Assembly: GCF_020379485.1 (NCBI RefSeq)
Contig: NC_063439.1
Coordinates: 9,402,466-9,466,465, forward strand
DNA: 64,000 nucleotides
Origin: Brassica napus
Lineage: Eukaryota > Streptophyta > Magnoliopsida > Brassicales > Brassicaceae
Reading direction: 5' to 3'
The stretch's first letter is position 1; each line of letters starts with the position of its first letter. Below are positions 1-64,000 of the stretch, one piece after another. Below the pieces are notes generated by a model. That model was given only the letters and a program-made list of their open reading frames with translations. It did not search any database and was not told where the DNA came from. The translations under genes and the position numbers were made by a program.

Positions 1-2080
1 ACCCCTTCTTTGTTTCTCGGATATCCCACAAATCATAAAGGATATTGTTGCCTTGATTTAAAGACCAGAAAGATCATCATCTCTCGTCATGTGGTCTTTG
101 ACGAATCCATCTTTCCAGCTGCTGAAAATATTCAAAACAACTCAGCTTCTTCTTATCACTTTCTCGAGACAGAGACATCACCATTGTTCAAAACAATATT
201 GGAAACGCCAATTCTTCCAGCGCAACCTACTTCAGACTCCGCGTCACAGCCTTCTCAAACTCTCCCCACCGTCGTACCACGACCTGCCCTATCAACCTCT
301 TCACGTCATCCTATGATTACAAGAAGCAGAGATGGTACTATAAAACAAAAAGCTATTCTTTCTCTAAACATCTCTACTGTTTCTCCTCTTCCAAAACGCC
401 ATCTTCAAGCCTTGTATGACCCAAAATTCGAACCTAGCAATGGGTGATGAGTACGGTTCTATGGTTAAGAATAAGAAGTTTACGCTTGTACCTCGACCCC
501 CTGACACTAATATTGTCCGTTCAATGTGGCTCTACAAACATAAGACATGTCTAGATGGGAAGCCGCAACGCCACAAAGCCCGCTTGGTTGTGAATGGTAA
601 ATCTCAGAAACATGGCTTAGACTATGACGAGACATTCAGTCCCGTAGTGAAACCAGTAACCATTCGATTGGTGCTTTACTTAGCTCTCAGAAAAGATTGA
701 GAGGTCCACCACCCCAAAGTTAAAAATGCATTTTTGCACGGAAATCTCGAGGAAACTGTGTATATGCATCAGCCCCCAGGAATGGCAGACACCTCCCACC
801 CACATCACGTTTGGAGACTTGACAAGGCCCTCTACGGCCTTAAACAAGCACCTCGTACTTGGAACTCACGGTTCTCCACATTCGTAGAGAAACTCAGCTT
901 TGTAAAGAGCTCCAGCGACACCTCCCTCTACGTCTACGATAAAAGACCTGATCGAGCCTATATCCTTTTGTACGTTGATGACATTCTTCTCACCGCTTCC
1001 TCTCCTCACTTGCGTCAGACGCTGATTTCGTTACTCAAACAAGAGTTTGAAATGTCTGATGAAGGAAAGCTCTCATACTTCCTTGGCATCAAGGCCTCGA
1101 ATGACTTCAAAGGCCTGTTATTGAGCCAAACAGCCTATGCAGAAGATCTTCTCCTCCGTGCCAGTATGCAGAATTGCAACCCAGTCTCTACTCGAGTGGA
1201 TCTCAAATCAAAACTCTCTGCTGAAGATGGAGATAAAGTTGAAAATCCAACTTTTTACAGAAGCATTGCAGGTGCTCTCCAATACCTCACGCTTACACGT
1301 CCAGATATTCAGTATGCATTGCACCAGTTGTGCTTGTACATGCACGATCCCTGACTACCTCACCTCCATGCGATGAAACGCATCATCCGTTACCTCAAAG
1401 GAACACTAAGCCACGGCCTGCGCTTGAACAAGTCATCCTCAAATGCTTTAACAGCATATACCGATGCAGATTGAACTGGCTGTCCCGACACAAGACATTC
1501 GACATCAGGCTACTGCGTCTACATGGGTGATAACCTAATATCTTGGTCCTCAAAACGCCAACCTACAGTCTCCCGCTCCAGTTCGGAGGCAGAGTACAAA
1601 GGAGTGGCAAACGTTGTGGCTGAAACTTGTTGGATAAGAAACCTCGTGCTGGAACTTAAAATCCTGATTACTTCTGCAACATTGGTCTACTGTGACAACG
1701 TAAGTGCGGTTTACTTGTCTACCAACGCAGTCAAGCATCAAAGAACCAAACACATCGAAATTGATATTCATTTCTTTCGTGAAAAAGTTGCTATGGGTCA
1801 GGTCTGAGTCCTACATGTTCCTTCCTCCTCTCAATATGCAGACATCTTCACGAAAGGATTGCCATCTTCCCTATTCGATGAATTCAAAGCCAGTCTATCC
1901 GTCCAAGCACCCAACGATTAGACTGAGAGAAGGTGAAAGAATATGTTCCTATATTCTTGGAATAGTCTAACGTATTATCTTAGTATCCCTTGTAAAGTGT
2001 AACAAACACAACCATCTCTATGTATTTAAACATTGTATCTACGATAATGAATGGTAAGGGAATTATATCTGATTACAGCA
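1..2080 (+). mobile_element. Ty1/copia retrotransposon, 3' part, decayed
   Basis: Frames 1 and 2 encode the 3' part of a copia polyprotein. First comes the integrase C-terminal region (GYPTNHKGYCCLDL, SRHVVFDE). Reverse transcriptase follows (KARLVVNG, ETFSPVVKPVTIR, the YVDD active-site box near 975), then RNase H (SRSSSEAEY, then ADIFTKGLPS). The natural stop is at about 1919-1921. The frame is broken by a 1-nt shift in an A-run near 421-426 and by in-frame TGA codons at 698-700, 1352-1354, 1472-1474 and 1805-1807. A candidate short 3' LTR runs from TG at 1944 to CA at 2080, but no second LTR lies in the window to confirm it. The 5' portion (gag, protease, integrase core) is outside the window or lost. 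The element cannot encode a full polyprotein. Confidence 0.93.
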
Positions 2081-3485
2081 TATTGTGTTTTATATAAATA
2101 TTGCATCCATATATACGTGTTCGTGCTGATGACGTAAATCTATGATTTAAACCCAAAAAGATTTAATCCAAAATGTATTTCATGGTTAACTTCTTAGGAA
2201 AAATATATTCTTACTATTTTTTTACCTTTTTCTACTAAAAATGGATTCTTGTTGATATAGTTATTTGAATCTCAATCTTTTTTTCACGATGACCACAATA
2301 TAAACAGATTCTTAATTAGAATCTTATAAACAGAGGCACTGAACCTTATTGAAATTAGTTAGTGCATATGTGTGAAACCGATTTTTTGTCAAAGAGCATG
2401 TGTGAAACCATAGCTTAGTTGACTTCGCTTGTACGTGATCTTGTGTCAATCGAGCCAGAATGACTAAAATCATTGGCTTTTCTATATTTGTGTTATTTTT
2501 GCTTTTTCCTAAAAAAGTTTCTGTCCACTATAATATATGTCAACAAGAAAAATAAGATAATAGAAACAAAAAGAGAAAGAAACAAGATAATGTTGTCAAC
2601 GTAGACAACTTTCTGTTTGAAGTTGCATTATATTTCCTATTTGTATTGCATAATAAAATTAATAAACAATCAAATTTCTTATGGAATAGTAAAAAAAAAA
2701 AAATCACTACTCTGAATTTGAGCCTTACAAACATACGTTCATGACAAATAAGTTGTGTGGTCTGTTACATAACGCGTAATGTGTAATAGTATATATTAAT
2801 TTTCTTGGATATTATACTGTATTTATTCAGACTTCAAGTATAAATAAATGAACTGACAAAGGGTAGGTCAGGCGCAGTTGACCTTCTTTGCCAAGAGTCA
2901 ATTACCTAAGACGACACAACATACATGCATGAATGTTATTCTCAAACTAATTTCGTACTTCTTAATTCAACTTATAATAGAATATATGTTACTACAGGCT
3001 TTTATTCATTGAATTTTTACTGTGAGAAACATACATTCATAATGGGTCATTAAAATGATATAATTTGGTTGAGAAACAAAAAATGATATATTATACTACT
3101 AACATCATACGTGACACCAAATGTTAGCAAAAAAAAAAAAAAAAAAAAAAAAACATCATACGTGACACATACCTGATATAATTTCCAATTAATTTATTTA
3201 ACTTAATTGTTAGATTCAATAGAAAGTATAGGTTTATTTGTGGGGGCTGGGAGCCACCAACGTAGAAATTAAGTTAGGATGTTAGTCTCCAATCAGCAAA
3301 AGGGGGAGGCTTATGTAAATTCGTTATCAACTATACCGTGAGTAGTTACAAAAAAATACTATACCGTGAGTATTGTTATGAAGTAATTAGGGAGTGTTGC
3401 AACTTTGTAAGTACAATCTATTTTCTCGACGGCATAATTTTCTTTAGACAGACCAGTATTTACGACATCAATTGCAATATAGTAA
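2081..3485. other. AT-rich intergenic spacer with three tiny poly(A) insertions
   Basis: I see no gene here. The only structure is three very short insertions between direct repeats. At 2364-2379 and 2396-2409 the repeat GCATATGTGTGAAACC / GCATGTGTGAAACC flanks a T-run plus GTCAAA. At 3101-3117 and 3152-3168 a 17-bp repeat (AACATCATACGTGACAC) flanks CAAATGTTAGC plus an A-run. At 3330-3344 and 3358-3372 a 15-bp repeat (ACTATACCGTGAGTA) flanks GTTAC plus an A-run. These look like target-site duplications around the last few bases of LINE or SINE copies. Confidence 0.6.
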
Positions 3486-3490
3486 CTGAG

Positions 3491-4008
3491 TGTAGAGGGT
3501 AAATTCGACCATCTCTCAAGACCTGAAGAATAGATGGTCCGGCCCACATAAGATAAAGTAACGGTTCGGCGCGGCAGTTCGAAGGGCCGATCTCTCGGCG
3601 TAACATAAGGGAGCTTTCATTCAGCTTCTCGACTAAGCGCCCCAATGAAACGACTCTTCGAGATAGTGTGGGCTTCTTGGCCCAACGAGTTAAAAGCCCA
3701 CAAAGATGACGCAAACTAGATCAGGAGAGAGAGTGAAGTCAGCTATAAAAGGAAAAGAAGATGCAACGTAAGGGGGATCCGAAATCATTGATACACACTT
3801 GGCGGCTAGATTAGGGTTTTTACCTTTGTTGTCTCGTCTTGTTGTATCTCTCCGGCAAAGCCTTTCAGGCTCCGGTACCTTTCCTTTCACGCATTTCCTT
3901 TCCTTGTAACTGACGAAACACTCATCCGACCATTAATAAGACGTCTTTGCTTAAACCCACTTCTAAAACCGAACGTTCTCTCGTTCTGTACCGTTTCCCG
4001 ATCAAACA
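3491..4008 (+). mobile_element. Solo LTR, 518 bp, with 5-bp TSD
   Basis: The sequence begins TGTAGAGGG and ends GATCAAACA, the TG...CA ends of an LTR. It is flanked by an exact 5-bp direct repeat, CTGAG, at 3486-3490 and 4009-4013. It contains a TATA box (TATAAAA, 3744-3750) followed by a CT-rich transcribed-leader-like stretch, as expected of U3-R-U5. No internal retrotransposon sequence adjoins it, so it is a solo LTR left by recombination. The family is not certain; the size and layout fit a Ty3/gypsy or large non-autonomous LTR element. Strand is inferred from the TATA box. Confidence 0.78.
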
Positions 4009-4013
4009 CTGAG

Positions 4014-5783
4014 CTATATATGTGTGTGTTAAACAACTAGAAGTGTGACAATGGTTGTGGATCCAGAGTTGAGAGTCCATGCCATAGTCTTTCAAGTTTC
4101 AACCAAGCAGTAGAGTCAATGGCATATGCATAAATCTTGTCATTTTGATACACCATATTAGATTCTGTTCTGTCTTTCTGTCGATTTAAAATGATATTGT
4201 TTGTAGATATGAAACAATTAGGTTGTGTTGGTTTATAAAATAATCTTGTACGGTCCGTTCTTATCATCTTCCGAAGAGACTACCACGAGGACATCACCTT
4301 TCATTTTGTATAAATTTATTTCACCGCTACTTATCTATTTCTCAATTCAAGGCCTACACTAAACAGTTAATAAGCCAACCAATTACTAATTGAACAAATG
4401 TTTTGTTGGTTTACTTGTTCAAGTTTATTTTTATTTTAACGTGTTGTGGTTTAAAAATGATATGAACCATTTTTAGCAAAAAAAAATGTTATGAAGCATC
4501 AGTTAAAAGTGACCATCCATTGGTTTTGCAGTTTATCGAGTTTGAAGGTTTATAAATCTATAAATATAAAGAAATATTCGCCTCTCTCCCGTGAAGCCAC
4601 GTCATCAATTCGTGCGTTCTGGGAGTGACATGTGTCCCATTTTATATTTAGGGCCAAAATTAATGAATGCAGTTAAGGGTAATTGAACCTATCACCTCTA
4701 GCACTGGTAATTTCTCTTAGAACCACTAGACTAAAGTTACTTTTTATAAATATGTGGCTGCGAAAATACTTATTATCGTGTCAGCTGGAAGCCCATGCTT
4801 CTTCTGCTTGTGGCCAGGACCGACACTGAACTGACGTCAAGATGAAAATTGTGAAGTTAAAAACTTTGCTCCAAACAGTTTTGCAATGTTTCTAACCTTT
4901 ATAACTTGATGCATATAATATATATCAAAATACATTTGTTGTACACGTTTTTATTAGTTTTGCTTTTAAAAGAATGTATTTACAGTTATAAATGTTTTGT
5001 GTCAGTGAAGTAATGGTTGAAAAATCTCTATACATATGTCATTTTAAAATAACACCCAACTTCTATATATAGTCAATATGTATGTCCATGTTATATTCTA
5101 CACTAAATATTTTCTCTTTTAAAAATATAGAAAACAATTTTTTTAGTCTACAAGCAAATGTTGTAGAGCAAGTATGCATTATACAAAATAATATATATTT
5201 AAAATCCATACACAAAAACATAAAAGTTGTTATAGGCCTCTTTCTGACACATGCCACACTCCACTATTAATAAGAATTAAAAAAAACAATATTGTCATCA
5301 AACTTTATCACAAATCCACATTTGTACATCTATAATTATGAGTTGGACAATTAGTTAATTTGATACAATACCAAAGCAAAAATAATCGAAAAACAACTAT
5401 ACCACCATATACTAATAAGTAAGACATAACAGATAACCAAATTCTTGAATCTTAAAACAAATTTCAACTCGAACATTTAGTGAATATCAAATTAACTAAT
5501 ATCCCGTCCGTAGGGCAGACAGACCCTAGTCTTTTTATAAAAATATGCATCTTAAATGATATGTAGCAAATTATAGATCTTAAATTAACATGGATACACA
5601 AAGAAATTAGCAAAATTAACAACACACGCATCTATACTTTTCTTAAAGAAGCCAAAGAACACACAAACTATGTTACAAGAGAGACACACAACATATTAGG
5701 GGAAAATACTACTTTAACTTGTTATAGTTTACGATCCAAATAGTTTCTAAGGTACTTCACAAAACATCACTTGAAGTTGAAGG
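4014..5783. other. Intergenic spacer, no gene seen
   Basis: AT-rich sequence without a supportable reading frame. It holds a SINE-like element near 4600-4740 (listed separately) and one more very short insertion near 4460-4500, where TTTTAGC plus an A-run sits between the imperfect repeats ATGATATGAACCA and ATGTTATGAAGCA. Confidence 0.5.
4600..4740 (-). mobile_element. tRNA-derived SINE-like fragment
   Basis: On the minus strand the segment begins near 4740 with an A-box-like TTTAGTCTAGTGGTTC (about 4716-4733). About 40 bp later comes a B-box-like AGGTTCAATTACC (near 4678-4690). That is the internal RNA polymerase III promoter spacing of tRNA-derived SINEs, and the rest does not fold as a tRNA. 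The ends and TSD could not be fixed, so the limits are approximate. Confidence 0.45.
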
Positions 5784-5993
5784 CTACCGGAGAGTGGACT
5801 GTAGCCGCTTTATACGCGGTGGCTCTACTATCTGCTTGGAGTTGAAAGAAGGTCGAGATGGAAGAAGAGCCTCCAAGATCATTTTCTTCACTAATTTCCT
5901 CTCTTTTGGGATAACACTCCCTTGTTTCGGCCCAAACCGTCGTCGCCGCCACTCTCCATCTTCTACCGCCACCGCTTTTTCTACCGAGCTCAT
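5784..5993 (-). CDS. Small basic protein of 69 aa (putative)
   Basis: The frame starts ATGAGCTCGG and encodes MSSVEKAVAVEDGEW, then a basic patch WRRRRFGPKQG and a KERKLVKKMI stretch. It ends in a TAG inside a locally GC-richer island amid AT-rich spacer. There is no signal peptide or membrane segment. I do not recognise a family with certainty. Small plant proteins with a W-R-R-R-F patch near the start exist next to the acyl-activating enzyme genes in Arabidopsis (possibly At1g21520), which would fit the local gene order, but that is from memory. An overlapping frame of similar length (5767-5952) has less natural composition. Treat as a candidate gene. Confidence 0.45.
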   Translation of the reverse strand: MSSVEKAVAVEDGEWRRRRFGPKQGSVIPKERKLVKKMILEALLPSRPSFNSKQIVEPPRIKRLQSTLR

Positions 5994-6511
5994 CGCACTT
6001 TACTTATCTGTGAATTCTTCTCTCTTGTCGTCTTAGTGAACACTTACACTCCCCAATTTATCAGTCCATGAGCCTTATCTTACACGCTAATAATATGTAT
6101 ATTTTAATATGTAAATGTTCTTATTTCGTGAATCTTGTTCTTATTTTTTCCCACGTGGCCTCGTTCATTAATTTAGAACCAATTATGCTGCAGTTAAGGA
6201 TTTAACTAATCGAGATACTGATTAAAGCCACTTCTTCTTTTCCAAGTTAGGCACGATATAGATTGGCCGCACTCTCCTTTATCTACCTTTACCTATTATT
6301 GGTCGTTTGAATAATTTATGAGACAGTTGCATCCTAATAATACATTTAATACCACCACATGAACCATGAGCCCAAATTAAGTATAGGATTCGTTACGAAA
6401 CAAATTTTATAACAATTTCAGATCAGACTTTATCTGATATCTCTGATCAAAAGATAATATACCGATGAAAGAAAATAGAAATATTTATGTTGTTACTTGA
6501 TACGACGTTAA
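5994..6511. other. Spacer upstream of the small ORF
   Basis: AT-rich sequence without a gene. It would contain the promoter of the small minus-strand frame if that is real. Confidence 0.4.
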
Positions 6512-7865
6512 TCTATCTTATTAAAACTCAAGTACAAAATTGGAGTGTTTGGAGACTTGAATAGGATTATTAAAAAAATTTGGAGTGTTTGGAAACATGA
6601 ATTGTAGTCTTTTTAAAAAAAATTAATTTTGTTTGGAAACAATGATAGTAGTATTAAGAAAAAAGTAATGGGCTTATGTAATTAAGAAAAATTAAAAGTC
6701 CATCATATTATAAGAAACTATCTATCTGGGCCAGATTTAAAATATACGAAAACGGGTCAATCTAATTGTCTAAAACTTTTTCTTTTCTAAACTAACCATA
6801 AAACAAAATATAAACTTTATACACATATTTCAAATCAAAATAATAATTTAAAGTTGATTTATATCAAAAATTGATTAAAAAATAATACATATATTCAAAA
6901 ATGGATTTTTACTAAACTATTTTTCAATAACCATTATAAAAAAATGTTGTCAATATATATAATAAAAATACAATACAAAGCCCAATTTGAAACACCAACT
7001 CAAATTATGGTTTTTATATTTCATATTAAGTTTTAAAAATATAATATATGTAATTATTTATATGATGGTACGTATAAAATACGATTAATTATATAATGAC
7101 AGTATACGATATATAATAATGAATAGGGATGGGATTTCGGGCACCCAAACGGGTTTGGTTCTGATCGGTTTGTGTTTTGGGTTTTCGGGGTCAAAGATTT
7201 AAGTCCTGTTAGGATGTTTCTAAATTTTGGTTTGAGTTTGATTCGGATCTCTGCGGGATTGGTTCGCGTTTGGATAATCCATTTAAATTATTTTAAAAGT
7301 TTTAAATCATTACCTATTTTAAATTTCTCAAAATATATAAATAAAATAATATATTACCTATAAATTTGAATAACATATGTCAGAATACCTAAGCTTAACA
7401 TATCAATTGGCTTGATTTAAAATTTTGGATACTGAATCAATAATTATTTTAAGTATTTTTGGTGATTTGAGTATACTTTAACTATTGTAGATATTTACTT
7501 TTGACTATCTATATATATATATATATATTCAAGTATTTAAACCAATTTAAAAGTATCATTCTTAATGTTTTATATACGTTAAATCGAAAAATAATTAATA
7601 TATACAAGTACATAAATCTATTTTTAGATAAATTCGGGTACCCGAATACTTCGGTTCGGATCAGATTTGGTTCTCTAAATAACAAAATTTTGAATAATTT
7701 GAATATTTAATCAATTTATGTTCGGGTTTGGTAATATATTTTCGGATCGGTATCGGTTCTGTTTCTTGGATTCATTTTGTAAAACCCTAATAATTACATG
7801 AAAAAACAAATATCAACATATTTTTCAAAATATATACCCGCGCGCCTGCGCGGGTCAAAATCTAG
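6512..7865 (+). mobile_element. Non-autonomous Helitron, 1354 bp
   Basis: The 5' end is TCTATCTTATTAAAACTC, preceded by A (6511). The 3' end is a GC-rich hairpin (ACCCGCGC, loop GCCT, GCGCGGGT; 7836-7855) followed by CAAAATCTAG and then T (7866). TC start, hairpin, CTAG end and insertion between A and T without duplication are the Helitron hallmarks. There is no Rep/helicase frame, so it is non-autonomous. Its interior (about 6830-7780) is AT-rich with clusters of GGTTCGG/GGGTTTTCGG motifs. That interior appears in reverse orientation inside the Helitron at 12741-14767. Confidence 0.85.
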
Positions 7866-7933
7866 TTAGTATTATGGGGAAAAAAAGAGAGATTATCAGA
7901 ATGGTCCAACATAGCTTCTTATTTTGCGCGAAT

Positions 7934-9233
7934 TTGTTTTCACTTTTCTATACATAAATTATTATTTTTAAACATTAGTGGTATATATTTTTAAAGTTAA
8001 TCATATACTTAAATGTTTATATAATTATTTTAAATACAATAATTTTATAATTTACATGTTATAATTAATCAATTGTTTAAAACCGTATGTATTTTCATTT
8101 ATTATTATATATTTATCTTATTAAATTTGCATTTAGTTATTAAGAAAATTAATATATTCATGAGAAAATATATTTGAAAATTATTTTGTATTTAATTTAT
8201 GTTAAATTTTGACCCGTGTTTCAAAGTTGTATTTTTTTTTACTAATATTTTTATGCTTATTCATTTTAGATAATATATTATTGTATATACAAAAGTCTAA
8301 GATATGTTAATTTTTAGACATGATTATATGGTTTGTTAATTTTAAGCTGTTCTATCATCATATTATATTTTTAAATTAAATAATTTATATTTATAAAAAT
8401 TAAATTTATAAATTTATCAATTGAATATACTTTTATCATATTTATTTAAGTATAATAATTGTATTTTAACATGATCATGACTATAAAGTAGATAAAATAG
8501 GATATAATTTATTTATTTTCATTTTATAAACGGTAACTTAAAATACACTAAATTATTGTTAAAATATTTTTATACAAATTTATTAGAATTTTTAAAATAT
8601 AATATATATATATATTATATTTAAAATGAAAATATATTATGATTAAAGTAGTTACAAAGATTCTATATTATAAGCTTTAAAGAAATACATGTTAATTTTT
8701 ATACATGTATTATATAGTTTGCTAATGTTAACCCATCTTATCAACGTATTTGATTTTATTTTTGAACATAAATATTTTATACTTACGAAAATAAAATATA
8801 TAAAATTTATAAATTTAATACAATTTTATTATATTTAGCTCAATATAATAATTTTCTTTTAATATGATTGATTATGATTATATAATATATAAAATATTAC
8901 ATAACTTTTTATTTTTCATTTCATAAACGATTACTGAATTTATTAATGTATAATAATATTTCAAAATTTCAAAATTAGTGAAAACAGTTAAATATAATTT
9001 CGAAAATGAAGATCTTGTAAAAATATTTTAAAACAGATTTGTTAGAATTTTAAAATAAATATATTTATATTTAAAATAAAAAGATTTCAAAAGATATTAT
9101 GATTAAAGTATTTTAAAGATTTTATGTATTATTAATCTTAATAAAATATATTTAATAAAAAATTTAAGTGATGGTCCAAATTAAAAAAAATTACACATGA
9201 AAAAAATCATGACTTCTATTTTAATATATAAGA
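7934..9233 (-). mobile_element. Helitron copy lacking its hairpin end
   Basis: This stretch is colinear with the Helitron at 11099-12436. Examples are the shared CTTTTCTATACATAAATTAT at the left and ATTTTAATATATAAGA at the right, whose reverse complement is the TC 5' terminus. The left side lacks the CTAG plus hairpin end, so the copy is 3'-truncated. Homology starts a few tens of bases after the end of the Helitron at 6512-7865. Non-coding and very AT-rich. Confidence 0.7.
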
Positions 9234-9700
9234 AGTTAACAACACATATTCTACAATAGAAAACAATTATATAACAGGAATTCATTTAAGGGGAGAAGAA
9301 AAGCAAAAGTGGAATAAACGAAGCACTCAGAAGAAAAATAATTAGTTAAAATTTAAAACGGATGGAATATAAAATACGTAACAAATCATTTTAGCCGATA
9401 AGGTTACTTTCATCACTCATCAGTCCAGTCTAAATCAAATATTCCATATTATATGAAAATATCTTTGTTTTTCAAATCTCTATTTGCTATATTATTATTT
9501 TAGCTACGGAACGTGATACGTGCCTACATATCTTTTCATCTTTAATAGTCTTCGAACAACGGACCTGGCTCACTTGGATCATCAGATCATGGTTGTTATC
9601 TGGGAATAAAGGATTCACGCCTTGGTTATTTAAATCTCTTATGATTCAAGGTGTGACATGAATAGACGGTAATGAAGAAAAGTGTTTAAGAAAACATCAA

Positions 9701-11098
9701 TCAATACTATTAAAACTGAAGGCCTTTTTTGAAGTCCCCTTGGAATTTTGAAGTATTTACAGATATCTGCCACTTGATTATTTAAACCTATGCTTTTAAT
9801 TAAATATTAGAATCTTTTTTTTTTAGTTTAATTAATTTACCATAACTAAGTATTTTTTTTTACTGCGTTGCTAGAAAGAAAAAAATAAACCTAAAACAGC
9901 GGAACGGCGATAGGAATGGCGATTTTGAAATTCTGAAGATGAGAGTCGAACTTAGCATAGATCTGATTATTGTGTCGGTTCCTATGGCTCATTATCACAG
10001 GTTTTGTCCTCCGGTCATTCTGATTATGAAGAAGATGGTGAAAATGTTTAATTTGGGTTTCACGAGATTTGATATTATGGAAAAATATGAGTTACGATTG
10101 AGGATATATCAATGGGATTACCAGGATCTCATTAGAGATTTTCAGAAAGGAGTCAAGGAAGATAGAGGAGTTTATCGATCAATTCTTTGAAAATATGGAC
10201 ATTTTAATTGTGAAATCAAAAAAAAAAATTGTAAGATCACAGTTTTCAAAAACTAAGGAAGGAAGATTCATAGTTCACTAAATGCTACACGTTTTATTGC
10301 TAGGAATCATAAGGGTTGGGTTTCTTTAACAGGAAATCAAAGATCTATAAGCTTTAGCGTTTGGATCTGGCTACTTTTGGGAAAGAATGATGGAGATGTA
10401 TCATGATCGTACTCTGGTTATACACAAATGGTGATGATTCTGGGTTCTCTAAACAAATCATACGAGGTGATGATTCTGGGTTCTCTAAAGGAATGGCGTT
10501 TTAATGATTCAATATGATTATTGGTTCTCTAAAGGAATCATATGAGGTCAGTTATGGTTATGGATTGTTGTTTTTGAACGGAACATATATGTATTGTAGT
10601 TGCTGGTAAAAATATAGTTATGGGGTGGGTGATGTATAGGGATTCTCGGTATGGAAGTTATTGGAGTTGTCGCTTTAAAGTCAGCTCTAGCTTATGGTTT
10701 TTTGGCCTTTACTTATGCATAATGCAGAATGCAGTTCGTCTTTTTGAGTGCTCATATATGGTATCTTATGATTCTGAATGGGGTTATAAAGCTCATTCAT
10801 TCGGTCAAGTGAAATACATTTTAAGAAGGTACTTAAGCCAAAACCATCACATGAATGAAGGAGTTAGTGAGCTGGGAAATGAACCAGTTGGTAGCTTTTA
10901 AAATTTTGAATAAAATTGGTAGATGGTGGTTGCAGAGTACTATGATTACTTTTTTCATTGGATTTACGTAGCTTTTTAATAGTGAGATTATGCACTTTGA
11001 CTCTGTTGTAATACCAGTTCGTTATGAGATTTAGCCATATATTATCAATGACACTATGCCAAGAGATTTTATTGTAGTAACCAATATTTAACTGTATA
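9701..11098 (+). other. Possible Helitron 5' end followed by less AT-rich sequence
   Basis: At 9701 TCAATACTATTAAAACTGAAGG, preceded by A, looks like a Helitron 5' terminus. It closely matches the start of the element at 14768. No matching hairpin/CTAG end is found before the next element at 11099. The interval 9900-10920 is less AT-rich than its surroundings and has open stretches (83 codons from 9939, 93 codons from 10620) with no recognised domain. A phrase containing GGTTCTCTAAA plus ATCATA/GATTCT recurs about three times between 10425 and 10550. It may be captured or decayed genic sequence. I do not assign a protein. Confidence 0.35.
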
Positions 11099-12436
11099 CT
11101 AGATTTTGACCCGTGCAACCGCACGGGTGTTTGTTTTTACTTTTCTATACATAAATTATTGTTTTAAAACATAAGTGGTATATATTTTTAATGTTAATCA
11201 TATACTTAAATATTTATATAACTATTTCAAATACAATAATTTTATAATTTACATGTTATAATTAATTAATTGTTTAAACCTTATTTATTTACCACTTCTT
11301 ATTATATATTTATCTTATTGTATTTGCATTTAGTTATTAAGCAAATTAATATATTCATGAGAAAATATATTTAAAAAATATTTTATATTTAATTTATGCT
11401 AAATTCTGACCCGTATTTCAAAACTGGATTTCTTTTTACCAATATTTTTATGCTTATTCATTTTAGATAATTTATTATTGTATATATAAAAGTGTAAGAT
11501 ATGTTAACTTTTAGACATATATTATATAGTTTGTTAATTTTAAGCCATTCTATCATCATATTATATTTTAAATAAATAGTTTATATTTATGAAAATAAAA
11601 TTTATAAATTTATCAATTGAATATAATTTTATCATATTTATTTTAGTATAGTAATTATATTTTAACATGATCATGACTATAAAAGTAGATAAAATAGGTT
11701 ATAATTTGTTTATTTTTATTTCTAAACGATAACTTAAAATACATTAAGTTATTGTTTAAATATTACACAGATTTATTAGAATTTTTAAAATATAATATAT
11801 AAATATATATTATATTTAAAATGAAAATATATTATGATTAAAGTAGTTACAAAGATTTTATATTATTAACTTTAAAGAAATACATGTTAATTTTTATACA
11901 TGTATTATATAGTTTGATAATGTTAACCCATCTTACCAACATATTAGATTTTATTTTTGAATATAAATATTTTATAATTACGAAAATAAAATATATAAAT
12001 ATATAAATTTAATACAATTTTATTATATTTAGCTCAATATAATAATTTTATTTTAATATGATTGATTATGATTATATAATAAATAAAATATTATAGATTT
12101 TTTTTTTTTCATTTTATATAACTGAATATATTAATGTACAATAATATTTTAAACTAATTTCGAAATTAGTGAAAATATTTAAATATAATTTCGAAAATGA
12201 AGATCTTGTAAAAATCTTTTTAAACAGATTTGTTAGAATTTTAAAATAAATATATTTACATTTAAAATAAAAAGATATCAAAAGATATTATGATTAAAAT
12301 ATTTTAAAAATTATATTTATTATTGTGAAATGTGAATTAAAATATAGTATAAATTGCTATGAATAGGTCCATTAGGTTCATTTTTAAAAAAATCACACAT
12401 GAATCAAGGTTGTGACTTCTGTTTTAATATATAAGA
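11099..12436 (-). mobile_element. Non-autonomous Helitron, 1338 bp
   Basis: On the plus strand it opens with CTAGATTTTG followed by the hairpin ACCCGTGC-AACC-GCACGGGT, the reverse complement of a Helitron 3' end. It closes with TTTTAATATATAAGA, the reverse complement of a TC 5' end. Flanking bases are A (11098) and T (12437), the AT target. Non-coding, very AT-rich. It is closely related to the truncated copy at 7934-9233. Confidence 0.85.
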
Positions 12437-12740
12437 TTCAAAACAATCAATTTTAGAAATATTAACATAATAATTAAAAATTAGTAAGATTCCTAATTAA
12501 CCATAAAATATTCCTAATATATAGGAAGATATATATCGCTATTGTTTTGGTATATGATTAGATTTTGAAAAAAAAATATGTTCATATTCCCCAAACAAAG
12601 ATCAATCCTATGATCACTCTTAAAATTTTAAAAGATACTATCAGTTTTAGAAATCAACCATAATTTTTAATTTTATCAAATGTAACAATATGAAATTTTA
12701 CGATGTTGAAAATTCATGCATCACATTTTAGAATATCTAA

Positions 12741-14767
12741 TCTATTAAAATAGAGTCTTATTTTTTATCTACTAATATAAGTTGTGATTTAAAATTGGAC
12801 CATTTCTAGAGTGTTACAATAATATTACATAGACGATCATTTGGTACTTAATGATTAAACCAGAATATTAAATCAGACCACGATAAGGTGATACAACAAA
12901 ACCGATGTTGTAAGCTATAATTAATTTAAACCAACCCGTCGGTTATCTAATATTATAAGAACAATACAATTAATTACACAATCACACCCTGCGCTTGGAC
13001 AGCAGGATGATAGTGTAGGATAGTTTAGATGAACATGTTTTCTTGACTTCATTTCATTACTTGCACCATAACAAATTCTTCTGAGTTTGCTTCTGTTCAG
13101 ATCATTAACTGGAACATAACAAATTCATATAAATTCATATATTGTCCATTTTCAACATACTAAACAGCCAAAATTTGAAAGAGTTTCAACCTTCAATGTG
13201 ATATATGTACATTTGTATCTGTAATATTGCATACTACCCAAAATCACTTTCTTATCTTATAAACTTTCAGAAAACTTATCACTGGTTTCGAATTATGTAC
13301 ATTTATAAATAGTAGTTTTTAAAATAAATAGTTATATATTAATATATTAATATCTTATTATTATATATTTTTAATCATGATCTAGAAATATTCTAACAAT
13401 ATTAACAATATATTTGATCAATTTTACAATAACGTGTCTTCCAATCTAAATAACCTCTAACAACTTAAATTTTGTGTCGTAGTTTCCTGATATATTCCAT
13501 GCCAGAATATTCTAACCACAACAATAGATTTGCTCAAACCTACGTATCTTGAAAGGAAAAAATCGAACAAGTAACAATTTAATTCGGAGAACGGAGAAGA
13601 AAAAGAAAATCAAGTGGTTACAAAATTGAGGTTACACATTACAAGTAAAATATGCAGGCTTAATTTTTTTTTAAACTATAACTAGGGTCGCGCAGGTGTA
13701 TTTTATAAAAAAAAATATGATGCTATTTACTTTTCTGTCATTATCTAGGGTTGGAAAAAAAAAACTCAAATTCGAAGAATCGAACTGATCCCAATCCGAA
13801 TAAGTAGTTCCAAATCTGAACCGAAATTGATTAAATATCCCAGTTATTCAAAATTTTGGTATTTGAAGAATTGAACTCTAATCCGATCAGAACCGAAGTA
13901 TTTTGGGTATCCAAAATAGATTTATATACTTATATATATTAATAATTTTTAGATTTAATATATATAAAAACATCCATAATATATATGATACTTTTAAGTT
14001 CGCTTAAATACTTGAAAATATATATAAATAATCAAATGTAAATATCTAAAATAGTTAAAATATACTCAAAAATCCAAAAATACTTAAATAATTATTAATT
14101 CTATTTTCAAATATTTAAACCAAACTAATTTATATGTTAAGTTAGGTACTCTGACATATGTTATTCAAATTTATATGTAAAATATTATATTGTTTATATA
14201 TTTTTTAAATTAAAGCATATAATAAATTTCAAATTTTTTAAAATAATTTAAATTGGTTATCCAAATCCGAATCTAATTCTCAAATATCTGAACAGAACAC
14301 AAAATCCCAAACAGACCCGAAAACAAACTTGAACGTCCATCCCTTATCACTATTATATTTCATATATGTGTCATCATAGGTTACAAAATATGTGTTATCA
14401 TATAATTAATCATATTTTATATGTACCATCAAATAATTAATCTTATAATTAATAATATTTTATATGTACAATCATATAAATAATCACATATATTATATTT
14501 TTAAATTTCAATGTGAAATATAAAAACCATAGTTTAAGTTGGTGTTTGAAATTGGGTGTATTGTATTTTTCTTATATATATTGAAAACATTTTTATAATG
14601 GTTATTGGGAAATATGTTAGTAAAAATCAAATTTTGAATATATATATGAATAATTTTTTGATTTAAATCAATTTTAAATTTTTATTTTGATTTGAATATG
14701 TATATCAAGTAACAATTAGAAACATTTGTTCAAATAATTTCCGCGCACAGCGCGGATTAGTATCTAG
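12741..14767 (+). mobile_element. Non-autonomous Helitron, 2027 bp
   Basis: Starts TCTATTAAAATAGAGTC after A (12740). Ends with the hairpin CCGCGC-ACA-GCGCGG (about 14741-14755), then ATTAGTATCTAG (to 14767). The next base is the T of the TC that opens the following Helitron. The interior from about 13760 to 14700 is the reverse complement of the interior of the 6512-7865 element. The match includes the GGTTCGG-type motif cluster and the flanking stretch containing TTCAAACACCAACTTAAACTA-type sequence. No coding capacity seen. Confidence 0.78.
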
Positions 14768-16556
14768 TCAATACTATTAAAAGGGAATCAGTCATAAAAA
14801 ATCTACCTATAAAAGTTGTTTGGACTCTTTTATTAGACTAATAGTATTAAGTATTATGATCTACCTTATATTTACTAACTAACATAATATCTGACGTAAT
14901 CTACTTTCTTTAAACAATTTTAAGTATACTTTCATCTATTATATATTAAAGCATTTTAATAGATCAATTATATTGACGGTAACCATGTTTTAACCAACAT
15001 CTTTATGATAAGAATTGCCTTTTTCTTGAAAGCTCGCTCCAACATCTCTATTGCATATGTATTCCTCCTATTTTTTTAAATGTCACTGCATATGAACACG
15101 TATACTACTATACTAATTACAGAACTATCAAGATATATTTCACCATTCTATTAAATCATTTCTTTTAAATGATGCTTCTATTTCCGTGAAACCAACCATT
15201 GAGATTCGAAATATCTTTGTATTATGAATCTCTCTTGACTGATCGACATAACCAAATATTCTACATTAAAATATCTCATCAACAAACTAACAGACTAATA
15301 CTTCAAAACATATATGCACATCAGCACATAAGATATTCCTTTTAAATATACTCAAACCCAATAATCAAGCAACCTAAATTTTAACTATGTAGAATCAAAA
15401 CAACATATATTTTAATTAACAATTTATAATCTTCTCAATTACGGTTTAAACCTAGCTTTAGATTCTACGTAAAATATTACAAATAGGCCATTATAATTTT
15501 AAAGGATATAATTTTTAGCAATATAACTTTCATTGCTCTATTTATCAATTTTTTTTAAAATAAGATTTTTCTGGATTTTTATCGGTTAAACGATGTTGGT
15601 TCACGGGTTAATGACATGTTTTTACTTATATCAATTTTTTAATTAATAGGTTTTCATTAAATTTGAATTTTGTAGAAACATATAAATTGGGTTCTATGAA
15701 GAACATAAGCCAATCCAAATTATATACGGTCACCGGGTTTACCGGTTCGACCGTATGTCCCAATCGAATATAAAAACACTGCTTATATCTTAATTTATCT
15801 ATAAATTGCATATGTATCCCATATATAAGAGTTAAATAATTTGTAAAAATATAATTTTTTCTTTGTACCAATTAAATGTAGATGGACTATTACTCCCCAA
15901 TATTTGGTTTCGGTTCAGGTATTTTTGTTTTGGTGTTTTTGGTTTTATAAACGTAGGAACCGTTCATGTATTTATAAAATTATTTTTTCAACTTGGTTAT
16001 TTCGGTTTTTAGTTCAGTTCAGTAGTAAAGTTGGAACTGGCTAACATACAAAAACATTTGGATCCAATTATGTTCTGGCTCAATTCTTATTTTCCAGACA
16101 ATTACATATTTATAGATAAAAATATCAGATAATTTGGAGTTTTCAGTTTAAATATCAAATTACAGATAATTCAGATAATTTTTAATAGTTTGAATAAAAT
16201 ATTCAGTAATTGAGTGTTTTTTTGGTTAATTCGGTTTATAAATAATATTTAAGGATATTTAGTTATTTAGAAATTAGATATAAATATTTGTAAGTATATA
16301 ATTTCTATTTTAAAAATTTAGGTACTCATTTGATTTAGGTTTTTTAGTTTCAATTTTTTTTGGTTCTAGAAATATACTATTTACTCGGTTATCTATGAAA
16401 TTCAGTTCTATTCGATTTTTTTTTAGTTTGGTACGGTTTAATTCTCGGTTTTGGATATATGTGGCAAAACTTATACACTATATATAGATTTTTTAATAAG
16501 ATTTTTTTAAAATTTTGAAAAGAACCCGCGCTTCCGAAGCGCGGGTCAAAATCTAG
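14768..16556 (+). mobile_element. Non-autonomous Helitron, 1789 bp, abutting the previous one
   Basis: Opens TCAATACTATTAAAAGGG immediately after the CTAG of the preceding element. Closes with the hairpin ACCCGCGCTTC-CGAAGCGCGGGT (about 16523-16545) and CAAAATCTAG (to 16556), followed by T. The interior is AT-rich with scattered GGTTTCGGTTCAGG-type motifs. A short open stretch near 15626-15871 is not credible as a gene. Confidence 0.82.
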
Positions 16557-16559
16557 TTT

Positions 16560-17280
16560 TCTCTATTAAAAGAGAATTACCATTTTTATCTACCATAAAA
16601 AGTCATACTAGTCTTATTAGGTCCATTTCATTAATTACATTTATTTAATTATTTACATTAATCTATTAAATATATAAAGATATTAATAATAAATCAATTT
16701 TAACTGTAAATTTAAATTTTATTTTTAGTTAAAACAAAATGTTGAGAACAAATCTAACAAAATCTTTCTAAAAATTTAAAATATTTTATTTAAATTAATA
16801 CTATTGATTAATTTCGTAATTAATAATATATACTATTATACATTAATTTAAATAAGATTTTATTATAAAACAAAATAAAATAAAATTGTATGGTATTTTC
16901 AATTTTTATAATTATATTATATATTTTCTTTATTAAAAGAAATACCATAAAAAATTCATACTAGGTCTATTTCATCAATAACATATATTTGATTATTTAA
17001 GTTAATCTATTTAATATATAACATTTTGAAAAAAAATATTATAAATTATATAGATATTAATAAATAAATTTTAACTGTAAATTTAAATTTTATTTTTACT
17101 TATAACAAAATATATCTAACAAAATCTTGATAAAATTTTCTTTTTTTTTAAATTAATGCAGCGATTGATTTTATAATTAATAATATAGTATAATTATAAT
17201 GTATTTACTTATAATGTATTTACTTATAAAATCCCACAATATACTAAAATAAATAACATAGAAATATAAATTATGCTAAG
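16560..17280 (+). repeat. Two tandem copies of a Helitron-like 5' segment, about 365 bp each
   Basis: Copy 1 begins TCTCTATTAAAAGAGAATTACC at 16560. Copy 2 begins TTCTTTATTAAAAGAAATACC near 16925. Both continue with the same phrases: CATACTAG, TCCATTTCAT, GATATTAATAA, TTTTAACTGTAAATTT, and AACAAAAT plus CTAACAAAATCTT. The first copy follows the 3' end of the preceding Helitron after three T bases. No 3' hairpin follows either copy. The copies have diverged through several small indels. Confidence 0.62.
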
Positions 17281-17494
17281 AAAATATCAGTTCTATAGTA
17301 TAACTAAATAAAATTTTAAAATATATTTTTTTGAGTCTGTAAAAATTAGAAAAAAAAAATGAAGGAGATTCTCAATTTGTTTATTTTATACTATGAATTC
17401 ATTTTACCAAACTCAAAAATATATTAATATAAAATAACAATTAATAATAAAGTAAAATGTATAAAACAAATCATTATACATTAATAATATCGAA

Positions 17495-18321
17495 CTAGAT
17501 TTTGACCCGCGCTTAGAAAGCGCGGGTTTATTTTTGAAATTAAATAAATTCTTCTTATATAAGAGATAATGTATAGGTTTGAGTACATTTACCCGAGTAC
17601 ACTGAACCGTACCAAACTGAGAAAAAAATTCAAAATTAAGCTGAATTTCATAAATAATCGAGCATATAAAAAATATAAACCAGGACCAAATGAGTACTTA
17701 AATTTTTAAAAGGGCAAATCTCCAAAATAGCACATTTCTAAGTTTATATCACAAAAATAGCACTCAAAAACTAAAATGACCAAAATAGCATTTTATCTTT
17801 TGAAAAATTTAAATTTTTTTATTTTTCAAACTTTGAAATCTTATCCCCAAAACCTCACGTCTCAACTCTAAACCCTAAAACCTAAACTCTAAACCCTAAA
17901 CTCTAAATTATAAACCCTAAACCCCACCCCTTGAGTGCTATTTTTGTGACTTTTGGACTTGAGTGCTAGTTTGGGAACAAAAACTTGATTTAGTGTTATT
18001 TTGGTCTTTTTCTCTTTTTAAAATACAAATTATATACCTATTAAACATAACTACCATTAAAAGTTTATACTATTAATAGAATTATATGTGGTAATGATCA
18101 CATTTGAATAATCTATCACATATTCATATGGATTTATTGTTAGAGCAATTATATAATAGATTATGAGAAAATAATAAATGAATTCATTTAAATTATGTAA
18201 AGTATTTTTATAGTTAGAGAAATATAAGTTAAGACCAAATAAATACTTAAGTCTAATGAAATGGTCCAACAACCTTGTTTAAGTAGATTTTTTAGGAGTG
18301 ATTCCCTTTTAATAGTATAGA
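17495..18321 (-). mobile_element. Non-autonomous Helitron, 827 bp, with internal telomere-like repeat
   Basis: Opens CTAGATTTTG with the hairpin ACCCGCGCTT-AGA-AAGCGCGGGT and closes TTTTAATAGTATAGA, the reverse complement of a TC end. Flanking A (17494) and T (18322) give the AT target. Between about 17710 and 18015 it carries a separate repeat. That repeat has arms containing CAAAATAGCAC / GTGCTATTTT in opposite orientation and a core of degenerate AAACCCTAAA units. It is a Brassicaceae-type interspersed repeat nested in or captured by the Helitron. Confidence 0.83.
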
Positions 18322-19778
18322 TAAGAAACATAACCAATAACATTATAGATTTACACAATATATAACACTAAAATGTAAATTGTATCTTTGAAAGTTTTGT
18401 GATGGTATATGTTATATATTTATAAAATAAAAATCTACCCGCACATAAAAAAAACCAGTGTGGTATGAAAAGATCTTCGACATAGTTTAAGTACTATCTT
18501 CATGCAATAATTTTCATAAAGTTGACTATGGTGTATGTGAATTTGTCAAACCTTTATATTTAAATTGTTAACCGTAAAATCGTCGATATATTAACTTTTT
18601 TTTTTATCAGTGTTAAAAAGGCGCTATTAGGCTACAATGTACTGTACATGGTATTATGGTTATGTTTGAAAGAAGGCAACCAACATAATGATGACCCTAA
18701 ACTACTACATATATTGGGTCTGAGGGATCGTAAGTAATTAAAAATAAGCCCATATTATAGCTGTAAAGGCCCAAACGTTTTAACTAGCCCGGCCTGTTTA
18801 GAGGAATCGTGATCGGTGTTTTCTTCCGACCAAATATTTCAGATAAGCAGAAGACGAGAGAGATTGCCGAAGCCGAGGAAGCTAACGATTAAGAGGGTAA
18901 CCAAATGTGAAATGGAACTGTAGAAACAACCATGGGTTGTTCGATTTCCTGAAGGTAGGAAATTTCTTAAATATGGAGAGTCGTTTTCTTATTATTATTA
19001 TTATTATTATTTCTTTTTCTGTTTGATTCATAGGGATGTTCTGAAATTGGTTAGAATCACACTCTGGTCAGAAATTAATCTCATTGTCTCATGGGTTTAC
19101 TTAGTTTTAGAACTTAGCTGATGAAATGTCGTTGGACTAAGTGGACTTAGGTTGATAAGCTTATTTTATCATCAAAGTATTAATGAAATTTTGAATATTA
19201 TAGCCATTGTCGAACCTATGTTCATTGTAGGAGGGGCAGTTGCCCACCATGGATTATTTTTTTTCAAATTAGTGTAATTTTGTACAAAAATTTGATAATG
19301 TCCCTTTTGTAAATTGTATGCAAAGATATTAAACTGTGTTTATAAGTTTGCACCAGATAAATTTTATTTCTAGATAAGCCACTGATTATAGCCATTTGCG
19401 AATGAGACTAATTTGTACAAACTCTTTCCTAATGCTCTGTTTCAGAAGCAAAGGGTGCCTTGTTGTGCGGCTGCTAAGCTTCAGTGAGTCACACCGTGAT
19501 ATTAAGATTTATGGAAGGCCATTGACTATCAAGTATCAACATAAGCTTTCTTAGCAAGGACAGTTAGATGAACCACACTTGTAATAATAAGATTAGAGGG
19601 TTATTAACTTGTAAGTCACACTTTCTTAGCAAATCTCATTACAATTAACTCAAGCGTGTTACATCAAACTTAGAAACTAATCCCTTCTCAAGGGTACATT
19701 AATACATCACCCAAGATAAATACACTTTATTTTACTTCTTAGAGTTTCTTCATATACTCAATAACTCAAACCAGATCA
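18322..19778. other. Spacer with a possible short spliced transcript
   Basis: Near 18840-18955 the sequence is GC-richer and ends in a good donor (CTGAAG|GTAGG). An acceptor (GTTTCAG, about 19445) precedes a short open stretch. Joined, they could encode a peptide ending LFDFLKKQRVPCC before a stop near 19486. That frame has no in-frame ATG (a TAA lies just upstream), and the nearest ATG (CCATGGG) meets a stop after six codons. It may be a non-coding or decayed transcript. An (ATT)n microsatellite lies near 18989-19011. The downstream AAE gene ends at 19779. Confidence 0.3.
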
Positions 19779-22701
19779 TCAAGGCAAGGACTTAGCCATT
19801 TGTCTGAGAAGAAACTTCTGAATTTTACCAGTAGATGTCTTCGGAAGCTCCTCCTGAAAAATCACTTTCCTTGGAACCATATACTTAGGTAACTTCGTCT
19901 TACAAAAGTCCCTTATCTCCCTCTCAGTCACCGACCCATCACCATTATTACCATACTTCAAGCTCACGAAAGCACACGGCGTCTCTCCCCACATCTTATC
20001 CGGTTTAGCCACCACCGCAGCTTCCTTCACCACCGGATTAGTGTATAGAACAGTCTCGACCTCAGCGCTGCTTATGTTCTCTCCTCCGCATATGATCACA
20101 TCCTTTGACCTGTCCTTCACCTCCAAGTAACCGTCTTCATGTATAACCCCCACATCTCCGGTATAGAACCATCCGTCCTCCCTCATACACGCCGCAGTTC
20201 CTTCAGGGTCTTTGTAGTAACCCAACATAACTGATCCTCCTTTTAACACAATCTCTCCAACTGAAACTCCGTCGTGCTTCACACTTTGGCCTGTTCTCTT
20301 GTCCCTAACGTCGACTTCAGCAAATCCAACGGTTCTTACTCCTTGTCTTGACTTCAGTCTAGCTCGCTCCAAGGGATCAAGATGATCCCACTCAGGCTTC
20401 CAAGCACATGAGATAACAGGGCCTCCTGTCTCCGTTAAACCATACCCATGACCGACATTGAAACCGAGGGTTTCTGCTCGAGAGATGATGGCTGCAGGAG
20501 GTGGAGCTCCAGCCGTCATCACCTGATTTAAAAGTTTACCATCCCTCAAGATCAGTGGCGGATCCAGAAATTTTTTGGATCGGGGGCACAAATATTTAAA
20601 ATAATATATATAATTTAATAACATATTTTTATAAAGATTAAATAATATGTATGATTAAAATAAACTACCAAAAGTAAGTTCAAAGTATATAGTACATTTA
20701 AATTGGTATCCTATAGCATACATAAAGTATAACTAAACACAAATCTTAAAAGATTTTGGATTTTAATATTTATTTTTAAAATTATTTTAGTTGTTTTGTA
20801 TTGTTTAAATGTTTTTATCCAAGGGTGTTAATTAAATTTACTAGTAGTGTAAATTAGTGTAAATATATAAAATGAGTTAGATTAGTTGTTGAAACAAAAT
20901 AGAAAGGAAATAGTTGGTTGAAAAAAGCAAACAAAAAATCTACATAAACGTGGTAACAAAGTAATACACGAAGAGATAACATCCATACATTACGTCTAAT
21001 ACTCGATGGAATGAGAAAATAAAATTGAAAGAAAAAAGAAAGAAAAGGTAAAAAAAATAGACGTACAACGGAAGAATCAAACTGTCGCTCTAAAATTTAA
21101 TGGGGGCACTATAAGCAACTGAGCAAATTAAGTGATAATGTTTAGGCTGGAAACAAATATTATCTAGAATTAATCGGGGGCACGTGACCCCGTAGTCATT
21201 AACGTGCATCCGCCCCTGCTCAAGATCTTAAATTCTAGTGAATCGGTAGCTTCTTTTTTTTTTTTTTGTCGAGAATTGGTAGCTTAAACTTAAAACCTAT
21301 ATTGGAACTATAATATTTTATTACTACTTTATAGAAAATTTTCTTTTTTAGAGTTATATATTTTTAAATATAATTTATGTAATATTGTTTCCAAAAAAAT
21401 TATATAATATTAAGAAGAATAATTTATTTTAACGGTATAAAACTTAATTGATTTACAAATATAAATTTATATTGGTAGAAAGAAAATATATACTGTAAAT
21501 TAATATTTATTTTAGGTGTAAAATGACAAAATTACAATTAAAGATGTAATTCAAGTAAATAAAAAATAATAATACAATGTTTTTTTAGTACTTATATAAA
21601 CGCTATATAAATTAATTACTAATTTATATTGGGACTATATATTTACATATATTTTAAAATTTTATTATGTCATAGTTTACACTAACCCAAAATCTATTAA
21701 TCTGTTGTGGTTATTAATTTATCGTTGAATAAAGTATAAATCAAAGTCTTGAGCCATCGTAAATCAAACCGGCAATCAAACGAGGATATATAGAGTACCT
21801 GAACCGGGTTCTTGAGCGGTTGACGGGAAGGATAGTTAGTGAGCATGTTGAGAACCATCGGTGCAGCACACATGTGAGTTACTTTATGCTTATCGATCAA
21901 GTCATATATAGTTGGCGCGTCAACTCTCCGTGTGCAAACGTTAGTGGCTCCAACGGCAGCGGTTCCCCACGTGTAACCCCAACCATTAGCGTGGAACATC
22001 GGCAACGTCCAAAGGTAAACCGGACGGTTTGGAAAGGACCAGTCAAGCAAGGAGCTAACAGTAAGCATGAAAATTGCTCTGTGGCTAAGCACCACTCCTT
22101 TGGGAGACGACGTCGTTCCGGAAGTGTAGTTAAGCACCATCGGTTTCCATTCAGTTTGTGGACGTATCCACTTGAATCTTGAATCTCCTCTCTCCATGAT
22201 CCCTTCGTACGTGTCAAGAAAATCAGACGCGGCTGAAGTAGAGGAAGAATCGTCATCATCGTTGAGGAGGACGAGGTGAGGCTTATCATGTTGTCCCAAG
22301 AACGAGACTGCTTCGAGAACTAAAGAGATGGAGCTGTGGTCGACAAAAACGAGCTTGGACTCACTGTGACGCAGGAGGACAGAGAGTGCATGTGCGTCTA
22401 AGCGAGGGTTGATGTTGTTTAAGATGGCTCCGGACATTGGTATAGCGAACTGAAGCTCATAGACGGACGGGACGTTGGGGCCCACGACAGAGACGACTTG
22501 GCCTTGGTTAATGCCTAGGGAAGAGGAAGTGAGAGCCGAGGCTATTCGGAGACAACGGTTGTGGGTTTCGGACCAAGTGTGGACGGTGTTTGTGGTGTGG
22601 AGGATGGATGGACAGTCGCCGTAGACGGAGGCGGCTCGGTCTAAGAAGCCGAGGACGGTGAGTGGAGTTGAGTTTGATGGGTGTGGAAGTAAGAGTTCCA
22701 T
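19779..22701 (-). CDS. Acyl-activating enzyme (AMP-binding acyl-CoA synthetase)
   Basis: Two exons, 22701-21799 and 20522-19779, give 548 aa, the normal length for this family. The intron has GT-AG ends. It forms an acyl-adenylate from a carboxylic acid and ATP, then a CoA thioester. Visible motifs: the ATP/AMP signature (NYTSGTTSSPKGVVLSHR, about residue 190), YGLTETGGP, the Asp of GWFYTGDVG, and PKTSTGKIQKF near the C-terminus with the catalytic Lys. The N-terminal sequence (MELLLPHPSN...PLTVLGFLDRAASVYGDC) fits the Arabidopsis AAE9/AAE10 pair (At1g21540/At1g21530). Only one gene is present here. The C-terminus AKSLP is not a canonical peroxisomal PTS1. The natural substrate is not known to me. 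Reading through the upstream end of exon 2 adds spurious residues from intron sequence. Confidence 0.93.
20553..21218. mobile_element. Non-autonomous hAT element in AAE intron, 666 bp
   Basis: Imperfect terminal inverted repeats (CAGTGGCGGATCC at the left, reverse complement of CATCCGCCCCTG at the right) and subterminal GGGGGCAC motifs bound the element. It is flanked by an exact 8-bp duplication, CTCAAGAT (20545-20552 and 21219-21226), the size typical of hAT transposons. There is no transposase frame. It lies wholly within the single intron and leaves the splice sites intact. It sits only about 30 bp from the 3' splice acceptor of exon 2 at 20523. Confidence 0.87.
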
Positions 22702-22766
22702 TGTTTTGATATTGTTTAATGTCTTGTTTTGGTACGTGATTTGTTAAAAGACTCGTGAAGGGTCTG

Positions 22767-22774
22767 TATTTATA
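22767..22774 (-). promoter_or_regulatory. TATA box of the acyl-activating enzyme gene
   Basis: Minus-strand TATAAATA lies about 65-70 bp upstream of the ATG at 22701. It is a good match to the plant TATA consensus at a plausible distance for a short 5' UTR. Confidence 0.55.
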
Positions 22775-22798
22775 AAATATTTGAAAAGGTTTTAACAT

Positions 22799-24970
22799 TT
22801 TGATGTCTTTTTCTTTTACAACTATAATTGATTACATATGGCCCACAGTATCGGCTTGATGAAATGAAGTAAACAAATCTTCTTTAGTTTCTTAACTAAT
22901 AAAAGTACTAAATCTGGTTAATATATAGAGAGAATTTTTTTTTTTTTTTTGACAAAAGGAGATATATAGAAGATAATTGTCTCTATATATATCTAATATA
23001 TAGAGAGAATTATCTTTTATTGTTTTGGGAAATAAGAGTTTGTAGAAAACCGAAGTTAGGTATTGAATGAAGTGCACACAAAAAAAAAGGTATTGAATGA
23101 AGACAGTCATCTAATAAAGTTAGAACCAACGAGCATTCTATAGTTTCCAAGATTGTGGCGACAAGTTTTTAGTTTGGACTACGGTCGAATAAGTTACCTA
23201 AAATAATGATCCTTCTTTCTAATTTTTTTACCATAACAGAATATATGTTTAAATAAGATTAAGACGATAATGCTTTATGCATGCAATTCATGGATACTTG
23301 ATACTACCTTAAATCATATTAGTAAATTATTTTCTGGATAATATGATTTAGTATTCTAGCGTAATATTATAGTAGTATTTTCACATTTGGTACTAGAGGA
23401 ACATCTCAAAACATTTGGTAGTATAAATCACATTTGGTATTATATGGAAATTTTTTTTTTGCTAAACTCCCTATATGCAAATTATAGCCATGCATGCTCG
23501 TTTAGCTGACGTACCATTGATTTCTACTGTCAACGTCCACATGATATGTTAGTTTTGCTTACGTATATCAATACTCAACTGTATCTTGGAAGGATTGGTC
23601 GCTACCGTCGAGCGACTTGTACTTTGTGACATTTATAACTTAAAATCGGTATTGTTAATTTTTTTTCCAAAAAATGTATATATAGATATAATTCTGGTCT
23701 TCAACCGTCAAGGTTTGAGCTAATGCTAGCAAAGTGTCACCACCTATATTCAAATCCTCATAATACATTGTGTACTTTGAACTTTTAGTAATATAAGATG
23801 AATCCCTTATATATTAATTGAGGATCTTTTAAAAAATTAGAACCTTAATTTTGTATTAATTAAAAAAAACCTCAATTCTATGTGGCACTTCTAAATGCCT
23901 TCTAAATCCTATTTCTAAGAATTCTAGAGCACCTAATATAAACCATAGTTTAATATAACGTTGTCACGTATTTCCATAATTATATAACATAAGAAAAGTC
24001 GATTTTAAAGTGGAGATTAATACCCGTATGAAAACATTGGCGACTGTATGTATAATACATATGAAAACCGGGCCGTCTGTATTAAGACCTGTTTGGCATT
24101 ATTTGCATAACTACTAATGGCGGACAAGATTTATTAGGTTCAATGAAGATGAAGGTATAATAGCTTTAACAAAAATACAGTATCAATGAACCTATAAAAA
24201 TGGCGGAATAGAGTTATTAGGTTCATCATTATCATTAGGTCCTTGCCGACAGCCTTATATATCAATAAGGTTCGTGACTGTTATTAGGTTCATCATTATT
24301 ATTAGGTCCTGGCCGAGTGCCTTATATATCAGTTGTTTGTGTGTTTCGAGTAATGTTCTTGCCTGTTTAACGAATCTTCCAAAAGCTGAACAAATCACAT
24401 GATTATAAATGGTAATCAAAGAAGTCTGTTGCGAATGTTAAATCTTTTTGGATAAAAATATACATTATCTACATTCACTATAAAAGTCTAAATATTCATC
24501 ACATATAAGTACCGTATACTGGAATCTCTACAGTAGTTCAATTTTTGTTATTCTCTATGTTGAAGACAACAATATAATTGGAACTCTATAAACATATATA
24601 TACTCCAGTGGACTTTTAATCTCCTATATACAGTATAGCAGGTAAGAACGAGTATGTATATAACTAATCAAACCGTCAAATTACCATTAATAATCAATAA
24701 ATTAACCAGATCGTCGGTTCGAGTTAAATAAGGAAATACAGAAGTGGTTGTGATCGTATGTGTTTAAAAAGTTAATTTTGTATTTAGTAGAAGATTACTT
24801 TTGCACCAAGTCTTCCATCGAAATTAATTTGGAGTTAGAAAAGGAACATACATTAAGGAACTGACGTTTGAGAAACAAGAAAGATCCACTTTCCGTTTTA
24901 AAGGTGGAAAATATTAGGCGAATTTATTTGCCTTCATAAGCAAGCGTTTATTTGTACAGAATACTGTAGT
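22799..24970. other. AT-rich spacer, no gene
   Basis: No coding region seen. Around 22931-22950 a T-run plus GACAAAAGG sits between similar ATATATAGAGA-type stretches, and near 23452-23464 a T-run plus GCTAAA sits between TATATGGAAAT and TATATGCAAAT. Both resemble very short retroposed tails. At 23803 TCCCTTATATATTAATTGAGG resembles the 5' end of the Helitron family seen complete at 26702, without a matching 3' end. Confidence 0.45.
24216..24330. repeat. Tandem duplication, two units of about 67 bp
   Basis: The phrase beginning ATTAGGTTCATCATTAT, continuing ATTAGGTCCT(T/G)GCCGA and ending GCCTTATATATCA occurs twice in direct succession with a few differences. Non-coding. Confidence 0.65.
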
Positions 24971-24972
24971 TA

Positions 24973-25232
24973 CTCCCTCCGTTTTTTAATATAAGTCGTT
25001 GTAGAGAAATTTTTTTGTTCCAAATTATATGTCGTTTTCGGTTTTCTATGTAAAATTTATTAGTAATTAATGTTGTACGACCAATGATAATATATCTTTT
25101 ATTTTTCTATTGGTTGAATTGTGGTTAGGTAAATAATTAATTATGTTTTTGTTTAGAAAATATAAAAAATTAATGGTTTTCTTAATCTACGTGCATAGCT
25201 ATAAAACGACTTATATTAAAAAACGGAGGGAG
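24973..25232. mobile_element. Stowaway-type MITE, 260 bp
   Basis: Terminal inverted repeats of roughly 30 bp begin CTCCCTCCGTTTTTTAATAT and end with the reverse complement, ACGGAGGGAG. A TA dinucleotide duplication flanks the element (24971-24972 and 25233-25234). CTCCCTCCGT ends with TA target sites define Stowaway, the Tc1/mariner-derived MITEs. Non-coding. Confidence 0.92.
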
Positions 25233-26701
25233 TAATAATTAACGATCTTGTTCAAATAAGGCTACTACATGCACATATATTCATTATGTCTATAATTACA
25301 AGCCGTAATCTGTGTGGATATATCTACATATTGATTACATAAATCAATTTTATTAATTATATGTTTGACGTCTACATATACTCACGTTTACATTACCAAA
25401 GCTAGGTAATAATGATGACATCAATAAATCAGATTTTCGATTTGAAACCATTCAAATCCATGAGTTCCATTCAAATCCATGAGTCCATATAACTTGCTTC
25501 AAGTCATCCCCTATATATTGACTGAAAAAAATTTAAAAGGTTGTAATTTTAAATTTGTATTAATTAAAAAAAATTATTTAGGTGTCACTTAATTAAAATA
25601 TCAATTAATTTTATGTGGCAGCATGACAAGCAATTTAAAGTAATGTGTAAGTCCAAAATCAATTCGCTAGAGAAACTAATACTAACCCAAACATAAAAGT
25701 ATATGATAAAAAGTATAAATAAACCAAGCTCGAGACCATATAAATGAGAGTTTCTTTATTAAAATACTTTTAATCATTGTTTAAGAAAATAATCTACCAA
25801 GAGCGTGGATCTTCTACTCCAAATATCGACAGTTACGTATAAATGATAGTTCCTTTATTATATATAGATTTCAATACTATTAACTTAATACTTTATGCAT
25901 AAATATCCAATATAATTGCCTTGAGGTAAAAGAAAAGTGAAAATATGAAAAATTAATATTTAAGATGCAAAAACTTTGTCAAGGCAAGAACTAAAAATAT
26001 TTTTTGGGGAGTTAAGTAAAATTATAGTAAATGCAAATCATATTAGTTAATAGTAATTATAGACGATGTTAACATATAAGCTAATCATATTTAAACGATA
26101 AGTAACCATCATCTTTCCAACTAGCAATCAGCCAAAAAAAACCTGTTTGGTTTAGTCCTTTGGAAAAAGAGATCTATTTTTACAAATTATTTTTAGATTT
26201 AATTATAAAATACAAAAAAAAAATTGACTATATTACGTACGATTCAGTACAAGAAACATGTTTGCAAACTATCTACGATTTAGTAATTTGAATTAATGAT
26301 GTTCAATTCGGTAAAAACTGGACCAACTAAAACCGAACAAAATCGAAATAGAAAAATTAGTTTATTTGGTAACACCACATAAACCGAATATATGTTATTT
26401 CTAGAAACCGTGGTATATAGATATGGTTCAGAATATAAACTGATCAAACCATACAAACCGAATAAACTGATTAATTAAAATATAGTAGTATAGTTTTATG
26501 CAAATTACATAATATAGTTATATACATGTAGTTTATTTTATTTATATGATCTTGATATTTGAGACGTTAATATGAATAATTGGTTATTCTTAAGTAAAGG
26601 CTTTCTTTGACATATATTTGTCTTAAATTTAGTATATTGTTATTTTTTTGTTTTCATCTTATAAATCTATAATAACTAATTTATTTAACAATTATTTTTA
26701 A
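25233..26701. other. AT-rich spacer with an orphan Helitron-like 5' end
   Basis: At 25507 TCCCCTATATATTGACTG after an A, with the following phrase AGGTGTCACTTAATTA, matches the start of the complete element at 26702. No hairpin/CTAG end precedes 26702, so it may be a truncated copy or one split by that later insertion. No gene seen. Confidence 0.45.
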
Positions 26702-27651
26702 TCCCATATATATTAACTGATGATCATTTAAAAAAAGAAATTTTGCTTATGTGTCACTTAATTAGGATGACAATTTAGCTTACGCGGCAGCTTAAGAATC
26801 AATTGAAAAAATGTTAGTCCAAATCCAATTACTATGGAATATTATATTAAGCCAAAATATAAGAAAAGTGTAATCTTTCCTTAAATAAAAGCTACGAAAT
26901 TACATAATATGATTAACATATATAAGACAAGTAATGACTATGAATAATAAATATTTGATAACAATTTTTATATCATTCTTCATTTTTGTTTAATTTTATA
27001 TTATTAAAAAAAATTAAACAATCACATTAACCATATATTAAAAAATATGTTTTTTCTTATATGTTATATTTTTAATTTTTTAAAATGACTTTAAATTACA
27101 AAAATAAGGAAAACTTATATGTTATATTTTTTTTTGAAATGACTTTAGATTACAAAAATGAGGAAACCTTATATGTTATTTTTTTCTTATATGTTAGATT
27201 ATTTCTTATATGTTATATTTTAATTTTTTTAAATGACCGTAAATTACAAAATGTAAGTTTTTTAAGCATACGACTAAAAACATTAAAATGACATGTATCA
27301 ATTCGATGGTTGATGTGAAACTTTTCAAAACCATATGGAAGATAAATGCCAAAATAATTCAACTGTAAAAACAAATTGTTTACTTTTTTTCAAGAATGTG
27401 TTCAGGGAAAAAAACTAAAGTTTTTGTGTCATAATTTATTTAATGTCCAATCCAACCAATCCATGATATATTAATTATAGTTTAGTTCAACAGTTTTTTA
27501 AAAAAAATTGATCCGGTTCATCGGAATAAATGATATAATATCAACAAAACATATTATATATGTATAAATAAAATAATCAAATATAAAAAGAAAGTTATCG
27601 ATAATATATACAAATAAACTTACCCTGCGCAAAGCGCAGGTCTTATCCTAG
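26702..27651 (+). mobile_element. Non-autonomous Helitron, 950 bp
   Basis: Starts TCCCATATATATTAACTGATG after A (26701). Ends with the hairpin CCTGCGC-AAA-GCGCAGG (about 27624-27640), then TCTTATCCTAG (27641-27651), followed by T. No Rep/helicase frame. The family differs from the 6.5-18 kb Helitrons in both ends. Confidence 0.8.
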
Positions 27652-28605
27652 TAACACATTATAACTTAACCCAAACAAGTTTAGAATATGGAAAACAAGA
27701 CTTAACTCTATATTCTTATAAATTTATAATCCACCAGATCAGACCAATATTAATTTAATAAATTTGAAATATTAGAAAAGAACTACATATGCAAAGACAC
27801 AACTTGTACACTTGTAAGGATCCCCGTGACGAGTACCGACTAGTCATCATCAGGGATTCAATTGAAAGTGAAGATAAAATGCAAAGGGGTTTTTTAATCA
27901 AGAGATCTAACAAAACTAATGTACATACCGAAAATGTTATAATTAAATTGAGGGTCTGGTGTCTATCAAAATAGCAAGTTACAGAGCATACTCTTGTAAT
28001 TCATGTGAATGTTGGTGTGTATACAAAAACTTTTGAAACACAGAGAGATATGAACATTTGCAGTGGGTGGTGAGATGATTTAATGTGGATGAATATGGGT
28101 AGTTTAAAAGTCATATGCATATTTAATGAATTTCTGCATCACCCAACATGTACGTATTCATTAACTGTACATATGCCTAAAATCAAATGCTATGTACTTG
28201 CCAATATTGGCATCATGAAGGTTTTGCAAATTTAGATAAAACTGTAGCTTTCTCTTACATAAATACTAGTTTACTCACATGGTCTAGTTTCAATTAATAT
28301 GGCAACATGTGTCACCTTCAAAACATAAATACTTATGCTTATCAACTTCTGTAGCACCATAGATAGATTACTACTTTGAATTTAAGATTTCATAGAGATA
28401 ATAGATTCGTTTACTAAACCGGATGTACCACGGGAACCAGGAATACCGAAGTATTGTCCAGTTTAACTTTCCTGGCCAACAAGATAAGAAAAGCCCAATA
28501 GAAACAACATAAGAAACTTCCAGTACAATCATATGAAACAACTGTCCAAATTATGTTATACGCCAAGTCCATACATACTTGTTCGGTCGATATGCCAAGT
28601 CCTTG
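27652..28605. other. Spacer, no supported gene
   Basis: A 61-codon open stretch at 27789-27974 (starting MQRHNLYTCKDPRDEYRL) has no recognised domain and no supporting context. I do not call it a gene. Confidence 0.4.
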
Positions 28606-28839
28606 TTTTTTTTTTTTTTTTGTCAAACAGATACTTCATTAAATAAGAGACTTGGACCCGTCCAAAGTTAAAAGTTCAATACAGCAGAAACAGAAGACAG
28701 ATAAATAGGATGGGCTGAATGAGCCGAAATAGAGGTTGACTGGGCTAAGTCCCTTTCTGCGAGGGCATCAGCGTCTCGATTCTGAGCTCAAGGGATGAAA
28801 GAGAACGTGATATCGGAGAAAGCGGACGAGATCTGTTGA
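28606..28839 (-). mobile_element. 5'-truncated LINE (non-LTR retrotransposon) tail
   Basis: On the minus strand the piece encodes the end of an RNase H-like domain (QNRDADALAERDLA, a typical non-LTR retrotransposon phrase). Next come a short 3' UTR and TTTGAC plus a poly(A) run. It is flanked by a 14-bp target-site duplication, ATGCCAAGTCCTTG (28592-28605) and ATGCCAAGTGCTTG (28840-28853), with one mismatch. About 234 bp remain, so most of the element was never copied or was lost. Confidence 0.82.
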
Positions 28840-28853
28840 ATGCCAAGTGCTTG

Positions 28854-29330
28854 CCTCTTTAACAATTGTCAAAGGTATACTTTACATTTTTTATGTACCT
28901 TATTGGTTGATCTAATTAGTTCCAAAAAACGTATCTAGTGCTATAGAATAGGTTAGCTATACAATATTGCATGACCCAAATTTGGAGTGTTTTCCAACTA
29001 ATGTCATAAGATAACCGGATCATCTATCACCGAACTACAATGTAAACTCTATAAGTCAAAGACAAAGTCAAACTTTACATGGCTATTGTTCTGTTTTAAA
29101 GGCTCGAACCCCGGAGAGAGTGTTACAGCACATTCACAAGTCTTGCTTACAACTTAATCACACAACCATGCAGGCTATACTTAACGTATGATTATGCAAA
29201 AAAGTGACAGAGATGTATATTTTTTACATTAACACATAACAATATATATATAAGCATATATACTTACTTTAAGGAGTTTACACACAACACATAAAACATG
29301 TCACACGGACTATACACACATATGCAAGCA
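28854..29330. other. Spacer downstream of the CML44-like gene
   Basis: AT-rich sequence expected to hold the 3' UTR and poly(A) site of the minus-strand EF-hand gene. No other feature seen. Confidence 0.5.
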
Positions 29331-29795
29331 TCATTGGACATGTAACATCATGTTCTTGAACTCTTCAAAATCAATAACACCATCAAGATTCTTGTCATGG
29401 GCTCGAATCATCCTCCCACAATCCCAACTCTTTGTCTCCTCCTCGAATCCGAGCCGTTCCAACACCGTTCGAAGCTCCTCCGACGAAATATAACCATCTC
29501 CGTTCACGTCAAACACATTAAACGCCCCCACGATCGCATCATCATTATCAACAACACTATCGTTCTTTGTTTCCTTCCTATCCGAAACGGCGTCGTCGTA
29601 GAACCGAAGGAACTCGTCTAAGTCGAGACTCTGTTTTCCAACGAACAGTTCGAGTTCTTCGGGAGTGTGTTCGGACCAGCCGAGTCTCTCTAGTATCCAA
29701 TGAAGCTCGTCGAGGGTCACGAGACCGTCTTGGTTCTTGTCGAGCTTGTGGAACATTCTTTGGAGATCGTTTATGCTTATGAATGAACAATCCAT
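29331..29795 (-). CDS. CML44: Calmodulin-like EF-hand protein (CML44-like)
   Basis: A single-exon gene of 154 aa, usual for plant CML proteins and close to Arabidopsis CML44 (At1g21550), which has the same position relative to the neighbouring genes. It should sense cytosolic calcium and bind targets. Canonical loops are DKNQDGLVTLDE (EF1, about residue 20), DVNGDGYISSEE (EF3, about 98) and DKNLDGVIDFEE (EF4, about 134). The second hand (around LDLDEFLRFYDD, about 57) is degenerate and probably does not bind calcium. There is no N-terminal myristoylation signal or transmembrane segment. The ATG is the only one that gives the full EF1 helix. Frames on the opposite strand across this gene are shadows. 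Confidence 0.93.
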   Translation of the reverse strand: MDCSFISINDLQRMFHKLDKNQDGLVTLDELHWILERLGWSEHTPEELELFVGKQSLDLDEFLRFYDDAVSDRKETKNDSVVDNDDAIVGAFNVFDVNGDGYISSEELRTVLERLGFEEETKSWDCGRMIRAHDKNLDGVIDFEEFKNMMLHVQ

Positions 29796-30998
29796 ACCTC
29801 TCGGTGTTTCTGTTTCTGATAGTTTTAGACGTTTTGGTTAGGGTTGGTGAAAATATGGGTACTCTGTTTCTGAATAAAGTTTCAAGCTTTATCGGCTATA
29901 GACTCTTCATAAGTACGTACGGACGGGGAAGGTGTACTTGTAGACGGAAGCGATTGAAGCGGGAAACTTCGGAGAAGATGGTTATGAAAATGACAATTGT
30001 TTTTTTCTTCTTTTAAAATGACGTTTCTAGAAGAAAAGTTATTAAAACACGACATTTCTCTCATTGTTTTTTTATAGAATTTATTCGTCAACTATGACAT
30101 TGTCAACGAAAATATGTATTAATGACTCGTCTAGTTCTAATCTAATACTGTACTATTTTGTTCAATTTATTTAACTTTGAATAACGGGTGTGATTAATAA
30201 TCGTTGATGATTTTACAATTGCGAAGCTTACTATTCTGAATAAATATAACTTTAAGATATTTTGATAGATTAGTATTATATAGTAGAGTGTTGTAGTATA
30301 TGATTTTGACGTATGGAATGTTCGGTAATGTTCTTGAGTTACGCGGCATTAAGACCGTCCACATATACTAGAGATTTATCACCGGCCGCATACGTTAGAG
30401 CATGAGCATTGGTGAACCCCATGAACAGTTATGAACCCAAATTTGTTGTTTTCTGCATTAGTGAATCCGAAGAACGAGTTCATATGAATAAAATAATAAT
30501 ATTTTTTATTTGTTTTAAAATTTAAAATTATTCAGAATACATGAATAAAATATTAAAATATATTATAAAATTTATGAAAACATTTTATTCAACCTATGTT
30601 TTAGTTTTGGAGTTTAAGTTTAGGTTTTGAGATATGTTTTAATATTTTGGTTTGTGTTTTCAGATGTAGAAAAGCTATGTTAGAGTTTTGGAGTTTAAGT
30701 TTTGGCTTTCGAGATATGTTTTAATATTTTGGTTTGTGTTTTCAAATGTAGAAAAGCTATGTTTTAAAATTTTATGTTGTTTCTTAACTTAAATTCAATT
30801 CATAGAAACATTTTGTTCGATGATCAGTCTACGCATTCAACAAAGGATTTAAGTTCGAGAATGTTTAACTTAGGATAAAAGTACACATAGAAATACCATT
30901 CAAGTTTTACAAACTGAAATACATAAGTTGATAAGTTGTTAATGAAACAAAAAGAAACAAGTTAAGATGATAGAGAGGAAAGACCGCAAAAGAGCCAT
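29796..30998. other. Spacer with an 81-bp tandem duplication
   Basis: No gene. A stretch containing GTTTTGGAGTTTAAGTTT, GAGATATGTTTTAATATTTT and GTAGAAAAGCTATGTT occurs twice in tandem at about 30604-30684 and 30685-30765. Confidence 0.6.
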
Positions 30999-31912
30999 CT
31001 AATTTCGTGAGGTAGAAGCAATGCTACCTGTAGAAGAAGAGAACACAAGTTAAAGCAGAACCAAAGTAGTAACATTGAAGATATAGACAACACAAAAAAG
31101 TCAAATGAGAAGACTTACCATCGATTCTGCTGAAGTGCTTGATCAGTAGTTCAGTACACTCCTTCCTTTCCGGACATACACACAGTAATGGAGTTGTCGT
31201 CCCGTCTCCAACCACGTTGAACACAAACAAATCTCCGTTGGTGCATCTGTTATCACGACAGAATTTTCTCCACCCTCTGCTGATGTAATATGCGCCGTCT
31301 GATTCGCTAAATCCGAAGCGCGCAGTCCATGACTTTCCCTCCTTGTTGACAAGTTTGACCTCTTTGCATTGTTGGTTCAAAGCACCACACCTCATAGCTT
31401 CCACAGGAAGAAACTACAAACACATACATAACATCAGCCAAGAAGCAGTACTAGAATCACACAATAAATAACTAAATTTTACTCACCATTTTGTCGTCCT
31501 TTTGATTTGTAGGAGTAACCTCAGCCAAGAAGCAGTAGTCGTATGAGAAAGTAGGAGCATCATCTGCGTCGGCTTCTTACTTAACGATGTGAGGATGTGT
31601 ATACTGAATCTCACAACAGCTAGGACCAAAAGGAGTCACATGAAAGACCATGTCTCCTTCGTGTTTGAAGATGACAATGTCACCGATTCGAAGATCATGT
31701 GCTTCAGTGAACTCTTTCCAACCTTTGGTGAGTGTCCTGCTTTCTCGGATCACCTCCCAAATTTGATCCGAAGCGTCCGATCTTAGCTTCCATGGTTTAT
31801 TGATCTCAGCCCCTTGTATGTGTTTTGAGTAGAAGTCAAGTGGTATTGTGAAGCCACTTTGAAAACCAGGAAGAAGAGGCTTGAAGAAATGAGGTTCTCG
31901 GGGAGTTTCCAT
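30999..31912 (-). pseudogene. REM-type two-B3-domain gene with in-frame stop
   Basis: B3 domains bind DNA; REM proteins are nuclear and often have several. Three coding exons fit: 31912-31487, 31413-31119 and 31027-30999, with GT-AG introns and matching phases (249 codons plus stop). Exon 1 encodes one B3 domain ([11 protein letters not shown]...[10 protein letters not shown]...[15 protein letters not shown]...FHVTPFG). Exon 2 carries a second B3 domain (WTARFG...GWRKFCRDNRCTNGDLFVFNVVGDG). Between them, at 31577-31579, is an in-frame TAA just after HPHIVK; the frame then continues as EADADDAPTFSYDYCF. As it stands the product is a one-B3-domain protein of 111 aa. A 5' UTR exon probably ends at the donor near 32416, with its intron ending just before the ATG. 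A short upstream ORF (MGFA) lies in that leader. It is either a recent pseudogene or a truncated allele. Confidence 0.75.
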
Positions 31913-33454
31913 CTGCAACAATCGAGTTCCAATTACATGTATTAATCGAGTTCCAATTTAAAAAAATGGCATCAAACTACTATAGACCACACAAGACCAC
32001 AGAACTATAGAAATCAAAAATGTGGTTTGTTTTTCCATTCAAGAAAGCATACTGAAGCTGTTAATCGACTAGTAACCATTGATGCTATCTATATTGCTAT
32101 GTCAAAAATTCGGTTCAAAGGTCTAATCCTATCATGCATGAAAACAATTCTAAAAGAGCCAAGTCCGGTTATATTCATGTCCTAAATTAAAACCCCCTTT
32201 TACATTTCGAACCCTTACACGAAACCCCCAAATCGAAATGAAATCCATGATAAACAAACCCTAAAAGGAAACCGTATGTCCATTTTGACCAAGAAATCGA
32301 AACCCCCTTCTCGATTTCCCACCCTAAGACGAAACCCCCAAATCGACTTCCTTAACCTAGAAACCTCTCGAGATCAAATCGAAGCTATTTCGTCCTCGGA
32401 GTGATTGAGACTCACCTGAGAGCGTTTACGAGTGACTCCGACGACGAATTGATCGAGAAAATCTCCGGTTCTGGACTCCGACACGAAATCGCCTCACAGA
32501 CGGAGAAACCCTAGATTTCGAAGAGAGAAGGGAAAATGGGATCTTTCACGCGAAACCCATTTTTTCGCACTCAACCCGCGCGATCGCGTAGCCACTCCCT
32601 CTGCGCCGCGTGGCATGACCCCGTATCATACGGGCTCACTTGGAAGACCCGGTTGACAGGTTGAAACCCATTTATTTATTTTTTTTAATCGATAAGGCCT
32701 ATGATACCGAGCCCATGACTCTCTCATAAACCCCCGATGCGGGTGGTATTACGTACGAACACATTCCAATTGATTTTTCTTTTGGAGAAACAAAAAACGA
32801 CAATTTTATTGTTTTCATGTGTATAATATAAACAAAACTATAGTGTATCATCGCCGATTCCACACCATTCCATACGGTATAAAATGAAAAAAATACTTTT
32901 AAAATCAGATAATGTATTTTATTTTTTTGGGGTCAACGATAATGTTTCATTTTACGATAGAAAATTGTTTAATATAGTTAAAGATTATGAAGGCCAGAAT
33001 CTGAGCCCAATTCAGATATTTGGGCCTTATCCTTTAGTTCGGCCCAAAATGAAAACATATAAGGTTGTGTAATAATGAGAAGCGACAAAAGCGGAAACGC
33101 TCTCTTCTCGAGTTGGCGCTTTATCTACTGACCCTCTACCTCACTGATTTTGACACTTGGAGTTCATTGGGAGCCATGACGAGATCTTCGATGAGACCAG
33201 TCAATTGCTTTTTCTAGCCACTAAAATTTAGAGTAACATAGATCTTTCTCTCCTCCTTTGATTTGACTGTTGAGAGACTTCTAGAGATGGCAATGTAAGT
33301 GAATCTCTATGGTGATCTGTTTATAGATGCAGAAGTCCCAAATAGCTTTTGAGTTTGCGTGGTCATTAGCTATATATCTTGAATATTTTTCCCTGGCATC
33401 TTGTTTTTTTACAGGACTGTGACATGAAGTTATAGTTAATCTCTGCCAGTTAAG
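31913..33454. promoter_or_regulatory. Divergent 5' region between the B3 gene and the acidic-protein gene
   Basis: It contains the spliced 5' leader of the B3 gene (exon about 32417-32540 on minus) and the 5' leader of the plus-strand gene. The latter has a donor at about 33297 (GGCAAT|GTAAGTG) and an acceptor just before 33415 (TTTTTTTACAG), and would carry a six-codon upstream ORF across the splice. Near 32895-32950 a T-run plus GGGGTCAAC lies between GATAATGTATTTTA and GATAATGTTTCATTTT, another very short retroposed tail. Confidence 0.45.
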
Positions 33455-34986
33455 ATGAGACCTGTGAAGAAGGAGCCTATTGTGATTGACTTAGACAGTG
33501 ACGATGGTGAAGATGTTCACTGTGGTGAATTGAACGAGTGTATGATGGATACTGATGTTTCATCAGAGTCTGAAGATGCTAATCCCTCCAACATGCAAAT
33601 GACCTTTCCTTCTAATGCTGGTGCAAGTGATGATGATGATTGCGACAACAAAATTGATGATCAGTATCTCAAGTTGTTTGATAGTCTCATGGACGATGGA
33701 AACTCATATCTGAGAGATAATCCACTGAGGTGTATTAGGTATGGAGTAGATAACGGAGGATACGACATACGCGAGTTTAAAGGTAAGCGTAAGAGCAGAG
33801 AAGATCTAAACACTGGTGGTCGTGCGACTAAGAAGAATGTTGCTGTGTCAATGCCTCCTCGTCGTGTCCAAGCAAGTAAAAAGAAGACAAGGGAGTTTGT
33901 GTTGAAGAGAAGAGAGAGTCCTGTGAATGATAAGAGTGTTGACGCAACAAGTCATGCGAGGAGAAGCTCGCAGCACAATGTCGAAGCTCGCGAGAAGGAG
34001 ATTAGGGAAGCCGAAATGGTACCTGATGAGCATTACAGATCTTATCTCACATCGTTAGTGGACAAGTGGAAGAGCTCAAGAACTAATCCTGAGAAGGAGG
34101 TACGAGTAAAGTGTGAGAAAGATGTAATGTCTCTGTCTGATTCCGACAGTATTGAGATTGGTGATCGTCCGTTTCTTGATGAAGAAGATTCTCCGTTTGT
34201 GCCATCAAAGAGTTATAAAGTGGTTGTAAGTATATTACCTTCATTCACCTAAGCTTTTGCCGTTTTTTAAATGTTATCTTTTGACATGATCTTTTGTTGG
34301 TCTGTAATAAGGATTTGGAGGAAGAGAGCGATGATGAGGGTGACCAATGCAATTCTTGGTTTAGGAAGGAGATAATGAATGTTCTCAAACAACCATACAG
34401 TGAAAAAGAGTTCAAAGAGCTTGAGCATGAAGCATCGGTGTGTAGATGGTTGATCAAATCCAAGGAACTGTTAGATGGAAGGGATTTTACTTATACAACG
34501 AATCAAAAGAAACCTTCATATCTCGATCAGTATCCAGGTTAGCTATATACCATATCACACATGTTCTTGGAAAGTTATGCTTTGCTTCTTCTAGAAACAA
34601 TATGGATAAACTGATAGTGCTGAATCAATATGGATAACTTCTGCGTGCTTTCGATCTCAAAGATTTTGCTGTGTGTTCTTTACCTTCATGTCGAGTTTTG
34701 CTATGGTTTGGTTTTCACAGAGTTCAAAAGGATGTTCGAGAAAGCTTTATATGGAGAGAATCGCCATAGAGCTCTGAACCTGCTGCGTGGCTTCATCTTT
34801 TATTTAACGGTATATGTGTGACCTGTTTATCTGTTATTTGAATCGTTATAAAGAGTAAAAAGATGCTTTTGTATGTGATCATCACTCTTATTGTTGGATG
34901 TTTTTTTGTTATCTCAGAAAGTTGCTCGCCATGATGCATTCAAACCTTGGCTCGACTATGAATGTTTGAAGATCACATGTTTCTGA
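33455..34986 (+). CDS. Uncharacterised acidic protein, four exons
   Basis: Exons 33455-34225, 34312-34537, 34721-34809 and 34918-34986 keep frame through GT-AG introns and give 384 aa. The N-terminus VKKEPIVIDLDSDDGED resembles a SUMO-interaction-like motif (V-I-D-L followed by acidic residues). A basic middle follows (KGKRKSRED, TKKNVAVSMPPRRVQASKKKTREFVLKRRES), a likely nuclear signal. Then comes an acidic stretch, then a conserved-looking C-terminal part (FRKEIMNVLKQPYSEKE, HDAFKPWLDYECLKI). I do not recognise the family; a nuclear, chromatin-related role is only a guess from composition. It sits where Arabidopsis has an uncharacterised gene between CML44 and the CCCH genes (possibly At1g21560). 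The start is the first ATG after the predicted leader intron. Confidence 0.72.
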
Positions 34987-35488
34987 AAGAGAGGCTCTTC
35001 AACTGATTAAAACCGACTCCACTTCCAGTTCCATGCGAGACCTTTGTTTTAACTTTTATGTCATAATCTCGATTAGGCTTTGCTTTTATTGTGTAAAATT
35101 AACTTGAATCATTGTGTAGTAGTATTAGTTCTATCTCAAAACTAGCCGAATGTTTCAAGTTTCTGTAATGTGAGTTCTCTCTCCCTCTGTTTATTGGATG
35201 CAACTTCGACTTCAGAGATTAAAATTTAAGTAGAAGTTTCAAGCGAACATATAAACAACAAAAGAGGAGAGACCACCAAAAAACAAATGTATTCAAATTT
35301 TTGGATCAATTACAAAACATATGTACAATTCTTCTCTGTATGAAGTAAAGAGTATATCTAGAAGAGAACAAAAGCTAACTAACTAAAAGAATACAAACAA
35401 ACGTATCAGAAGACCGTGTAGTTTGTCTTTCTACCAGAGAAAGCTTACCTTTGTACTCGACCAAACAAAAACTGATACCTGTTTCTTC
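34987..35488. other. Convergent 3' region, no gene
   Basis: The acidic-protein gene (+) and the chimeric CCCH gene (-) end facing each other here. The stretch should hold both 3' UTRs. Nothing else seen. Confidence 0.5.
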
Positions 35489-38400
35489 TTACCGCATCAA
35501 AGCTACTGGTTTGATTAGCTCGTATATTGAAGCAGGTTCTTCACTCTCGCTGGAGATAGATTGCTCGGTGGCTTGATCATTGTTTTCACCGGCTTCTTCC
35601 TCAGTAGCCCCTAGGGATATAAACTCGAAGCCTTCTTTTCCAAAATCTTCACTCTCAGTGGGATGTCTATCCACTACCATTGGCTCAGACTCGGAAAAGA
35701 GTTTCTGAAGTGAGCCAAAGTAACGCCCACGGGCATTTTTCTCTAATGGTTCGCTTGGTCTTTTCCTCTTTCTTCCTTTGCCTTGGCTCTTGGGGTGGTG
35801 GAGCTTGCATTTCGATCCTTGAGGGCATGATCCAGTTGCTTCGAAATCTGGGCAGGTGTATGAATGCTTCTTCCGACACTGTTACCATTATGTAGAGACA
35901 ACAATCCGCAATCTTTAACTTCATCAAGTGTTTGCGAGTGAAACGAGAGGGATAAGTAAAATATGTGACATAAAGCCCATGTATGGATCTCTCTTTTCCT
36001 TATACTCCTTGAGGTACTAATCAACTTAATATGCAATTTAATTCCTCAAAGAATTATATTAGAAGGAGGATCGCTAAAAGATCACTAGTAATGCATAAGA
36101 AACGAGCATATGCATGTGAACCGTGGCAATGAATTATAAGTTGAAACCTTACCTCGTTTCCGTCTGAACAGTATCCCTTTAAAAACCCATCACATATAGC
36201 AGCACTCGGGTTGACATGCACATGCCTATATGGACATGCCTCATTGTTGCATAGGCCTGCATTGTAGGTATTAGTATTGTGTGTACCCGCGATGGGATCT
36301 TAATACAATTGGAAACTCTTACCTTGCAGAAAATAAGAGCAATCAGGCATCCTTTCTGGAATGACCTGTGGAAGAAATACGTCAAGCAGTTAAAGATTTC
36401 TGTGAAGCAAAAAATCTGCAGCAATGACTTCGTAGGACGACCTTGTGAGTCAATTTGCAATTATCATTCGCACACAATCCATTCAAAAACTTGGTGCAAA
36501 CTGCAATTTTCGAGGGGTCGTGAACATATGGACATTTCCCGTCATCTTTGTTGCATTTCCCGAATCTTGTGAAGAACTGGCAGTACTTCTTCTTCTTCTT
36601 AGCCAACCGCAACCGAACATTGTGCAGGCTCCATCTGACCTTCTCATTAGCCAACGCACGGGTTCGTTTCTTTGGATCTCTGACAAGCTGGTTACCATTT
36701 CCCACACGTACATATCTGCAAAATTGATTCAAATGTTAGATTGAGGCTCCAGAAAGATGAGTAAAATTATATTATATTTGAATCAAGAATAACATACTCT
36801 TCATGGCCTATCACCAATCTCTTTGGGATGAAAGGTCTTTTCGCGCCTTTCCCATTTTCAGTAGGTCCAGAGCACGGTGAATCAACATCTAACAAAGAAT
36901 CATTTCTTAGCTCAGCAGAGAGATACATTAGGTTAAGACTCTCGTGCAACTAATGAAAAACTAACAGTTCCAAGCCTAGAGAGTTCTCACAATCCGATCA
37001 AAACCTTGGTTGAGACTCATCAACCACCTAGAGGGAGTGAATAAGAGATAATACATGTGTGTATGATCGGATTATTCATATACTACAGAATAAGAAGCTC
37101 CAGATAACGGATCTTTGTCCCTGCTCGAGGTTCTGTTCTCTAAATCCTATTTTGATATTATCACTGCTCATCTACAAAGCGTTTATGAGTCTTAACTTTA
37201 GGATATCCTACCAGATATTCTCTGAAGAGTTCGCCTTGAAGGATCCATTTTATAGCGCAGAGAACCAAACCTGAAAATGCGCCCCCCTGAAGAACAGAAG
37301 TCGATAAGAAAAAAACCTTTGAGGTTTGCTGAAATAGAGGCTCAAGAAAATAAACCCAAGGTAAACTGACCAGGAGGCCTCCAAAATTATAGAATAATTC
37401 GTCCAAAATAACTGGCCATGCATATTTTTTTACCGTGAACCAACTTACGTGCCAGATGGTTTCTGCTCGTCTTCCTAGTACTACTTTGTCCAGAATGCTT
37501 TTCATTTTCTTTCTTTGAAAATGCAGCCACAGCCAAAGTGGCTTCCTGTACAAACAGAGGAAAAACAAAGTTGTATACACCACTTTTTCGATTGTGCTAA
37601 AGACACTTCAGTGAAGAAACTAACCTCATTAGCTTTTCTCGAGTCTCTCTCAATGGACTTGGACCATTTTAAATGCGACCCACCAATACTTAAGACCTTG
37701 GATTTTCTAAGTGAATACCCGTTAGTTGATCTTGTGTATACAGTATGTCTCTTCCTCATCGTTGACAACTTTTGGCTGAAGATCAGAACGCCCTGTCATC
37801 AAGTTTGCAAACACAAAAACGAGAGCGTCGCAGCTCAAGGAATATTGAGTACATTAGAATGTAGATACCTGATATTGGAGAAAGAACCATTTCGCAAAGC
37901 GGAGACTGAATTCATTAATCGTCTCCAGTATGTCACTCTTTTCCAAGGAACAAGTTGTGGCAAGATCCTCCGATAGCGCATGTGACTTGAGGGCAAGTCT
38001 GATTGTTGATCATTTTGCGTCCAAACCAGAGAAAATTTTGACCGCTTATATGGTCTCGTGACAGCTACAAAAAAAAAGAAAAAAGAGAGGACCAGTTACT
38101 TCATTTCTCACATCTAGTTATGGGTGCAAAACCGCAAAAACATATGTAAGTATATGGAAAACGGAATCTGATACTTGATAGATGTTCAAAGAGCGCTAAA
38201 AGATATTTATTTCTTTACATACCAGCGTCGGAGAATGCTGAGCTAGATGATCTTTCCGACACCATGGTTGCAGATGCTCGTGAATCTAATGCATCATCAG
38301 GTGAGTGATTGACACGACTCTCGGAAGTCCTAACTAGCTGATTTTTATTTCGCTTGAAGTAGCCATCAGAGGTAGAAAACTGGCTCCTACTTTTACTATG

Positions 38401-40262
38401 AATATCTGAAGCTGCAACCAACTGATTTGCCTTCCTCTTGACATATACGGTTCTCTTCAAATCTGAAGAATCCAAGTTAGGAGGAATTTTCTTCTGCTGG
38501 CAATTTGAAGCATAATCTGTCTGAATTGGTATGTCAGATGTCTTAGATGTATCTCCACCAGAGTGCGGAACACTAGCTTCTCCAGATGTAGCAGAATCCA
38601 TGATAGACTCAGGTAAACCAGTGGTGGGGTGATCCATGCTGTAAGATAATGCACATTTTCCTGAAGGAGCATCAATGGCATTTGATACTTTGGAGGTGCT
38701 GCTGTCAGAGGGAGGCTTTGACTGCTTCTCAAGAGTGGGTATTTCTCCTGCTTTAACAAGAAAAGAATCGTCACCTACAGCAACCTTACTGGCAGATCCT
38801 GTGCTTTTGTTTTCTATACGGTTTAATGAACCACGCTGTGGGATTGAACTTTGCCTAGCTACAGACTGTGCAACTTCGGGAGCCACAACAGTTCCAGTAG
38901 AAACAGATGAGATGCCCATTGTCGACGTAGTGCCAGTAGTATGTTGTTTTGGCTGCGTGGAAGCAACTGAAAACACATCTCCGAAAATTGAGTCAGAGGG
39001 AAAACCGTTTCCTGATGCAGCCAGTTCCTTGGCTACCAATTGATTGGATGGAGCATCTAAAGGAGCAGATGCAGGCACTGGTACTTGCGGTCTGGTTGTT
39101 GTAGAGCTTATTACTGCAGGTGTCATATGAGGCTGTGGTATATTGTTGGCAATTGAGTTAGGTGCTGTCAAACCATATCCACGTTGACTCGAAGGAATTT
39201 GTAAATTCACTTGCCCAGAGGGCCCAACACTTCTGCCGCTGATCCAATTAGATGGCACAGGTTGGTTTGCGGTACGAGGCGCAATAGTCCCTCCAGGTGG
39301 CATACCCTGGCTTTGAAAATTTTGCGGTGGTTGAGATGGAGGTGGCCCAGTAAATTGGTTCTGCTGGCCGGGGACTACTTGCTGATTGCTAGTGCTTACG
39401 TTTCCACCCATTTGAGGTCCTCTCATACCAGCGGCCACTGATGTAACCCCCGGAGTTTGTGCAACAGGTCCCCTGGGCTGTGGAGAAGGTGTTGCAGCAA
39501 GATTTATTTTGGGAGCAGGGATATTGGCTGAAGCAGGACTATAGATTGCAGCCTTGACAATCTCAGGAGTCAATTCCCGTCTACTTTGTGCGACAGTCAC
39601 CAACTTTAGAGCATTGTAAAACTCCGCTCGACCAAGGTAACCAGCCTTTTTTGCATCTGCGTAGGACCATACCTACAAGGATGAAAAAAGAAGAAGCTAC
39701 ACCATTAACAATCCAAAGATTAGTTGCTCAGAAACGTGTGAAATTATTTAAATATGCAGTATTCCCTCATTGCACGCGAAGCTCTATGCATATGCATGTC
39801 ACAGACAAGTAGATACATCTAAATTGCTTCTGTATCATTAAAAATGCTATATGAACATATCCACTAGACCACAATGCATTATCTAATAGCAGCAGTATAG
39901 ATTACAATTACATAAACTGGAGTACGAGCTTCAGAATGAAGAGAGAGGTCCCTCAACCACCCAGAAGAGAACAAATTTGATAAAATAACGTCACACTTCT
40001 ACCAACGATCACACAGATCAAAGATCCAATCCAAAACCTATAGGAACTACAAGTATTCTCCACCGTTTCATAACAATCAAAAGAAACGAAATAGATGCAG
40101 ATAAGGGGAAAGAACCTGAGCAAGGACGGGTTTAGGCAAATTGGAGCCTTGGAAGAAACCGACAGCCTCAGCTCCACTGATACGGCCATCTCCATCCAAA
40201 TCTGCTCTCCTGAAATACGTATCGAACAGATCCTGTCCCCCCGTCGGCCTCGGCGCCGCCAT
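35489..40262 (-). CDS. Chimeric gene: EH domain (EH2/Pan1 5' part) fused to SOP1-like CCCH zinc-finger half
   Basis: Ten exons: 40262-40116, 39672-38223, 38064-37869, 37775-37625, 37545-37449, 36888-36798, 36715-36442, 36365-36323, 36256-36153, 35878-35489. Phases agree across all nine GT-AG introns, giving 931 aa. Residues 1 to about 331 match the AtEH2/Pan1-like gene at 53852: EH domain with loop DLDGDGRISGAE, then the P/Q/S-rich linker ending SIPQRGSLN. From NRIENKSTGS on, the protein is the C-terminal half of a SOP1-type nuclear protein (Arabidopsis SOP1, At1g21580, acts with the nuclear exosome). About residues 707-830 hold five CCCH fingers, for example CQFFTRFGKCNKDDGKCPYVH and CPDFEATGSCPQGSKCKLH. 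Linker spacing is mostly CX7-8CX4-6CX3H. The join is at 38825-38826, in exon 2. Intron 1 is shared with the EH gene, so the copy was made from DNA. Whether it is expressed is unknown. The C-terminal half might also be compared with C3H7 (At1g21570). Confidence 0.82.
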
Positions 40263-40337
40263 TAGAGGATGATCCGAAATCTAGCAGCGAAGGCAGTCTC
40301 CAGAAGCTTTCGCCATAAAAAAAAGCACAGAAGAACG
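38825..40337 (-). repeat. Inverted duplicate of the EH2 gene 5' end, about 1.5 kb
   Basis: This segment is the reverse complement of 53775-55290, including about 75 bp of 5' UTR, exon 1, intron 1 and the first 0.85 kb of exon 2. The copies differ by scattered substitutions (for example AAGMRGP here against TAAMRGP there; NSIANNIPQ against NSTANNIPK). Homology stops abruptly at both ends. The left edge is within exon 2 at the sequence TTCATT; the right edge follows GTTCTTCTGTGC in the leader. Confidence 0.93.
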
Positions 40338-40547
40338 TGTAAAACTGATGTTTTATGGCAAATCTATCTATTTGAGACACAACTAATACGAAATCACACA
40401 ACAATTTGATGTTTTGCATGAAATTAGCCGATGGCCGCCATGGAAATAGCTCTTCAGAGTCGAAACCCTAAAAAAAAAATCTGGGGAAGATAATGAGAAT
40501 TACGACTATGCCGCTAATTAAAAAAATTAAATAAAAAAAGAACCCAA

Positions 40548-40622
40548 AATGCGCTTGGATAGCGTCGAACCCGGCGACTGGTGATCAAATTCAACAACTC
40601 TTACCACTAGGCCACTGGAAAT
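40548..40622 (-). mobile_element. tRNA-derived SINE head
   Basis: On the minus strand GTGGCCTAGTGGTAAGAG (A-box like, about 40597-40614) is followed about 28 bp later by GGGTTCGACGCT (B-box like, 40561-40572). This is the internal pol III promoter of a tRNA-related SINE. The piece does not form a tRNA cloverleaf. The 3' end runs into a T-rich stretch; its TSD was not resolved. Confidence 0.55.
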
Positions 40623-40659
40623 TAATGGTAACTGTCCAACATTGTAGTTTTGAACATGG

Positions 40660-40737
40660 GACTCAGGTAAACCAGTAGTGAAGTAATTCATGCTGTAAGA
40701 TAACGCACATTTTCCTGAAAAAGCATCAATGGCTTTC
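40660..40737 (-). repeat. Short third copy of the SOP1-like breakpoint sequence
   Basis: It matches 40885-40975 (shared GTAGTTTTGAACATGG, then GACTCAGGTAAACCAGT) and 38608-38690. It reads as the peptide region ALSYSMDHPTTGLPES with changes. Homology ends at AATGGCTTTCCGG. Confidence 0.75.
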
Positions 40738-41659
40738 CGGATCCAACATTATATAATCTATTACAAAACGTATCCTAAAAACTGAAAATAATACAAAAAC
40801 TAATATCTGCTTAATTTTCGGTTAATTTCTGATTTTTTGCTAACTCGCTAGGTCCAGACCAGCCGTCCGATTAGCGCCTAGCGTAGTTTTGAACATGGAC
40901 TCAGGTAAACCAGTGGTGGGGTGATCCATGCTGTAAGATAATGCACATTTTCTTGAAGGAGCATCAATGGCTTTTGATACTTTGGAGGTGCTGCTGTCAG
41001 AGGGAAGCTTTGACTGCTTCTCAAAAGTGGGTATTTCTCCTACTTTAACAAAAAAAGATGCGTTACCTACAGCAACCTTACTGGCAGATCCTGTGCTTTT
41101 GTTTTCTATACGGTTTAACTTGATAGCAGATAAAGGCAGTCCAAGGGTAACACCAGGAGAACCATAGGGTTTTCAAAGAAGGTTATTCCCTTTACGTACA
41201 TAACTATTACAAGATTGGACAGTCACTATGGGGAAATTCTGTTCTGTAGAAAAAGTAGACGACAAAGGCAGTAACAAAAGAAGAGGCAGCATGACTAGGC
41301 TTTCGATGCCAATTGTGATGCTTATTGGGAGGGTTAGCATTTTTCTTAGTGTCAGACACCAAAGGCAGGAACGGGGATAACTTTTCTGAGTAAAGTAACT
41401 GGAATTATTTTTCTTCTTTTCTAATTCATACCTAGAGCTCAAAGATGTCTTATTTTGGGGATTCCGATCTGGCACATATTTTACATGATCGTTAACATGT
41501 GTCAATGCAAATTTAACATCTGCACGTGATGACAGATGAACTCCTGAATTACCAAGAATTTCAGTTCCAACAACTTTCCCATCAGCTGACAATGCTTCAC
41601 CATCAAATATATCATTCTTAATAATGTTCCGTGAGTATTTCTCTAGACCGCCAACATCA

Positions 41660-42140
41660 GAATTTACATCAATTTCCAGAGTTCTGTACTTAGTGGTTCC
41701 ACCGGATGGCTTTGCTTTCTCATTATAGTTGTTAGAGTCATCAACCATAGAAGCAACATGAGTTTCACTCTGTATCGGTCTGTACAGATTTGGAGAGTTG
41801 GATAGAGAATCAAATGGAACTTAATCCCCACAAAAAGCAACAATATCAGCTCCTTGAGTTCTGTACTCATTGGTACCACCATAATGCTTGGATTTTTGTT
41901 TAACGTTGTAAGTTTCATCAACTTTAGCAGCAACGTGCGTTTCACTCAGTATCTGCCCGAAGCTCTGCCCGATGAGCTGGATAAAGAATTACATGAAAAC
42001 ACTGAATCCCCAGTAACAGCAACAATATCAGTTCCCAGAGTTTTGCACTTCAAAGTTCCACCGGACGGGTTTGTTTTCTCTTCTTGAATATCTATAGCAA
42101 CATTCTCAGCACAATTATTTTTCTCATGCTTGATACCAAT
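41660..42140 (-). repeat. Three degenerate protein repeats in the SOP1-like pseudogene
   Basis: Units of roughly 50-60 codons share the pattern SE(T/S)(H/Q)-x-KVD-x-Y(N)-x-K-x-(G)GT-x-YRTLG-x-DIV. Examples are SETHVAAKVDETYN near 41945 and SETHVASMVDDSNNYN near 41770, with an older unit starting SESQIGIKHEKNN near 42150. The unit lies across frameshifts and stops. Confidence 0.6.
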
Positions 42141-42684
42141 TTGAGATTCACTTTAGTTAGTTTGAACATATGTTTTGTTTTGCATCTGCTCATTCATTGC
42201 CATCAAGAAAGAAAAATGGCATGGACTAACAGAATTATCAGATACTAAGCAAGCACTAACCCTTGAAAGATCCACCTCCAGATTTTTCTTCACAGCGAAA
42301 TTCCAGACAGAACCAAATGCACCAGATGATCTACATCCACCTTGATCTTCAGGCAAGAACTTGCCTACAGGCGAACAGGGTTGCCTTTCGTGGGGACCAG
42401 AGTCGGCTTTAGTAACAGTTTCATTAGCAAACATGCCATTAATTCCAACTGCAGGGTTTGTTTCAATTACCAATGCAGGCGAGCTAGGTAAATTACCACA
42501 AAAGTGAAAGCATTTTGGCTAACGTCTCGCTGAACAAGCCCCTCGCTTGAACCATAAGTAATATCTTTGTTTAGAGAAACATTTGGCTCTGGTAAACAAG
42601 TTTTCAAGTTTCTATTATTTGAACCACTTAACTTATCTACGGAAGGAATTTCGGAAGGTTGATTAGATGTTAAACCCAGGTCTT

Positions 42685-43110
42685 CAACAGGCGCAAGTCT
42701 CTCCGCACTTAAACTTTCCATACCCTCTTCAGATGGTACTGCAATATCTAAATCTGATTCATAACTACGTGAATAGCCATCAGTTCTCTCAACAGGCAAC
42801 ACAACCAATGATCCCTTCACATCAACCTTTGAATGAGATGAAGAAGTACCTTTTACACAGGCCTGTATACCTTCATCACTCTCACTCTCGAGATTATCAA
42901 CAGGCGCAAGTCTCTCCGCACTTAAACTTTCCATACCCTCCTCAGATGGTACTGCAATATCTAAATCTGATTCATAACTACGTGAATAGCCATCAGTTCT
43001 CTCAACAGGCAACACAACCAATGATCCCTTCACATCAACCTTTGAATGAGATGAAGAAGTACCTTTTACACAGGTCTGTATACCTTCATCACTCTCACTC
43101 TCGAGATTAT
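42685..43110 (-). repeat. 213-bp in-frame tandem duplication in the pseudogene
   Basis: Units at 42685-42897 and 42898-43110 are nearly identical. Each encodes 71 codons that begin DNLESESDEGIQ and end AERLAPV. The only clear amino-acid difference is T/A at GIQ(T/A)CVKG. A length divisible by three and near identity mean the duplication is recent relative to the frameshifts or was frame-preserving. Confidence 0.9.
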
Positions 43111-45536
43111 CAGCCATTTCTGCAACACTTCTGAGAGGTTTAGTTTCCATGGATTCTTTTATGCTACCATTCTCAACTGATGGGTTGGCCGTGTCTTCAC
43201 AATGAGTAAAATTTTTACTTTCATTCATATCAGGTGAGTCGACTATGGTACTGGGATATGTACCAATGGTAAAACTGTGAGCATTAGCAAGATCCCCTGA
43301 AATATTATTATTTGCATTAGCAAGCTCCATTGAAACACTAGGAATTTCCAGAGATGCAGAGAAAATTAGACCCCTACAACAGTCATTTTCAGGAGACAAT
43401 GAATTTACATTCTTATTGATCCCATTGCTGCCATCTTCAATACCACATGTATCTAACTTCGTCGCCTGGTGGCCAGGGTCTTCTTTATTAAAATAGATGG
43501 ATGCGTCTCGAGATGACTTTTCCAAAACTTTGTCCACATAATCTAAAGATCCAACTGATGAGCCAATAAATATCCTTTTCTTCGGATCATGTATTTAACT
43601 CCTCCATTGGTGTATTCCTTGATGGTGAACAATCCATAGCCACATCTTCACAATGATGAGACTCAACACTATACATGGACTTACGAGCAAAACGAACTAC
43701 TGCTTCAGAATACTCAGAAAGATCAGCCGCTGTTGACACTGATAAAAGTAATTTAGTAGGAGACCTATTGGTACTCTCCTTTACAATGTCTTCCATCTCC
43801 ATGACTTTCGGCGGAAGAGCTTCGCCAGCATTACAACCAGTTCTGTTCAGCACATCTTGAGAGTTCAGTATACTTTTGCCCCTCTCAATAACATCTTCGA
43901 TAATGGAGCAAACCCCCATATTGCTATCATGTTCAACATCAGAGTCATCCTTGGCCTCTTTCAAAGCCTCACAAACACTAGAGTTCTTTTCTGCAGCATC
44001 TACAGTAATAATAACTTCACGAGTTAAAGCTTCAGGACCTTCATCAGTGATTTTAACTTCGCAATCATTAACGACACCGTCAACAAAGCTGACATTGTTC
44101 ATACCCCACTGGAAGACTGAGTTGAGTGATTACCAGGTTTCTTTTCAATTTCAGATGAAATACTTTGCTTTTTAGATGGTCTGGATCCTTCAGAAACCGA
44201 TGCCTCATCTGAAAATTGTGTTCTCAACTTTCCATTTCCTTCAGTTACAGAAGGGTTCTCACTTTTATCAGGCACCAATGCTCTTCTAGCTTTAAAAGAT
44301 CGAGGTGTCACAGACCGGCTTGGGTGGATGCCTGCACCGGTAGGTGATGCTATGGGCTTAGCTACCGGAAGATTCAATTCAAATGAAACATCAAGATCCA
44401 CTGGAGTTCTCTCCCTTTGCTTCTCCACCAATCCACGATCAGAATGACCCAAATGTTCTTTACCCCTAAACAAGTTCGAGTTAAACCTTTTCCCATTATA
44501 GTTACTATGATTCCGACCATTCTCTCTACCCTTCTGATGGTTTCTTGTTGTTTCACGCCTAAGCAGAGCACTCTTCTTCAGCATTTGTTTCCTGGGAGTT
44601 CGATTCAGTTCGCTGCTCTCTTCTCTCCTTCCACGATCAAAATATTGTTCAGTCTCGGAATGATAGTAGTCATCCTTTTTCCGGGGATAGAGAATCTTCC
44701 CTTCATTCCACCTCTGGTTTCTAGTCCCTTCATGACTTGCATAAGGCCTACCCATATCACGACTCACTGTAACACCATATAAATCAGTACCATAACCAAC
44801 ACGTGAAGCTAGATTCCTATTACATTCACCTAGACCCCTAAAGCACCTATCAGACTTTGTTTTTAACTGACCACGGTCTTGATAACTCCCTTCTATTCTA
44901 GATTCTTTTCTCACATATCCAGTATTACGAAACTCATCTCTAGACCTAAAACTACCATCTAAACCACGGTTGATGCTAACACCAGATGAATCCCTCGACG
45001 AGCGGCTGTAGTCATACTGATAGTCATGGCTCGGACTCGGATCCAATCGTCTTCCACTAGTATACATTCGCCCCGGACCAGCGTCTGTCCATGAATCAAC
45101 TCGTTTATCCTTGTAACCAGCCCAGGGAGACTGAGGAGACATCTCGAGATTCAGTGAATGGGATAGTTGAAGATGAAGGTTGTGAAGCTCTTTGTGACTC
45201 ATAGCTAACTTGCTGAGGGATGTATGGTTAATGCTGTTGCGGCGGTAGCGGCAGCGGATGATGTTGATGAGACGGTGGCGGATGCTGAGGATAGTACGAA
45301 GACGACTGATTAACCGTCGGATTGGGTGGAAAATATTGGCGATGAGAGTAGTGGTGGTAATCCTTACGTTGCCCACCGTTATGAGTTGATGGAACATAGA
45401 AATTAGGGCTATCGGGATGAGATTGGCGAGGAGGCGGCAGCAGCGGCAGAAGGAGAGGAGCAGGAGGAGGATGATGAGGAGAGTAAGGAGAATTCCATTG
45501 GTCGTAACTCTGATTGTAATGAAATGAATCCATTGC

Positions 45537-46227
45537 TAATTTTGCATGAGAATATTTCAAATCTTTTTAAAACTGCGTCTTCATTTTCTTCTATGCTTTC
45601 TGCTGAAATCGCGAACCCAAGCAATACGATAGATAACGCCGGAAATAAAATAATAGTACGACAAACGATTTTTTCCCCCGAATCATGGCAGTTACAACTC
45701 CTTTTCTTACTTATTGGACCTTGGACTTTATTTATTTTGGGCCCAAGATATTTGTGTCATCTATTACTACATAACCTTGATTGATTCAGTGCCACACATA
45801 GTTTTTTGTCTTTTTCAGAGTTGAGTTAAGAGAAGATAATCTTTAGGATTGTGATAGGCTATGAATGAAATAATGCATTTCAACAAGATAATGTTAGATA
45901 GTGACAGGTATGAGCAAATACATGACAAAGAAAATTCACTTTGATCCATTAGGATCAAGGAATGCACATATAGTTGTAAAACATACCCGCATTACAATTA
46001 AAAGCTGCATTTTATAACTCTAAACCAAGGGAGGGAGGAGGGGGAGTAGAACCCACACCACAACACATCCACCAACCTATCCAAATGAAAAGAAACACCT
46101 TTTCTTTCACTATATAATATACACTCACTGGTACCTTGCGAGTCACATACAAGAGAGAGAGAGTCTTGACCATCTTCAGCTTGGACAGTTTTGCCATTGT
46201 GATTTGTTGTTGTCAATAGAACAATGC
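45537..46227. other. Spacer: promoter of the lost SOP1-like gene and 3' end of the kinase gene
   Basis: Contains the region upstream of the SOP1-like ATG and the 3' UTR of the minus-strand kinase. No gene seen. Confidence 0.5.
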
Positions 46228-49200
46228 TCAGTTGAAGCTTGATGAGCGGCTTTCCCTGCCTTTAAGATAATCCTCCACGGAGATGCCTTGATCCATGCTT
46301 ACCATGGAGTGTGCGTCGTCTTCCATGTCAAGGAACGCTAGGTTTAGATGTGACTGTAGATTTGACCTATGCAGTTTCTCGTCTTTGAGTAGCTTTGAAT
46401 CCTCTAAACCGCTACTAATCTCTTCCTTTGCCCACTTTAGTATCTCCATGTCACCTTTAACAAGGTTTAAGACCTGCATATTGTCACAACATTAACAACC
46501 GTTATTACTATTGTACAAGCCAAGATCCGAGGATAAGAAGTCGACTCACCATTCCCATATCTGGCCTAGATTGAGGATTATGTCTTATACAAAGAGTGGC
46601 AGCTAACGCCATCCTCTCCATCTGGTCACCATCGTTGTCATCTAGCAAACTAGGGTCCAGTAACTGAGAATAATCTCCATCTTCCAGAATTGGTTTCGCC
46701 TGCAAGTGTAAAAGCATATCTGTTAATTAGCAATAGCATAGAAAGACCATTCAATGTAGTAACTTCTTCTATATATCCACATACCCACATAACAAGACTC
46801 TCTCGAGCCTTTGGAGATTCGCTATTTATAGGTTTTCTTCCAGAAAGAAGCTCGAGGAGTACAACACCATATGCATACACATCTATCTTATTGTTCATCT
46901 TACCATACATAAAGTACTCTGGAGCTAAGTACCTGCACCAAGAAGCGCATAACCGTTTCAAAATAGTCATCTCTTAAACAAATTTCATCCAACAAAATTT
47001 GGTTTTGTATTTTTGTTTCTCACCCAAAGGTGCCTGAGACATCAGAGCAGATGGTCTGCGTTGTAGATACCGACGCCCACTTTGCAAGCCCAAAATCAGA
47101 AAGCTGTGAAACAAGATCTCCTTTGTTTTAGCATCTCACTTTTTTATGAAAACTAGAAAACTGAAAAAAAAAAAAACCTTACTTGTGGCTCAAAATCATC
47201 AGATAACAATATGTTTGATGACTTAACATCTCTGTGAATGACAGCTTGTGGAGCACTGTTATGCAGATAGTCCAACGCCTCAGCTATTCCCACAGCCACC
47301 TTATATCTCTCGTTCCAACCAAACGCAACCGAATCTCTCTTGTTGCCTAATCTCAAACCATGCAATGTTAGAACCACAAACATTAAGAGAATCTGAAGGT
47401 GGCTACTGGCTAAAAAGGGTCAGAGTCTTACCATGAAGATTCTCTTCAAGGCTTCCTCTTGAGAGATAATTGTATACAAGTAAGAGGTTATTGTCTTCAA
47501 AGCAGTAACCTAAGAGGGAAATAACGTTCTTGTGGTTTAAGGTTGTGATAATGTCAATCTCTGCCACAAAATCATTCAATACTCCTTTGGTTTGCTTGAG
47601 AATCTTCACTGCAACCTCTCTTCCATTGGGCAGGGAACCTCTATACACCTTGCTGCTTCCTCCTTTTCCAATGAAATTATCTGAAAATGACATTGCTTTT
47701 CTTAATCAGGCAAAATCATATATTACAATAGAGTCTTAAAATGACTTTTTGTAGCTCATCTGAGGAGGAGAGGAACAAACCAGGACAAAAGTTTGATGTC
47801 ACTGACACAAGCTCATTGTACTTAAAGGACTGGCAAGATGTGGAGACCCTCTCATGAAGCCCCTCTAATTCCTCTGGAATATTATCAGGAGAAGACACCA
47901 CGATCACAGAATCATTACCATCAGGAACAACTGCTGGGCCTTCAGCGTTCAAGCTAGACAACTTACCATTATCATCTTCAGATTCAGAAAAACCAAAACC
48001 AATCTGCTTAGTGTCTGAACTCCCAACAGCAGAGTTGGTCCTAGAGGGCAGCTTCAGCACCCACTGAGCAACTGGTATTTTTCTGTACGAAGAACTTCTT
48101 GGAACATTACTTAACACATCTGAAGAAGGTACACGACAAAGCAAAGGCCAGCCTGGTCTAAACTCAGGAATCTCCTTTACCAGAAGATTGATGAATCTGG
48201 TCAAATCTTCCGGAGCTTTTGCCGGTTCAGAGGCCATTGACTTGTCGAAATCATCAGCGTTTTCATCTTGATCAACATCATAACAGGACGATCCAGATAC
48301 ATTTCCACAAACAGAGCGATTCCCAACGCAGGAAGGCACTAAAGCCTGTGGCCGTAGACTATGGCCATTGGAACGATCCTCCTCTTCTTTTTCCTCTCCC
48401 TCCTCCGAGTTGTTAACTACTTTTGTATTCTTTTGCAATGTGACAGGCATCTGAAAGAAGCTAGACAATGTGTTCCTACGAGCATTACCTTTCCCTATGA
48501 CAAAAACCAAGCCCAAGAAAGAAGAGTTTCAAACACTAACACACACACAAATAACCACCACATGAAAAATTTAGAAACTCAAAAGAGGAAAAAGAAAGGC
48601 CAAACCTTTAGATTGGCGAATGGTCAATGGGGAACCATCTTTCTGAAACATGACTTTCCCGTTGTCAACAGCCATAACCCAGCAGTCTTTTGATAGTTTC
48701 CTGGCTAAGTACTTAGCCACTGAGACAGAAGAATGAATTGTATGGTAACTTTTGGAAACTCCAACCACAACTTTGGATGCATTACACAGTTTTGCTTCTC
48801 TAACAAGAACCTTTCGAGAAGAAGAGCCCCGGCATAGCTTCAGCTTCAACTCAACCTATTAAAAAAAAAAGGAATCTCTTTAGAAACTGATGACTCGTGA
48901 AGGAAGCAAAAGTTGTCAGCTTTTTTTTGTATATTATTATTACCTGTTTCAATTTGCAGAGACCTTCATAGACTTCACGAACAGAGTCGAGAGTTTTAAC
49001 AAGGGAGAGAAACGTAGAGTTGACGGCTTGATCGGTGATCTCTACATAAAATCCAAATTCAGAGAGTAAACATAAGGAAAAACCATTTCCAAAAAAATCG
49101 AAGCTTTAAGAAACAAAAAAGATACCATTGGTGAGAATGTGAAGAGCGATGATGGTATCACCCGGTTCAGCGACCTTAACCAAAGCCCAATCCAGCAGCT

Positions 49201-49279
49201 CACTGCTCGACGTATCAAACTTCACGCCAACAATAACAGTACAACCTCCTCCTCCTGTAACGACGTCGTTTTCGGTCAT
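46228..49279 (-). CDS. USP-domain receptor-like cytoplasmic kinase
   Basis: Ten exons: 49279-49126, 49041-48944, 48855-48606, 48494-47781, 47680-47432, 47346-47183, 47103-47024, 46932-46785, 46699-46550, 46473-46228; 750 aa, phases consistent. The N-terminus (CTVIVGVKFDTSSSELLDWAL...VVVGVSKSYHTI) is a universal-stress-protein/adenine-nucleotide alpha-hydrolase-like domain. A long polar linker follows, then a complete Ser/Thr kinase: Gly loop GKGGSSKVYRG, Lys in EVAVKILK, catalytic HRDVKSSN, DFGLAKWA, and GTFGYLAPEY. There is no signal peptide or membrane segment, so it is probably cytosolic. It matches Arabidopsis At1g21590 in architecture, length and position. Natural substrates are not known to me. 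G-box-like elements (CACGTG near 49878, ACACGTGG near 50840) lie upstream. Confidence 0.95.
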
Positions 49280-51274
49280 CTCTATCTATCTGTCTCTTGC
49301 ACGCTTCTTTTTTTCTCAGTTTTGTCAAAATGGGTTTCTGAATTTCAGGTGAATACGTTGAATCCTTTCAGGAAGTGTGATCCCTGGAGACACGAAATGA
49401 TTATTAGATGGCTACGAAGAGAAACTCTTCTCTCTCTGTGGTGGCTTTGATTTTGGTTTCAGCAGCCTCTGAGAAAAGAGAAGAGTGAGGAGAAGAATGG
49501 AGGAGGAGCAGACATTTTAGAAATTTCATTTGGATAAATGCATTAATTATATTTTTGGTCTTCATTCTCGACATTAATTATATTTTTTGGTCTTTATTCT
49601 AGCTAGCTTTTAAGTATTTTCCATTTCTTTTGAAATATCCTTTCTTGTTTCAGTCAAAGTATTAGTTTTATAAAATTTCAGATATTTCCATCCAACGAAT
49701 ATATTAAAGTCTAAAATGATGGAGTGGAGTTTATATGTAAATTCTGTGTGTTTAGGAGATAAAATATGCATTCACTTACTTATAAATTTTACCCCTAAAT
49801 AAAGATCACTTCACCAAGAAAACAAATGAAAATTAAACCCAAAAAAAGGGAAACAGGTGAAAACTCATTAATATTACCACGTGTATATAATATAGTACCA
49901 AACCAAGCAGCATAAAAGAAATCTACGTATTAAATACGGCATGTTCCACCGTTATCGGTTACTTTTATAGAACGTAGTGCCATGTAAATGAGTGGACAAT
50001 ACTATAAAGTAAACATATGATTTTCATAAATATTTTGTATCTATTCCTTTTTTGTTTTATATGATTCGCTCCTTTAATTATTTTCGTTGTCGTCAACGAT
50101 TTATTCTTAGTCTTTTGTTTGATTCTTTTTTTTTTGGTAGGGTTGGCGATTCAAAGATTTAAGTATAGATAAATAATTAGCAAACAAATGGGTCACGTTG
50201 TTTCCCTTTTTTGGTTTTGACCTCAATAGCTGAACTTATACTAATAAGCTTCATATACATTATCACGTACCTTCTTATGGTCCTCTTACCGTTAATTTAA
50301 TCCCATTTTGAGTCTTTGACCAATGCTGCTTCACGACAATCTTCTTTTTATGTTATCCTGCAATTCCTTTTTATTCAATTTAATTCTTAGACAAGTCTTT
50401 GTTTTTCTTCTAAAAGATGATTTATTATAGTTTATAACACTTAATAACGTGTGAATATATGTTCCAGTCTACGGAAGCATGTATATATTCAATGGATTAT
50501 TACATTCATCATTTTTTCAAATCTCAGTTGAATTCGATTATAACGTGTACTAATAGAATGGTTTAATAACAATATTGAACACATTCATGGTATACACGTA
50601 TTATGCTTAACGAATCCCATACATCATCGATCACGGAACTATGGGTGTTTTTTGTGTTTTCTATTTTTGCGTGTCGTCTGAAGTAACATAGAGGTGGTGA
50701 ATGAATAAGGAAGTTAATGTTTGGTCACAGAATGGGCCGATGGAACCGCCCACCCGACATTGAAAGCTACTGTCGGCTAACTCTGCCATGTGTCATCCCA
50801 TTCACGTGAATTGAAAACCAAACGATCAGACATGACACCGTACACGTGGTGAGAATAACAGAATACCTGCCGTTTTAATGCCTTCGTATCCTAATAAAAC
50901 GACACGCCGGCTAAGTTTCATAACAATCAATCGTGAATATCTCCTCACTAGATCACGAATCAAACACCGTCGAAACACCTTAGTTGCAAATAATGAAACT
51001 GTTGTTAACTAACAAAACACATAATCTAGTTTCTCTAGTCATTGAACAAAGTTCATTAAAACTATTGCATCTGCATACACTCGTTCTATTGTAGAGCCTA
51101 TATGATCCACTCACGCACGCATTCAACTCTGCTGCTAGCTAGTAAAGTACATTATGGGGTCAGAAAACATTGTCTACCATGGAACAACACATCTTTGGCC
51201 CCTCCATCTGCTCTCGTACTCCATCCCAAGAAGAAAATTTTACTGACTTGTCGCTTGGTTCATCTCGGAATTTT
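49280..51274. other. Intergenic region upstream of the kinase, downstream of PTAC6
   Basis: AT-rich. Two ACGT-core motifs (near 49878 and 50840) could be G-box/ABRE-type sites of the kinase promoter; this is motif reading only. The interval 50700-50920 is less AT-rich but has no credible frame. No repeat recognised. Confidence 0.45.
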
Positions 51275-53077
51275 TTAGAACCAATTTGAGACACTGAAGT
51301 CTCGTAGCTTTCTGAGATGTTTCTCCATGTCTTCTCGAGTTTTAGTCCACTCTTCCCTTTCTATTACCGTTGTCGGGTCATCTCTTTCCCCCTGAAAGAA
51401 GCAAAAATATATAAACATAGATAGAAGACGGATAAAGCTAGGTGAAGTAATACAAATGACTGCCCGACGAAACGTGTTTGGAAATGGAATGCTACCGCGT
51501 GTATGATTTTAAAGGAGTTTCCATTATCACGTATCACAAGCAAGTCATCCTTCCTATCCCTTTTTCTTCCTCCCGGAACTGTCACCTGAAAGTGAAACAA
51601 TCCAAAACCTTAGAATATGGGAGGGACAATAGTTATGCAGCTTCGAACCACACATGGAATTTCAAAAATTAACAACTCAAAACTATGTGATTCAGTACTA
51701 GATATGGATGTACCATTATAAATTTATAATAATACACCAGCTTTGTAACACTATAATAACATGAGACATGTTTGGCTAAGAGAATATGTCAATCCATCAA
51801 AAATACCCAATTGGATACGGTCTACATTTGAGGTTTGTGCTCAGACTATGAACGGAAACTTGTTAATAATGGCTAGATAGATAAACTGGAAGACAACAAT
51901 GGTTCATACCAGAACTCTGGCTCTGGTGATTGACTTCGTCTTGGAGTCAATAACATAGATCTCTTCAAGGTCTAACACAAACTCTGGGTCGTTTAACCTT
52001 CTGTTCCGATAATGCTTTGTCAAGAAAACCTGCAAAAATGAATAAACACGATAAAGACAAGTGTAACTACATAGCTAAACTAACAAGTTTCGAATAGATG
52101 TCATCCCTGAGGCTTTTCTTGGTGCATTTCGTTCCCAAAACAGAACTAAGTGCTTCCTTGTCAAAACATGTTGCTTAAGAATCTATGCATCAAAGACAAC
52201 ATCAACTTCAATACCTTGGATATCTCCCTCACAGATTTGTATAGTGGATCTCTGGGAGCATCAATAGGCGGTTCGGTGACATCGTAACATCCATAGTCAC
52301 TCATCGCACATCGGATATACTGTACTTGTTGTAAACAACATTAATACAAAGCCGTTACTATCACCATACAGACAAGACTACTGATACGTAACTAAAACTT
52401 GGATCCGATTCCGACCTTTTGAGGCATTGGAGCAAGAACTCTTGGAATTGAGTAAATATCTGTATCCGGAGGAGTCACATACATCTGCAACCACCACATC
52501 AAAAACGCCGCCGTATAAAAACAGGAGACAGTGTGAATCCAACGTTAAAAGCAGAGAGAACTTCTTCACAAACCTCTCTGAAGTCATAAACATCGTTATC
52601 AGGATCAGGCGGTTTCCTGATGAAGAAGTCGCAGTCCAGCAAGCTGATCTTATGGAACTCGTCTTCGTTTATCCTGTAATCAACCACCATCTCCGAGTCC
52701 CACCCCTGCGTCGATATGAAGCTCTTGCTCTGCACGAACGCGATATCCCCGTCGCCGCCGCCGCCGCTTGCGGCTGCCATCGCTGCGGCCAAGGGGTCGT
52801 ACTCGACGTCGTAGTCCTTCTTGTTGTCCACTTCCTCCACTTCCTCGTCGTCCATGTCGTACTCGTCCTGACCTCCGCCGTCGGCATCGCCGTCGTCTAC
52901 TTTGACGATGATTGAACGGCCGCGGCGGGGGTTTAGTCTCAGAGGCGCGAAACCGGCGTTGGTTCTGAATGAAGGGAAAATACGATGCGTGGTGGCGGTG
53001 GCGGAGGAGGGAGATGGAGGAGGTTTTGAAGTGAGTGAGAGTAGAGATAAGGAGGGAGAAGCGGCGGAAGACGCCAT
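51275..53077 (-). CDS. PTAC6: PTAC6/PAP8, plastid-encoded RNA polymerase-associated protein
   Basis: Six exons: 53077-52574, 52484-52416, 52319-52215, 52029-51910, 51585-51496, 51391-51275; 334 aa, consistent phases, close to the Arabidopsis protein (At1g21600). The product is a nucleus-encoded component of the plastid RNA polymerase complex, needed for plastid gene expression and greening. The first 60 or so residues are S/P/A-rich and lack acids (MASSAASPSLSLLSLTS), a chloroplast transit peptide. An acidic stretch follows (VDDGDADGGGQDEYDMDDEEVEEVDNKK split by short gaps). The conserved body then runs from VVDYRINEDEFHKISLLDCDFFIRKPPD through YVTPPDTDIYSIPRVLAP to the C-terminal REDMEKHLRKLRDFSV. 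It is divergent from the EH2 gene, with starts 774 bp apart. Confidence 0.95.
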
Positions 53078-53851
53078 GGGAAGTGGATAAAGCTCTCTGA
53101 AAGAGCGTTGTAAATTGTGGATTATATATTTCGATAAATATTTAATTCCACGGTAAGAAATTCCAGTATTTTAAGAACCAGACCGGACCGGTCAATTAAA
53201 CCGGTCAAACCTTATTCATTTTCTATCTGTTGTGAATTGTGTTAAAAATCAGATTTAAATTAAACCGTTAAAACCGGTTTAAAACTAGTCAAACTCACCA
53301 AAACTGCTGGTTCAAAATTCGACATTTTTTTCGTTTTATTTACAAAAGACTAAAAAAAAATTAAAATATGGTTGATCATTAACCCAATTTTACCATACCG
53401 AACCAAGATCTGGACCGGTTTTGAAAATTTTGTCCGTATTATTATTAGCTGTATCCGTATTATTATTATTTGCATCTCGAGGCTGTTATACGATCTTTGT
53501 TGCCACATAACTTTCCCAAAATCTGCTCGTCCATCGCGCTGTACCGGTATCCATCTCAAATCCCGGATTGTTTCTCTGTCGGCGAATCATCACCGACATC
53601 CGTTACCTCTCTCTCTCCTTCTCCTCGCCGTCGCTCTCTCTTCACCTTCACCGATCCCATCTCGCCTTCGCTTTCAATCTCGACTCCCTGCGACGTTGGT
53701 GCTCTCCCTCTCCTACCGATCTACGATTGCGATCGGTTAGCCTTACGAATTAGGGTTTTTCCACGATTGGATCGCGTTCTTCTGTGCTTTTTTTTTAATG
53801 GCGAAAGCTTCTGGAGACTGTCTTCGCTGCTAGATTTCGGATCATCCTCAA
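53078..53851. promoter_or_regulatory. Bidirectional promoter region between PTAC6 and EH2
   Basis: A compact head-to-head spacer. The EH2 side has a CT-rich leader (53600-53750), typical of plant 5' UTRs. The part from 53775 on is duplicated in front of the chimeric gene at 40.3 kb; the rest is not. Confidence 0.55.
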
Positions 53852-56800
53852 ATGGCGGCGCCGAGACCGACGGGGGGCCAGGATCTGTTCGATACGTATT
53901 TCAGGAGAGCAGATTTGGATGGAGATGGCCGTATCAGTGGAGCTGAGGCTGTCGGTTTCTTCCAAGGCTCCAATTTGCCTAAACCCGTCCTTGCTCAGGT
54001 TCTTTCCCCTTATCTTCATCTATTTTCCTTCTTTTGATTGTTATGAAACGATGGAGAATACTTGTAGTTCCTATAGGTTTTGGATTGGATCTTTGATCTG
54101 TGTGATCGTTGGTAGAAGTGTGACGTTAATTTATCAAATTTGTTCTCTTCTGGGTGGTTGAGGGACCTCTCTCTTCATTCTGAAGCTCGTAGTCCAGTTT
54201 ATGTATTTGTAATCTATACTGTTACTATTAGATAAGGCATTGTGGTCTAGTGGATATGTTCATATAGCATATTGAACGATACAGAAGCAATTTAGATGTA
54301 TCTACTTGTCTGTGACATGCATATGCATAGAGCTTCGCGTGCAATAAGGGAATACTGCATATTTAAATAATTTCACACGTTTCTGAGCAACTAATCTTTG
54401 GATTGTTAATGGTGTAGCTTCTTCTTTTTTCATCCTTGTAGGTATGGTCCTACGCAAATGCAAAAAAGGCTGGTTACCTCGGTCGAGCGGAGTTTTACAA
54501 TGCTCTAAAGTTGGTGACTGTCGCACAAAGTAGACGGGAATTGACTCCTGAGATTGTCAAGGCTGCAATCTATAGTCCTGCTTCAGCCAATATCCCTGCT
54601 CCCAAAATAAATCTTGCTGCAACACCTTCTCCACAGCCCAGGGGACCTGTTGCACAAACTCCGGGAGTTACATCAGTGACAGCTGCTATGAGAGGACCTC
54701 AAATGGGTGGAAACGTGAGCACTAGTAATCAGCAAGTTGTCCCCGGCCAGCAGAACCAATTTACTGGGCCACCTCCATCTCAACCACCGCAAAATTTTCA
54801 AAGCCAGGGTATGCCACCTGGAGGGACTATTGCGCCTCGTACCGCAAACCAACCTGTGCCATCTAATTGGATCAGCGGCAGAAGTGTTGGGCCCTCTGTG
54901 CAAGTGAATTCACAAATTCCTTCGAGTCAAAGTGGATATGGTTTGACAGCACCTAACTCAACTGCTAACAATATACCAAAGCCGCATATGACACCTGCAG
55001 TAATAAGCTCTACAACAGCCAGACCGCAAGTACCAGTGCCTGCATCGGCTCCTTTAGATGCTCCATCCAATCAATTGGTAGCCAAGGAACTGGCTGCATC
55101 AGGAAACGGTTTTCCCTCTGACTCAATTTTCGGAGATGTGTTTTCAGTTGCTTCCACGCAGCCAAAACAACATACTACTGGAACTCCGTCAACAATGGGC
55201 ATCTCATCTGTTTCTACTGGAACTGTTGTGGCTCCCGAAGTTGCACAGTCTGTAGCTAGGCAAAGTTCCATCCCACAGCGTGGTTCATTGAACCAGCATC
55301 CTGTTGGTGTTCAGAATCAGCTTACTGGAAATTTAGGGCAGTCATTTGTTCCCGCCGGTGCAGCTTCTGGTACAACTGGCTCTACTGTTGGAGTTGGGAT
55401 TTCAGCTTCCAGTCAGTTGACCCAGCGTCAGTCTCAGCCACCCCAGCCCCAACCGCAGCCCCAACCGCAGCCCCAACCTCGCCACCAACCCCATCCCCAG
55501 CCCCAACCTCAGCATTATCCCCGGCCCCAACCCCACCACCAACCCCAGCCCCGACCCCAACACCAACCCCACTACCAGCCCCAAGCCCCTTGGCCAAAAA
55601 TGACTCCAGCTGATGTCCAGAAATATACCAAGGTTTTTGTGCAAGTTGACACAGATAGGGACGGAAAGATCACCGGGCACCAGGCTCGGAATCTGTTCTT
55701 AAGTTGGAAGCTCCCGCGAGGTAGGCTACATTTACTTTTTTGCTGCTTCATCCGTTGAGCACTAGTTTAGTTTCAGTTTGAGCTTGTGTTTTATAATGGT
55801 AAACATGCATGATAATTAAGTGGCACTTCTCTAGTTATGTATATTTGTTTGTATAGCACTGATCAACTACCCTACCATTGTAGGTGCATCTTTAGTTTTC
55901 TTGTTTTGTTCCATGTTTTGGCTATAAGTGGATAATTATATTTATGTTGTCTCGAGCAGAAATTGTTATACTTTACCTGGGGAGTATAGACCGTTTTATG
56001 TGTGTTTTCAATGTTGTTTCCTGGTATTACAGAGGCTTTGAAGCAGGTATGGGATTTATCCGATCAAGATAATGATAGCATGCTCTCCTTGAGGGAGTTC
56101 TGTATTGCTGTTTACCTAATGGAGCGTTACAGAGAAGGCCGACCTCTTCCCCCAGTGTTCCCAAGCACTATAATATCTAGTGAGAGCATGTTTACCTCTC
56201 CTGGTCAATCTGTGGCACCACATGGCAATGCATCCTGGGGACATCCACATGGTATTGCATCACACCAACCTTTTTCTGTATTACTTCCATTATTATTCTG
56301 AAGTAGGCAGATTCATTCTTGGACCAAATATTGTAGGTCAAGTTCATGGGGGCTCGAGGCCACCAGCAATTCCCAAAGGAAAGCCTCCAAGGCCGGTTCC
56401 TCTCTCTCCTAGTGATGGATTGGTCCAGCCCACTCAGCCAAAGCGTAAAATGCCTGAGTTGGAAAAACATCTGGTGGATCAACTTAGCAAAGAGGAACAA
56501 GATGCACTCAACTCGAAATTTGAAGAAGCTACTGCTGTTGATAAAAAGGCACTCTCTGATTTCTCTCTGATTTTAATGTGCTAATGTGGTGAATTTATTT
56601 GGTTAGCGTGAGACACTTTTCTTCATATGGGAAGGTCACTAATATGAATAATTGTAGATTTTGGTAGTCATATTCCAGATTATAAGTTTCCAAGTCCTTT
56701 ATGAATGGAATAAACAAACAGCCTCTGAGAACTATGCATAGTTCTTATTTTACTTCTAAACCTGTTTGAAGCTAATTACTACAATTTGTGTGCTTTTCTT

Positions 56801-59800
56801 GCATACGTGATCAGTTGTCCATGTAGTCTTTATTGACGTAACCTATAATTTCGTTTGACTGCCGTTTCTTTTTTTTTTCTCAACTTCTTGTATTTTGCTA
56901 TTCAGGTGGATGAGCTTGAAAAAGAAATAGCTGATTCCAAGCAGAAAATTGAGTTCTTCCATGCTAAGATGCAGGAACTTGTAAGTATAACTTCTCATTA
57001 TTATTACCAACTATCAGTTTCTATAACCTTCTCCATTTGGTCCTTGGGTGACAGGTTTTATACAAGAGCAGATGTGACAACCGGTACAATGAGATTACGG
57101 AGAGAGTCTCGGGTGATAAACGTGAGGTATAGAGTTTCTGTTGCACCGTACTTCTATAATTGTATCGGAGATCCAATTTGATTACCTAACAAAAACTACC
57201 TGTAAACCAGCTTGAATCTCTAGCAAAAAAATATGAGGAGAAATACAAGAAGTCTGGCAATGTAGGCTCTAAATTGACTATTGAAGAGGCCACATTCCGA
57301 GATATACAGGTAGTTTAGAAGTATCATCTCAGGAGCATGGTGTACTTTGAATTGTCTGTAGCTGGATGTCGCCTTCAAAAATATGATAAACTTCCCTTTT
57401 TGAAATGCAGGAGAAGAAAATGGAACTGTACCAGGCTATAGTCAAATTTGAAGAAGGCAAGCTTGATGACAATATTGTTAAGGTAAACCCAACGTGCTAT
57501 CTAGCTGGTTTAATGTGATTTGGTAATTCTATTTTACTGAATGTTGTCTTGTAGGAGCGTACTGAACACATCCAATCGGGACTTGAGGAACTGATTAAAA
57601 ATTTGAATGAGCGCTGCAAGCAATATGGAGTACGTGGCAAACCCACTTCTCTGGTGGAGCTTCCTTTTGGTATAAGATTTACCCCTTCTCCTTTCAAGTT
57701 CATCTTTAGTATTATATTTTCTTGATCAGTGGTGAAAGGTTACCATTCTGGCTGTAAATTTAAAATTTAGTAATTTTATCATTCAAGAATTTTATTAAAC
57801 GTTGATGCTTTTGTACAACACGAAACTCGGTATATTTGGCCCTTTATGTATTGTTGCCAGAAAGACTTCTATCTATACAACTTTATACCGGTTGTATCTT
57901 CCTTTCGATATATTCATGGGATTTCCTCACGTTTTACAGGTTGGCAGCCTGGAATCCAAGAAGGTGCTGCTGATTGGGATGAAGACTGGGATAAGCTAGA
58001 GGAGGAAGGTGAGATTATGGAGGAAGCATGGTTTTAGATGTTTAAACAAAATTCTTTTTTTTTTCTTTATAATTTTGGTTTTTGCTTTTGGGCTATCTGT
58101 CTTCCAAAACAGGGTATGCATTTTGAAGTTGAACCCTTGAACTTTGCCTACTAATTTTTCTCTAATTCCAGGGTTTACCTTCGTCAAGGAGCTTACACTT
58201 GATGTCCAGAATGTCATTGCCCCACCGAAGGAAAAATCATCTGCTTGGAAGAAGGAACTTACTGTCTCTTCAAATGAAAGTGCAGACGTTTCATCCTCAG
58301 ATGTCGTGTCTAAAACAGAGAAAAAGCCAAGCAGTGGTGAAGAGGCATCTGAACATTCAGATGGTAAAACAGATAGAAACGGATCTCTGGATGATTCTAA
58401 TGTTAGAGAGAGTATTGAAGCTGACGGTTCACCCCGTACCAAAGATTCGAAGAGGTATGCTTTTTGTTTTAGACCGTGTGTGTTATGGATTGCATCGTTC
58501 TTAACTGTGGATTTTATGTGCTTTCATAAAATGAGGAAAATAGAGTGTTATATGTTCTTACACATCTCGGGTGACTAACATTTGTCTTCATTTTACTCAA
58601 ATTTTTTTATCAGTGAAAATGGCCATGATGATGGTGAATCTACTGCTTCTGCTGGCAAAACTGTAAACTATGACTCTCACGATGAGACAGATTCAGTTTC
58701 AAGCTTCAACCCTGACAACGGAAAGGTATAATGTGGTCACGTGCTCTATGTTATCATTTTGGCATTAATATTTGATGCTTTGTAATCTTAATTTAACTAT
58801 TTTGAATGTTGTTTGTTTACGCAGGACAAGGATCATGAGAAGCGTGATAATGACTTTGGATTTGGGTTCGGATTCGATGACTTCAGCATCAAGCCTATAA
58901 AAACTGGCTCCACCCTATCAAATGACTTCCTCCCTCCTAAACTATCTATATTTTCTGATTCTGTCCCAAGCCCCCCGGCTAATGCAAACGACGGTTTCAC
59001 TGCAAAACCTTCTTTGTTCGATGGTTCTGTCCCGAGCACTCCAGCAACAACCACTGCCTCTTACTCAGGCAATAAATCATACTTTGATGAGTCTGTTCCA
59101 AGCACCCCTGCTTACCCAGGAAACTTATTCTCCGAGAAGAAAACATTCTTCGACGACTCGGTTCCAAGCACTCCTGCTTATCCTGGAAGCTCGTTTCCTG
59201 AAAAGAAATCATTCTTTGATGACTCAGTTCCAAGCACCCCTGCTTATCCTGGAAGCGTGTTTCCTGAAAAGAAATCATTCTTCGACGACTCTGTCCCAAG
59301 CACTCCTGCTTATAGCACGTCTGATTTTGGTGGGAAACCGTTTGCGTCAGAGACACCTCGTTCAGACAGCTTGTTCCCAGGAAGAAGTCCCTTCATGTTC
59401 GACTCTGTCCCAAGCACACCCGCAGCACACGACGACTTCTCTTCCAACAGCTTCTCCCGCTTCGATTCATTCAACAGCAATAAAGACAACGACGCGTTCT
59501 CTCTATCCCGCTCAGACTCGATGCGCAGCACAAGCGAGCCAGACCCATTCGCATCCAGGTTTGATTCTTTCAATTATCAGAGATATGATTCCTTCAATGC
59601 ACAAAGCTACGACAACAACAACGCATCCGAGACACCTAAAGCCTCATTGTCGAGATTCGACTCGATTGGAAGCACCAGAGACTCTGATTACAATCACGGG
59701 TTTGGGTTCGATGACCATGACCCGTTCGGTTCTACGGGGCCGTTCAAAACAACTACAACAACAGCTGAGACACCTCGGAGCAATGATCATTGGAATGCCT

Positions 59801-59805
59801 TCTAG
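53852..59805 (+). CDS. EH-domain endocytic protein, AtEH2/Pan1-like (TPLATE complex)
   Basis: Thirteen exons: 53852-53998, 54442-55720, 56033-56251, 56337-56548, 56906-56980, 57055-57126, 57211-57309, 57411-57482, 57555-57669, 57940-58008, 58172-58454, 58614-58725, 58825-59805; 1,244 aa. In order: EH1 (about 1-95, loop DLDGDGRISGAE); a long P/Q/S/T-rich linker with a PQPQPQ-type repeat (about 365-425); EH2 (about 430-520, DTDRDGKITG and WDLSDQDNDSMLSLREF); a coiled coil (about 590-740, VDELEKEIADSKQKIEFF onward); a W-rich patch (GAADWDEDWDKLEEEG); and a disordered C-terminus with repeated DSVPSTPA units. EH domains bind NPF peptides. Arabidopsis AtEH2/Pan1 (At1g21630) is a TPLATE-complex subunit for clathrin-mediated endocytosis. 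The intron after 56548 appears to use a GC donor. Confidence 0.95.
55438..55590 (+). repeat. Pro/Gln-coding minisatellite in EH2 exon 2
   Basis: Repeated units of the form CAGCCCCAACC and CACCAACCCCA encode alternating PQ, PH and HQ residues between the two EH domains. The repeat length is likely variable between alleles. The chimeric gene's copy stops before it. Confidence 0.85.
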
Positions 59806-60609
59806 CCCCCCACAAGCCCCACGTGTGATACGAATATGATCACATATCATATAGTTTGCTGTCTTTTTACAGTTCGAGCTTACCAAGTCGGAAGAGTTCT
59901 ATGTATTTGTTTTGTTTGCCATCTGCTTGCTTCATTTTTATTGTTAATATATAATAGTTCTTTTGCCATTTTTAAAGGATTTTTTTTTTTTGATGAGTGT
60001 CCTTTGGTAGCGTTTCTTTCTTTGCTCTTTCTGTTGATGATGAATAATGAAATTTCATGTGTCCCTGAGAAACCGAAATCTATATTATTTATAATCATCT
60101 GATATGTGTGGATGGATTATTTTCAGATGTTTTTATATTAGAAATCAATTTTTGTGGAATAGTTCGTATTTATCAACAATTTTCTTTTCTTTAAATCTAT
60201 CTTTTATAAAGTGATGGTAAGTTTGTTAACATATACAAAAATCTATCATTTTATGTAATCAATTTCAGTCTGGTGAAGCTGTTCAAATTTCAAAATGATT
60301 TATTTACAAGTATGTCTTGCCCACGGTAGTATAGTAAAAAGAAGAAATGAAAATGCGAGTTGAATCTTTCTGGTCACAAATCTCTAAAACAGACACGTTA
60401 GCGCGTGGAGGCCAATCGCAATCTCAAGTGTCAATCCAGTCACGATCAAAGAGGAAAGAGCAGAGTCGTTACTGAAAACCCCTTCGGCCATGAAGAGGAC
60501 GAAACCACGAGGTCCACCAAAATTCAGCAAAACTCCAAAACATTATCCGCCACTGCGGTGAAGCGGCTCCCTCGTCGTTATTGCGTTTGCGTGTACGCCA
60601 CTCTCTCCC
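59806..60609. other. Spacer between EH2 and NADK2
   Basis: EH2 3' UTR and NADK2 promoter/leader. From about 60405 the sequence is GC-richer with an open 100-codon stretch that overlaps the NADK2 start. It is in a different frame and not credible as a separate gene. Confidence 0.5.
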
Positions 60610-63600
60610 ATGCTCCTATGCTTCTGCGCTTGCCACACACCTCACTTCCTCATGAGTCGGTTATCTCCGGCCACCGGAATCTCTCCCCGCCTCCACTGCT
60701 CCGTTGATCGTGGCTCCACCGATGGACGATTCAGATTCGGATTCCGGAGAAACGAGGTTCCGTTTAAACGCCGCTTGAGATTCGTAATCAAGGCGGAGCT
60801 CTCTGAGGCCTTTTCTCCCGATTTAGGTTTGGATTCTCAGGTTATTTCGCTTCTCTCCGACTTCCTTCTTCATGTTCGATCAATTTGAAGAATCGAATCC
60901 CGTCTATGCTTTCACTTTGTTTGCTGGTTAGGATTCGATGTTCTTCTTTAGCGTAGATCTTGAGATAGTTCGAATAGAGTAATCATTTGCTGATCATAGT
61001 TGCTTATATGTTAAGCTAGTTTGTTCTTTGATATGAACTGTTCGCGTCTAACTTCAGTTACTTGGATCTTTTGAAGGCTGTGAAATCTCGCGATACCTCA
61101 AACTTGCCTTGGATCGGTCCAGTTCCAGGGGACATTGCTGAGGTTGAAGCATACTGCAGAATCTTTAGATCAGCTGAGCGACTCCATGGAGCTTTGATGG
61201 AGACGCTATGCAACCCTGTTACTGGTGAATGTCGAGTTCCGTATGATTTCTCGCCTGAGGAGAAGCCGTTGTTGGAGGACAAGATAGTATCGGTGCTTGG
61301 CTGTATATTATCTCTTTTGAACAAAGGGAGGAAAGAGATTCTCTCTGGGAGGTCATCTTCTATGAGTTCGTTTAGTTTGGATGACGTTGGGGTTGCGGAG
61401 GATACACTTCCACCGCTTGCTGTTTTCAGAGGTGAAATGAAACGGTGTTGCGAAAGCTTACACATTGCTCTCGAGAATTATCTGACGCCTGATGATGAAA
61501 GAAGTGGGATTGTGTGGAGGAAGTTACAGAAGCTTAAGAATGTCTGCTACGACGCAGGTTTTCCACGCAGTGATAGTTACCCTTGCCAGACGCTATTCGC
61601 GAATTGGGACCCTATTTACTCGTCAAATATGAAAGAGGACACTGACTCCTACGAGTCTGAGATTGCTTTTTGGCGGGGAGGACAAGTAACCGAGGAAGGA
61701 TTGAAGTGGTTACTTGAAAAAGGGTTTAAAACGATTGTTGACCTGAGAGCTGAAAACGTGAAGGATACATTCTATCAGGCGGCACTTGATGATGCAATCT
61801 CCGCTGGGAAAATTACATTGGTGAAAATTCCAATTGAAGTCAGGATGGCTCCTTTAGCTCAGCAGGTCGAGCTGTTTGCTTCCGTTGTATCAGACACCAG
61901 CAAAAGGCCGATATATGTTCACAGTAAAGAAGGTGTTTGGAGAACTTCTGCGATGGTTTCCAGGTGGAAGCAGTACATTACACGTCCGGTGACGAAAGGA
62001 ATTCCAGTTTCAGAAGAGTCGCTGCGTCAGGAGGTTTCTGAAACTAAGGTTGGATTGAATGTTGTAGTATCTGGTAAGGGTGGGCCTGCTCAGCAGACTG
62101 ATAATGTCTCTGAAATCAATGAGATTGATAGTAGCTCTGCTTCAAATCAGAGCAAAGAATCTGGAAGCAATGAGCGTGATACACCTGAATTTAATATGGT
62201 GAGTGATCCTCTTAAAGCTCAAGTTCCAACGGGGAATATCTTTTCAAGAAAAGAAATGTCTAAATTCCTGAGGAACAAAGGTATTGCTCCCGCTGGTTAT
62301 CTTAGCAATCAGTCCAAAAAACTGGGAATAGTGCCAAGTCCGCAAGTTTCATATACTGAAGTGACAAACGGATATCAGATCACTGATACTGTAAGAGAAC
62401 TTGCGGAGACAGGAAACTCCAATGGGACTTTTCTACCTGCAAGCTCTCAAAGTTCAGATTTTGGCAATGGGAAGCTTTCAAATGGAAATGTGAATGTTTC
62501 TGATAACATCAATACAAGTATATCGGGTAACCAGGGAAATGGCCTCTCTGCAGAGCCTACTGTGGTGCCTCCAAGTGATAACGTAAATCGCATTGTGAAA
62601 AGAAACAATAATGCTTATTCGTCGGATTCCAGTGATGATGAGGCTGGAGCTATTGAGGGAAATATGTGCGCTTCATCCACTGGTGTGGTAAGGGTGCAGT
62701 CGAGAAAGAAAGCAGAGATGTTCCTAGTTCGAACTGATGGAATCTCTTGTACAAGGGAAAAGGTTACAGAATCTTCGCTAGCCTTCACACATCCGAGTAC
62801 TCAACAACAAATGCTTCTTTGGAAAACTACCCCAAAAACTGTCTTACTGCTGAAGAAGCTTGGGCTAGAACTCATGGAGGAAGCTAAAGAGGTAGCCGCT
62901 TTTCTTTTCAGATCTAAAAGATTATATAATTCCCTGTTGGGTATTGAAGTCACATTTAATTTAGGAAACCCGTGAAAAAATGTTGTTCTTTCGAATTTGG
63001 TTTCAGGCTGCATCTTTCTTGTATCACCAAGAGAAGATGACTGTTCTGGTTGAACCTGAGGTGCATGATGTATTTGCCAGGATTCCAGGGTTTGGCTTTG
63101 TCCAGACCTTTTACATTCAGGACACAAGGTATAGGAATAAGTTAAGTGAACATAAGCTAGACTAACGATCAACGGCTTGATTATGACCGACTGTGTTTTG
63201 CATTTGTTTGAATATCAGCGATCTCCATGAAAGGGTTGATTTTGTGGCATGCTTAGGAGGGGATGGGGTGATATTACATGCATCAAACTTGTTCAAAGGA
63301 GCTGTCCCTCCCGTTGTATCATTTAACCTGGGGTCCCTTGGATTTCTCACTTCACATCCAGTAAGCCTTTCGACATGTTTCTGTTTCTTGACTGTGTCGT
63401 AATACTCTTTTTCCATCGACAGCCTTCTTATTGTTTTATATTTTTCCATTTAGTTTGAGGATTTCAGGCAAGACCTCAAACGGGTAATTCATGGGAACAA
63501 CACGCTAGATGGGGTGTATATAACTCTTCGAATGCGCCTTCGTTGTGAAATCTATCGTAAAGGCAAAGCAATGCCTGGTAAAGTGTTTGATGTTCTGAAC

Positions 63601-63902
63601 GAGATTGTTGTTGATCGAGGATCCAACCCATACCTTTCTAAGATTGAATGTTATGAACACGACCGTCTTATCACCAAGGTTTGTACCCATTTAGTTCCTT
63701 TTTCGTACCATATATACAAAATCGGCTAAATCTTTAAGCAAGTGAAAATAAGTGCATGTTGTAAAAAAGTAATCCCCTTCACTGTTAAAGCTTTACTCTT
63801 GTGTGTTGACGAATAATGTTATAATAGGTACAAGGTGATGGAGTTATAGTAGCGACTCCCACAGGAAGTACTGCTTATTCTACAGCAGCTGGAGGTTCCA
63901 TG
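60610..63902 (+). CDS. NADK2: NAD kinase 2, chloroplastic (5' part; gene continues past the window)
   Basis: Exons 60610-60840, 61077-62891, 63007-63128, 63219-63360, 63454-63678 and 63828-63902 join in frame. A further exon begins at the right edge. It phosphorylates NAD to NADP using ATP in the chloroplast stroma; in Arabidopsis (At1g21640) the enzyme is calmodulin-activated. The N-terminus (MLLCFCACHTPHFLMSRLSPA...) is basic and S/R-rich, a transit peptide. The long plant-specific N-terminal half holds a phosphatase-like fold with VHSKEGVWRTSA around residue 357. The kinase domain has CLGGDGVILHASNLF (GGDG motif), NLGSLGFLTSHP, DVLNEIVVDRG (NE motif) and GDGVIVATPTGSTAYS. Transit peptide and motifs are clear, so identity is secure. 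The C-terminal end lies outside the window. Confidence 0.96.
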
Positions 63903-64000
63903 GTAAGCTTTACAACTTAAAGTGACGTTCAACTCTGCATTACATACCAAAAAGATAAATTAATCTCATTGGCATCTCTGAATAGTATCTTGCCGTTATA

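Follow-up and report, generated by a model that had tools for sequence, protein, structure and literature searches.

Members of the AtEH/Pan1 family combine two EH domains with a coiled coil and an acidic motif, as described in the available part of PMC8144573, and AtEH2/Pan1 is a subunit of the TPLATE complex. SOP1 (At1g21580) is a cofactor in a subset of nuclear exosome functions, and the Arabidopsis protein is nuclear, being found in nucleoplasmic speckles with HEN2 (excerpts of PMC4735120). In the window, i.e. the whole 64,000-nucleotide stretch of Brassica napus DNA analyzed here, parts of these two genes are joined in a single open frame. The chimera shares with AtEH2/Pan1 the first EH domain, the linker, intron 1 and the tryptophan of the NPF pocket, but the copied piece ends inside EH2 exon 2, so that the second EH domain, the coiled coil and the acidic motif are absent. 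With SOP1 it shares the five C-terminal CCCH fingers and the conserved region preceding them, and the exon structure of this half is that of the SOP1 homoeologue; unlike SOP1, it is devoid of the 1387-residue N-terminal part and has an EH domain and linker at its start.

Two further systems offer comparisons. The Oryza fusion genes, as presented in part of PMC9199173, are likewise two-gene chimeras with parental copies still in place and signs of purifying selection, whereas here a local inverted copy was placed into the other parent, and the chimeric product is a predicted one. Filler DNA at plant double-strand breaks (available sections of PMC5023962) resembles our insert in being templated and joined through short homologies; here the target is also duplicated and, unlike in those cases, a coding chimera arose by chance from the insertion. 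We found no report in the literature of an EH domain fused to CCCH zinc fingers in Brassica, and the accessible main text of the B. rapa and B. napus CCCH family papers (PMC6307296, PMC8609832) contains no mention of EF-hand, AtC3H7 or At1g21570.

Structure of the locus

The EH2-SOP1 fusion is real. The 5' end of EH2 is present as an inverted copy (38820-40337, minus strand) with 97.1% identity over 1520 columns to 53775-55294, bearing out the inverted 1.5-kb copy proposed in the first-pass annotation. The junction with the SOP1 3' half lies where it had been placed, at 38825-38826, with both parental flanks readable: EH2 ...GGTTCATT passes into SOP1 TTAAACCG..., the TT being common to both. 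The SOP1 3' half is in frame with the EH2 piece, the frame is open and all introns are GT-AG. That the frame runs without a stop was thus correctly seen, but the count of ten exons and 931 aa was not, as a 75-bp exon (37286-37212) had been overlooked; this exon also occurs in the related protein models P0001-P0003, and the homoeologue's intronless 1522-base contig P0122 contains it too. The corrected gene model, with 11 exons and 1005 aa, supersedes a ten-exon, 980-aa model devoid of this exon, with which the protein database search and the Pfam profile scan were run. The partner had been termed SOP1-like, but it proved to be SOP1 (At1g21580) itself. The features of the locus are as follows:

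40116..40262, minus strand: exon 1, with the EH2 start codon (ATG at 40262) and the beginning of the EH domain; GT donor; copied from EH2 exon 1
38826..39672, minus strand: EH2-derived part of exon 2, rest of the EH domain and linker; 38825-38826 common to both parents
38223..38825, minus strand: SOP1-derived part of exon 2, linker fused in frame; homoeologue C379
37869..38064, minus strand: exon 3, SOP1 conserved region
37625..37775, minus strand: exon 4
37449..37545, minus strand: exon 5
37212..37286, minus strand: exon 6 (75 bp), also in P0001-P0003 and P0122
36798..36888, minus strand: exon 7
36442..36715, minus strand: exon 8, CCCH fingers 1 and 2
36323..36365, minus strand: exon 9, start of finger 3
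36153..36256, minus strand: exon 10, remainder of finger 3 and most of finger 4
35489..35878, minus strand: exon 11, last part of finger 4, then finger 5, a basic stretch and the stop codon
38820..40337, minus strand: entire copied EH2 segment, from a piece of the 5' leader through exon 1 and intron 1 into exon 2
53775..55294, plus strand: parental EH2 segment
38603..38826, unstranded: 224-bp SOP1 duplication, copy retained in the fusion
40895..41118, unstranded: 224-bp SOP1 duplication, copy staying with the cut-off 5' half
40333..40642, unstranded: fragment X of a dispersed repeat, adjoining the EH2 piece; at least 39 matching stretches, the window's own among them
40742..40895, unstranded: fragment Y of a dispersed repeat, adjoining X at C96:6438200-6438654
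41119..45533, minus strand: cut-off SOP1 5' half, a pseudogene with 7 frameshifts and 5 stops

Both parents are identifiable, EH2 within the window and SOP1 through its copies on C379, C475 and C197, the latter two being further open copies. At the homoeologous locus on C379, which presumably represents the C subgenome, EH2 and SOP1 are separate, and SOP1 is contiguous and intact, with a single uninterrupted 1387-codon open frame in its 5' part and intact 3' exons.

Occurrence of the fusion in other genomes

Assemblies can be misled by nearly identical inverted repeats, which is the point in favor of an assembly or annotation artefact. However, among the 120 proteins listed out of 695 matches, three clusters from B. 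rapa and B. napus contain the same fusion: P0001 from B. rapa trilocularis, P0002 from B. rapa (UniProt M4DN42) and P0003 from B. napus. The search for the same junction in related genomes, which had been suggested as a check, thus recovered it. P0001 has no substitutions relative to the window in the aligned columns; what sets it apart is 17 gap columns, an extra residue and a model extended 5'. P0002 and P0003 have a gap of 18 residues relative to the window, which preserves the frame at the level of the protein alignment. The annotated P0003 model is devoid of part of the EH core, including Trp51 (W51), and has C379-type residues. These models represent two distinct fused haplotypes. Since other B. 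rapa and B. napus genomes are annotated with this junction as well, and the window contains no N, we rejected the artefact explanation as highly improbable.

Origin of the insert

The EH2 insert is flanked on both sides by the 224-bp SOP1 duplications, and includes a fragment of a dispersed repeat. This fragment (X) has at least 39 matching stretches, counting the window's own; both X and Y derive from a single dispersed repeat, being contiguous at C96:6438200-6438654, and are split here by a 92-93-bp local duplication (40644-40736 / 40883-40974). The idea that X was the promoter of a third gene or a tRNA-derived SINE was dropped, X and Y being parts of one repeat; an Rfam search of 40300-40950 gave 4 matches, all under their gathering scores.

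Templated fragments, short junction homology and a target duplication are all present at the insert, and its structure fits templated double-strand-break repair as the presumed pathway. After the separation of the Brassica A and C genomes, the SOP1 gene on chromosome A06 would have suffered a break in its first exon, repaired with filler consisting of 1.5 kb copied from the EH2 5' end, ~13.5 kb away, and the dispersed-repeat fragment; 224 bp of SOP1 now stand duplicated at the two flanks. By chance, the EH2 piece came to lie in frame with the SOP1 3' half, giving a 1005-aa chimera comprising the first EH domain of EH2, the linker, the SOP1 conserved region and the five CCCH fingers. The first-pass annotation had further suggested that the fused half might simply have gained a promoter and a start. 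The start codon did come with the copy, which also brought in part of the 5' leader, the EH domain and intron 1. Upstream of the ATG, however, the copy extends for just ~75 bp before it meets the dispersed repeat, and capture of the EH2 promoter is therefore unsupported.

Features of the predicted protein

Profile scans of the 980-aa model recovered one EH domain (Pfam PF12763, 38.3 bits, cutoff 22) and, over the whole protein, zf-CCCH (24.5 bits, cutoff 20.5), with zf-CCCH_12 falling under its cutoff (24.7 bits against 27). In the PDB, the EH domain best matches the first EH domain of AtEH1/Pan1 (6yeu and 6yig, which share one sequence), and the tryptophan of its NPF pocket is kept, W51 aligning with the W of 6yeu. 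As had been noted earlier, the five CCCH fingers are intact, all five motifs being found at residues 781-904. The SOP1-derived half also contains basic stretches at residues 775 and 912, which we take to resemble nuclear-localization signals. These stretches, and the nuclear location of Arabidopsis SOP1, have to be weighed against the earlier suggestion that the fingers could be tethered to endocytic partners. An AlphaFold model of P0002, computed from an alignment of 30 of the 120 listed proteins with the finger part of P0002 left out, had a mean pLDDT of 40, with no 10-residue blocks attaining 70 outside the EH domain and the region around 721-740.

Constraint on the fused and cut-off halves

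Over its 4161 coding nucleotides, the cut-off SOP1 5' half has accumulated 7 frameshifts and 5 in-frame stops, while its C379 counterpart is uninterrupted. Thus, 12 lesions fall in the 4161 nt of this half and 0 in the fused frame of 3015 nt (P 0.0014, taking the lengths into account). The earlier proposal of a lesion-ridden discarded half, beside a fused half that was kept open, agrees with these counts. As there is no significant A-branch versus C-branch difference in N/S for the 5' half (Fisher P 0.36), its decay rests on the lesions; and since constraint on this half is loose on the C branch, too (dN/dS 0.69), we did not use the dN/dS of the 5' versus 3' halves alone. What the suggested dN/dS analysis does show is constraint on the fused SOP1 half. 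The paired 224-bp copies show 2 changes in the fused copy and 8 in the dead one (one-sided P 0.055), too few to be used alone.

In the SOP1 3' half, dN/dS between A and C379 is 0.23 over 674 codons, and equals 0.19 on both the A branch (16 N/24 S) and the C branch (13 N/19 S), with 11.5 N/4.5 S unpolarized. Had constraint ended at the fusion, 16 N or fewer of 40 changes would be expected with P ~4e-5 at the estimated date, 7e-4 if all unpolarized changes are placed on A, and 0.007 or, with unpolarized changes on A, 0.07 if the post-fusion share is assumed to be 0.3. Between A and C379, the introns of this half have 36 indels in 1313 bp as against one 3-bp coding indel, a comparison that includes pre-fusion time. 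Between the window and P0002, 1 of 474 residues differs in conserved regions as against 22 of 513 elsewhere (P 6e-6, the regions having been picked after the differences were seen). The zinc-finger exons, with 7 N/9 S on the A branch versus 2 N/10 S on the C branch, give a hint of relaxation. Judging from these substitution patterns, the SOP1 half of the fusion is under purifying selection.

These observations bear on whether the locus is a neutral relic, a young pseudogene making no product, whose frame is open by luck. The probability that the frame stayed open by chance since the fusion is highest at the lowest indel rate tried, with 0.06 for the central date and 0.2 for the youngest one considered, and SOP1 is open on C379, C475 and C197 as well, all of which such a relic would accommodate. 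However, the equal and low dN/dS on the two branches, the avoidance of conserved regions by changes in the fused haplotypes and the 12 lesions in the adjoining cut-off half make it improbable.

For the EH half, the evidence of selection is weak: the fused branch has 3 N/5 S (P 0.028) and 0 of 9 haplotype changes fall inside the EH domain (P 0.03), values that are not conclusive. The annotated P0003 haplotype has an incomplete EH core, and gene conversion with the parental EH2 could also keep this part tidy. Constraint on the SOP1 half could, moreover, stem from a shorter product that does not include the EH piece. In the corresponding alternative, the 3' half is expressed alone from an internal start or promoter, as the former At1g21570/AtC3H7 unit, with the EH2 piece as an untranslated passenger. 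This would explain why constraint is concentrated in residues 533-905, is in keeping with a copy that shows no evident EH2 promoter, and has parallels in short C-terminal models of other plants, found in a search restricted by design to short proteins. Nevertheless, the EH piece and SOP1 linker (~1.6 kb) are also lesion-free, the EH domain has 0 changes between the window and P0002, and the P0002/P0003 gap preserves the frame at the protein level; the At1g21570 and SOP1 units have also been re-annotated as a single large protein (in the portion of PMC4735120 available). We consider this alternative rather unlikely, though one to be taken seriously.

Expression and possible function

None of the matches in three protein searches was a junction-spanning transcript, and the sole near-identical transcript-like contig, P0122, is that of the C379 homoeologue (422/423). 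A 532-aa junction query (E<=1e-80) gave 4 matches with no fusion among them, P0022, P0033 and P0121 covering only the EH part and P0004 only the SOP1 part. The transcription, translation, nuclear location and function of the chimera are putative.

On balance, we favor the view that the locus is a young EH2-SOP1 chimera made by break repair, and probably encodes a putative short, EH-tagged SOP1 whose SOP1 half is constrained. Translated from the EH2 start codon, it would act as a short SOP1, binding RNA in the nucleus as a cofactor of exosome-linked surveillance, with the EH tag substituting for the fast-evolving SOP1 N-terminus and its binding being tolerated or mildly used. In N. benthamiana, a triple EH1.1-GFP of AtEH1/Pan1 marks the nuclear envelope, and the double-NPF protein NUP98A was named by the authors as a possible EH1.1 partner (both from the available part of PMC8144573). 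By analogy, the EH domain of the chimera might be functional and redirect SOP1-type RNA-decay fingers to nuclear NPF- or phosphatidic-acid-bearing sites, a speculative and quite improbable extension which, if true, would mean nuclear-pore tethering of RNA surveillance via a part borrowed from the endocytic machinery.

The locus presents a gene birth by repair that is unusually legible: the EH2 parent has persisted, as have the homoeologous locus in unaltered form, the duplicated target and the discarded SOP1 half, and together they serve as internal controls for reading selection on the new gene. Were it expressed, the EH-CCCH protein would test how much of SOP1 nuclear RNA decay needs.

Structure and identity of the fused gene

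The gene EH2, of the AtEH/Pan1 type, is represented twice in the window, as its 5' end has been copied in inverted orientation over 1.5 kb (38820-40337 versus 53775-55294, 97.1% identity). On the minus strand, this copy meets the 3' half of the CCCH zinc-finger RNA-decay gene SOP1 at 38825-38826, where both parents have a TT inside a longer imperfect match. The in-frame junction proposed in the first-pass annotation is borne out, with the frame open across 11 exons with GT-AG introns and encoding a 1005-residue protein. The ten exons originally counted had overlooked a 75-bp exon (37286-37212), which is found in the annotated fusion proteins of B. rapa trilocularis (P0001), B. rapa M4DN42 (P0002) and B. 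napus (P0003), and also in P0122, an intronless homoeologue contig of 1522 bases. All five CCCH motifs are intact, as had been claimed, as is the EH tryptophan, and the PDB match of the EH segment is the first EH domain of AtEH1/Pan1 (E 1.8e-42). Intron 2 (38065-38222) is shorter by well over 100 bp than in the three other SOP1 copies, with its splice sites kept.

The contig that holds the window measures 28.9 Mb, in a genome of 997 Mb, and the identity of EH2 residues 1-340 to BnaA06g15340D (340/340) places the window on B. napus chromosome A06. The neighbouring genes include:

47.4-47.7 kb, kinase domain
from 61.0 kb, NAD-kinase-type gene (PF22741)

These match the Arabidopsis At1g21580-At1g21640 gene order. 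The zinc-finger parent, at first termed SOP1-like, is SOP1 itself, given that its relatives P0005 and P0006 take their names from At1g21580 and that it has five C-terminal fingers. SOP1 is At1g21580, earlier annotated as At1g21570/AtC3H7 plus At1g21580, and is described with five C-terminal fingers (PMC4735120). Downstream of the SOP1 locus is a B3-domain open frame (PF02362, 31024-31413). Many direct and inverted repeats, possibly tandem gene copies, occupy 6814-17668 (for example, 7933-9233 versus 11130-12436, 89%), and EH2 contains 66-bp tandem repeats (59005-59313) encoding VPSTPAYPG-type units.

Origin and age of the insert

At C379, the homoeologous locus and probably part of the C subgenome, EH2 and SOP1 are arranged as in the window, without the insert. 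Relative to C379, 224 bp of SOP1 are doubled (38603-38826 and 40895-41118), flanking an insert that also holds:

40333-40642, dispersed-repeat fragment X, beside the EH2 piece
40742-40895, dispersed-repeat fragment Y

X and Y are parts of one dispersed repeat, adjoining on contig C96 (C96:6438200-6438654) and split in the window by a local duplication of 92-93 bp; in an alignment of nine copies, those elsewhere extend past the X fragment. Because the pieces are templated, the junction homology short and the target duplicated, the insert could have arisen through repair of a staggered break in SOP1 with filler DNA, such as that reported after breaks in PMC5023962.

Across 435 sites of intron 1, private changes number 7 in the fused copy, 7 in A06 EH2 and 18 in C379, and coding dS is 0.058 between the fused copy and EH2, 0.065 between the fused copy and C379 and 0.082 between EH2 and C379. 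Judged from these patterns, the fusion is younger than the A/C split; its age would be very roughly 0.6 of the A/C distance (introns 0.56, dS 0.7), a figure that gene conversion could blur. The search in related Brassica genomes proposed earlier recovered the fusion in models P0001-P0003, in two haplotypes: one shared by the window and P0001, whose aligned columns show no substitutions, and one represented by P0002/P0003. In a by-eye reading of the alignment, a 5-base deletion near 41270 and a stop near 41175 are seemingly absent from the P0003 model, and both therefore look younger than the haplotype split.

Selection on the fused gene

The cut-off 5' half of SOP1 is indeed full of lesions, its 4161 nt carrying 7 frameshifts as well as 5 stops, whereas the 3' half has none, consistent with the earlier proposal that the fused half was kept open while its former partner decayed. 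The suggested dN/dS comparison separates the halves (0.23 for the 3' half; 0.81 for the 5' half versus C379), but within the 5' half the branches on the window (A) and C379 (C) sides do not differ significantly (0.95 and 0.69; Fisher P 0.36). The 5' half also contains a 213-bp tandem duplication (42684-43109, 99% identical) absent in the homoeologue.

In the 3' half, nonsynonymous/synonymous changes are 16/24 on the A branch and 13/19 on the C branch, with 11.5 and 4.5 unpolarised. The counts reject a scenario in which this half ceased to be constrained once the fusion had formed (P about 4e-5; 7e-4 with every unpolarised change put on A); with an assumed post-fusion share of 0.3, P is only 0.007, or 0.07 with unpolarised changes on A. 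Of the 23 changes that distinguish P0002 from the window, 1 lies inside the 474 conserved residues (P 6e-6, the regions having been picked after viewing the change list), the SOP1 part alone giving 1/14 (P 2e-4) and the EH part 0/9 (P 0.03). As a paired control, the doubled 224 bp show 2 changes in the fused copy versus 8 in the dead copy (one-sided P 0.055). Two observations count against the fused gene being kept: the zinc-finger exons have 7 nonsynonymous and 9 synonymous changes on the A branch versus 2 and 10 on the C branch, and in the P0003 model 16 EH-core residues are missing and adjacent residues are replaced, among them W51, the tryptophan of the NPF pocket. Compared with 38827-40262, the EH part of P0003 is a mixture of A06-type and C379-type residues; gene conversion, a deletion allele or a model error are possible explanations.

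Expression and possible function

No fused transcript was found in protein database searches at the level of 90% clusters, within which A06 proteins could be hidden, so that this result is not evidence of absence; the near-identical transcript-like contig, P0122, derives from C379 (422/423). The copied EH2 piece extends upstream from the ATG by about 75 bp and therefore brings no clear EH2 promoter, which leaves the suggested gain of a promoter unsupported.

In the SOP1 half that was kept, the fingers are of the RNA-binding type, their closest solved relatives in sequence being CPSF4, and basic stretches occur at residues 775 and 912. SOP1 is reported in nuclear speckles with HEN2 (PMC4735120), and the simplest reading of the fusion product is a putative short SOP1 carrying an EH tag. 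Because the first EH domain of AtEH1/Pan1 is reported to bind a double NPF motif via its tryptophan and to label the nuclear envelope when expressed as a triple GFP fusion (PMC8144573), EH-dependent relocation of the product is possible by analogy.

The fusion is already in protein databases, without a name. A full-text literature search found no paper joining EH domain, CCCH zinc finger, fusion and Brassica, and a term search of the main text of two Brassica CCCH family papers (PMC6307296, PMC8609832) found no mention of it. Gene fusions are frequent in plants, with an estimate for Oryza of 63 arising and 16 fixed per species per million years (PMC9199173), and set beside these the EH2-SOP1 fusion is one more case of this frequent process.
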